Source of the DNA: Chrysophaeum taylorii
Lineage: Eukaryota; Sar; Pelagophyceae; Pelagomonadales; Pelagomonadaceae
Assembly (NCBI GenBank): GCA_029834535.1
Contig: JAQMWT010000449.1
Span: forward strand, 1 to 52,300
DNA length: 52,300 nucleotides
Direction: 5' to 3'
Below the pieces are notes generated by a model. It searched no databases. It saw only the letters and a list, made by a program, of their open reading frames with translations, and had not been told where the DNA came from. Shown in pieces: positions 1 through 52,300 of the stretch (within the stretch, counting starts at the first letter, position 1; every line of letters starts with the position of its first letter). Position numbers and translations under genes: made by a program.

Positions 1-1100
1 AAATAAAGTTCATCAAACCGTAAAGGTTGTCACTAGCGAACCAACAACAATGTGTGCTGCACCACAGGAAATGTTAAGGAAAGTTCTGTGGTGGATCTGG
101 TTGGCGGTGGGTCCCGAACGCATCGAGTGCTACTACACTCGAAAAAAACGACGTCCCACCCGTTTTCCGTTGGCTCGTTGGGAGACCTCAAAGTTACTGC
201 CTCCGGATCCACTGAACGCATCACCACCTTGCTATAAGTGATTGGAAAAAGCATTGAACCTTTTCATATCGGCGGCGGATCTCCGCTTCGGTGATCTCGC
301 GGCATTTCTTTTCATCTTCTTCTGACCTTCAGCGAAATCGTCGCTGCCTTCAGGTCGTTTGAGGGTGGACTTGTCCGTCATATCGTTAGATATCGGTCAT
401 GCGTCCTTCTGCACCGTGCTCAGCAGCATCGGCGGGGGGGATTCGTTGCGCATCGCGTCGTGACTAGCGACAGTAAACTGTGAAGGAAGAAAGAAAGGTT
501 CCCCTTGTCGTATCCTTCTTCACATATTCTTTCGTAAGTTCGTTGATCGTAGAGACTTCACTCATCTTCGTACCTAACGATATCACCAATCGCAAGGGCT
601 TTCGCCTTGAGTGACGATCGTCGGCACTTCTTCCGTGGCAGTAACTGCCACCCGAGCAGCGGGTAGCGGACCGTCGCGCTCTTCGGAAGAAGAACACATT
701 CCTTTGACAACTCCCCAACTGCTCGTTCTCAGCAAACGTAGCGACGAAAACCTGTCCTTTTTCCATAGGCTTCGACAAAATAACCGGTAGATTGTACGTT
801 CGACCGGGCTCGTTTGAAGCGTGCGCGCGGCATAAGCGATTACTCTCGCGCGTCTTCTCCCGGAGCTGGGGAGAATTTGGTAGTAACATGTCCCCGCGTA
901 GCCAGAGTGCTACCTTACGTTCCGGCGGCGGGCTTCGGGAGATCTTTAATCGTGCTCAAACGAGCATAAACTCGAGTCTTGACCAGGTCGAGAGACTCTG
1001 CCGAAAGAGGCATCGTGGTTGATGATGTAAATCGGTACGGTTATCGGATTTCGATCGTAAATAGACCGAAAGGTCACGATTTGGTGCGTCGACTCGTTCA
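1..1100 (-). pseudogene. Degraded post-protease polyprotein region of element B1
   Basis: Short open stretches in shifting frames continue B1 downstream of its protease. Minus-strand 889-464 contains a KPMEKGQVFVATF segment that matches the A1 segment just before its acidic linker (about 10210 in A1). Around 330-240 another frame reads a charged segment with CREITEAEIRRRYE. Multiple stops make expression as one protein impossible here. I cannot assign bases 1-240. Confidence 0.4.
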
Positions 1101-1109
1101 TCCTTAACT

Positions 1110-1728
1110 TTAATCTTCTTGCGCCGTAGACGACTTGGTTCGACAAAAACAGATCCGATCAATGGGGAAATCCACGATGGCTCCTAAAACTCGTATATCG
1201 CGCCCTCCCAACAGGAACAAAGTATTCGTATCGGCTACAATAGCGACAATGGGGGCAGCGAAGTCGTCGGCGAAGCGACCGAAGGGCGATCCACGATGGA
1301 TCGTCGTCGTATTCAACCCTGATCCGTACAGCTTGCGTTTAATCGGAAGTTCGCCTTCATCGAAAATCAACTGATCTTTGGTCAACTTTTTGACCATTCT
1401 CGGCAAATATAAGAAACATCTGCCATTCCATCGACAACCAATGGTCGTCGAGAATTTCGGTCCGTCACGATTCCTGTAGATGTGACAGGCTATAAAAAAG
1501 CAACGTTAAAGTACCCGTATCTAAGCAACTGAGGGTAATCAAATCATCTTCGATCGTCTTGCCATCTCGCGGCGTCAACGAAGTGTGAGCACATCGGGCT
1601 CTGAATCGCTCGTCTCCGGGGTTGGGCATCGATACCACGGCTTGAGCTTTCGTATTATCTGTTGTTGGCGTCTTCGCCATAATGCTCGCGGCAGCCTCTT
1701 TATCTGGCGGCTTCCGCTCTTCCTCCAA
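1110..1728 (-). pseudogene. Retroviral-type aspartic protease region of element B1, frame-disrupted
   Basis: Minus-strand 1728-1465 ends with a segment containing CLDTGTLTLLF, a canonical D-T-G aspartic protease active site. A second segment (1406-1110) continues with TLFLLGGRDIRVLGAIVDF, which resembles the conserved C-terminal hydrophobic-Gly block of retroelement proteases. The two are in different frames, so at least one indel separates them. The enzyme would cleave the Gag-Pol polyprotein. The intact DTG contrasts with A1, where the same position reads DGMA. Confidence 0.55.
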
Positions 1729-1746
1729 GACAAATCTCAGAGGGAA

Positions 1747-2281
1747 TCAGTGCTGGTAGGGATCCTGGTCTTCGTAGTTCACGGAAGCAAAGGACCCCTC
1801 CCATAAATCATTCATTTCGTCTTTCCAGAATGCATCTGTAAATTCATTCGTCGCCTGCTGATCCTCATCAGCATCGGCGATCGGTTCCGTGTCAGCTGCG
1901 GCTTTGAGTCTGCAGCTGCGCGGTTGTTCTGGTGGCTTCTTCAGCAAGAAATTCTGAGCTTTCGTCCACCAATCCTGCAGGTTCCACGTCTGCTCGTCTT
2001 CGTCACACTCGAGAACGCTGCTAATCTTCTTCATAAATCTATCCTTTTTCTTCCGGCGGCGTATCCGTGTCTCGATCCGTAGTAATCGAAACCGTTTCGG
2101 GGGGGTCCGCAGGAAAAGATGGCGTCGTCCCCGACGTCAACTCTGTCGTAAAATCGTCGTCTGCAATACTCGCGCTTGTCATCGTCTCATCCGACGAATG
2201 CGCGCACGAGCTATCACTGCAGAAATTCATGTCTGGCTCACAGCCAGTTCGGTCGCCAACGGTCGTCTCTGGAGGGTCCAA
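1747..2281 (-). pseudogene. Gag-like acidic linker fragments of element B1
   Basis: Two short minus-strand reading frames (2281-2039 and 2034-1747) follow the large B1 ORF. They repeat phrases of that ORF in diverged form: TSGTTPSF-A-PP occurs in both, and AQNFLLKKPPEQ here matches AQCFLKKKPPER there. This suggests an ancient internal duplication of a polyprotein segment. The region is rich in Asp and Glu, with no recognisable catalytic motif. Confidence 0.45.
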
Positions 2282-2308
2282 AGATAAGCCGATGGCATCG
2301 AGGGCTTC

Positions 2309-4138
2309 CTAATCAAAAATAAACGGTGGGTTGTCCATGGACGACTCGTCCAATAACGTTAACGTAGACACTGGTTCACAAAGTGTAGCTTCTTCATCTT
2401 CCGAATCTGAATCGCCTTCCCAGTATCGTGGAGCTTCAAGTTCCTCGCTCGAATCTTCGAGCTCATCGCTCGACATCTGCTCATAAATCTGTGCCAAAGA
2501 CCGACGATTGGTCAGCACGTCGTTGGGTGGCTCGTCCATCGGTGGGCGAGCAAGATCTTCGAATGCGGCCGCGGCAAGGGCGTCGGCTGCGTCGTCGGTG
2601 CGGGTGTACGTGTTCGGGTACACCGTCACTCCTAATGGTAACTGTTGACCGCAAGGGGTCGTAAATGCGAGCGTTGCGCTCGAAAAACTCGAATTATATT
2701 GGTGTCGGCCTCCGTCGTATTCGTCGTCGCGCGATCGGCGTGGTCTGTGCCGGCGCGAACTTCGACTGGGGCTCTTGGTATCTTTGTCTCTCTCTGGCGT
2801 CAGTTCGGCAGGTCCTAGTACCTCTGGATCGTCCCTGTAGGCGACTGGTGCTCCCAAGTCTATCCGAACTGGCTCAATCGTCTCGTCTATCCAAACATCG
2901 ACGCCTTCGTCGTCTTTTTGCCAAACCTCCGACCAAACGTAAATTAAATCTCGGTTGGCCAATAACTCCGTGCCTCGGGGTCGGAATTGTACTTCTTTCC
3001 GCTCTGGCGGTTTCTTCTTCAGGAAACATTGAGCTCGTATCCTTGTCGTCGGTACGCTCATCTTCCTATTATCCATGCTGATCGTCCCATCCAAATTCGG
3101 TTCCGGGCGGCAGCTATACTCATCCCTCATAGTATGTTCGGGATCTTTCTTTATCACGTAGCCATCATCATATGCAGGCTGAAAATCTTTGAACTCTCGT
3201 TCGTGAGTAATACGCCAGGCTTTCACTGAGCTCCAAGGCAGTTCATGCGTTATAAGATTCTTCATCTCTTCCGCTTTCGTATTCATTTTCTCGGCCGTTT
3301 CACTCGGCCTCTCATCCACTCCATCGCTTCGAATATCGGCAATCGCCTCGTCACTAAAAATGTCGGCACACGAATTGTCTGCCATCGTCAAAGGGAATAA
3401 AACATCTGCAAAAACGTCTGCAGTCGGTTCGTCGGGGGGGGCTGCAAAAGAAGAAGGCGTCGTCCCCGACGTCATATCTGTCAAAAACTGGCCACCAAAG
3501 GGCACGTGACGTTCGATGGGTGTGTACTCAGGTGCGCGCTTATCATTCGAGGTAATCCTCTGCGACGCACCGTCGATCGATCGTGGAGGCGACGTGCCAT
3601 CCACTTGAATGTTCGGAGGTAAACTCATAGCATCGAGCGTAGCAGCGGCGGGTCCCTTACTTTGGGCGTCATCGGCTGCACGGGGCTCGTAAATCGGATT
3701 CACACATAACTCCGGCGCGTCGTCAAGACCGAGGGTTGTGTCAGCTGACGACAAATCATATCGTGCCACCAACGGTGACACCGGGTTAGAAGCGGTAGAC
3801 GGCTTCGACCCGTAGTTTAACGACGTTTCGGTCAAATTCTTCGATTCTGTGGGGATTTTGGTTTGGGTGAGCTCCTTCGACTTGGATTGCTCTTGATCGT
3901 AGTTTAACGACGTTTCGGTCATCTCGGACGACTCGTAGTCGTCGTCGCGCGGCTTCCTGACTTTCGCTCGCGTTCGAGTGGGCGGCGGTACCTTCGAAGT
4001 TCGGAATTCTCCCTCGAGACCGTTCGCTCGCCCCGGGCGATTCGGCATACGCAATTCATCTATTTCCCGTGTCAACGCGCTTGCTTGATCTTGGAGGGCG
4101 TCTGCTCGAGCATTGGCCATACGCAGTTGCTCTCGCAT
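2309..4138 (-). CDS. Gag-like polyprotein N-terminal ORF of element B1 (609 aa)
   Basis: An uninterrupted 609-codon ORF starts about 30 bases inside the LTR. Residues 1-35 look like a coiled coil (MREQLRMANARADALQDQAS), as in the N-terminal part of A1 Gag. The rest is polar and acidic, with charged blocks such as SSDELEDSSEELE near the C-terminus, and I see no CCHC knuckle or standard gag core. Position directly after LTR and leader is the main reason to call it Gag. It could be an accessory or highly diverged capsid protein. Being long and open, it may be the youngest intact ORF of B1. Confidence 0.55.
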   Translation of the reverse strand: MREQLRMANARADALQDQASALTREIDELRMPNRPGRANGLEGEFRTSKVPPPTRTRAKVRKPRDDDYESSEMTETSLNYDQEQSKSKELTQTKIPTESKNLTETSLNYGSKPSTASNPVSPLVARYDLSSADTTLGLDDAPELCVNPIYEPRAADDAQSKGPAAATLDAMSLPPNIQVDGTSPPRSIDGASQRITSNDKRAPEYTPIERHVPFGGQFLTDMTSGTTPSSFAAPPDEPTADVFADVLFPLTMADNSCADIFSDEAIADIRSDGVDERPSETAEKMNTKAEEMKNLITHELPWSSVKAWRITHEREFKDFQPAYDDGYVIKKDPEHTMRDEYSCRPEPNLDGTISMDNRKMSVPTTRIRAQCFLKKKPPERKEVQFRPRGTELLANRDLIYVWSEVWQKDDEGVDVWIDETIEPVRIDLGAPVAYRDDPEVLGPAELTPERDKDTKSPSRSSRRHRPRRSRDDEYDGGRHQYNSSFSSATLAFTTPCGQQLPLGVTVYPNTYTRTDDAADALAAAAFEDLARPPMDEPPNDVLTNRRSLAQIYEQMSSDELEDSSEELEAPRYWEGDSDSEDEEATLCEPVSTLTLLDESSMDNPPFIFD

Positions 4139-4165
4139 TATTTTTATCTCATATCCTCCACCACC

Positions 4166-4501
4166 TGTGGCGTAAGGAGAATTTTAGGGGCTACCTGGCG
4201 TGCCTTCGAATCCTGGCTCGCCGATCGCGTCCGTGCCTTTGGATGGATCACTGGACGAGGATGGCCGTTCTCCCGCCACGCGACCACAAACAACTCCTGC
4301 GCCTGGTCCTCTCAACTTGAGGATCGGCTGTTGCTTTATGATCAAGGATAATCGAAATCAGAAATCAGGGTGACACATGTCACGGAAAAGGAAGATGATG
4401 TCAGAGAAAACTCTGACATCATCGGAACGGAGTAGGGTGCCCCTGATAAGGGGGGGCCCTAGAAGAGGGATAAGCCTTAGGAGGCGGGAGTTGCCGCCAC
4501 A
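4166..4501 (-). repeat. 5' LTR of element B1 (336 bp, TG...CA)
   Basis: Minus-strand reading begins TGTGGCGGCAACTCC and ends TTACGCCACA. It is an inverted near-copy of 4661-4797 plus 5174-5373, the plus-strand LTR of B2. The start of gag lies 28 bases beyond its inner end, leaving a very short leader that begins GGTGGTGGAGG and is probably the primer-binding site. Confidence 0.7.
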
Positions 4502-4660
4502 TGTTGATACCCAAGTTTACTTTGCGCAGTGGCCGAGTTCCTGAACCGGCAATCACCCGCGTTTACCAGAGGATTCGTTCACGAGATGCTCGTAAGGCCA
4601 AGCCGCGCTCCTCGCGCTAGCACCTCGCTGGGGCAGCTCGAATTCTTACCAGGGGAGTCC
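4502..4660 (+). pseudogene. C-terminal end of pol of element B2 (family B, plus strand) and polypurine tract
   Basis: From 4504 the plus strand reads a short frame ending at TAG 4618-4620. Its segment GRVPEPAITRVYQRIRSRD aligns with NKVPADVAERAYRTIRERD at the very end of A1 pol (about 15440-15510). The stop is followed by about 40 bases and a purine-rich ACCAGGGGAGTCC directly before the LTR, the same layout as in A1. The 5' part of B2 is missing; B1 lies at the break. Confidence 0.6.
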
Positions 4661-5373
4661 TGTGCCGGCAACTCCCGCCTCCTAAGGCTTACCCCTCTTC
4701 TAGGTCCCCCCTTATCAGGGACACCCTACTCCGTTCTGATGATGTCAGTGTTTTCTATGACATCATCTTCCTTTTCCGTGACATGCGTCACCCTGATACC
4801 CTGATCGCCGACCGCATGGTTGCGACGGAGGACGGTGCCTCATGAATCCTGAGCCTTGCGAGGGCATCCGCCCTCCCGGCGTAGGTTGGCACCTATTCGC
4901 CTCCCGGGCGGGCCGGTTGGCAGCCGGAACGTTCGCAGTGGGACGGGGTATGGCCGGGGGGCGCAAACGGAAGGTTATCGACGAGTTGGTTGTCAGTCAC
5001 ATCGCGGTCTCCTCGTCGCATGGCGACAAGCTTGATGATCACTCTCCGCCGACCCACCTTTCGGCGCCCCTCGTCTACAGGCCCGTGATTCCGGACTGGC
5101 TCCTGTCGGTCCGGCCTGGCTCCCATGCTCGGGAGAGGTCTGAAGTTAGTTAGTTAGTTAGCGTCACCCTGATTTCTGTTTTTCGATATATCCTTGATCA
5201 TAAAGCAACAGCCGATCCTCAAGTTGTGAGGACCAGGCACGGAAGTTGCTTGTGGTCGTGTGGCGGGAGAACGGCCATCCTCGTCCAGTGACTCCACCAA
5301 GGGCACGGACGCGAGCGGCGAGCCAGGATTTGAAGGCACGCGAGGTAGCCCCTAAAATTCTCCTTACGCCACA
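4661..5373 (+). repeat. 3' LTR of element B2, split by retroposon copy A
   Basis: Starts TGTGCCGGCAACTCC and ends TTACGCCACA. The two halves (4661-4797 and 5174-5373) total 337 bp and match the B1 LTR in inverted orientation. The gap is filled by a 363-bp retroposon with its own 13-bp duplication. The LTR abuts 15 bp of the A2 3' LTR (5374-5388), so B2 appears inserted into A2. Confidence 0.65.
4798..5160 (+). mobile_element. Retroposon copy A, full length, (TTAG)n tail
   Basis: A 363-bp unit flanked by perfect 13-bp duplications GCGTCACCCTGAT (4785-4797 and 5161-5173). It ends in GAAGTTAGTTAGTTA, a short simple-repeat tail. Near-identical units occur at 6451-6811 and 13997-14326. Tail, long target duplications and 5' truncation of copy C fit target-primed reverse transcription by a LINE. 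It contains a 103-codon ORF (4842-5153) that is open in all copies but matches no family I know. No clear Pol III A/B boxes are visible, so it could be a SINE or the 3' end of an unseen LINE. Confidence 0.75.
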
Positions 5374-5685
5374 GGCGTTACTGCCACAGGAGCCCCCTAC
5401 TTGAGATGAAGTCGTCCTCGACTTCAAGGGTGACGAAGGTCACGCTCAAGAATGGTACGGTAAGCTCGGTCAGCTACATCAGCAGGAACTTTGTTGCTGT
5501 GGAGGCCGAAGTTACTGACGAGGACGTCGATTTCATCCGGGCGAAAATCAGTCACACAGGGTCCACAGTCGTCCATGTTTGGTCGTAGGCGTGTGAAGCT
5601 ACCTCCGTCAGTGTCCTTGTATTCTGGTCTTAAGCGTCGCTCGGCCAGAGGCTTAGTATGATCAAAAACGCGATGATCGTCGCGC
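5374..5685 (-). pseudogene. 3' end of element A2: pol C-terminus, polypurine tract and first 15 bp of 3' LTR
   Basis: Minus-strand 5685-5424 encodes the last ~85 residues of family-A pol (KPLAERRLRPEYKD... to ERDLRHP, stop). Then come the purine-rich AGTAGGGGGCTCC and TGTGGCAGTAACGCC, the first 15 bases of the family-A LTR. Joining this piece to the A2 sequence that stops at 15883, and counting GCGC once, gives a co-linear pol sequence matching A1 around 15235-15275. It is therefore the far side of A2, displaced by the insertion of A1. Confidence 0.8.
5682..5685. repeat. Target-site duplication of element A1, left copy (GCGC)
   Basis: GCGC directly precedes the TGTGG start of the A1 5' LTR. 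The same GCGC follows the ACTACA end of its 3' LTR at 15879-15882. Four-base duplications are usual for gypsy-type integrases. Confidence 0.75.
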
Positions 5686-6013
5686 TGTGGCAGTAACGCC
5701 CATTTCCCACTTGCCTGCCTGCCACCTGACTTACCCTGATTGTTGCCCTGGTATTGACCTTGCACTTATGGCGGGGGGTCATCTTGACACCCTCACCTGC
5801 GCTTCCACTGAACCCAATGTACCGGGCATTTGTATTGCTTTCTTGGTGTCTTCTTGCCATTACCCTCATTTGATTGTCCGATTTCGTGATGGCGTGAAGT
5901 ATTACGCTGAGATCGGGCGTGTGGTGGTTTCACCCGCGGTTCGGGTTGGGAGAAAGGGTTGTTGAGGCCCCTGGTCAGGCCAGGAGGGGCGGGTATCTGA
6001 GAAAACCACTACA
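5686..6013 (+). repeat. 5' LTR of element A1
   Basis: Starts TGTGGCAGTAACGCCC and ends ACCACTACA. Direct repeat of 15550-15878 with few substitutions and small indels. A related copy is at 22128-22463 in inverted orientation. Confidence 0.88.
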
Positions 6014-6064
6014 GTGGTCTCAGAAACGGGAATCGATAGTCCAACTCGCGGACTATCGATTCCC
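6014..6064 (+). promoter_or_regulatory. Primer-binding site and leader hairpins of element A1
   Basis: Immediately after the LTR comes G then TGGTCTCAGAAACGG, with the TGG expected of a site pairing to a tRNA CCA end. This stretch also pairs with the last bases of the LTR (5996-6024 forms a near-perfect hairpin with a 2-base loop). Directly downstream, 6028-6042 and 6050-6064 form a perfect 15-bp stem (GGGAATCGATAGTCC) with a 7-base loop. Equivalent hairpins are conserved in A2 near 22080-22145. A role in priming, dimerisation or packaging is inference. Confidence 0.6.
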
Positions 6065-6450
6065 TGTTTCTCGGCGGCGAGTCGGTTCGTAACGGTCGAG
6101 TGGGTGCGAAGCCGACGCATTTGTGGGTGAAGATCCAGAGGATCACGGGTACCGCCGCGGGGTTCATTTTACGTGATTCGGATCGAACGGGGAGCGGTGT
6201 CACTACGACTCAATCAGGCAAAGCATCGTAAGACCTAACCAGGCAAAGACAGAGTAAGACCTAATTTAGCTCGCGCGAGGCAGACCACCTCCCTGACGGC
6301 GAGCGACAGCACCGGGAAGGCCGTCCATAGTCTTCACGCGCAAGGCAAATACATCCGTAAGTCCAGCGCACCGGTACAGCGCACAGTCAGACGGCTGCCG
6401 GCAATTGTCGTCTGACGAAAAAGAGTGCAACAAACGAGTTGTGAGCGTTC
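6065..6450 (+). other. Untranslated leader of element A1
   Basis: No coding signal. It holds a loose duplicate of an AGGCAAAG...TAAGACCTA motif (about 6213-6270) and a self-complementary CAGACGGCTGCC/GTCGTCTGACG region (6388-6418). It matches the A2 leader (about 21690-22080, inverted), where a poly-T run at 21880 interrupts it. The leader continues after the retroposon to the gag ATG at 6858. Confidence 0.6.
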
Positions 6451-6811
6451 TAACTAACTAACTTCAGACCTCTCCCGAGCATGGGAGCCAGGCCGGACCG
6501 ACAGGTGCCAGTCCGGAATCACGGGCGTGTAGACGAGGAGCGCCGAAAGGTCGGTCGGCGGAGAGTGATCATCAAGCTTGTCGCCATGCGACGAGGAGAC
6601 CGCGATGTGACTGACAACCAACTCGTCGATAACCTTCCGTTTGCGCCCCCCGGCCATACCCCGTCCCACTGCGAACGTTCCGGCTGCCAACCGGCCCGCC
6701 CGGGAGGCGAATAGGTGCCAACCTACGCCGGGAGGGCGGATGCCCTCGCAAGGCTCAGGATTCATGAGGCACCGTCCTCCATCGCAACCGCAGTCGGCGA
6801 TCAGAGTAAGT
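6451..6811 (-). mobile_element. Retroposon copy B, full length, (TTAG)n tail
   Basis: A 361-bp minus-strand copy flanked by 13-bp duplications GTTGTGAGCGTTC (6438-6450 and 6812-6824). It contains the same 103-codon ORF as copy A (6765-6454). It sits in the A1 leader between primer site and gag, so it is younger than A1. Confidence 0.77.
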
Positions 6812-6857
6812 GTTGTGAGCGTTCGGATTAATCTTATTATCCGGGCAAAGCGCGGTC

Positions 6858-9800
6858 ATGGCAGAGAGGCCAATGACAGAACGACCGCAGTGGTTTCGGG
6901 ACGCACAGGGGCGTCTGCAACGATTCAGTGCAGGGACTCCATTTGCGTCTATTGGAAGAACACCATTCAGTACGCCCTTTCAACGGCCGGAAGCCGAGGA
7001 AAGCGGCATCGGAAGAGAGGCAAGATCATCTGATAGCCTCGACAGCCCCCCAAGCGTGGTCATCCTTCCGGATCCACGCGCCGGCGAAGGTGGAGCTACG
7101 GTTGCGCCAGACGCAACTTCAAGACCGGGTGAGCCGACGGTCCCGTACGCACGACCCTACGAACGTGCGATGAATACTACGGAGTCATCTCGAGCGGAAC
7201 CCGGACCGTTTACGGCGATGCGTGGACCAGAGGAGAGTGCACCTCCTAGGCTACCATCCGCGAATACGAGAGCGACAGATTTTCGCGTGGGTATCGACCC
7301 CAAGGTTCTGCAGACCATCGCCGAACGATTCGAGATGTACCAGTCGCAGATCGAGCAAGTCATACGTGAACTTGAGAGCACCCGCCGCGACGCGCAACAA
7401 CAACGCTCAGAAGTGGAGCGGCAGCGGATCGACAACGATCGACTTCGACGAATGGTGGAGGAATCTATGCGGGCGCATGCTCGAGAGGCACGGCCAACTT
7501 CTCCGGATGCTACTCGTGTCACGCCCGAAGAAGATGACGCTGTATCGGCATTGACCGACGATCAGCCACCGCGAAGTCGACCGGAGCCTACCCCGCACCA
7601 TCATACTGACCCCGGTGTGGCGCGTCCTCGTGACGAAGAAGAGGTACTTCATGTCAAGAAGGGAGCTGCTGGTATGACACGTATCACGTTTTCGAATCTC
7701 AATGGGCAAATTACTAAGGACTGTGATGAGGTGGACGCGTGGTGGATGCAATTGCGGCGTGTGATGGAAGGCAGAATCGACAAACCCTCAATAGCGATGA
7801 GCGTGATCGGAGGCGAGTACCAACTCGCCCCTATGGAAGCTTATCGCAAATGGGAAGCCGAACGGCCGCAGATGTGGAAACAATACAAGGAAGGAACAAT
7901 CTCGTTAAAAGAGTTGCGCCAGCATGATGAGGACTGTCTGGATGCTATGCAAGAGGCGACGAAGCTTCCTTGTCCACCTCGGGCTACGGTTGAGGAGCTT
8001 GAACGTGAATGGTTCAATTTACGACAAGGGAATTTGTCATTGAATAAGTATATTGCGCGATGGGTGCAGAAATTCGGCCAGTGGCGAGCAATGTCAGGTC
8101 GCGATACTGATCCGGCTGCGTTCCGTTCGCACTTCATTGTTGGGCTCAATTCTGAGCGCTTGCGGACGAGCGTTGAACTTGCTCAGGCCTCACCCCATAT
8201 GAAAGCATCTACTCTCACCCTCAACGATGTCATTCAATTGACCGTCCAGATTTCCAAGATTCTGGAAGCCAACCCTACTGCCAACATCGAAGAGGCGATT
8301 AAGAAGGAGAAGGGAAAGGAGCGCGCACCACGGATGAGGAGAGAACAGCAGCAGCAGAGGCAGCAGTTGCAGCCAGTCCAACGGGTTGGTTATGTTACTG
8401 ACTCGGGATTTGGAACTTGGCTACCACACGGGTTAGATAACCATACGCGTCAAGCAATTACGACGTGCCTCAGTTGCGGCCGGCGTGGTAGTTTTAACCA
8501 TAACAACGGTGTGTGTCCTGTGCCGGACAATCCCTCGAGGAAGAGGCGTGATGCTCAGACGTTGACGAATGCGGGTTTTGCAGCAACGCCACAGGGACAG
8601 GAGCAATACCGACGGGCGCTTTTAGCTGCAGCAGGACAAGCTTCAGTGACTCAGCTAGCGCCGCGCGTTGTGCAACAGCCGCAGGTGGTCTACACAGCAC
8701 CACAGGTGCCAGGTGCAGGTCAACAGCAGCTGGTTGCAGGCACCCAACAGCGTTTGGTTGCAGGGACTCAACAACAGGTGGTCCGAAGGCAGCCCGCAGT
8801 GCAGCGGACCGCTCAGACCTCGGTGCGCCTGGAGGATCTGACTACGGCTCTCAACACGATGAACTTGATTCGTCAGGCACAGCAGACGGCTCCACCGGTT
8901 AGAGGGCAAGAGTCTCAGAGAGCGAACCCTAGCCAGCGCAATGATGGTGTCGCCGCTCAGTGGCTTGAAGTGCTTGGCGAAGATCAGGATGACACTAAGC
9001 GAGCGGACTACTGCACTGTGCAGTATTCTGAGCTCATGGAGGGCAACGTGTATGACGATGACGATGTTGGGGGCGATGATGATAGCTTCTCTGCAGAAGG
9101 CTATTCCCCTGGTGACCCCATGGAACCTCCTTCCTTTTTGGTCATCACTGAAGATGCATGGGTGGAGGAGCAGGAGCAAAGTACCGAAGTGATTGGAGTT
9201 GCATCTAGAGTTCCCTCGGAAGACGAAGATAATCGTGACGAATTGGGGTATACGATTGTTCGTGTGGGACAAGATACCTTGGTCGCTATGGATATAGTGC
9301 CATCGAGGGACGACTGCGCCGAGCGTTATGCCGCTCACCCTTCCATCTCTTCGGATTTCGAGAGTTTCTGCCCTCAGACTGCGTTGAATACCACTCAGGA
9401 TCCCGACCATCGTGAAAATAAAGCCGTAAGGTACGATGGCACGAGATCCGCCTCTTTGACGTATGTGCCTGTGGCTGTCTCTTCGCTAGATGGTTCGAAA
9501 TATTCCATCATCGCCGCCGGTTTGGATGGCATGGCTGATTCCCCCTACATCGATCACCGCTTGTGTCGCAAACTTGATCGTGACGGCAAAATCATCTATC
9601 GTCAGCCACTCCCTACGATTCGTACTCTAAATGGGTCAGGAGGTTCGGGAGCTGCCATTCGAGAATGGGTCATTCTCCGGATCTCCTTGGTGCCAACGAC
9701 ATCCCTGCTGCTCATGCTCTTCGTTGGTCAAACGAATGGACAGTTACTATTAGGAGCACGAGAATTACGAGTTTTGGGTACGATTTGGGATTATGCGACA

Positions 9801-10673
9801 GAGAGAGCTAACATTCGGCGTTCTGAAGTGACCACTGGAGTTCTCAAGAATCGGACTTCCACCTCGCCACAAGACCAGCATGGAATTGTCCTTTACAATG
9901 ATGCATTCGATGCGACACCGCAGGTAGTGCAGATGTTCCCGACAGCTAAGCTTGCTTTGCAATACGGAAATATCCAAACTTGGACGCCAGTTGGTAAACC
10001 GTGGAGTTATGACAGTCAACTGCGATCTATTCGTATCAGAGCGAGTCACCATCACGTTCCTCCCGGTGATCAGACTACTGAAACAGCGGAAGACCAACTT
10101 GAATGCCCTGCAGGCGAGGAAGATATCATCCCTCATTTCGCGTACGTGACGAGTACTCGATTTCTTCTTCCAAGCCAAACGTACTTCTTGGAGATGGAGT
10201 GCGATGTGCCGCTGGAAAAGGGTCACGTATTCCGACCTTATCGATCACTCCTCCAAGATCTCCGCCTTGTACCTGGTTCCTATTCATCGTATTGCGCTGA
10301 TGAGCCCAACGAAGTTCATGTGGCTGTGGAGCATATTGGTGACGAACCCATTGGTATCGACCCCGAAGTCCCGGTGGTCGAAGGCGAGATCATGCCGCAT
10401 GAAGGATGTGTCAACATGCAGCTAGAAGCCACTGATGACGTGTGTCATGCAACTCTTACGGCTGCTGTTGACAACGATGAAGTCGAGGAGGATGTCTTGA
10501 GTGACAGACCTCCTCCTCAGCCACCTCCAGACGAAGAAGTGAAAAAAACACCAGAAATGGAGATGGAGGCGACCGCTAAGGAGCTGCTTTCTAAGCACGC
10601 CTCCTTGGTTTGGATACCCATCGCCTACACCTTTGTCGTCGTCTACTTTGCTGGAGCTGGAGGATCAACGTAG
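6858..10673 (+). CDS. Gag-protease of element A1, running into a methyltransferase domain (stops at an in-frame TAG)
   Basis: A 1271-codon ORF. Residues ~150-200 are a coiled coil. Residues ~275-470 resemble a retrotransposon capsid domain (DEVDAWWMQLRRVMEG ... LEREWFNLRQGNLSLNKYIARW). Residues ~537-553 form a CCHC-like knuckle C-X2-C-X7-H-X4-C, wider than the usual X4. Gln-rich and acidic (DDDD) linkers follow. Residues ~885-980 look like an aspartic protease in which the D-S/T-G-A site reads D-G-M-A, ending LLLGARELRVLG. The last ~40 residues start the methyltransferase with YFAGAGGST, then TAG. In A2 the same codon is TTG (Leu), so the stop is a point mutation and the ancestral ORF continued. 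Confidence 0.8.
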   Translation: MAERPMTERPQWFRDAQGRLQRFSAGTPFASIGRTPFSTPFQRPEAEESGIGREARSSDSLDSPPSVVILPDPRAGEGGATVAPDATSRPGEPTVPYARPYERAMNTTESSRAEPGPFTAMRGPEESAPPRLPSANTRATDFRVGIDPKVLQTIAERFEMYQSQIEQVIRELESTRRDAQQQRSEVERQRIDNDRLRRMVEESMRAHAREARPTSPDATRVTPEEDDAVSALTDDQPPRSRPEPTPHHHTDPGVARPRDEEEVLHVKKGAAGMTRITFSNLNGQITKDCDEVDAWWMQLRRVMEGRIDKPSIAMSVIGGEYQLAPMEAYRKWEAERPQMWKQYKEGTISLKELRQHDEDCLDAMQEATKLPCPPRATVEELEREWFNLRQGNLSLNKYIARWVQKFGQWRAMSGRDTDPAAFRSHFIVGLNSERLRTSVELAQASPHMKASTLTLNDVIQLTVQISKILEANPTANIEEAIKKEKGKERAPRMRREQQQQRQQLQPVQRVGYVTDSGFGTWLPHGLDNHTRQAITTCLSCGRRGSFNHNNGVCPVPDNPSRKRRDAQTLTNAGFAATPQGQEQYRRALLAAAGQASVTQLAPRVVQQPQVVYTAPQVPGAGQQQLVAGTQQRLVAGTQQQVVRRQPAVQRTAQTSVRLEDLTTALNTMNLIRQAQQTAPPVRGQESQRANPSQRNDGVAAQWLEVLGEDQDDTKRADYCTVQYSELMEGNVYDDDDVGGDDDSFSAEGYSPGDPMEPPSFLVITEDAWVEEQEQSTEVIGVASRVPSEDEDNRDELGYTIVRVGQDTLVAMDIVPSRDDCAERYAAHPSISSDFESFCPQTALNTTQDPDHRENKAVRYDGTRSASLTYVPVAVSSLDGSKYSIIAAGLDGMADSPYIDHRLCRKLDRDGKIIYRQPLPTIRTLNGSGGSGAAIREWVILRISLVPTTSLLLMLFVGQTNGQLLLGARELRVLGTIWDYATERANIRRSEVTTGVLKNRTSTSPQDQHGIVLYNDAFDATPQVVQMFPTAKLALQYGNIQTWTPVGKPWSYDSQLRSIRIRASHHHVPPGDQTTETAEDQLECPAGEEDIIPHFAYVTSTRFLLPSQTYFLEMECDVPLEKGHVFRPYRSLLQDLRLVPGSYSSYCADEPNEVHVAVEHIGDEPIGIDPEVPVVEGEIMPHEGCVNMQLEATDDVCHATLTAAVDNDEVEEDVLSDRPPPQPPPDEEVKKTPEMEMEATAKELLSKHASLVWIPIAYTFVVVYFAGAGGST

Positions 10674-11963
10674 GGTATCCGGCGATGCAATGAGCTATAT
10701 GGCAGTTCATTTCGCATTGTCTTGGCTTTAGATGCTTGTCCTCAAGCCCGAGCCACCTTCGAGCTCAATTTTCCGAAGATTTCCTATGTTTTGCACGAGT
10801 TGGGGAAATCTCATCGTCGTACATACGACTTGGTGTTGTCGTATTTACATTCAGATTTTTGGAAGCATTCTTATTTTCACGCCAGTCCGCCGTGTATCTA
10901 TGGGTCGACTACCAATTTGCACTATAGGGACGCACGCAAGGGCGCTACTATTTCTTCTTGGGTCCTGCGTCATTTCCGCGACGCACCTTATGTGATTGGA
11001 CGATGGACGCTCGAGCAGGAACCATCAGTGATCCCTTTTGTGCATCACCAATGTTATGTGCCGCGTATTGTCGATTTCTATAGTGTCACACCAGAGTTGC
11101 TGTGCTCGCGCACGCGCCTACTTGCTTGCAATGTTCGCTTGAACCTGCCGTTATTATCGCGTGTACCACCGAATTTAAGGGACCGTTTTGGGCCAGCGTT
11201 GGGATTTACAGGTGGTCACCCGCTCATTATAGTGAACAGTTTCTCATCTACGCGCCCGGCTATCGGCCCTGCCTTCACAGTGACGCGCAATAAGCTCCAC
11301 CTAGGACCTCATTTCTCGAACACCCGTCCACTCACGTTGCAGATGCACCAGGACATTATGACCGTTCCTGCTACGTGGCAATGGGGTGAGACAGTTTCAG
11401 AGACAGCAGCTATGAAGATGCTTGGCAGTATGGTGCCACCCGCGACTATGACGCGGATTGCGCTAGCAGTGCACAATTCGTTTGACCCTTCACTTCGAAA
11501 TTTGGGTAAGTTGCGGAATATTGCGACGACTACGCTAGCCCAACCTGATCACCATATTCTACGGTTTTCACCTTTTGCTGTCGAGTCGCGCATTCCAACG
11601 CTCGACCCTGCCACTCGAAGTGTGTCATGGATTGCGCCCGATGAACTCTATTCTCCTGCGAGTCCTGCACCATCAGCTGCTGCCCCCACCACCCCGCCAC
11701 CACCTTCAGTTACGTCGCCTGGGACGGCTTCATCTTTTGCAGGGGGCACCGTCGCCACTGCTGTTATGCAGAGCAACCAAGTCGACAACCAGCCCTCCGC
11801 AACTGCTGAAGAAGAAGGCACCGCGAAAGAGCGACCAGCGTATTTCAATAAGTACGACGTTCCGTGGGCGGACGCACCTCACGACGAACATGGTCAACCT
11901 TTACCGGTGATGCCTCCTCATTTACCCTCCGACCGTCGCGCAGGTCGAAGAGGTGATGACTGA
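10674..11963 (+). pseudogene. C5-cytosine DNA methyltransferase domain of element A1 (in frame after nonsense TAG)
   Basis: This continues the 6858 frame. Read with the preceding FAGAGG (motif I, 10648-10668) it shows: LALDACPQARATFELNFP, motif II-like; ASPPC at 10881-10895, the motif IV Pro-Cys with the catalytic cysteine; WTLEQEPSV at about 11007-11033, a motif VI (ENV)-like block; CSRTRLLACNVRL at about 11102-11140, like QxRxR of motif VIII; and PATWQW...MLGSMVPPATMTRIALAV at 11370-11475, like motifs IX-X (GNAVPP). The order is that of C5-methyltransferases. It would transfer methyl groups from S-adenosylmethionine to cytosine in DNA. A Pro/Ala linker then leads to RT. Compared with A2, about 26 nt are missing near 11925, which breaks the frame to RT. 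A separate translation start at ATG 10722 would lack motif I. Confidence 0.78.
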
Positions 11964-12675
11964 ATTGGGTATTACAGAGCATCCTGCTTTAGATGATGAC
12001 GAGAAGCTGATGATGAAGCATTTAATCTCGTATTCGTGGGCATTTTTCGATGATGTGATGAGACCTGTGGATTCACCTGAAGTGACGCTCCGGTTCAAAG
12101 AAGAGAACCCGACTCCCGTTAAACTCTCGCCATATCGGTTGTCGAAAGAAAAGATTGAATGTTTGCGGATGCAGATTGAAGCGTGGACCCGAGACGGAGT
12201 TATTCGTCCCGCGAATTCTCCATGGGGGTTCCCTATTTTGATGTTGCCTAAGAAAGGTGCTGAGCCTGGCACTTCCAATGCTTACAGAGCAGCTGTCGAT
12301 CTACGGCGCCTCAATGCATTGCTCAAGGATGATAGCTGGCCGAGTGTGAGCATGGCTGACGCGTTGATGTTTCTCATCGACAAGTTTTGTCGTTCCAGTT
12401 TGGATATTCGTTGGGGCTATCACAATTTACGATTGTCGCTAGATGCACAAGATGTGGTCACCTTCACTAGTCCTCTGGGAGCGTACAGCTACATGCGTCT
12501 ACCTTTGGGAGTCAAACCAGCCGGACGTTTGTTTTGCAAGCAGTTGAACACTGACTTGTCTCGAAATGGCTATATCGTGATCTCGCGGCATATATCGACG
12601 ATATTCTCGCCGGTCACGCAGATACAAAGAATCACTTGCAGTGCCTTGTGCAAGTTATTCCCCATCTCGGCTTGA
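11953..12675 (+). pseudogene. Reverse transcriptase of element A1, first part (frameshifted)
   Basis: The frame contains KLSPYRLSKEKIECLR, GVIRPANSPWGFPILMLPKK, AAVDLRRLNALL, SSLDIRWGYHNLRL and YMRLPLGVKPA. These are fingers and palm motifs of Ty3/gypsy RT, with the first catalytic Asp in LDIRWGYH. Near 12560 two extra bases relative to A2 shift the frame. The AYIDDILAGHAD active-site motif is still encoded at about 12585-12620 but in another frame. Confidence 0.8.
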
Positions 12676-13502
12676 AGGGGTACAGCGCCAAGATCAAGAA
12701 GATTCATTTTATGCAAGAAGTCATTGAGTTTTTTGGTCATTTATCTACCCCGAATGGACTTCTTCCATCACCAAGGTCTCTAGAAGCCGTCAGACACATG
12801 CCAATTCCTGGCACTTTGTCGGATGCTGACCCTAAGAAGCAAGTGCGGTCTTTCTTTGGAATGGGGAGTTTTTGCCGGCGTTATGTAAGGAATTTTGCGA
12901 AAGTTGCAGAGCCATTAAGACAGCTGACGTTGCCGGACGTGAAATTCAAGTGGACGAAAGAGTGTCGGGAAGCTTGGGATGCCATCATCGAGGCTATTGT
13001 CACTTCGAAGGGCGTCTATCATCCTGATTACTCGTTACCTTTTTAAATTCGAACTGATGCTTCCGCGCATGGGTTGGGTGCTTACCTATTTCAAAAAGTA
13101 CCAGTCGTTGACGACGATGGAAGAGAAAGAATCGAAGAGAGAGTTATCGAGTACTGGAGTCGAACCGTGCCTAAGTCGATGAGGAAGTACGATCCTCGGC
13201 GCTTGGAACTCCTCGCAGTACTCTCTGCTCTCGAAAATTTCCGATTTTATATCGAAGGTCATCAGACGAAGTTAGAGACGGATCATCGTAACTTTACGTT
13301 TATTCGGGATTCGAATCATACGTCTGGACAGTTAGCACGATGGGCTATGCGGCTTGCTGCGTTCGACCGGGAGCTCGGATACAAGCAGAACGACAGAACG
13401 TACAACCGCCTCAATTCTCGCACGAGTCTGAGCCAGTTGACTCCATCGAACGTCTCCCTTTTGCGGATCAAGCGGAGGATGACATTACTCTCGATGAGAT
13501 AG
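12636..13502 (+). pseudogene. RT thumb/connection and RNase H of element A1 (nonsense and deletion)
   Basis: The frame from 12636 covers HFMQEVIEFFGHLSTPNGL, VRSFFGMGSFCRRYVRNFA and HPDYSLPF, then TAA (13044-13046) where A2 reads Tyr. The same frame resumes with IRTDASAHGLGAYLF, the RNase H start, then WSRTVPKSMRKYDPRRLELLAVL and LETDHRNFTF. At about 13385 a segment of roughly 220 nt present in A2 is missing and the frame changes. The linker towards integrase continues in a third frame to a stop near 13618. Confidence 0.75.
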
Positions 13503-13620
13503 CGAAAGAACAAGCTGAGGATGAAACATGCAAGCGCATCAGACGAAATCTCGGCTCTGAACAGAAAGATCAAGACGAGCAGTCATCCGTACCATATGAG
13601 GTTGATGACAGCGTGTTGTA

Positions 13621-13996
13621 AAAGGTCGATGATTCAGCTTCTCAACGTCTTATTGTGGTCCCTCAGTCTATGCGAAAGCGTGTGATCGCCGTGCATCACC
13701 GAGGATTGTTCGGAGGCCATGTAGGACGAGACTCCACAGCGAACCAAATCTTAGAACGGTATTGGTGGCCAAACGTCTCATCATCAGTTAATGAGTTCGT
13801 CAATGCCTGCATTATTTGCCAGAAGGTTCGATCAACCATGCCTAGTCGTCATGGCTTGCACTGTCAACCGAATCGCGTCGGAGATTGCTATGTCCTAGGT
13901 ATGGATTTGATTGGACCTCTGCGAGGCGCTGACCTGTACACGTACATCCTCCCAATGTACGATGCAGCATCGCATTTCTTGAAATTAGCTCTGATC
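13621..13996 (+). pseudogene. Integrase N-terminal part of element A1, interrupted by retroposon C
   Basis: Encodes the HHCC zinc module (VHHRGLFGGHVGRDS ... NACIICQK) and the start of the catalytic core with its first Asp (LGMDLIGPLRGADLYTYI). The reading is cut at 13996 by a retroposon insertion and resumes at 14339. Confidence 0.78.
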
Positions 13997-14326
13997 TACG
14001 ACGGTGCCTTATGAATCCTGAGCCTTGCGAGGGCATCCGCCCTCCCGGCGTAGGTTGGCACCTATTCGCCTCCCGGGCGGGCCGGTTGGCAGCCGGAACG
14101 TTCGCAGTGGGACGGGGTATGGCCGGGGGGCGAAGACGGAAGGTTATCGACGAGTTGGTTGTCAGTCACATCGCGGTCTCCTCGTCGTATGGCGACAAGC
14201 TTGATGGTCACTCTCCGCCGACCGACCTTTCGGCGCTCCTCGTCTACAGGCCCGTGATTCCGGACTGGCTCCTGTCGGTCCGGCCTGGCTCCCATGCTCG
14301 GGAGAGGTATGAAGTTAGTTAGTTAG
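13997..14326 (+). mobile_element. Retroposon copy C, 5'-truncated, inserted in integrase
   Basis: A 330-bp copy lacking the first ~32 bp of copies A and B. It is flanked by a 12-bp duplication TTAGCTCTGATC (13985-13996 and 14327-14338; the first TTAG overlaps the tail repeat). It contains the 103-codon ORF (14011-14322) with a few substitutions. The uninterrupted A2 integrase at the corresponding place (about 16815-16850) shows the empty site. Confidence 0.8.
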
Positions 14327-14338
14327 TTAGCTCTGATC

Positions 14339-15514
14339 AACACAAAACGACTATTCGATCTTGAACGCGTTTGTGGACAAGATTTTACTTGGGGGATGTC
14401 TCCCACGGTGTATAGTCACGGATAATGGAAATGAGTTCGCGAACAGGTTATTTCGCACGTTTGTTCGTCAATTCAACGTACGTTATCTTACTACCCTTCC
14501 GTATAACCCTCAGAGTAATCATACTGAGCGTGTCAATCGATTCATCAAAGCCTTCTTGAGAGCTGCGATCGATGAACAGCGTCAGCCAGATTGGCCGAAT
14601 TTCCTCCCATATGTGTCATTCATGTACAATAGGATGTACATTCCGGGAACGAAGATTTCACCTTTCATGATGCGTACTGGCAACCAACCCCTGTTACCAC
14701 CCGATTACAATCTTTTGAGTGAACAACGTGATCTACCGCAATCACGTCATCAGATTTTGGTGGACTTTAAGTACAAGTTTGAATTTATAGTCGACTCGTT
14801 ACACGGGCTCACCAGAAAGCACAGGAGAGTCAAAAACTCAACTATGATGCCCACCAAATTGACATCCAGTTTTCCCCAGATGGTTATGTTCTGCGTTTCG
14901 TGCCTAAGACGCGCCAAAAGCTACGGCCCATTTGGCGCGGACCTTACATGGTTAGTAGAAAAATCTCTCCCGTCGTTTACGAAATTCAAGACGTCAACGA
15001 CGATGATGATGAATCGGTTGTAGTATCTGTACAACAGATTGTGCCTTTGAAAGTGCCAACCATCGACACTTCATCAGCCCCTCTGCATTTACCTTCAGAC
15101 CGCGACCGGTTCAAACATGGTAAGTTCGTGATTTTCAGGGTGAAAGGACGATCCAACGCGTGGAAGAAGCGTATCTATGTTGCCGAAGTCTACGAAGAAT
15201 ATGACCACGACAATGATACAGTTGCGCTTCACTCCTATACCGATTTGGGGCCACGCGATGATCCTCGCGTCTTTGATCCTCTTAAGCCTCTGGCTGAGCG
15301 ACGCTTAAGACCAGAATACAAAGATGCGGACGGAGGTAGTTTCACACGTTTACGACCAAACATGGAGGGCTGTGAACCCTGTGTGACTGATTTTCGCCCG
15401 GATGAAATCGATGTCCTCGTCACTAACTTCGGTCTCCACAGCAACAAAGTTCCTGCTGATGTAGCTGAACGAGCTTATCGTACCATTCGTGAGCGTGACC
15501 TTCGTCACCCTTGA
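14339..15514 (+). pseudogene. Integrase catalytic core and C-terminal domain of element A1
   Basis: First frame (to 15023) has VTDNGNEFANRLF with the second catalytic Asp, and PQSNHTERVNRFIKAF with the catalytic Glu. Near 14790 the frame shifts. The second frame (to 15514) has PIWRGPYMVSRKISPVVYEI, a GPY/F module typical of Ty3/gypsy integrases, and a ~150-residue extension ending ERDLRHP. I see no chromodomain. The stop lies 35 bp before the 3' LTR. Confidence 0.8.
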
Positions 15515-15535
15515 AGTCGAGGACGACTTCATCTC

Positions 15536-15549
15536 AAGTAGGGGGCTCC
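15536..15549 (+). promoter_or_regulatory. Polypurine tract of element A1
   Basis: AAGTAGGGGGCTCC directly precedes the 3' LTR start TGTGG at 15550. The family-B counterpart is ACCAGGGGAGTCC at 4648-4660. The position is that expected for plus-strand priming. Confidence 0.55.
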
Positions 15550-15878
15550 TGTGGCAGTAACGCCCATTCCCCCCACTTGCCTGCCTGCCACCTGACTTAC
15601 CCTGATTGTTGCCCTGGTATTGACCTTGCACTTATGGGGGGGGTCATCTTGACACCCTCACCTGCGCTTCCACTGAACCCAATGTACCGGGCATTTGTAT
15701 TGCTTTCTTGCTGTCTTCTTGCCATTACCCTCCTTTGATTGTCCGATTTCGTGATGGCGTGAAGTATTACGCTGAGATCGGGCGTGTGGTGGTTTCACCC
15801 GCGGTTCGGGTTGGGAGAAAGGGTTGTTGAGGCCCCTGGTCAGGCCAGGAGGGGCCGGTATCTGAGAAAACCACTACA
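15550..15878 (+). repeat. 3' LTR of element A1
   Basis: TGTGGCAG...CACTACA, 329 bp, near-identical to 5686-6013. Followed by GCGC (15879-15882), the right target-site duplication. Confidence 0.88.
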
Positions 15879-15882
15879 GCGC

Positions 15883-16450
15883 TGTCCCAAATCGGTATAG
15901 TAGTGAAGCGTCCCAAATCGTATAGTAGTGAAGCGCAACTGTATCATTGTCGTGATCATATTCTTCATAGACTTCGGCAACGTAGATGCGCTTCTTCCAC
16001 GCGTTGGATCGTCCTTCAACCCTGAAAATCACGAACTTACCATGTTTAAAACGGTCGCGGTCTGAAGGTAAATGCAGAGGGGCTGAAGAAGTGTCGATGG
16101 TTGGCACTTTTCAAAGGCACAATCTGTTGTTGTACAGATACTACAACCGATTCAGCATCATCGTCGTGAACGTCTTGAATTTCATAAACGACGGGGGAGA
16201 TGTTTCTAGTAACCTTGTAAGGTCCGCGCCAAATGGGCCGTAGCTTGTGGCGCGTCTTAGGCACGAAACGCAGAACATAATCTCCTGGGGAAAACTGGAT
16301 GTCAATTTGGTGGGCATCATAGTTGAGCTTTTGGCTCTCTTGTGCTTTTTGGTGAGCTCGTGTAACGAGTCGACTATAAAATTCAAACTTGTTCTTAAAA
16401 TCCATCAAAATCTGCTGACGTGATTGCGGTAGATCACGCTGTTCACTCAA
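15883..16450 (-). pseudogene. Integrase C-terminal region of element A2
   Basis: Minus-strand 16450-15990 encodes PIWRGPYKVTRNISPVVYEIQD (GPY/F module), LHLPSDRDRFKHGKF and YVAEVYEEYDHDNDTVALH, co-linear with A1 15000-15240. Several frame changes occur. It breaks at the A1 insertion site. Confidence 0.75.
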
Positions 16451-18227
16451 AAGATTGTAATCGGGTGGTAACAGGGTTGCTTGCCAGTGCGCATCATGAA
16501 AGGTGAAATCTTCGTTCCCGGAATGTACATCCTATTGTACATGAACGCGACATATGGGAGGAATTTCGACCAATCTGGCTGACGCTGTTCATCGATCGCA
16601 GCTCTCAAGAAGGCTTTGACAAATTGGTTGACACGTTCAGTGTGGTTACTCTGAGGGTGATACGGAAGGGTAGTACGATAACGTACGTTGAATTGACGAA
16701 CAAACGTGCGAAATAACCTGTTCGCGAACTCATTTCCATTATCCGTGACTATGCACCGTGGGAAACATCCCTCAAGTAAAATCTTGTCCACAAACGCGTT
16801 TTCAAAATTGAATAATCATGCTTGGTGTTGATCAGGGCCGATTTCAAGAAACGCGACGCTGCATCGTACATCGCAAGTATGTACGTGTACAGGTCAGCGC
16901 CTCGCAGAGGTCCAATCATATCCATACCTAGGACAGAGCAATCTCCGACGCGATTCGGTTGACAGAGCAAGCCATGACGACTAGGCATGGTGGATCGAAT
17001 CTTCTGGCAAAAAATGCAAGCATTGATGAACTCATTAACTAACGAGGAGACGTTTGGCCACCAATACCGTTCTAAGATTTGATTCGCTCTGGAGTCTCGT
17101 CCTACATGGCCTCCGAACAATCCGCGGTGATGCATGGCGATTACACGCTTTCGCATCGACTGAGGGACCACAATAAGACGTTGAGAATCCGAATCATCGA
17201 CCTCATACGACACGTTGTTATCAACTTCATACTGTACGGATGACTGCTCGTCTTGATCTTTCTGTTCAGAATCGAGATTTTGTCTGATGCGCTTGCATGT
17301 GTCATCTTCAGCTTGTTCTTTCGCTATCTCATCGAGAGTGATCTCATCCTCAGCTTGATCCGCAAAAGGAAGACGTTCGACGGAGTCAACTGGCTCAGAC
17401 TCGTACGAGAATTGAGGCGGTTGTACATTCTGTCGCGTACTAACTGCTGCCATAGCTGCGGTGGGTCCGCTGTCCGTCGGTATAGGCATCGTCACCGAAG
17501 ATAAGGTAAAACAAGCTGTGCCAGGTACATCGGTGGGGATTTCTTGGAAAATCAAAAAAGCTTCATTGATCGGTTCCCCGTCTTCGTCTTTCTCGATCAA
17601 CTTGTCGATAGGTTTGCGCGACAGACAAACCGGGATACGCATGCCAGGGGAATTTCCAGGCTTGTATCCGAGCTCCCGGTCGAACGCAGCAAGCCGCATA
17701 GCCCATCGCGCTAACTGTCCAGACGTATGATTCGAATCCCGAAATAATGTTAAATTACGATCCGTCTCTAATTTCGTCTGATGTCCTTCGATATAAAATC
17801 GGAAATTTTCAAGAGCGGAGAGTACTGCGAGGAGTTCCAAGCGCCGAGGATCATACTTCCTCATCGATTTAGGCACGGTTCGACTCCAGTACTCAAGAAC
17901 TCTCTCTTCTATTCTTTCTCTTCCATCGTCGTCAACGACTGGTACCTTTTGAAATAGGTAAGCACCCAACCCATGCGCGGAAGCATCAGTTCGAATGTAG
18001 AAAGGCAACGAGTAATCAGGATGGTAGACACCCTTCGAAGTGACAATAGCCTCGATGATGGCATCCCAAGCTTCCTGACACTCTTTCGTCCACTCGAATT
18101 TTACGTCCGGCAACGTCAGTTGTCTTAATGGCTCTGCAACTTTCGCAAAATTCCTTACATAACGCCGGCAAAAACTCCCCATTCCAAGGAAAGACCGCAC
18201 TTGCTTCTTAGGGTCAGCATCCGACAA
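16451..18227 (-). pseudogene. RNase H and integrase of element A2 (long open segment)
   Basis: A 492-codon open stretch (18227-16749) runs through VRSFLGMGSFCRRYVRNFA, FYIRTDASAHGLGAYLF, RNase H blocks, a ~75-residue linker absent from A1, and the integrase HHCC and first Asp (LGMDMIGPLRG). A frame change near 16800 leads to the segment with VTDNGNEFANRLF and PQSNHTERVNQF. The open linker shows what the undamaged RNase H-integrase junction looks like. Confidence 0.78.
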
Positions 18228-18279
18228 AGTGCCAGGGATTGTGTCTAATGGCTTCTAAAGACCTCGGTGATGGAAGAAG

Positions 18280-19230
18280 TCAGTTCGGGGTGGATAAATG
18301 ACCCAAAAACTCAATGACTTCTTGCATAAAATGAATCTTCTTGATCTTGGCGCTGTACCCTTTCAAGGCGAGATGGGGAATAACATGCACAAGGCACTGC
18401 AAGTGATTCTTTGTATCCGCGTGACCGGCGAGAATATCGTCAATATATGCCACGAGATCACGATATAGCCATTTCGACAAGTCAGTGTTCAACTGCTTGC
18501 AAAACAAACGTCCGGCTGGTTTTGACTCCCAAGGGTAGACGCATGTAGCTGTACGCTCCCAGAGGACTAGTGAAGGTTACCACATCTTGTGCATCTAGCG
18601 ACAATCGTAAATTGTGATAGCCCCAACGAATATCCAAACTGGAACGACGGAACTTGTCGATGAGAAACATCAACGCGTCAGCCATGCTCACACTCGGCCA
18701 GCTATCATATTTGAGCAATGCATTGAGGCGCCGTAGGTCGACAGCTGCCCTGTAAGCATTGGAAGTGCCAGGCTCAGCACCTTTCTTAGACAACATCAAA
18801 ATAGGGAAACCCCATGGAGAATTCGCAGGACGAATAACTCCGTCTCGGGTCCATTCTTCAATCTGCATCCGCAAGCATTCAGTCTTTTCTTTCGACAACC
18901 GATATGGCGAGAGTTTGACGGGAGTCGGGTTCTCTTCTTTGAACCGGAAAGTCACTTCAGGTGAATCCACAGGTCTCATCACATCATCGAAAAATGCCCA
19001 CGAATACGAGATTAGATGCTTCGTCATCAGCTTCTCGTCATCATCTAAAGCAGGATGCTCTGTAATACCCAATTCAGTCATCACCTCTTCGACCTGCGCG
19101 ACGGTCGGAGGGATGATCTGCATGCTCTCCTGATCCGCTAAATGAGGAGGCATCACCGGTAAAGGTTGACCATGTTCGTCGTGAGGCACGTCCGCCCACG
19201 GAACGTCGTACTTATTAAAATGCGCAGGTC
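18280..19230 (-). pseudogene. Reverse transcriptase of element A2
   Basis: The 19942-18482 open frame encodes RT up to PLGVKTSRTF, after which a frame change leads to minus-strand 18507-18280 with VAYIDDILAGHAD, the YxDD active site, and HFMQEVIEFLGHLSTPN. Another break falls between 18280 and 18227. RT is joined in one open frame to the methyltransferase tail and Pro-rich linker, which is direct evidence that the two domains belong to the same polyprotein. Confidence 0.8.
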
Positions 19231-19589
19231 TCTCCTTCGCGGTGCTTTCTTTTTCAGCAGTTGTGGAGGGCTGGTTGTTGGCTTGGTTGCTCTGCATAAC
19301 AGCAGTGGCGACGGTGCCCCCTGCAAAAGATGAAGCCGTCCCAGGCGACGTAACTGAAGGTGGTGGCGGGGTGGTGGGGGCAACAGCTGATGGTGCAGGA
19401 CTCGCACGAGAGTAGAGTTCATCGGGCGAAATCCATGACACACTTCGAGTGGCATGGTCGAGCGTTGGAATGCGCGACTCGACAGCAAAAGGTGAAAACC
19501 GTAGAATATGGTGATTAGGTTGGGCTATCGTAGTCGTCGCAATATTCCGCAACTTACCCAAATTTCGAAGTAAAGGGTCAAACGAATTG

Positions 19590-20590
19590 TGCACTGCTAG
19601 CGCGATCCGCGTCATAGTCGCGGGTGGCGCCATACTGCCAAGCATCTTCAGAGCTGCTGTCTCTGAAACTTTCTCACCCCATTGCCACGTAGCAGGAAGG
19701 GTCATAATCTTCTGGTGCATTTGCAACGTGAGTGGACGGGTGTTCGAGAAATGGGGTCCTAGGTGGAGCTTATTGCGCGTCACCGTGAAGGCAGGGCCGA
19801 TAGCCGGGCGCGTAGATGAGAATGAGCGGGTGACCACCTGTAAATCCCAACGCTGGCCCAGGCGTAAATTCGGTGGTACCTGTAAATCACGTCCCAGAGT
19901 CGTTGAACGGTGAAATCGCAGTACGTGTCCAAGAGCGAACATTGGGTGCTAAGCAAGTGCGGCGGGCCGCCGCAGCAAGCAATCGTTCTGGTACACGCGA
20001 TAATAACGGCAGTTCCAAGCGAACATTGCAAGCAAGTAGGCGCGTGCACAGCAATTCTGGTGTGATACTATAAAAATCGACAATGCGCGGCACATAAAAT
20101 TGATGCACAAAAGGGATCACTGATGGTTCCTGCTCGAGCGTCCATCGTCCAAGTACATAAGGTGCGTTGCGGAAATGACGCAGGACCCAAGAAGTAATAG
20201 TAGCGCCCTTGCGTGCGTCCCTGTAGTGTAAATTGGCAGTCGACCCATAGATACACGGCGGACTTGCGTGAAAATAAGAGTACTTCCAAAAATCTGAATG
20301 TAAATAGACCACACCAAGTCGTATGTACGACGATGAGATTTCCCCAGCTCGTGCAAAACATATGGAATCTTCGGAAAATTGAGCTCGAAGGTGGCTCGGG
20401 CTTGAGGACAAGCATCTAAAGCCAAGACAATGCGAAATGAACTGCCATATAGCTCATTGCATCGCCGGATACCCAACGTTGATCCTCCAGCGCCAGAAAA
20501 GCAGACGACGACAACGGTGTAGGTGATGGGTATCCAAACCAAGGAGGCATGCTTGGATAGCAGGTCCTTAGCAGTCGCCTCCATCTCCAT
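19590..20590 (-). pseudogene. C5-cytosine DNA methyltransferase domain of element A2
   Basis: Minus-strand 20590 on reads CFSGAGGSTLGIRR (motif I; here Leu where A1 has TAG) and LALDACPQARATFELNFP. After a single-base frame change near 20310 come ASPPCIYGST (PPC at about 20270-20257), GRWTLEQEPSVIPF and LACNVRLELPLLSR. Another break and a short insertion near 19900-20000 follow. The IX/X-like block MLGSMAPPATMTRIALAV (about 19650-19595) lies in the frame that continues into RT. Motif order equals A1. Confidence 0.78.
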
Positions 20591-21680
20591 TTCTGGTGTT
20601 TTTGCTTCACTTCTTCATCTGGAGGTGGCTCAGGAGGAGGTCTGTCACCCAAGACATCCTCCTCGACTTCGTTCTCGTCAACAGCAGCCATGAGAGTTGC
20701 ATGACAAGCGTCCTCAGTGGCCTCTAGCTGCATGTCGACACATCCATGATGCGGCATGATCTCGCCTTCCATCTTACGCTGCAACTGCACAAACCACGCG
20801 CTAACCTCATCCTGGGTCTTGGTGATTTGCCCGGTGAGAGGCGAAACGTGATACGGGTTATACTAGCAGCTCCCTTCTTGATCTGAAGTAGCTCTTCTTC
20901 GTCACGAGGACGCGCTGAACCGGGGTCATTATAATGCTGCGGGATAGGCTCCGGTTGACTTCGCGCTGGCTGATCGTCGGTCAGTGCCGATACAGCGTCT
21001 CCTCTTCGGGCGTAGCGCGTAGCATCCGGAGAGGCTGGCCGTGCCTCTCGAGCATGCGCCCGCGTGGATTCCTCCACCATTCGTCGAAGTCGATCGTTGT
21101 CGATCCGCTGCCGCTCCACTTCTGAGCGTTGTTGTTGCGCGTCGCGGCGGGTGCGCTCGATTTCAAGCAGGACGTGCTCGAGCAGCGACTGGCACATCTC
21201 GAATCGCTCGTTGATGGCCTGCAGAATCTCGGGGTCGGTATCCACTCGAAAATCTGCCGCAGCTCTCGTGTTCGCGGATGGTGGCCTAGGAGGTGCACTC
21301 TCCCCTAGTCCACGCATCGCCGTAGGAACTTTGGGGTCCGCTCGAGATGACTCCGTAGCATTCATCGCACGTTCGTAGGGTCGTGCATACGGGAACGTCG
21401 GCTCACCCGGTCTTGAAGTTGCGTCTGGCGCAACCGTAGCTCCCCCTTCGCCGGCGCGTTGATCCGGAAGGATGACCACACGCTTGGGGGGCTGTCGGGG
21501 CTATCAGATGATCTTGCCTCTCTTCCGATGCCGCTTTCCTCGGCTTCCTGTCGTTGAAAGGGCGTACTGAACGGTGTTCTTCCAATAGACGCAAATGGAG
21601 TCGCTGCACTGAGTCGTTGCAGACGCACCTGTGCGCCTCGAAACCACTACGGTCGTTCTGTCATTGGCCTTTCTGCTCAC
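20591..21680 (-). pseudogene. Gag remnant of element A2 with a 2.6-kb internal deletion
   Basis: The gag start has an early TAG where A1 has CAG (about 21650). The N-terminal region and coiled coil match A1 residues 1-270. Just after the start of the capsid domain (TRITF, QITKTQDEVSAWF, LQRKMEG) the sequence jumps to EIMPHHGCVDMQLEATEDACHATL, which lies at about 10380-10450 in A1. The junction shares GAAGGC with both parental positions in A1 (near 7766 and 10378), suggesting a microhomology deletion. Confidence 0.75.
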
Positions 21681-22127
21681 AACTCACTTGTTGTATTCCT
21701 TCTCGTCGTCAGACGACACTTGCCGGCTGCCGTCTGACTGCGCGCTGGTACCGGTGCTCTGCTGGACTTACGGTAGGATTTGCCTTGCGCGTGAAGGCTG
21801 TGGACGGCGGCCTTCCCGGTGCTGTCGCTCGCCGTCAGGAAGGTGGTCTGCCTCGCGCGAGCTAGGTTAGGGCTTACTTTGTTTTTTTTTTTTTTTGCCT
21901 AGGTAGGTCTTACAGTGCTTTGCCTCGTGGAGTCGTAGTGACTCCGCTCCCCGTTCGATCCGAATCACGTAAAATGAACCCCGCGGCGGTACCCGTGATC
22001 CTCTGGATCTTCACCCACAAATGCGTCGGCTTCGCACTCACTCGACCGTTACGAACCGACTCGCCGCCGAAAAACAAGAGATCGATAGTCCGGTAGTTGA
22101 ACTATCGATTCCCGTTTCTGAGACCAC
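21681..22127 (-). other. Untranslated leader, hairpins and primer site of element A2
   Basis: Homologous to A1 6014-6440 in inverted orientation. It holds the GAGATCGATAGTCC / AACTATCGATTCCC stem (22077-22114) and TCTGAGACCACT next to the LTR. An 18-20 base T run at about 21878-21896 is specific to this copy. Confidence 0.6.
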
Positions 22128-22463
22128 TGTAGTGGTTTTCTCAGACACCCGCCCCTCTTGGCTTGGCCGGACCAGAGGCCTCAACAACTCTTTCTCCCAC
22201 CCCGAACTGCGGGTGAAACCGCCGCGCGCCCGATCTCAGCGTAACACTCACGCCATCACGAAAATCGGTCAATCAAATGAGGGCAATAGCAAGAAGACAG
22301 CAAGAAAGCAATACAAATGCCTGGTGCTTTGGGTTCAGTGGAAGCGCAGGTGAGGATGTCAAGATGACCACCCCCCCAGAATTGCAAGGTCAGTACCAGG
22401 GGAACAATCAGGGTAAGTCAGGTGGCAGGCAGGCAAGTGGGGGGAATGGGCGTTACTGCCACA
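22128..22463 (-). repeat. 5' LTR of element A2
   Basis: Minus strand TGTGGCAGTAACGCCC...CACTACA, 336 bp, diverged from the A1 LTRs by more substitutions than these differ from each other. That agrees with A2 being the older insertion. Confidence 0.82.
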
Positions 22464-23020
22464 CTAACCTGCTTTCATCAGCGCAGGTTCGCTAACCTTT
22501 GATTCCTTACTACTAAACCCCAGTAAGTTCACTTGATCCCAGTAAGTTCAGCTGGTCAGTAAGTTCGCCTAGTCCCAATCTCTAACCCCAGTAAGCAGGC
22601 CTCCAGTATGTCTTTAAATGTCGACTGCTAAGAGGGGGGTATGTCGAAGGCGGTGCAGCCACCGCCCACCTCCGGCAACGGCATTACGCACAGGCGCACT
22701 TCAGGGAGCGCCAAGACGCTTACAGAAACGACGCCAACGGCCCCTACGTCTCTCGGCCGCCGGGCCCCTGGCGGCGCCCGGACGGTTAGGCTAGCGCCTT
22801 GCCGTCCATACTTACGCCTTGCACCCCTTACACCCTCCCACCCCACGCTCATTTCAGCTCGACGCTCTCACCCCCGCCAATCTAAGGTGCTTTGATTAGC
22901 GCACGTTCGCTACCCTTTGAGTATACTCTCCTAAACCCCAGCAAAAAGCTCACCTGGTCCCAGTAACATGACCTGGTCCTGAGTTCACCTAGTCCCAACC
23001 GACGACTATGCTGCGGGAGA
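22464..23020 (-). repeat. Helitron-associated 3' repeat region, left of the giant gene
   Basis: Contains many degenerate copies of CCCAGTAAGTTCACCTGGTC (22505-22600, 22930-23000). Two copies of an inverted-repeat block with GCTTTSATnAGCGCA are at 22466-22489 and 22885-22906. The stretch 22860-23270 recurs at about 39085-39340. Lying downstream of a Helitron helicase end, it looks like the subterminal and 3'-hairpin part of Helitron copies. The GC-rich 22620-22860 shows no convincing gene. Confidence 0.5.
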
Positions 23021-23028
23021 GAGGGCGG

Positions 23029-23316
23029 CTACCCGAGGACCTCGCCGTAGACGATAGTGCGCGTGTAGACGCCGGGAAGGGGCTTATTTTTGTTGCGCAG
23101 CACGTGTGGGGTAGGGTGGAGTCGTCGGCCCAGAAGAGGATATCCGATCGACAGAGAGCCACCACGTATACGCTGGCCGTGGCAGAAGACGGGCTTGGGC
23201 AAGAGGACGCCGACCTTGCGGGGCGTCGGGCCCTGGTTCTTGTTGATCGTTTTGGCCAAGGCCGGCCTTAGGAAGGAAGGGGAAAAAGTGGTTGGGGGAG
23301 GCTCGGCGAAGCACAA
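23029..23316 (-). pseudogene. C-terminal remnant of a Helitron Rep/Pif1-type helicase
   Basis: A minus-strand 95-codon frame contains RPALAKTINKNQGPTPRKVG followed by LLPKPVFCHGQ. This is the RPAFAMTINKxQGQT...VGxxLPxPVFxHGQ region typical of Helitron helicases. Near its end it reads TRTIVYGEVL, like the TxNIVYxEVL terminus of that family. The intervening 'YVALSR' block is lost or scrambled. A second, shorter relative of the same end (LLSRRLHPRAPHVLRN) is at about 39350-39270. Confidence 0.6.
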
Positions 23317-23646
23317 ACGTTTTCCAACGGACCTCTACATTGGGACGAACAGACATATATACGAAATATAGACAAACATCTCCATTTTAGAAGTTATTAA
23401 CGCTATTCTCGTAGTAGTTTGTTCCCATCGTAGTAAAGTTACTTCCAGTCACCATAACAAAATTGACGTTTGACGCCCCAGAATCAAGAGCCGAAAAGAG
23501 GGGGTTCTTGTTTTCCGCCATTTCCGGGCGGGAATGTTAAGAATCCGTTGGAAATACCCGTTAACAGTAGAGATCAATAATAATAAAAGTAATAAGTTCA
23601 CGCTAACCTCTCGCGGCCTGACGCCTCGTTACCACAACAACATGAG
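23317..23646 (+). promoter_or_regulatory. Upstream region of the giant surface-protein gene
   Basis: AT-richer than its surroundings. It holds TATATATACGAAATATA at about 23356-23372 and an AATAATAATAAAAGTAATAAG stretch at 23577-23597, about 50-70 bases before the ATG. The promoter is inferred from position only. No ORF of note. Confidence 0.3.
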
Positions 23647-26600
23647 ATGATGCTGTTGTTTGTGTTGTTCGCCGGCGCGGGCGCCCAACGGTACAATTGC
23701 AGGGATAATCCCGTGTACGACGAGCTCCTGGGCGAGTTCTCCCAGTTTTCCCTCGTGACGGAGTCCGACGCCGAAATCGCCGCGAGCGCTTACGAACCCA
23801 TTGTTGTTGGGGGAACGTTGTCCAGAACTGGTGACAACAGTATCGAAATCGCGACGACAGAATCGACGCGCGAAAGCTTCGTGGTGAACGGGGAGTTGGA
23901 GAACACGGCCTTTCGCAGCGGCCGCAGCTACACCCTGCCGTCGTGGTTTGATTGGGCGGACGTCGAAGCTCTCGCTCTAGAAATAAAAGAGAGCGCAGAT
24001 TCTGTTTTTGTCGTAACGCAGGAGGACGGGGATGTCTGGACTCTGAACGACTTCGGGGCGTCGCAGCCCGACGGCGAGAGTATGTTGGTTGTGTTTCTGG
24101 GGACGGCAGATGTTGTACTCGAAGAATACGAAGGTCGCCAGTTCGGACCTTCGATCATAGCCCCGTACGCCCGAGTCCAGGTGACTGCGGGTCTTGGCTA
24201 CGTGGATGGCTTTGTGGTGTCTGCGACCTTCGACGGCAACGACCAGACCGACGTGGTTCTGCGCGGAAACGGCTTTACGGGCGATCTCGTGTGCGGTCCG
24301 CCCGACCCTACTTCCGCTCCGTCTGGCTCGCCGACCGTGCCGCCTTCCAACCTGCCAACTATCACGGTAGCGCCGACGGGGGTGCCGACGAGGGCACCGA
24401 CGGCGGTGCCGTCGGGGCGGCCGACGGGGCGGCCGACGGGGGTACCGACGGCGGTGCCGACGGCGAGGCCGACGGGGGTACCGACGGCCGCGCCGACGGG
24501 GGTACCGACGGCCGCGCCGACGGCGGTGCCGACGGCGAGGCCGACGGCGGTGCCGACGGCGGTGCCGACGGCGGTGCCGACGGGGCTGCCTACAACCGCT
24601 CCTACCGCGTTCCCGACGGCACCTCCGTCCTCCGAGCCAACATCTCCTCCGTCGCGCGAGCCTACCGCGGTGCCGTCTCGGCGCCCTACGTCGACGCCGA
24701 CGGCTGTGCCGACCTCGGTGCCGACTCGCGCGCCTTCTGCCGAACCGACGGCCGCGCCGACGTTTGCGCCGACCTCGGTGCCGACTGGGCTCCCTGCTAC
24801 TGCACCCACGCCGATACCGACCACCGTGCCGACGTCGGTGCCTACGCGCGCGCCTTCTGCTGGACCAACAGCAGCGCCGAGTCACAACCCGACGTCGGCC
24901 CCAACCCAGGCGCCTTCTGCGAGACCGACTGCGGTCCCGACAACCGAGCCGACATCTTCGCCAACCCAGACGCCGTCTGCGAGACCGACTGCGGTACCGA
25001 CAACCGAACCAACATCGGCGCCAACCCAGGCGCCGTCTGCGAGACCGACTGCGGTACCGACAACCGAGCCGACATCTTCGCCAACCCAGACGCCGTCTGC
25101 GAGACCGACTGCGGTACCGACAACCGAGCCGACATCTTCGCCAACCCAGACGCCGTCTGCGAGACCGACTGCGGTACCGACAACCGAGCCGACATCTTCG
25201 CCAACCCAGACGCCGTCTGCGAGACCGACTGCGGTACCGACAACCGAGCCGACATCTTCGCCAACACCACATCCGACATCTAGTCCCTCGCCAGGTCCGG
25301 CGAGCTCGCCCACGGCGCTACCAACGACAATTCCCTCGCCAGAACCGACGAGCGCGCCGTCGGCGACACCGAGTGCGCCACCCACTCCCCTGCCAACATC
25401 CCTTCCATCGAGTGTTCCTTCTGCCAAACCGACCGAAGCACCCACTTCCTGCCCGAGCCCGGAGCCATCACCAGCTCCCACTGTCACTCCCACCAGTCTA
25501 CCAGCGAGCGCGCCCACGGCGCTGCCGACGAGCAGTCCAACGCCCGGTCCCACGAGTGCACCGTCGGCGGAACCGACCGCGGCGCCCACTGGACCCCCGA
25601 CCGCGGGGCCGACGAGCGTTCCGACTTCGTGCCCGAGTATTGCGCCGACTGCGTCGCCAACCGCGGTGCCGTCACCAGCGCCGACTGTCAATCCATCGGC
25701 TTTGCCAACCAACACGCCCGTGGCGCTGCCGACGAGCACTCCCTCGTCCAGCCCTTCGAGTGCACCATCTCCAGGACCGACGCCTGCACCGACGGTGATA
25801 CCAAGCTCGGCACCGTCCCCAGATCCAACCGCCACTCCCTCGGCTCTACCATCGAGCCAGCCCACGGCGCTGCCGACGAGCACTCCCTCGTCCAGCCCTT
25901 CGAGTGCACCATCTCCAGGACCGACGCCTGCACCGACGGTGATGCCAAGCTCGGCACCGTCCCCAGATCCAACCGCCACTCCCTCGGCTGTACCATCGAG
26001 CCAGCCCACGGCGCTGCCGACGAGCAGGCCTTCCTCCAGCTCGACGAGTGCGCCATCTCCAGAACCGACCGTGTTACCAACTGCCTACCCGACCTCGATG
26101 CCAACTGGTGCCCCATCTTCGGGACCAAGCGCAACGCCGACTGCCTCTCCGAGCTCGGCGCCGTCACCTTCACCGACGGGCACTCCTTCGAGTCTGCCGA
26201 GCACCGAGCCCACGGGTTCGCCAACGAGCATTCCATCGTCCGGACCAACCAGTGCACCATCTCCGGGACCGAGCGCTGCGCCGACTGAATTGCCAACTTC
26301 GGTGCCAACTAACAATCCATCCACGACACCGAGCGCGATGCCGACTGCCTTGCCGAGCTCGGCACCATCGCCGCCTCCGACCCCTAGTCCCTCGTCTAGA
26401 CCAGTGAGCCAGCCCACGGCGCTGCCAACGAGCACTCCGTCCTCCAACCCCACGAGTCTACCGTCGGCGGGACCTAGTGCGGCACCGACTCCCTCCCCGA
26501 CTTCGTTGCCATCGGGTGCTCCATCGTCGCGACCGAGTGCGGCGCCGACAGCGATGCCGACATCCATGCCATCGAGTGCTCCATCTGCAGGACCGAGCGC

Positions 26601-29600
26601 GATGCCGACTGCCTCACCGAGCTCAGTGCCAACGAGCGCTCCCTCTACGAGACCGAGCGCAGTGCCGACTGCCTTGCCGACTTCCACGCCATCGGGTGCT
26701 CCATCTTCAGGACCGACCTCATTGCCGACTGCCTTGCCAAGCTCAATGCCAACAAGCGCGCCGTCTTCAGGACCGAGCGCACTGCCAACTGGCTCGCCGA
26801 GCTCGGCACCATCCCCAGCTCCGACGTCTAGTCCAACTAGTACGCCAGTAAGTGTGCCCACGGCGGTGCCATCAGGTTGTCCATCGTCCAGCCCAACTAG
26901 TGTACCATCCCAAACACCAAGCGCCTTGCCGACATCGTTGCCGAGCTCAGTTCCGACCAGTAGTCCATCTGCGAGACCGAGCGCGATGCCGACAGCCTCG
27001 CCATCTTCAGTGCCAAGCAGTACTCCGTCTGCAGGACCAAGCGCGGCGCCGACCTCCACGCCAAGCGCGGCGCCAAGCGCTGCTCCGACTGCTAGCCCCT
27101 CGAGTTCACCTAGCAGCGCACCCACAGAGCGGCCAACAGGCATTCCCTCTTCTGGCCCAACTAGTGTACCATCATCAATGCCGAGCGCGGCGCCAACAGC
27201 GCTGCCGACTTCGGCACCATCGGGTGCTCCATCTTCAAGACCTACCTCAATGCCGACTGCGTTACCAAGCTCAGTGCCCACAAGTGTGCCATCTTCAGGA
27301 CCGAGCGCACTGCCAACTGGCTCGCCGAGCTCGGCACCATCCCCAGCTCCGACTTCCATTCCCACAAGTACGCCAGTAAGTGTGCCCACGGCGGTGCCAT
27401 CGAGCTGTCCGTCGTCAAGCCCAACTAGTGCACCATCTCAATTACCAAGCGCCTTGCCGACATCCTTGCCGACCTCAGTTCCGACGAGTGATCCAACTGC
27501 GAGACCGAGCTCGATGCCGACAGCCTCACCGTCTTCAGTGCCAAGCAGTACTCCGTCTACAGTACCGAGCGCGGCGCCGACCTCCACGCCAAGCGCTGCG
27601 CCAAGCGCTGTTCCTACAGCTTGTCCCTCGAGTTCACCTAGCAGCGTGCCCACAACGCTGCCAACAGGGATTCCCACTTCTGGCCCGACTAGCGTACCAT
27701 CGTCAAGACCGAGCGCGGCGCCAACAGCGTTGCCCACCTCCACGCCCTCGAGTGCACCATCCTCAATACCTACCGCATTGCCGACTGCGTTGCCAAGCTC
27801 GGTGCCCACAAGTGTGCCGTCTTCAGGACCAAGCGCACTGCCAACTGGCTCGCCGAGCTCGGCACCATCCCCAGCTCCGACTTCTAGTCCTACAAGTACG
27901 CCAGCAAGTTTGCCTACGGCGGTGCCATCGAGCTGTCCATCATCCAACCCAACTAGTGCACCATCTCAAACACCAAGCGCCTTGCCGACATCGTTGCCGA
28001 GCTCAGTTCCGACGAGTAATCCAACTGCGATACCGAGCGCGATGCCAACATCCTCGCCATCTTCAGTGCCGAGCAGTGTTCCGTCTGCAGTACCGAGCGC
28101 GGCGCCGACCTCCACGCCAAGCGCGGTGCCGAGCGCCGTTCCTACTGCTTTCCCCTCGAGTTCACCTAGCAGCGTGCCCACAACGCTGCCAACAGGGATT
28201 CCCACTTCTGGCCCGACTAGCGCACCATCGTCAAGACCGAGCGCGGCGCCAACAGCGTTGCCCACCTCCACGCCCTCGAGTGCACCATCCTCAATACCCA
28301 CCGCATTGCCGACTGCGTTGCCAAGCTCGGTGCCCACAAGTGTGCCATCTTCAGGACCGAGCGCACTGCCGACGAACTCGCCAAGCTCAGCACCATCCCC
28401 AGCTCCGACTTCTAGTCCCACAAGTACGCCAGTAAGTTTGCCTACGGCGGTTCCATCGAGCTGTCCATCATCCAACCCAACTAGTGCACCATCTCAAACA
28501 CCAAGCGCCTTGCCGACATCGTTTCCAAGCTCAGTTCCGACGAGTAATCCAACTGCGATACCGAGCGCGATGCCAACATCCTCGCCATCTTCAGTGCCGA
28601 GCAGTGTTCCGTCTGCAGTACCGAGCGCGGCGCCGACCTCCACGCCAAGCGCGGTGCCGAGCGCCGTTCCTACTGCTTTCCCCTCGAGTTCACCTAGCAG
28701 CGTGCCCACAATGCTGCCAACAGGGACTCCCTCTTCTGGCCCGACTAGCGCACCATCGTCAAGACCGAGCGCGGCGCCAACAGCGTTGCCCACCTCCACG
28801 CCCTCGAGTGCACCATCCTCAATACCTACCGCATTGCCGACTGCGTTGCCAAGCTCGGTGCCCACAAGTGTGCCGTCTTCAGGACCGAGCGCACTGCCAA
28901 CTGGCTCGCCGAGCTCGGCACCATCCCCAGCTCCGACTTCTAGTCCTACAAGTACGCCAGTAAGTCTGCCTACGGCGGTGCCATCGAGCTGTCCATCATC
29001 CAACCCAACTAGTGCACCATCTCAAACACCAAGCGCCTTGCCGACATCGTTGCCGAGCTCAGTTCCGACGAGTAATCCAACTGCGATACCGAGCGCGATG
29101 CCAACATCCTCGCCATCTTCAGTGCCGAGCAGTGTTCCGTCTGCAGTACCGAGCGCGGCGCCGACCTCAACGCCAAGCACTGCGCCAAGCGCTGTTCCTA
29201 CAGCCTGTCCCTCGAGTTCACCTAGCAGCACACCCACAGAGCGGCCAACAGGGATTCCCTCTTCTGGCCCGACTAGCGTACCATCGTCAAGACCGAGCGC
29301 GGCGCCAACAACGTTCCCGACTTCCGCGCCATCGGGTGCTCCATCCTCAATACCCACCGCATTGCCGACTGCGTTGCCAAGCTCGGTGCCCACAAGTGTG
29401 CCATCTTCAGGACCGAGCGCACTGCCGACGAACTCGCCAAGCTCAGCACCATCCCCAGCTCCGACTTCTAGTCCCACAAGTACGCCAGTAAGTTTGCCTA
29501 CGGCGGTGCCATCGAGCTGTCCATCACCCAACCCAACTAGTGCACCATCTCAAACACCAAGCGCCTTGCCGACATCGTTGCCGAGCTCAGTTCCGACGAG

Positions 29601-32600
29601 TAATCCAACTGCGATACCGAGCGCGATGCCAACATCCTCGCCATCTTCAGTGCCGAGCAGTGTTCCGTCTGCAGTACCGAGCGCGGCGCCGACCTCCACG
29701 CCAAGCGCGGTGCCGAGCGCTGTTCCTACAGCTTGTCCCTCGAGTTTACCTAGCAGCACACCCACAGCGCTGCCAACAGGGATTCCCTCTTCTGGCCCGA
29801 CTAGCGCACCATCGTCAAGACCGAGCGCGGCGCCAACAGCGTTGCCCACCTCCACGCCCTCGAGTGCACCATCCTCAATGCCTACCGCATTGCCGACTGC
29901 GTTGCCAAGCTCGGTGCCCACAAGTGTGCCGTCTTCAGGACCGAGCGCACTGCCAACTGGCTCGCCGAGCTCGGCACCATCCCCAGCTCCGACTTCTAGT
30001 CCTACAAGTACGCCAGTAAGTCTGCCTACGGCGATGCCATCGAGCTGTCCATCATCCAACCCAACTAGTGCACCATCTCAAACACCAAGCGCCTTGCCGA
30101 CATCGTTGCCGAGCTCAGTTCCGACGAGTAATCCAACTGCGATACCGAGCGCGATGCCAACATCCTCGCCATCTTCAGTGCCGAGCAGTGTTCCGTCTGC
30201 AGTACCGAGCGCGGCGCCGACCTCAACGCCAAGCGCGGTGCCGAGCGCCGTTCCTACAGCTTGTCCCTCGAGTTCACCTAGCAGCACACCCACAGCGCTG
30301 CCAACAGGGATTCCCTCTTCAGGCCCGACTAGCGTACCATCGTCAAGACCGAGCGCGGCGCCAACAGCGTTGCCCACCTCCACGCCCTCGAGTCCACCAT
30401 CCTCAATACCCACCGCATTGCCGACTGCGTTGCCAAGCTCGGTGCCCACAAGTGTGCCATCTTCAGGACCGAGCGCACTGCCAACTGGTTCGCCCAGCTC
30501 GGCACCATCCCCAGCTCCGACTTCTAGTCCCACAAGTACGCCAGTAAGTTTGCCTACGGCGGTTCCATCGAGCTGTCCATCATCCAACCCAACTAGTGCA
30601 CCATCTCAAACACCAAGCGCCTTGCCGACGTCGTTTCCAAGCTCAGTTCCGACGAGTAATCCAACTGCGATACCGAGCGCGATGCCAACATCCTCGCCAT
30701 CTTCAGTGCCGAGCAGTGTTCCGTCTGCAGTACCGAGCGCGGCGCCGACCTCCGCGCCAAGCGCGGTGCCGAGCGCCGTTCCTACTGCTTTCCCCTCGAG
30801 TTCACCTAGCAGCGTGCCCACAACGCTGCCAACAGGGATTCCCTCTTCTGGCCCGACTAGCGCACCATCGTCAAGACCGAGCGCGGCGCCAACAGCGTTG
30901 CCCACCTCCACGCCATCGGGTGCTCCATCCTCAATACCAACCGCATTGCCGACTGTGTCGCCAAGCTCATTGCCGACAAGTGTTCCATCTTTAACACCGA
31001 GCGCACTGCCGACGAACTCGCCAAGCTCGGCACCATCCCCAGCTCCGACTTCTAGTCCCACATTTACGCCAGTAAGTCTGCCTACGGCGGTGCCATCGAG
31101 CTGTCCATCATCCAACCCAACTAGTGCACCATCTCAAACACCAAGCACTGCTCCGACCGCTTTGCCGAGCGCAGTGCCGACCAATGACCCATCTGCGAGA
31201 CCGAGTTCGATGCCGACTGCTTATCCAACGTCAGGGCCAACTGTCGGTCCATCTTCAGGACCGAGCGCGGTGCCTACTGGCACGCCGAGCGCGGCACCTA
31301 CTGCCGTTCCGACAGGAACACCTTCGGGATATCCAACCATGACACCCACTATGCTCCCTACGGGCACCCCTTCGTCCAGTCCGAGTAATGCGCCAACTCC
31401 AGGACCGAGCACGTTGCCTACTGCCTCGCCAAGCTCAGTGCCGTCTAGTGCTCCATCTTCGGGTCCGAGCGCGGGACCTAGCTCGGGACCATCACCGGCG
31501 CCGACTTCCAGTCCCTCGGGTACACCAGCGAGCACGCCTACAATGGTACCAACGAGCACTCCTTCATCCGGTCCATCTAGAGTCCCGTCCGTGATACCAA
31601 GCGTGGTGCCAACTGCCTCGCCGAGCTCACTTCCGACTAGCGGACCGTCGGCAGGACCCAGTGCGGCGCCGACATCTTATCCGACATTTGTACCGTTGCC
31701 ATCTCCGACGGGCAGCCCCTTTGGTGTGCCGACCGGCAGGCCTTCGGCGGTGCCAACCAGCATTCCCTCTTCTGGCCCCACTACTTCTCCGACGACCGGA
31801 CCGAGTGCGGCGTCGACGTCCCGTCCGAGCGCGGCGCCGACTTACCATCCAACCTCAAAATCTCCAACATCTGTCGGACCGAGCGCGGTGCCGAGTGCTC
31901 TGCCGACCTCCTCTCCGTCGTCACTTCCGACTGGGAGTCCCTCACGTTTGCCGGCGAGCATACCAACGAGGACTCCCTCGTCCAGCCCTACTAGCGCATC
32001 AACTCCGAGGCCGAGCGAGGTATCTTCTGCCTCGCCAACTACAAAAAAGCCAGTATCTGCTCCGACGGACAGACCCTCAGATGATTATTTGCCCGCGTCG
32101 AAACCGCCCCAGTCGTTCCCAACGAGTGTTCAACCATCGTCAGAACCGCCGAGCAAAACGCCGACGTCATCACCGACCTTTGCGCCGTTTGCAGCTCCGA
32201 TTTCTAGTCCTTCTGGTACGCCTTCGTTGTTCCCATCGATTGCGCCCTCTCTTCGGCCGAGCGCTGCTCCGACTGCCTCGCCTACCTCGATACCATCACT
32301 TTCCCCGAGTGGGCTGTGCTCGTCTCCTTTGGACTCGTTTTCGTGCGCAAACAACAACAACAACAGCAACAACAACCCGTCGTTCGGCACGTTGATCGCC
32401 GAATTTCAAAAGTACTCTCTTATCACGCGAGATGATGCTGAAATTACGGGCACGGCCTACCGGGCTATTGTTATCGGAGGAAATCTGTCGGCGACGAACA
32501 AGAGCCACATCATCGAAATTGCCTCCAACTATCAGGACGACGGGCCGAGCTATGTTCGCCACGGGGGACTTCCGCTCGCCAACGTCAGGTTTCGAAGCGG

Positions 32601-35600
32601 TGTTAATACGACGCATCTTCCCGGGTGGTTCGACTGGGAGGACGTCGAGAATCTCGCGCTCGCCATCCAACCGTCTAACGCGGTGTATGTCGTCACGCAA
32701 CAGGAAGGTGACACTTGGAGCCTCTCGGACTTTGACGACGACGACGCTCAACCCAACGACGACGGCGAGACGTTGGCGGTTTTCCTCGGGACGGCAGACG
32801 TTCTGCTCGTAGACGGCGGCGGCGGCGGCGGCGGCGGCGGAGGAGGACGACGACAGTTTGGATCGTCGGTCCTCGCGCCCTTTGCCAAGGTTGTGCTCTC
32901 GAATCGAGGCATAAGCTACGTAGACGGGTTTGTCGTCGCCAAGTCGTACGACGGCAACGATCACGAGGGTGTCGCACTTCGTGGACGAGGCTATAGCGGA
33001 GAGTACGAATGTACGTGCGAACCGAGGCCGACGTCCCTTCCTAGTATCACCACGTTACCACTTGGCGGCGGCGTTGGCTCGATTCCGACTCCTACTAGTA
33101 ACCCGACGTCCTGCCCCACGGTTGCGCCGTCGTTAGTTCCTTCGCTCGAGCCCACGAGCATTCCTTCTTCTTCGGCAGCGAGCCCCACGATAGCGCCGAC
33201 GTCGGCGCCGTCTTACCCCTGGGATCCGTGCGACGCGGCCGTTCAGAATAACTTGGAAATCGAGGGCGCGGATATCACGGTCAACAATTTAGGAGACCAA
33301 GGGCCAGAATTTGACGTACCACCGGTGATCCGGTTCGACGGCATCGTGCCGAGGTCGCCAGACAGCAGCAATCCCGTCGATCTCGTCGTTTCGACGTCGA
33401 AGGGTGCTCCCGAGCCGTATCAGGCGGCAAACTCGTCGTTCAACGGCAGACGGGCGGAGTTCATGCAGATCAACGTCAAGGATAACACGCGAGCGTTTCT
33501 CGATTTCTCGTTTTACGACAGCGTTACGGGCGCGGCGGTCGAACTCGAAGAATTCGTGATCACCGTCTACGACGTGGATCAGCAGATAGACGCCTCGGTG
33601 CAACGCGAGCGATTCTGCATCGACGGCGACGAGCTTTACGAGTACGTATTATCAAACACGACTTCGTTGTTGGTCGAAGAGCAGTCGGCGACGTGCGCTG
33701 GCGATCCGGGAGGAAGATCCGTCAGGTTCAGCTCGACCGAGCCCGGGTTTTTGTGCGATAATCCTGGAACGCCAAAGCTGGACATAGTGACGTGCGACGA
33801 ATGCCGTCAGTGTCGCGAAAACGAAGATCGGTTGGGTCCGTACTTTCCCATCGACCAGTCCGCGCGCGCCGCGACGCTCGCGTTCCGCGGCCCGCGAAAC
33901 AAGTTTTCTCTCGCTCTCGAAGTCGTCGCGTGCGAGAACTGCAAGAACGACGACGGCTCGGCGGTAAGGGTGTTTTATGATGATGATGATGATGTTTTTT
34001 TGTGAATGAATGGAAATCGCCGCGCAGGGGGGGGCTCGCGGTCGGAACTTTTTGTTTGGAGGTCGGTCGTCGCTCTGCTCGCCGCGGGTCTGGGACGTGT
34101 GCGACGAAGACGTCCAGAACAACCTCGAGATCGAGGGCGCCCCGATTGCTCTGAATAATCTTGGAGGACAAGGTCCGAGCCGAGATGATGTCGAAGAGGT
34201 GATTCGATTCGACGGCGTCGTGCCGGAATCGCCCGACGCCGCGAATCCAGTCGACCTCGTCGTCTCGGTGGCGGTCGACGGCGCCGAACCGTATCGTGCT
34301 GCCAACTCGACGTACAACGGAAAATACGTCGAGTTCATGCAGATCAACGTCCTCGACAACACAAAAGCGTTCCTGGACTTTGCGTTCTACGACAGCGTCA
34401 CCGGAGACGGCGTCCTCCTCGAGGAGTTCGTGATTACGGTGTACGACATCGACCAGCAAATCGACTCGACGATTCAACGCGAGCGGTTTTGCATCGATCA
34501 CGATCAATTCTATCAGTACATTCTCCCGGAAGACTCGTCGCTGCTCGTCGAAGAGCTGTCCGAGTCCTGCGCCGGGGATCCTTCGGGTTCCTCCGTCAGG
34601 TTCAGCTCCACCGAGGCCGGGTTTTTGTGCGATAATCCGGGGACTTCGACGCTGGACCTCGTTTCGTGCGACCAGTGCGATCAGTGTCGCGAAGACGAGG
34701 ACCGCTTTCGTCAGTACTTTCCCATCGATCAGTCCAAGCGTGCGGTCACCCTCGCCTTCACGGGGCCGCAGCAGAGCTTTTCTCTCGTGCTCGAGGCGTT
34801 GTGCGACGCACAACAACAACGAGACGCCAGCAGCGGCGGCGGCTGCCTCGACGCGACCGGCCGGGTGAGTCTTTTTAACTCGATGATGATGACCTCGACT
34901 TTGACGACGACGTTCGTCGTCTCTCTCGCAGCCTCGCGGCCGGAACTTTTTGTTCGGCGGACGTTCGTCGCTGTGCAGGCCGCGGGTCTGGGACGCTTGC
35001 TACTACGAAAACGAGGTGCGGAACGACCTCGAAATCGACCAGTCTACGGTATCGATGAACAACCTCGGAGGACAAGGTCCGAATGATTTTGATGATGATG
35101 ATGTCGAAGCAGTGATCCGCTTCGACGGCGTGCTGCCGGAATCGCCCGACAGCGCAAATCCCGTCGACCTCGTCGTATCGGTGGCGGAATCAACGTCGTA
35201 TCGGGCGGCAAACGCGTCCTACAACGGAAAATGGAAGGAGTTCGTGCAGATAAACGTCCGAGACAACACGAAAGCGTTCCTGGAGTTTTCGTTCTTCGAC
35301 GGCGTCGAGGCCGTGGCACTCGAGGAGTTCGTGATCACCGCGTACGACATCGACCAGCATCCTTCGTCCTCCGTGCAGCGCGAAAGTTTCTGCATAGATC
35401 GCCGCGAGTTTCACGAGTACATTCTCTCCCCCGACAGTTCTATCGTCGCCGCGTCGCAGTCGGAATCGTGCGCGGGAGGCGAGGGGAGCTCGGTCGTTTT
35501 TCGTTCGACCAGGACCGGGTTTGCGTGCGACAATCCGACGAGCCCGGTTCTGGACGTCGTGACTTGCGAACAGTGCGAAGAACGGTGCAGCCGCGACGAC

Positions 35601-38050
35601 GACGACGACGAGGACAATCAGCAGCACTTTCCGATCGACCAATCCGCGCGCGCGGTGTCGCTCGCCTTTATCGGTCCGCAGACAAAGTTCTCTCTGATGC
35701 TCCAAGTTGAGTGCGAAGACTGCAACGACCAGGTGAGGACGAATTGTGTTTTAGCGTCCGAAATGACGTTCTCCTCTCGCAGCCAAGCGGTCGTAACTTT
35801 TTGTTCGGCGGACGCTCCTCTCTGTGTGATCCTCGCACCTCGGCGCCGACGTCGAGCGTGCCGGCGCCGCGACCGACGAGCGCGCCATCGCCGCGACCGA
35901 CGACGCTCGAACCGTCAGCACGACCGACGACGCTCGAACCGTCAGCACGACCGACGACGCTCGAACCATCGCCGCGACCGACGCTCGAACCATCGCCGCG
36001 ACCAACGACGCTCGAACCATCACCACTACCGACGACCTTCCTCGACCTCGTGGTCGAAAGCACCGTGGTCTACGACGACGGCACCGTGCTTGATTTCCAA
36101 GGCAACAACACGGTCCTCGTCGCGGGTGAAGCGTTCGGTTTGTCGTATTCGTTCGGATCGACCTACGGCGTGGACGTTGAATTGACAACCTATTTGTGTC
36201 TCGCCGCCGCCTCCTCCTCCTCAGAATGCGCAGAGGTGGCAGACGTCGTGGCGGCCAACGTGAGTCTGTCGATAAACGCGGCGAACACCACGACCCTCTC
36301 TCTGACCTCTACGCTCGACGTCCCGTTTATCTGGCTGGACGAGGATTTTTTCTTTTTGACAAACGTCGTCGTCACCTCCGCGCCGTTTGCTGGCGCGACG
36401 TACGAGATCACCTCGGATACCTTTGGCGTCGCTTTGCGGTCGGTGACGGCGACGAAAGTTCCAACCGTGAGAAGTAAAGCTCCGACGCCGTCGCCCACGC
36501 TCGCGCCAGCACCCAGCACCTCGGAGCCAACCGTAACTCCCGAACCCACGGCGTCGTTGTGGCCGACGGGGTGTCCGACGGCAAATCCGACGTCGTCCCC
36601 CGTCCCAACGGCGATACCGACGCGCCCGCCTTCCTCGGAGAATGCAACAACGCGGAACGAACCCACTCCTCCTCTTCCGAACATCATCGAGCCGTCGGCC
36701 CAACCGACAACAAGTAGTCACAATAATTCGCTCGCGCCGACGGTGTCGCTCGCGCCGACGACGTCGCTAGCGCCGACGACGTCGTTAGCGCCGAGCCTGG
36801 TGGCACCAACCCGAGCGCCCACGCTGTTCCGCCAGCAGATCGACGCCTTCTGGGAAACGTCGGCCGGATACCGCATCAAACTCGAAAACTGCGCGATACT
36901 CCTCTTGGTTCTGGTGCTCGCGCAATGGTGCGTTATCGCGGCCGCGCACGGCGATCGCAAGAGCATCACCAAAAAAATAAAGTACCGACTCGGCCGAAAA
37001 AAATGGATATTTCTCTTGTTCGCCGTGTTCGACGCCGCGTGCGATGGGATGTTCGTGTGCTATCGCGGCACCGAACGGCGATGGACCTTCTTTTGGATCG
37101 GCCTCGGAATCATAGTTGCCCGAGTCCTCGCCTCGTCCTCGCTTTCTTCCGCGCTGCGTCGACACCATTCCAAGACCACGTACCTCAGAGATAACTCGGA
37201 GCGACTCCTCAACAACAAAGCCCTCCAAGCGCAAGGGGCTGTCTACGGTCCGGTGTTTGTCGTCAGCGTGACCGCAAGTCCTTGGTTGTTGATTCTGCTC
37301 CCGTGGTACAAGTCAACCCGAACCGACCGCCTCGCGGGACTCGGGAGCCAGCGGGTGTTTTACTGCGTCGTGGCACTCTCGACTTTATCGCCGGGTCTTC
37401 ATCTTTTGACCAAGGTGGCATACCTGTCCTTTGTGAATCGCGCCGATTATTACTCGACTTTTGTCGGGATCTTCACGAATTTCGTCGTCCTGATCTACGC
37501 GCTGAGAACAATTCGCTATTCCAGAGAGGAGGAAGAGGAGGAGTTCGAGTCTCCCAAAGACGACGACGACAAAGACCTTCCAATCCTCGGCATGCCGCCG
37601 AAGCCGCCTAAGACTCGCACGAACAAGCCTGCTTCTTCTGCGTTGCCAAACGAAGTTCCCCCGCGTCGCCCCAAGTCAGTCTCTTGGGCCCCCATGTCGC
37701 CGCGCCACCAAGATCATCCGGCGCCGCGGAAGCTTGTGCAGTTCCAAGAGCCCCGCGACGAGGTCACCATCCTCGAGGTCGCAGAAGGCGCGACTTCCGA
37801 ACGTGTCTTCGAGTCGTCGCTGCCTTCGGACGCGACTCCCGAAGACGACGAGATCACGATCGATATCGAGGACATAAGCTTAGCCAGCGCATCGGCGGAC
37901 GGTCTCTTTGTTTCCTTCGAACGACATTCAACCGGCAATCAATCATCGCTCTCCGGAGGAGGAGGAGAAGAAGAAGAAAAAGGCAGCGACGTCGACGACA
38001 ACACTATCGTTCTCGACTTGCTCGAGGAAGAATTCGTCTTGCCGAATTAA
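23647..38050 (+). CDS. Giant Pro/Thr/Ser-stalk multi-domain surface protein, four exons (about 4,740 aa)
   Basis: Exons 23647-33963, 34028-34864, 34932-35732 and 35783-38050, all joined in phase 0 by GT-AG introns. The start ATG gives a signal peptide (MMLLFVLFAGAGAQ). Residues ~25-215: choice-of-anchor-A-like domain (SIIAPYARVQV...YVDGFVVSATFDG). ~220-2890: xPTxxPS stalk. ~2910-3120: second anchor-A-like domain with a poly-Gly insert. Three tandem ~270-aa domains follow (NPVDLVVS, EFMQINVxDNT, LDFxFYDS, CDNPxTxxLD, each ending RNFLFGGRSSLC). Exon 4 adds a second Pro/Thr linker, a beta-rich domain and about six hydrophobic segments (36889-37510). A soluble tail with EEEEEE and DDDD runs ends DLLEEEFVLPN. 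It is probably a plasma-membrane or cell-wall adhesin-like rod. The family of the triple domain is common in ochrophytes but I cannot name a function. Confidence 0.82.
24901..25264 (+). repeat. Six tandem 60-bp (20-aa) repeats in the stalk
   Basis: Units begin CCAACCCAGRCGCCNTCTGC and encode TQAPSARPTAVPTTEPTSxP. Six successive copies differ at one to four bases, so homogenisation or expansion is recent. Confidence 0.92.
25723..26010 (+). repeat. Two 144-bp (48-aa) tandem repeats in the stalk
   Basis: GCGCTGCCGACGAGCACTCC starts at 25723 and recurs exactly 144 bases later at 25867. The encoded block runs TALPTSTPSS to SALPSSQP, with an Ile/Met and a Leu/Val difference between copies. Confidence 0.88.
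26657..31140 (+). repeat. About 8.5 copies of a 528-bp (176-aa) higher-order repeat in the stalk
   Basis: The phrase CCAACTAGTGCACCATCTCA and its variants recur every 528 bases (for example 28473, 29001, 29529, 30057, 30585, 31113). Unit starts fall near 26852, 27380, 27908, 28436, 28964, 29492, 30020 and 30548. A half unit precedes them and a decayed one follows. The central units are almost identical. Each keeps a CPSS cysteine near its start. Confidence 0.9.
32815..32850 (+). repeat. GGC triplet expansion (poly-Gly) in the second anchor-A-like domain
   Basis: A (GGC)n/(GGA)n run codes for about 11 glycines just before RRQFGSSVLAPFAKV. The first domain copy has only EYEGRQFG at this place, so this is a local expansion in a surface loop. 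Confidence 0.85.
33964..34027 (+). other. Intron 1 of the giant gene (64 nt, phase 0)
   Basis: GTAAGG...CGCGCAG. It contains a GATGATGATGATGAT run and an in-frame stop. Removing it joins the frame ending NDDGSA to GGARGRNFLFGGRSS, matching the other two junctions. Confidence 0.85.
34865..34931 (+). other. Intron 2 of the giant gene (67 nt, phase 0)
   Basis: GTGAGT...CTCTCGCAG, pyrimidine-rich before the acceptor. Removal restores one frame across two domain copies (CLDATGR to PRGRNFLFGG). Confidence 0.88.
35733..35782 (+). other. Intron 3 of the giant gene (50 nt, phase 0)
   Basis: GTGAGG...CTCTCGCAG. Removal joins DCNDQ to PSGRNFLFGGRSSLC. All three introns lie at the homologous position of successive domain copies. 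Confidence 0.88.
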
Positions 38051-38930
38051 GAATGCCCTACTCGCAGAAATTCCTCCTCTCTCGACGAGGTGCTAAATGC
38101 CAACGCCGCCGATTCCTATGGGGGCCGCGAGAGAAGGACTTTCTTGTCCATCACTATACGAATAATAACTCGTCATTCTAGTACGAAGTGGGTTTCGTGT
38201 ATATAGACTAGACGCGCGGCGAAGGGAGAGCTCTCCCGCGTCTGTTTTTTTTCGTCGTCGTACGACCACATTAGTGCACGCCACGGCTATGAATGAATGA
38301 ATGAATGAACATCGGCCCATGTGGGGTGGTATTTGGCCGGTTTGTTTGTTTGTTTGTTTGTTAAGCTCGAGTCCGCGGCTGGAGGATCTTAACGGCCAAT
38401 TTGGTTCACCAAATCGCGGAGAGAGAGAGAGAACACACGGACCACACGTCAACTCCGACCCTCCTTAAATTTGCGCTCCTTGTTCTTTAAAACGATCCTG
38501 CGTGGGACTGGCCCAGCCCAAGTCAGGAGTACCGACGCCCGTGCAACGACGACGGAAGGAGCGTATCTAAACCCGTACAAACACACCGGCAGCAGTCATG
38601 CTTGTATAAAAATTCTTGAAGAGTGTGGTGAAATATGGGTCAGATTCGGCCGAACTTGGGGTACGAAGGCCGCTCGTTGCGGAAAGGTAGGGTTTTTACC
38701 AGCCTCGCGGAGGGAGGTGGCAGAGTAAGTCGTCATGCCAGGTGGTCCGTACTACTCCGCTGTTGATGAGGTGGGGATATGTGAGGAGGATCTTGCCTCG
38801 AGAAAGCGCTTAGAATGCGGCAACCCACGAGGACAGCGCAGGATAATTAATGTATTCTCATCTCGGCCCAGCAGCGGTTGTGAAGAGCTGGGCCACGTGC
38901 TGGATAAGCGATGACAAACAAACAAGTGCA
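38051..38930. other. Spacer downstream of the giant gene
   Basis: No convincing gene. It holds (TGAA)4-5 at 38290-38308, (GTTT)5 at 38342-38361 and a short GA run near 38420. The remainder is unassigned, with no recognisable RNA gene. Confidence 0.5.
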
Positions 38931-39350
38931 GGCCAGTTACACAAGTTCACCTAGTCTCAATCTCTAACCCCCGTAAGTTCACCTGTTCCCAGCAAGCTCA
39001 CCTGGCCCCAGGAAGTTCACCTAGTCCCAATCTCTAACCCCAGTAAGTTCGGCGTAAACCCACACGAGACTCTCCTTTGACCTCGTCGCTCTAACCCCCG
39101 CCAATCTAAGCTGCTTTGATCCGCACACGCCGCTCACCTTTGAGTTTACTCTAAAACCCCCAGGAAGTTCACCTGGCATTAGGAAGCTCACCTATAGTCA
39201 GTCCGAATCTCTTACTCCAGTTAGAGTTCACATGGTCCCAGTTATAGTTCACCTACAGTGCGCGCGTAGACGGCGGGTGGGGGCTTTTTTTTTCGGTATT
39301 GCGCAGCACGTGTGGGGCCCTAGGGTGGAGTCGTCGACTCAGAAGAGGGA
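38931..39350 (-). repeat. Helitron-associated 3' repeat region, right of the giant gene
   Basis: Carries the same CCCAGTAAGTTCACCTGG-type repeats (38940-39060, 39155-39255), the CCCCCGCCAATCTAAGCTGCTTTGAT block (39093-39120), and a diverged end of the Helitron helicase reading HVLRN (39300-39285) as the left copy at 22464-23316. Orientation is the same. Confidence 0.5.
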
Positions 39351-39359
39351 GCTATCCTC

Positions 39360-39670
39360 GGAGCGCATAATACCGTGACGGTCTTGGATGACGACGTTGT
39401 CAGCGTCTCAAAGGCCGCCTCAAGCTCGGCGCGGCGTGCCGCGGGGACCAAGTTGAGAACAGACTCGTCGAAGCGGCGGAGTGCGCTTAACGGGGAAGCA
39501 ATAGTGCGCGAGGTAGGTAATCCATAGCGCTAGCGGGCCAACGAGAGCATAGTTGACAGTCCAAATATAGGGTTCATCCATATCATCAACCCTCGCATTC
39601 GTTCTAAAGTAGAGACGAACGTTGGGGCGCGGCGCGCAGTAAACGCCGCCAGACAGCTGGCTCCAAGCCG
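39360..39670 (-). pseudogene. Unidentified coding remnant between CFAP46-like gene and Helitron end
   Basis: Minus strand about 39665-39483 reads VRLYFRTNARVDDMDEPYI and TVNYALVGPLALWITYLAHY. After one frame change it reads RFDESVLNLVPAARRAELEA (about 39475-39420). Composition is protein-like with a possible membrane segment, yet I recognise no family. It may be another gene's fragment or cargo of a Helitron. Confidence 0.35.
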
Positions 39671-39699
39671 GCGAGGTCGACGATGGAGAAACGGTTAGT

Positions 39700-42600
39700 T
39701 CACAAGTCCTCGCTTAGACGGGATTTTAGAGCGTGGAGGGACAAGTCGCGGGTTATGCGAGGAAAAGGTGCGAGGCGACCGAGGGCTTCGAGCGGGAGGC
39801 GTTGGATGCGGAGGTCGGCGAGCACGCAGAGCACCGGAATGTTGTCAGACCCGTTTAGCTGCTGTCGCAAGAGGGTGTCGAAACGGGCAAAAATAGGTTC
39901 GAGGAAAACCTCGAGACGAGGGACTACCGCAGAATCCAGATCCTGCTCGATCTCCGCGAGGTCGCCGAGATCTCGCGCGGCAACCTCCGCGTTGTCGTCG
40001 ACGACCATCGCGCAGTACAGGCGGTCGCCGGCGATCTGCGCGCAGAGCACGGGGAGCCCGAGGTCGCGAAGCGCGTCTTTTACTGGAACCCCCTCGAGCG
40101 CGAGTCGCGGCGGTTTTGTGGAAGGGTAGTCCGGCGCCGCTCCAGCGTAGAGGATCCCGCCCCCGAGCCCTCGTTGTTGTTTGCGGGAAGAAGAACCACC
40201 ACCGTGCAGTTGAATTGTTTCGCAGGACTGGTGCAGCGCGAGGGCGCACGCGGCGTCGAGGGCGTCGGGAAGGAGGGGCACGAGGGCGAGAGCGGCGTCC
40301 CGGACGTGGTCGTACCAGCCGCGCTCGAGCCCTTCGCGCACCGCGGCCTCTAGGATTTGCTTGTCGCCGAGAGCTCGTCCTAGGGTAGTTTTCGCCGCCG
40401 GCGTCCCGGCGGCGCAGAAGGCCGCGCTTTCGGCCGGAGACGCGTCCGCGGGCGCGAGCGGTTTTGTCTCTTCGAGCCATCGACTGACCCGGTCGTCGTC
40501 GTCGTCTTTTTTTGAGATGGGGGCATTATTATCGAGGCGCACTCGAGCCGCCTTGGCCGAGAGGTCGTAAAGCGTGCTCAGCGAGAGCGGGGATACGGCA
40601 GCGAGGCGGCGCGCGGCGTCGCGCGCTTCGTCGATACGTTCGAGGTCGGTACCGTGCGCGTCGTCGACGTGGAGCGGGTGCGGCGGGTCGGCGGGTCGTG
40701 GCGGCGGTCCTCCCAGCTGCGCCCTCGCGATCTCGTGCTCGTAGGTGGTGACTTCAAACGTGGGGGAAGGCGGAGCGCGCCGGCGAGGCGCGCGCACGTC
40801 CCGAAGTCCTGGGCGCGCGCGAGCGCGGCGCGGCGCAGATCCCTCGCCTCTCTCTCGAGGCCGCGCGCCTCTGCGATGCCGGCGGCTACCTCGGCGCACC
40901 GGGCTGCCGTGTCCTCGGAGCGCGCAGCGCGAAGATAAGTTTCGGCATCCTCCAGGTGGCATCCCCCCAGCGCGACGAGCTCCGCGGCGACCGCGATCAT
41001 CGTCGACTCGCTACGTTCTGCTGAAAAAAGGGGGCCGCCGATCATCTCTGGCGTCACGGGATCGCCAACCCCCAATCTCGCGCGCTTGAGGGGGCCGAGA
41101 GGGTGCGGGAGAAGGTCGATTACCGGTAATGCCTCGTCGAGCAGTCCGAGATCGACCAGGCCGTCGGCAATTTTCGCGAGATGGTGCGCGGTCAACGACG
41201 AAGACGACGTTCCTCGAGGTGGAGCGTAGTGGCGACCCAACAGAAGCCAGGTCCGTCGGTCTTCGAGGGTCGTGCTGAGCTCAGCGAGCATGCTTGCCGC
41301 GCGCACCAAAAGGGCGCATTGGCTCGTCTCCGAGGAGGAGGAACAACAACAACAACGGTCGACGGCGATTCGTAGAGCTCGAACGGCCACCGACGGATAA
41401 GTAGGAACGCGTTCGGCGAGCTCGACGAGGTACGCGGGGTCGAATTTTGAGGTTCGGAGAACCTGCTCGTAGGCACCGACGTACCCCTCGCGCGCGAGCG
41501 TCGCCCAATACTCGGGTTTTCTTCCGATCGCCGCGACGCGCGATGCTTCTTTTGGCTTCCCGAGCCTCGCGAGCGCCCTGATTTTCCATTTCGTCAAACT
41601 TGGCGTGGGCTCTTCTTCTTCTTCTTCTTCTTCTCGCCGCAGGACTTGAAGCGCGGCGTCCCAGGCCCCGTCCTTCTCGTAGCACTCGAGGAGCGGCTCC
41701 AGAACTCGACTCCTGAGCTCGGGAACATATTTTACGACGTCCTCGAGCAGCAGACGGCGCGACGCGCCGGTCGTTGCGGTCGAGTCGCAGAGGGACTGTG
41801 CCGCCTGAAACGCGATTCGCGGGCCCCCTAGCCGCATCGCGGCGACGAGGTGGCTTGGGGCAGCCTCCTCGTCCTTTGCAGCACGTCCTCTCACCAATTC
41901 GGCCAACGCCACCCATCGCTTTTCAACAACATCATCATCATCTCCCGGACAACCCGTCGACGAGGCGGCGAGGCAGCAGCAGCGGTCGGCACACTCGCGG
42001 GCGCGCGCCGTCGAGCCAAAGGCGAGGGCCTTGGCGGCGAGGCGCGCCAAGAGCTCGGCTCGGAGCGGACCGCCGTCCGCCTCGAGGGCCTTACTACTAC
42101 TACTGCAAACTGCCCCGAGCTGAACGTCGTCGGTTGCTCTTACCAAACCGTGCAGCGCCGCCAAAATCGGCGGCTCGGAGACGAGCGGCTTGTCCGAAAA
42201 CTTCGCATGAAGTTCCACGAGCTTTTTGAGTGCCTTCGGGTCGTCCTTGGGCGCCGCGGCGCAGGCCTCGATCGCACCTTTGAGGTCGCCTCGCTCCGCC
42301 CGAAACTCGGCGCACCTGCGCCAGAGGCCGCAGAACAGACGCGGATGATGATGATTATTATCGTCTTTTTGTAGCGCGGCCAATGCGCGGCCCATTTCCC
42401 CGCGGAGCCCGAGGTTGTAGACGAGCTTCGCGCCGTTCAACGCGAGACGCCGCGGCAGATTTATGTTCTTCATGGCTCGCTCGATTCCGGCGGTAATATG
42501 TTCCAGCTCGTGCTCCGTCTCGCCGAGCGCGTACAAAACCTTCACCCGGATCGCCGCGAGCTCCGCATCATCATCAACCTCTTCGTTTCGCAGCACGATC

Positions 42601-43746
42601 TCCGCGGCGTCCCGGGCCATGCGTTTATCCCCGTCCACGAGTCTCGACCACAGCCGCAGCTGGCGCGGGGTGGGACCCTTTTTTTCTTCTTTTTCTTCCT
42701 CATCCTCGCGTCGCAACGACGCGGCCACCCGCTCGAACGTCGCGCCTCGCGACGGCAGCAAGTCCAGCATCATCTCCGCCTCGTCCTCTCGCGTCGTCAG
42801 CCGCTCTATCAAAGGGTCTGCGAAGCGGTCCATGTCGCTGTGCAGGGCTTTTACCTTGAGCGCCTCGCTCGAATCGCTTTCGGTCCGAGCTATTTCGAAA
42901 TGTAAACGCGCGCGCAGGTCGTGCAACGGACTCTTCAAATCTTCCAGAAACTGACTCGCGAGCCGAAAGGCGCGGCGACACCCCAAATTCCAGACCAGAA
43001 CGCACCCCGCCTGCGTGAGCGTCGCGTCCCCGCGACGCCGGGCCGTTCGCAACGCCCGCTCCAACAATCCGACGTCCCCGTCCAAGATCGCGCGGATATA
43101 GTCCGTCTTCACGCTACACACCTTTCCAGCAACTGCTTTCTCGAGACATCTTCGATCGGAGCGCGCTATCCCCATATCGGCGGCTTGTTCGGGCGTGGCA
43201 TCTTCGAAATCGTCTGGCAACCGCACGAGCGCGGCCGAGTGCTCTTCCAATTCGCTCCGCGCTCCCGCGATCTCCTTTGCCCTCTCCACGCACGCGACCG
43301 CCCCCCCTGTCCCCCGCGTCCTCGTGCGCCACCGCGAGTCCCCGCAGCAGCCGGACGCGCAGCTCCGTGTCCTCCTCGAGCGCCTCGCTCGCCGCTCGCA
43401 GCGCCTCGATCGTCGTCCTCGCCGCTCCGGGTCGGAGCATTGGTCCCGCAATCCTCCAAATCGCGAGGCACGCGTTGTAGGGCTCGGCGGACAACCGCAG
43501 CGCCTCCAGGGCGGGGGCGAGCTTGCGATCGACAACCGCGAGCACAAGGAGGGATCTCGCGTCGGGCCAAAAATCCAGAAAATATCTTCGGACGGCGTCG
43601 CGGGCGACGTCCTCGAGCCCAACGCGCACCAACGCTTCGGCCGCGAGCACGAGCACCTCCCGCCTTGGATGCCGGAGCTCCCCGTACGCGGACCGGACCT
43701 CCTCGCGCCCGCCGTGCCTCAGCAAGCGCCGAATGGCCAACTCCAT
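39700..43746 (-). CDS. CFAP46: CFAP46-like TPR protein of the flagellar central apparatus (two frameshifts, C-terminus missing)
   Basis: CFAP46 (FAP46/TTC40) belongs to the C1d projection of the axonemal central pair. Three segments in succession give about 1,350 codons: 43746 to about 43305, 43305 to about 40765, 40765 to 39700. The N-terminus MELAIRRLLRHGG, then YNACLAIWRIAGPMLRPG, resembles YNAS...W...RPFLKPG of CFAP46. The middle is helical repeat (TPRQLRLWSRLVDGD, LPRRLALNGAKLVYNLG). The end, VLADLRIQRLPLEALGRL and ITRDLSLHALKSRL, matches the LPLEAL...SRDFSL signature. Frame changes fall at a C7 run (43301) and a G5 run (40765), fitting indel errors. Known CFAP46 is about twice as long, with several hundred residues after this signature. 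Here TGA follows at once and Helitron repeats begin 350 bp on, suggesting truncation. Confidence 0.68.
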
Positions 43747-46700
43747 TTTTTACCTACCTCCCTATAGCCGCCTAGCTGTCGCGGCGGCGGCGCTGCGATA
43801 TATTTTTATTTATTGTAAGTCTAGGAACGTTCTGGTGATTCTTCTTTTTTTTGGCGTCCGTTGACTTCGGTGGCAACATTTGGCACGATTCTGCTGCGAA
43901 TCCTCTGGAGCGGCGGCGGCGGCGGCGGCGAGGACCGCGCGCAGTTGGAGTCGTGGCTGAAAAGGCCGGAGTGGTAGTTGTTGTGGGTCGATCACCGACC
44001 GACCGTTGCTGGTTTGTAACGGACTTGATTGAACTCGCCCACTCCTCAGGCTGGCGAGAAATCAGTTTTTTTTGTGATGCAGCAGCAGCAGCAGCAGCAG
44101 CAGCAGTCATTCCGGGAGTGTGGCTCGCCGCCGCCGCCGCCGCGGAGTTGAGGCATCATTAAAATCCGTATCCTCGACGACAAAGCGAGCCGTCCAACAG
44201 GCAAGAAACGACGACGATACCGCGAGCTGGTCACCATCGGCGGTATGTTGTTGTTGCCGCGTTATGGATGATGTCGGGGCGAGAGACTTTTTTTTTTTGG
44301 GAAACTCGCAGACGACGAGCGGCGGTGCCTTCTTCTTCGCTCTTGACCCCATCAACGAACGCCGCCTTCCGTATTCACCAAGCACCGCCAACGAGGGCTA
44401 GGAGAACGTCGTTTTCGCTATCCTCCTTCGACTAGCCTCTCGTCGCGCGGTCGTATCGGCTCACGACTCTGGTCGTCGTCTCGACGGTGCCCTCGTTGGT
44501 CGGCAGCACCGAGAACACACGAAAGTGCACGCGTCGAACGCGAAATCGCTTTCATCTCTTGTCAATACGCCGCGGCGCCGGGAAACAACGCACTGACGAC
44601 GCGAGAACCGCGAAGAAGCGGTTGTGAAGAATCTCCCGGAAAAGGTGCCGCATTGAAGATCAGATCTCTCGACGGTATCTCTAAAGGAACAGAGGTGATT
44701 GATTCTCGGCGCGCCAGCGACGCTCGCTTCCGCCGTGCTCTCCGGCGAGTCGAACGGTTCTCTACAGCAGCCCGAGCGCGCGAATCCGAGGCGTATAGCT
44801 CATGAACGACGCTGCACTCGCGGTATACCTTTGTGCCTGGCGGCTAGCTGTGTCTGCGTCCGTCGTTCAAGGCACATCCGCGGCTGCTCCGAGTCTGCTG
44901 GGTGTCTCCGCGCCTAATAATAACAGGGCGAGTTTCTGATCGATGCTTGCCACAGAAGTTACGCGCATCAAATTCATAAATGTGGCGACCTTGCTTCATC
45001 GAGACCGGGAGCCTACCTATTTCGCATGGCACGCGATCTTGAAGCCTGCCGGGATAAAGGGGGCGAGCCAGGAAATGCTCTCTCGAGAGCGACGCGGGCT
45101 CGCGGCTCGAAAAGGAGACGGTGATAAGAGCACACGAGGCAGCGAGGGAGCCGCAGACGAGGCGCAGTGGAAAATCACGAAGCAGGTGCCGAGAGGAGTT
45201 GGTATTCGTGTTTGCGGATGCGCGGGCCGCAAGCGGGTAAGAGGCATCGAAAAGAGGAGTTACGTCATCAAGAGCCGAGCGAGAGGACCACTCCAGAGGA
45301 GGTGCGAGGACTAGACGCAACCAGATGTCGATGCCGCCGTCGACTTTCTTCATCCAGATGGGGAATTTACGTTCGATAATCACCAAGGCCCTACGCAACA
45401 ACAACTTGGGCCCGAGCCGAGAGCGCAGTCTTGATCAACAACGTCGCGAAAAAACCTGAACGAGACGCGCTTCTCGCGAGCACGAGTGATCTGTGCCCAG
45501 GCCTTGATCTCAAATGATGGCGGAGTTCGTGTCGTCGTCACATCTCGAGACGCTTGCCGCGAACTCCATCGTCGACGATGAAATGTTTCGCGAGTTATCG
45601 CCCGCGTGAAGTTGGCCAGTTTTGATGATTTGAGAAGAAGACGACTGGCTCAAATGCTGATTCATCAGTTTCCGTATTGTTGAGCATCGAAGACGCGGCG
45701 AACACACTCCAGCAATGACTCCGCAGGCGTCTGCGTGTGATTGGTATCTGCGTCTGCTGGTTCCGCATCCTCTGACAATCCGCAGCGTATCCGTGAATCA
45801 TCCCCTTTTCGGGAATTATGCTCGATGTCGCGAAAGCCGCGTTGCGGATCCGCGAGCTACGGCAGAAGATAGGCACCTTCCTGCTCAACTTTAGTGCCTA
45901 TTTCGAGCACGCCTTTCTTTCCGGCTAAAAATATCGCCAAAAAGAATTCAAACGAGAGACAGAAGATTCGGCGACTTTCTTTCTAGATGATGGGATGGGA
46001 GCGTTGTGTCAGAACCTCAGAGAGCAATTTATATATTAAGTGGTGGAATTGTGAGGATGCGGTAGCCCGGGAGGACATGAGATTGACGGCGCTGCAGAGC
46101 AGACTCGACAGCCAACGGGGTAATTTCGGTCGTGACTCGATGGCGACGGAGACGTCGACATCATTGATGGCGGCGAGATTTTGGGATGAGAACAACTGCA
46201 CTATCTTTGCCGACTTCCGCCACCCCGAACGCCCAGACTTGCGTACTGGGGCGTCCAAGTCTTAGCCAACAACAACAACGTTGGCGGTGGCTACTTTGGT
46301 TGCGCGTGCGGTGTTTTGGTGCGGCTCGTACCGAGTCGCTTATAAACGGCGGTGGTTGAGTTATGGAATATAAATTATGGCGGCCAGCTTAGGATGACAT
46401 AATGGCGCCGACATTTTGTTTTTTTTATCAAGTTTCTTCTTCGTGCTGGCGCACACCAACTTTGCTTGCGATTGTAAGAGAGATAGTCGAGCTTGGGCTT
46501 TCGTAAAGAGGGGCTATAAGAAGAAGACGATCTCCCTGATCATCTCGCCGATCTTGGTCGTGATCTTGTTCTCTATCCCATGCGTTCACCACGGGACGCC
46601 GCTCGGTGTTGTTGTCCGACCCCCGCCTCGCGACTTTTGCTGTTGCTAAAGACAAGCAACGAGCAAGGAAATGGTATGCAAGTTCAATGAGATGACTCAG

Positions 46701-46818
46701 GTTTCATTATTTAGCAGCAGCAGTAGTCTCGTGGAGCGGATTAAAAAAAAACAATCCACGGTTCATAGATGATGATGTTCCAACAACACACGAGAAAACA
46801 AAGAAAGCGCCAAAAATA
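43747..46818. other. Long spacer with simple repeats and unassigned coding-like fragments
   Basis: (GCA)9 at 44078-44105, (GCC)n at 44129-44143 and T8-T9 runs. The first part is presumably the promoter side of the CFAP46-like gene. Around 45310-45690 the plus strand gives protein-like pieces in changing frames (AVDFLHPDGEFTFDNHQG; MAEFVSSSHLETLAANSIVD; FDDLRRRRLAQMLIHQFPYC), possibly a decayed mobile element. A small plus-strand ORF 46416-46649 begins with a hydrophobic stretch but is otherwise unsupported. No RNA gene recognised. Confidence 0.4.
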
Positions 46819-49800
46819 TTAGGACATCGAGATGAGCATTGGTGGAGACTTTTTTTCTTTCCCCCCCAGATGATCATCATCATCATCATGATCATGATCA
46901 TGATCATCATCATCGTTAGCAGTGCGTGCGTCGAGCTTCGATTCGTCGTGGTCGTTCATCACAATCTTATTCCGCGAAGGGTCTCGATCATCTTCGTGAG
47001 GAGGTGATGATGATTTGGGGAGGTCGTCGAAGAAGAGGTGTTGTGGGTTTGGGCCGTTGTTGCGGCCCGCGGCCGCTAGCAAGGCGGGGAAAAAGAGGAT
47101 CCCCGAGACGAAGCCGACGGCGACCAAAATCGCGTATATGAGAAAGTAGTACACGACGACGTAGAGGTACTTTGAGGCGGCGATGGGTGCGAAGCCGAGG
47201 AAGGTGGTGAAGGCGCCGTCGAGGATGGGCATCGCGTAGGTCTTGAGGGCCTCCGCGGCCCGGTGTTTAGAATCTCCGCGGGAGGCGAGATAGCCAAAGG
47301 CGGTGTGCGCGACGAACTCGACGGCAATCCCGAAGGAGACGATGACGGTGGCCATCGTGAAGCAGTTGACCCAGAGATCGACGAGGCCCATCAAGGCAAC
47401 GAAGAGAAGGATTTGGACCGCAATAGCCAAAACCACCAAAAGCGAAAGCCGCGACGCCTCTTTGATTCGAGTCCGAAAAGCTCCCGTTTGGGCCGCGACG
47501 AAGAAGACGGAGCCAATCGCGAAGACGCAGAGGGCCGAGAATCCAAAGGCCAATAAGATGACCTTGACGATGAAGCGGAATTGGTAATAAAAGACCCAGA
47601 AAGTGCCGTGGGGGTAGGCGTCGAGACCCGTGTCGGCAACGAAGTCGTCGAGCTTGGGGCGCAACGAGTCGAACATCGCGAGCCAGCTCGAGCCTTGGCC
47701 GATGTTCGTGGCCCAGATCCGCACGCTCGAGAAGTCCATGTCGCCTTGGGCGAGCCAGACGGATCTGTTTGCTTTGGGGATTGCGACGCAAGGTTTTCTC
47801 TTTTTTTTTTTTTCCCCCAGTTCTTGGCAATTGAATTGGGGCGAGGTGAGCTCGTGGGCGTCGTCGTGCCGGAGGAAGAGGTTCAAGCACTCGTAAAAGT
47901 AGGAGGGATGGATCCCGTACACGGTCGTCTCGTTGTTGATCACAGCGTCAAACAGGTTTGGCGTGAGCTCGTCGGGGCCAAAGCAGTAGTCGCCGGAACA
48001 CCGAAAGTACTGGACAGGCCACGCCGTGCACGCCGGCACGAGAGGCGAGCTCAGGTCCGAAGACCCTCGGTCGTAAATATCCGCCTTGGTGTCGGCGTGG
48101 ACGAATTCGGATTGGGTTAAAAAGTGCTCCGAGATTGCGCGGCCGCAGGCGCCGGGCGCGTCAACGCGTCGTCCTCAGAACACCTCGAATTGTAAAGGCC
48201 ACCCAACGGCGCGTAAAACGGATCTTCCAAGCATTTCGCGGCGACCTCGCCGTCGGCGAGGTCCGACGAAGCTCCCGGCGCCGCAGGGGTAGTTAAATCT
48301 TACGAAGTAATTGTACCAGTTTTCTTGGCCGCCAGAAATAATTTTCTTCGAATCCATAACCCGACGCATCAACGAGTACCTCGACGGGTCGGCCTCCGAG
48401 GCGAGCAACGGGTGCAGTCGAGCGAAATCCGATTTGCCCGTGTAGAGTTTGAAAAAATTCGAGCTGATGTACTTCAACTTAGTTTGCCAGAACGCGTCGG
48501 CCGACGATCTTCGTTCGAACACGTAATTCACGTGATAGTCGAGCTTGACTCGTGGGATTCCCAGGCTCGCGAGCACGGCCGCGGTCGCCAACACGCAAGC
48601 GACGATCAGTCTCGCGCGGCCCGTCACGACCCGCGCGTACGCCCCGGCGCGCAGCTTCCTGCTCGCGGCAAATTCCGAGATTCTCGAGTCCCTGGGCTGC
48701 TGTGACAATCGGGAAGGTGGTTGGTCGTCGGCGGCGGCGAAAGAAAAGCCTGGCGGTGGTGGTGGTCGTCTTCTTCTTCTTGTTGTTTCGATCCAGGCGC
48801 GCCGAGACGTCCGCGTGAACGGCGAGAACCGCAGTGTACCCGAAGACGATCGCCACCCACGCCGGCGAGAGCGCAGGCCGCCAGCAGCGAGAAGTGGGCT
48901 ATCATGCGCATCCTGATGGTGATGGCGGCGACGAGGAAGACGCAGACGTTGGCCGCGGTCGTGATCGTCACGGAAGCTCCCGCGTCCTTCGCAACCTGGC
49001 CCGCCATCACCCACCCTTCTAGGGCCGCGGGGAGTTCGAGGTACCTGTGCGTGAAGACGAAGAGGTCGTTGATCCCCAATCCCAACACCAAAAAGGGCAA
49101 CACCTGGACCGAAACGGGTTAAACTTGACGTTGGCGTAGACGGCGAGGCCGACGCCGCCGACCAACCCGATAAAGACGAAGCACGCCCGCGACCGCGAGA
49201 ATGGCGTCGAGGACTATTTTCCGGCCGCTACAAATCACCACAAACAACGTGTAGCCGAGAATGAGGGCGTACGCGACAATAACCAAATACGTTTCCGGAA
49301 AGGTCTGAGCCGCCGAGGCCGACTCGGCGTCGTCCGACCTGTAGGTCCCAAACTTCATCGATCCGCCGCGGTGACGTCCGTGCAGCGCGTTTCCCCATTT
49401 CCGCGTAAAGTCCAACGCGCCGAGTCTCGCGTCTTCGGTCGAGACACCCAGCTCGTCGCGCACTTCCTTGTATCCCCGGCTCACGTACACTACCTGCATC
49501 GCCTTGATCTTCGCTCCGAGATCCCCGAGAATGACCTCGATTTGCTGGTAGGAAGCAGACGGACGGATCCCGCGGGGCCCGTCCCAGTGCGCGCACTCCC
49601 TCGATGTCGCTGTCTGGTACAGTTCCTCTTCGGTGGCAATCGTCGCCTCGAAGTCCCACTCCACGTCTTGGGATTCGAGGGTCGACGGACACGAATCCGT
49701 CGCTCCGTCGAATTTGCAGAATATTTCGCGGACTGCGAATTCCACGATCTCTGACGTCGACGTCGAATCGTCGTCGTCGTCGTCGTCGTCAGAATATGCA

Positions 49801-51014
49801 GCCCTGCGCTGTTCGCAGTTAGGTGTTTCGAGTACGGTGGTGGTCGCGATGCTCGCGGACGAACCGACCAGCGAGCCGTAGAGGCTCGACATCGGGTAGA
49901 AGTCGACGGCGTCGCACGTCGAAAGAGCCGCGTAAGCCGCGTCGTAGTAAGGGTTCTCAAACCAGTCCGTAATCCCCAGCAATTCGGCCGCCGCGTCGCA
50001 CTTTTCCTGCGTCACGTTCCCGGTGGGGAGCAGGGTGGTGGTCGAGTTCGCGCCGCCCCCAAAAGAATCGGGAAAAGTGCCTTGGCCCTCGGCGCCCTCG
50101 CGTACAGCTCGGACACCTCGCAGCACGTCATGAGCGCGTGACAGTCCTCGACGTCCAGGTCGCAGCCCCAGGTCACGTAGGTCGAGGGCGACCTCTTGAC
50201 CCTATCATACGCGAGAAAACGGTGGAAGTCGTAGGCTTCTCGGAGGGCCGCGTAATCACCCCCGGATCTTCGCGAATAAACTTCCGGCACCTGCCAAAGA
50301 TAGTGGATCGAACAGCGTCGACGGCGCGTACGGGATTCCGACCCTCAGGTACAGACACCAATTATAGGGCGTCACGGTCACGTTTCCCCCATAAGCCGCG
50401 ACAAAGGGAGCCATGTATTCCTGGACGACGAGGGCGACGAGTCCAGCCGTACCGAGCGCCGACACGTCGCCCTCGTAGTCGTCGCGCCCTCCTGAAAACA
50501 GTCCAAAACAGTGAACCGGTACGGCTGCGACCCCGCCCAACTCAAGACGTTCCGAGTCGTGTACCGGACCCCGCGTCGTTCGATAGCAACGTCGAGCAGA
50601 TTCGCGTCCTCGAAGAACGCTGCCGCCTGCTCCAAATTCTTGGCGTCAACACGTCTTTCCGCCCCTCGTCGCGCCCGTTCGTCGCTTCGCTCCCCGTCGC
50701 GTACCCGGGATCCTCGTTCTTCTGGACCCAATCCGATTCGCGCTGCAGCCGCGTGCGGTCGAATCAGCAGCGATTCGAACAGCCGATGGTCGACGATGTG
50801 TTGTCGCACGAACAACCCCGATGCGCACGCGGCGCACACCGCCACCACGAACGCCCATGCCACCACGGGCCGCTTCCCGCAGGCGCACGAGCCACTCGAA
50901 CCCCCGACTCAGCAACGCACTACCATACTCCTCCTCCTCCTCCTCCGCCTTGGAGCTGCTGATGCTCTTCATGTGCTTCGGTTCATTCTCCAACAGAACC
51001 TCGCAAAAATTCAA
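46819..51014 (-). CDS. Patched/NPC1-type RND permease with sterol-sensing-like domain, about a dozen frame changes
   Basis: Read 51014 (or ATG 50972) to 46819. An N-terminal membrane segment VVAWAFVVAVCAACASGLFV is followed by an extracellular region (RESDWVQKNEDPGYATG ... GNVTVTPYNWCLY). TM2 onward holds FLVLGLGINDLFVFTHRYLE, matching the sterol-sensing FxVLGIGVDDxFV motif, then ITTAANVCVFLVAAIT. A second half begins with LIVACVLATAAVLASLGIPRVKLDYHV, a second loop, and C-terminal membrane segments with VSFGIAVEFVAHTAFGYL, the Patched/NPC1 GIxVEFxxH motif, and AASKYLYVVVYYF. Both RND halves are present. Domain order is intact but frames change near 50885, 50770, 50655, 50505, 50290, 50100, 49190, 49110, 48860, 48740, 48260 and 48150. 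Likely role: lipid or sterol transport. Pseudogene versus indel-rich sequence is unresolved. Confidence 0.65.
46871..46917 (-). repeat. ATC/ATGATC simple repeat in the permease C-terminal tail
   Basis: Codes for a run of Asp and His (DDDDHDHDHDDDDDH) in the cytoplasmic tail just before the stop. It is a microsatellite in coding sequence. Confidence 0.8.
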
Positions 51015-51580
51015 TATTGGAAATATTATATCTGTCTGACTGGGTCGACCGTCGGGCTCGCATATAATAATAAAAGTTATAGAGGAGGGAGGTTCCTCGT
51101 AGAAAATCTACTACCGGACCCAAAAAGCAGCAGATAATTCATTTCGGGAGTTTTTGCCCTCTAATCGCTTTCGTGATTTTATTATTTTTGGGCGTCCCGA
51201 ACCTAATCCATCTTCAAACCCTAGCCGTTGACGATTTTGAATTATGCAACTGCTAGCCGTTGCAAATAACGACTGAAAAAGATAGATTCCGAGAACGGTC
51301 TCGGAATAATATGTCGTGCGAGCCGTTGACAGCTTCTTCCTAACTACTAATCGACAGATGTTTGTCTGTTTGTTTGTTTGTCTCTGTGGGCGGACGTTTC
51401 CGGACGGTACGTTAGAAGTGCTTGCTTCCTACACGCGGAAGACCAGAGGGGAAGGACCGGGGGAAGAGTCGCGAAGCCCAACGTTCGCGGCATTTTCAAA
51501 CCAAAGCATTGCGTGAGGATATATAGATGCGACGCCAAAGCCAAAGCCGAGCCAAACGTCCGACGCGCCAAAGTCGTAGG
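51015..51580. other. Spacer right of the permease gene
   Basis: AT-rich directly upstream of the permease (CATATAATAATAAAAG at 51059-51074 could serve as promoter on the minus strand). (TGTT)n at 51362-51378. No gene recognised. Confidence 0.4.
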
Positions 51581-51582
51581 AC

Positions 51583-51690
51583 GCGACCAAGTCGTGGACG
51601 ACCAAGTCGAGGAGGTCGCCAAGTCGAAAGCGGGGTGCGACCAAGTCGTGGACGACCAAGTCGAGGAGGTCGCCAAGTCGAACGCGGGGT
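51583..51690 (+). repeat. Two tandem 54-bp repeats
   Basis: GCGACCAAGTCGTGGACGAC starts at 51583 and again at 51637. Each unit holds three or four CCAAGTCG cores and the copies are almost identical. They are followed by TATATATATA at about 51711 and the ATG at 51736, so they may be upstream repeats of the next ORF. Confidence 0.85.
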
Positions 51691-51735
51691 GAGTCCGACG
51701 GACGTAGTCTATATATATACGCGGATCGACAAAAC

Positions 51736-52299
51736 ATGAGCGGCGCCGCGGTTCCCAGCGGAACCATCGGGAACGCAGGAATGTCTGGAGACCGCGACCG
51801 AGCTCGAACGAACGCGATTCGGCACTTCAATGCTTTCGCCAGGCAAAAGCGACCGGCGGGGCCCCTTCAGCGATGTGGGCGTTGCGGTCTTGGCGGCGCC
51901 CAGGGTTTGGGAACGCTTCGCCTTCTATCTCGTCCAGGAAACGAGCCTCGGAACGACGAGCATCCTCGACATTTTGGGCATCGTCCTCCGGGCCCAAAGA
52001 CCAGGTTTGGCGGTCGGGGAGCGGGGGGGGACGTCAAAGGCCTTTTCATGTGTCTCAACTCGGATTCGCGCTCGGAATGGGCCGTCTGGTATCGTGGTAT
52101 ACGCCACAACATCCAGCGCATCAAGTGCCAACGCTCGATGGCGGCGGGCGAAGATGAGGACCACACGGCTCCAGCTATCTACCCTTGCCAAATTGACCGC
52201 ATTGTCCGGGCCTACGCTCGGAAGGGCAGCCAGGAATCCGCCAAGCGCATCCACACGATCCACGGCCTCTGGATGGCAGGGGCTAGCAATACGTAACTG
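51736..52299 (+). pseudogene. Tyrosine-recombinase-like N-terminal fragment (Crypton-type mobile element?)
   Basis: The opening frame reads NAIRHFNAFARQK. A second frame (about 51855-51990) reads VWERFAFYLVQETSL and TTSILDILGIVL. The first frame resumes with LNSDSRSEWAVWYRGIRHNI and IYPCQIDRIVRAYARKGSQE, SAKRIHTIHGLW. A core-binding region with WYxxLRxxIxR, then an AYxxxGTxESxKRxxxIxxLW block, recalls Crypton and related eukaryotic tyrosine recombinases. The catalytic R-H-R-Y part would lie beyond the window. Two compensating frame changes are needed and the frame stops at 52297. Assignment is by memory of pattern only. Confidence 0.35.
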
Positions 52300-52300
52300 A

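Follow-up and report, generated by a model that had tools for sequence, protein, structure and literature searches.

A C5-cytosine-methyltransferase-like domain in the Gag-Pol of Ty3/gypsy retrotransposons of Chrysophaeum taylorii, with a further such domain in copia elements

A nested gypsy element with a methyltransferase-like domain

The window, a 52,300-nucleotide stretch of the Chrysophaeum taylorii genome (assembly GCA_029834535.1, contig JAQMWT010000449.1, positions 1 to 52,300), carries a Ty3/gypsy LTR element at 5686-15878 on the plus strand, nested in an inverted and older copy from its own family (Table 1). Its two LTRs are direct repeats of about 330 bases each with TG..CA ends, and together with the short target duplication and the putative primer-binding site they have the form expected of a Ty3/gypsy element. 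The putative primer-binding site, TGGTCTCAGAAACGGGAATCGA, would be complementary to a tRNA 3' end. In the gag-pro frame a zinc knuckle and a protease (LDGMADSPYID) were assigned by eye, and neither has a significant Pfam match. The two flanks of the older copy are adjacent in L039, another member of the family: L039 positions 8805-9116, found at 5374-5681 of the window, adjoin L039 position 8803, found at 15910. The methyltransferase region of the older copy is broken by frameshifts; its RNase H and integrase zinc-binding domains match Pfam over the cut-off.

Table 1. Features of the window element and of the older copy into which it is inserted.
Feature	Position	Strand	Basis or remark
Left target-site duplication, GCGC	5682-5685		4 bp; pairs with 15879-15882
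5' LTR, TG...CA	5686-6013	+	blastn against 3' LTR, 97.9% identity; ends read from sequence
Putative primer-binding site	6015-6036	+	identical 22 bases in the window's minus-strand copy and in L039
Inserted repeat between 5' LTR and gag, ~330-360 nt	6450-6808	-	absent from L039
Gag-protease frame reaching methyltransferase motif I	6819-10673	+	closed by TAG at 10671-10673
C5-cytosine-methyltransferase-like domain, TAG-interrupted	10632-11471 (approx.)	+	motifs and PF00145
Stop-free remainder, motifs II-X and linker towards RT	10674-11963	+	same frame as gag-pro
Reverse transcriptase, frameshifted (11911-12675 and 12555-13046)	11911-13046	+	RVT_1 under cut-off in both pieces
RNase H	13047-13502	+	PF17917, E 5.4e-24, over cut-off
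Second repeat copy within integrase region, ~330 nt	14000-14331	+	absent from L039
Integrase core end and C-terminal part, frameshifted (14337-15023, 14783-15514)	14337-15514	+	PF00665 and PF22938, both under cut-off
3' LTR	15550-15878	+	blastn; ends read from sequence
Right target-site duplication, GCGC	15879-15882		read from sequence
Older inverted copy, same family, split by the younger insertion	15883-22463	-	own 5' LTR at 22127-22463, PBS at 22105-22126
Continuation of older copy beyond the insertion	5374-5681	-	reverse complement of L039 8805-9116

The methyltransferase-like domain lies between the protease and the reverse transcriptase (RT), in the gag-pro frame. A first-pass annotation had reported the motifs of a C5-methyltransferase here, in their usual order and in this frame, and all of them can be read in the sequence: motif I FAGAGG at 10647-10664, ALDACPQA starting at 10725, motif IV SPPC (Cys codon 10893-10895), motif VI LEQ (Glu codon 11013-11015), motif VIII SRTRLL at 11106-11123 and motif X MLGSMVPPATM...AV at 11418-11471. 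It had also described the target-recognition region as unusually short, in agreement with the approximately 50 residues that we count between motif VIII and a conserved TxTR. The stop-free piece matches the C5-methyltransferase profile PF00145 with an E-value of 8.5e-5 and a score of 22.6 bits, just over the curated cut-off of 22, and the matched stretch is the motif X end. An AlphaFold model of this piece alone (made with no alignment, and without motif I) has a pLDDT of 32.8 and is uninformative on the fold.

The TAG that follows just after FAGAGGST, which the first-pass annotation overlooked, lies between motif I and the remaining motifs, so no full enzyme can come from the window copy. With this stop inside the methyltransferase domain and a frameshifted pol, the window copy is a dead pseudogene.

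Conservation of the domain among gypsy elements

We searched the whole assembly from which the window comes (70.8 Mb, 697 contigs) for the domain. The search gave at least 148 match rows with 140 of 843 candidates scored, a lower bound on the number of places, and some copies yield two rows. We examined the domain at 40 loci of the window family (L009-L040 and L043-L050, where L009 is the window itself). Twenty-two of these 40 rows are unbroken through the 345-residue query and represent 21 distinct copies, because L010 and L039 are one place; the remaining 18 were excluded from the residue count. The motif IV Cys, the motif VI Glu and the SAM loop F.G.GG are present in all 22 full-length rows, and a full PPC in 21 of them. 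Variants occur in single copies: PSC for PPC in L038, LEE for LEQ in L032, FAGSGG in L017, and the absence of one motif X proline in L046. Among the excluded rows, L023 has LDQ, in which Asp replaces the motif VI Glu, and its motif I contains a stop. Open members of the family retain both the PPC cysteine and the SAM site, the two features whose loss the first-pass annotation had named as telling against an enzyme.

The profile search proposed in that annotation extends the match beyond the window: PF00145 matches all 12 of the aligned open copies scanned, with a best E-value of 2e-10. In addition, the NCBIfam dcm model TIGR00675 matches one open copy (E 9.1e-5, at a score far below the model's own cut-off). 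Open frames in the family reach 2129 amino acids, and in L040 a single frame of this length contains gag-pro, methyltransferase and RT. Both L039 and L040 have PF00145 (by whole-protein score, in their long frames) and RVT_1 over the cut-off; L039 also has PF17919 over the cut-off, and a downstream integrase core just under it (32.5 bits versus 32.6). The Pfam matches of the window and of L039 and L040 list an integrase of the LTR-element kind and RNase H, and include neither a tyrosine recombinase nor a LINE pol of the endonuclease type. From its profile matches and motifs, we conclude that the domain of the window family is C5-methyltransferase-like and part of the gag-pro frame. Its motifs (F.GAGG, PPC, EQ, VPP) appear unlike those of Dnmt3.

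The data support retention of the domain under purifying selection in the gypsy family. Between L039 and L040, which represent two subfamilies of the window family, the domain (82% identity, 344 codons) has dN = 0.107, dS = 1.31 and dN/dS = 0.082 (bootstrap 0.055-0.117); the corresponding dN/dS values are 0.20-0.28 in six of eight gag-pro blocks (one other block gave 0.10 and one was not computable) and 0.02 in RT (0.010-0.046, from 216 usable bootstrap draws of 300), all of these ratios being rough because dS is near saturation. Comparisons of the L039 domain with other copies of its own subfamily gave dN/dS values of 0.09-0.29, and values of 0.72 and 0.40 were seen against L050 and L043, which are degraded and contain stops. 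L040 and L047 differ by too few changes to tell (0.96, interval 0.31-4.6). The claim that the element has its own methyltransferase holds in part: a C5-methyltransferase-like domain lies inside Gag-Pol and is under purifying selection, but the copy in the window, with its TAG and frameshifts, is a pseudogene.

Such a domain is not confined to the window family: two other gypsy types have one, and so does at least one copia family. Three further gypsy loci, L061, L062 and L063, were chosen from RT matches away from the places of the window family. L061 and L063 have the methyltransferase domain at the same position as the window family, and L062 has its second half only, with a frame that begins inside the domain. 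With an RT identity of 0.96, L062 and L063 belong to a single type; L061 is another. The L063 type is represented by at least 144 rows in the genome (144 of 955 candidates scored), with frames of up to 3067 amino acids. L063 matches PF00145 (E 3.5e-5); in the 737-residue frame of L061 Pfam recognises nothing, PF00145 included; and L062 has RVT_1, RNase H and an integrase zinc-binding domain over the cut-off, in that order. In an alignment of L039, L040, L063 and L061, covering the three gypsy types (alignment A3), the SAM loop F.G.GG, PPC, Glu-Gln and the R.R of motif VIII are invariant; R176 and R178 of this last motif are also invariant in the gypsy alignment A1. Motif VI is thus not ENV in the gypsy domain: the Glu is kept and the Asn is Gln in all four rows, so that the replacement noticed in the window is family-wide.

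The RT and methyltransferase sequences yield the same groups of elements. RT identity is 0.92 between L039 and L040, 0.82-0.83 between L061 and L062 or L063, and 0.59-0.62 across groups; methyltransferase identity is 0.86 between L039 and L040, 0.82 between L062 and L063 (131 residues), 0.45-0.50 between L061 and L062 or L063, and 0.35-0.42 across groups. This is as expected if there was one gain of the domain before the types split. The finer order conflicts, with L039 nearer to L061 by RT (0.61 versus 0.59) and nearer to L063 by methyltransferase (0.42 versus 0.37).

Methyltransferase domains in copia elements and stand-alone genes

With 123 scored among 474 candidates, the genome gave at least 57 PF00145 rows. 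Two of them are stand-alone genes, L001, which we take from one motif to be Dnmt2-like, and L002, presumably Dnmt5-like judging from motifs in part of its sequence. We examined 18 of the other 55 rows (L003-L008, L041, L042 and L051-L060), and every one matches the L041 domain with 75-100% identity. L041 has one frame of 1952 amino acids with a protease-like motif (by eye), PF00145 (E 1.1e-7), an integrase under the cut-off and a copia-type RVT_2 (E 1.6e-38); the other loci were mostly taken for their methyltransferase domain alone. PC and ENV are present in all nine aligned copies of the copia domain, and its dN/dS between L041 and L051 is 0.093 (0.062-0.129). Across the assembly at least 106 match rows belong to this domain family (scored candidates: 99 of 697).

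Profile comparisons of the gypsy domains (A1 and A3) with the copia domain (alignment A2) found no link, and the two were therefore probably gained separately. A single shared origin of the gypsy and copia enzymes is unsupported by the A1-A2 and A3-A2 comparisons, although fast divergence could hide one. We tentatively suggest, at somewhat less than even odds, that Ty3/gypsy and Ty1/copia elements took up C5-methyltransferases unrelated to each other, in both cases downstream of the protease, and that in both the enzyme became a constrained part of Pol. If so, hundreds of element-borne methyltransferase copies would stand against a few host genes, and the element enzymes, whether directed at DNA or even at tRNA, could shape host methylation.

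Methyltransferase-like motifs were also seen by eye in four further copia elements (L064, L065, L066 and L068). A Pfam scan detects no methyltransferase in L064 or L065, and L065 aligns with the L041 domain at only 20% identity, although its Cys, Glu and Arg fall in register. A LINE-like locus, L067, contains an endonuclease and RT only. A viral source was considered and rejected, as none of the 40 and 229 stretches matched in scans of viral contigs is a relative. A protein database search also returned no match; the copia domain was queried as part of its long frame, which limited the candidates to longer relatives.

Possible roles of the element-borne enzymes

In the explanation that we favor, a Ty3/gypsy lineage acquired a C5-cytosine-methyltransferase domain, placed between protease and RT, probably before several gypsy families in this genome split, and purifying selection has since maintained it. 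The enzyme would be produced within Gag-Pol and packaged into the element particle; riding there with RT, it would have cDNA as its natural substrate. Its most likely role would be to methylate the element's fresh cDNA, or the chromatin beside new insertions, so that copies might pass as host-marked DNA or evade a response against unmethylated foreign DNA. We put the probability of this explanation as a whole at about 0.6. The observations behind it are the gene order, the conservation of catalytic residues, the purifying selection, and the recovery of the same element groups by RT and by methyltransferase; activity of the enzyme, its packaging, the cDNA target and the benefit to the element are what we infer from them.

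That the resemblance arose by chance, or that a gag-pol linker was misread, can be ruled out: the match of the window piece is modest and the L061 frame lacks any Pfam match, but other copies reach E = 2e-10, a second profile library (TIGR00675) agrees, and the ordered motifs are conserved across types at 35-42% identity. The same conservation bears on whether the domain has lost catalysis and persists in Pol as a spacer with a structural or DNA-binding function. Glu-Gln in place of Glu-Asn in motif VI, the short target-recognition region and the lack of a usable structure model are compatible with a spacer, but the SAM loop, the PPC Cys, the motif VI Glu and the two motif VIII Arg residues are invariant in A3 despite the low identity between types, and we consider a spacer unlikely. 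We regard as similarly improbable, and yet as a real competitor, a Dnmt2-like activity on the element's RNA or its tRNA primer that would aid packaging, priming or RNA stability. It counts as real because the better of the two stand-alone-gene comparisons, itself still weak, is with Dnmt2-like L001: hhalign of A3 against L001 keeps register from motif I to motif VIII (E 2.5e-4 for this single pair, probability 43%), and A3 against L002 gives no alignment of note (E 0.41). The label of L001 comes from one motif only. Searches of the PDB gave no match with A1 and weak ones with A3, led by an odorant-binding protein (E 0.026) and then two cytosine methyltransferases (E 0.53), which rank better than the tRNA C38 methyltransferase (E 0.91) and DNMT2 (E 1.1) that speak for an RNA substrate; Dnmt3 is absent from the matches listed for both alignments. 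RNA methylation has also been proposed for a LINE-borne enzyme that was inactive on yeast DNA (PMC5890265).

Alternatively, the enzyme could serve the host by marking the element for silencing and so keeping its load tolerable, a possibility raised in the discussion of PMC5890265. The stand-alone PF00145 gene L002 could then maintain the marks. A host benefit does not readily explain selection inside element lineages, and the copies show little CpG decay, and so this idea seems to us quite improbable. The rate of singleton transitions per site in the copies is 0.177 at CpG, 0.124 at the remaining C/G positions and 0.148 at A/T. The two window copies have a CpG observed/expected ratio of 1.06-1.12, versus 1.32-1.42 in window stretches beyond 24 kb. 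Any methylation footprint in the copies is weak at most, and with so little excess CpG decay, there is no indication that integrated copies bear dense CpG methylation over long periods. Marking of cDNA, as in the explanation we favor, would not be expected to conflict with this.

Retrotransposons with cytosine methyltransferases were described in 2018 among LINE, DIRS and Gypsy elements, with one gypsy family (PMC5890265); in these cases the methyltransferases are under purifying selection, and DIRS-borne enzymes give de novo CG methylation in yeast (PMC5890265). The gypsy case, KnitGypsy-Dnmt3 of Klebsormidium nitens, resembles ours in having a methyltransferase with conserved key residues within the Pol polyprotein frame, and it is under purifying selection with Ka/Ks below 0.2 (PMC5890265). 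It differs in its Dnmt3-class enzyme and in repeats that are DIRS-like in arrangement (PMC5890265), whereas the window element has plain direct LTRs and a 4-bp duplication. SymbioLINE-Dnmt and SymbioDIRS-Dnmt3 of Symbiodinium are likewise present in many copies per genome with methyltransferases under selection, but their carriers are LINE and DIRS elements, not LTR elements with an integrase as here (PMC5890265). SymbioLINE-Dnmt belongs to an orphan lineage (PMC5890265), and the gypsy enzyme here may be one too. Symbiodinium Copia elements, as far as that account goes, are without any DNMT domain (PMC5890265), in contrast to the copia family here. PMC12344493 mentions in passing that LTR Copia and DIRS elements of streptophytes and dinoflagellates carry DNMT3; DNMT-bearing LTR elements and scattered orphan DNMTs are points of likeness with our genome, and the DNMT3 class is a difference. 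Given that the 2018 paper cited there describes Gypsy, LINE and DIRS carriers, the word "Copia" may be a slip (PMC12344493). Sola1-1 of Ectocarpus is also a mobile element perhaps marking its own DNA, but it is a DNA transposon with an N4C/N6A methyltransferase in a separate gene with a ParB-like domain (PMC12477816).

No case of gypsy and copia carriers together was found in the open-access literature searched, which mostly omits subscription journals and preprints. Element-borne methyltransferases as such were already known; what appears to be new, judged from sequence, is the double occurrence in gypsy and copia and a divergent enzyme with Glu-Gln for Glu-Asn. Cytosine methylation is familiar chiefly as a defense against transposons, and elements that carry their own methyltransferase, of which there are few cases in the literature searched, would invert that role. 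A 70.8-Mb genome with gypsy and copia carriers in many copies under selection would make the benefit of the enzyme to the element testable, because it contains open and degraded copies side by side with stand-alone methyltransferases of the host.

Methyltransferase domains in other retrotransposons

A methyltransferase occupies the same place, between protease and reverse transcriptase, in two further gypsy types (locus L061, and loci L062 and L063 together). The L063 type has at least 144 match rows in the genome, and its longest frames, among the matches listed, reach 3067 aa (contig G000:C5). A Ty1/copia family (L041 and L042; at least 106 match rows for L041) also carries a PF00145 domain, located after a protease-like motif and before the integrase. 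This domain is under purifying selection and is apparently not related to the gypsy one. By eye, methyltransferase-like motifs lie upstream of the integrase in more copia elements (L064, L065, L066 and L068); Pfam scans of two of these four, L064 and L065, gave no methyltransferase match.

Features of the window and of contig G000:C696

The 3469-aa frame of the window, which contains a tandem array, shows strong GC skew. The ~330-base repeat copies, inserted within the gypsy element and nearby, are 97-98% alike.

Coordinates of elements, frames and repeats
Feature	Location	Positions	Strand	Remark
Copia family with PF00145 domain	L041 (G000:C96)	3096-8951
Further copia element	L065	1023-6095	-	motifs by eye
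3469-aa frame	window	23596-34002		contains tandem array
Tandem array, units ~528 bases	window	26650-31315		inside 3469-aa frame
~330-base repeat, three copies	window	4831-5162, 6450-6808, 14000-14331

The single contig G000:C696 has at least eight RVT_1 (reverse-transcriptase) rows that lie in long frames, and the four top RVT_1 scores of the genome search, among the matches listed, are in this set. We infer that the contig may come from an organelle and that these frames may encode maturases of group II introns.

Stand-alone PF00145 genes

Outside elements there are at least two PF00145 genes. Judged by motifs, L001 (360 aa) is presumably Dnmt2-like, and L002, within a 2086-aa frame, is presumably Dnmt5-like.
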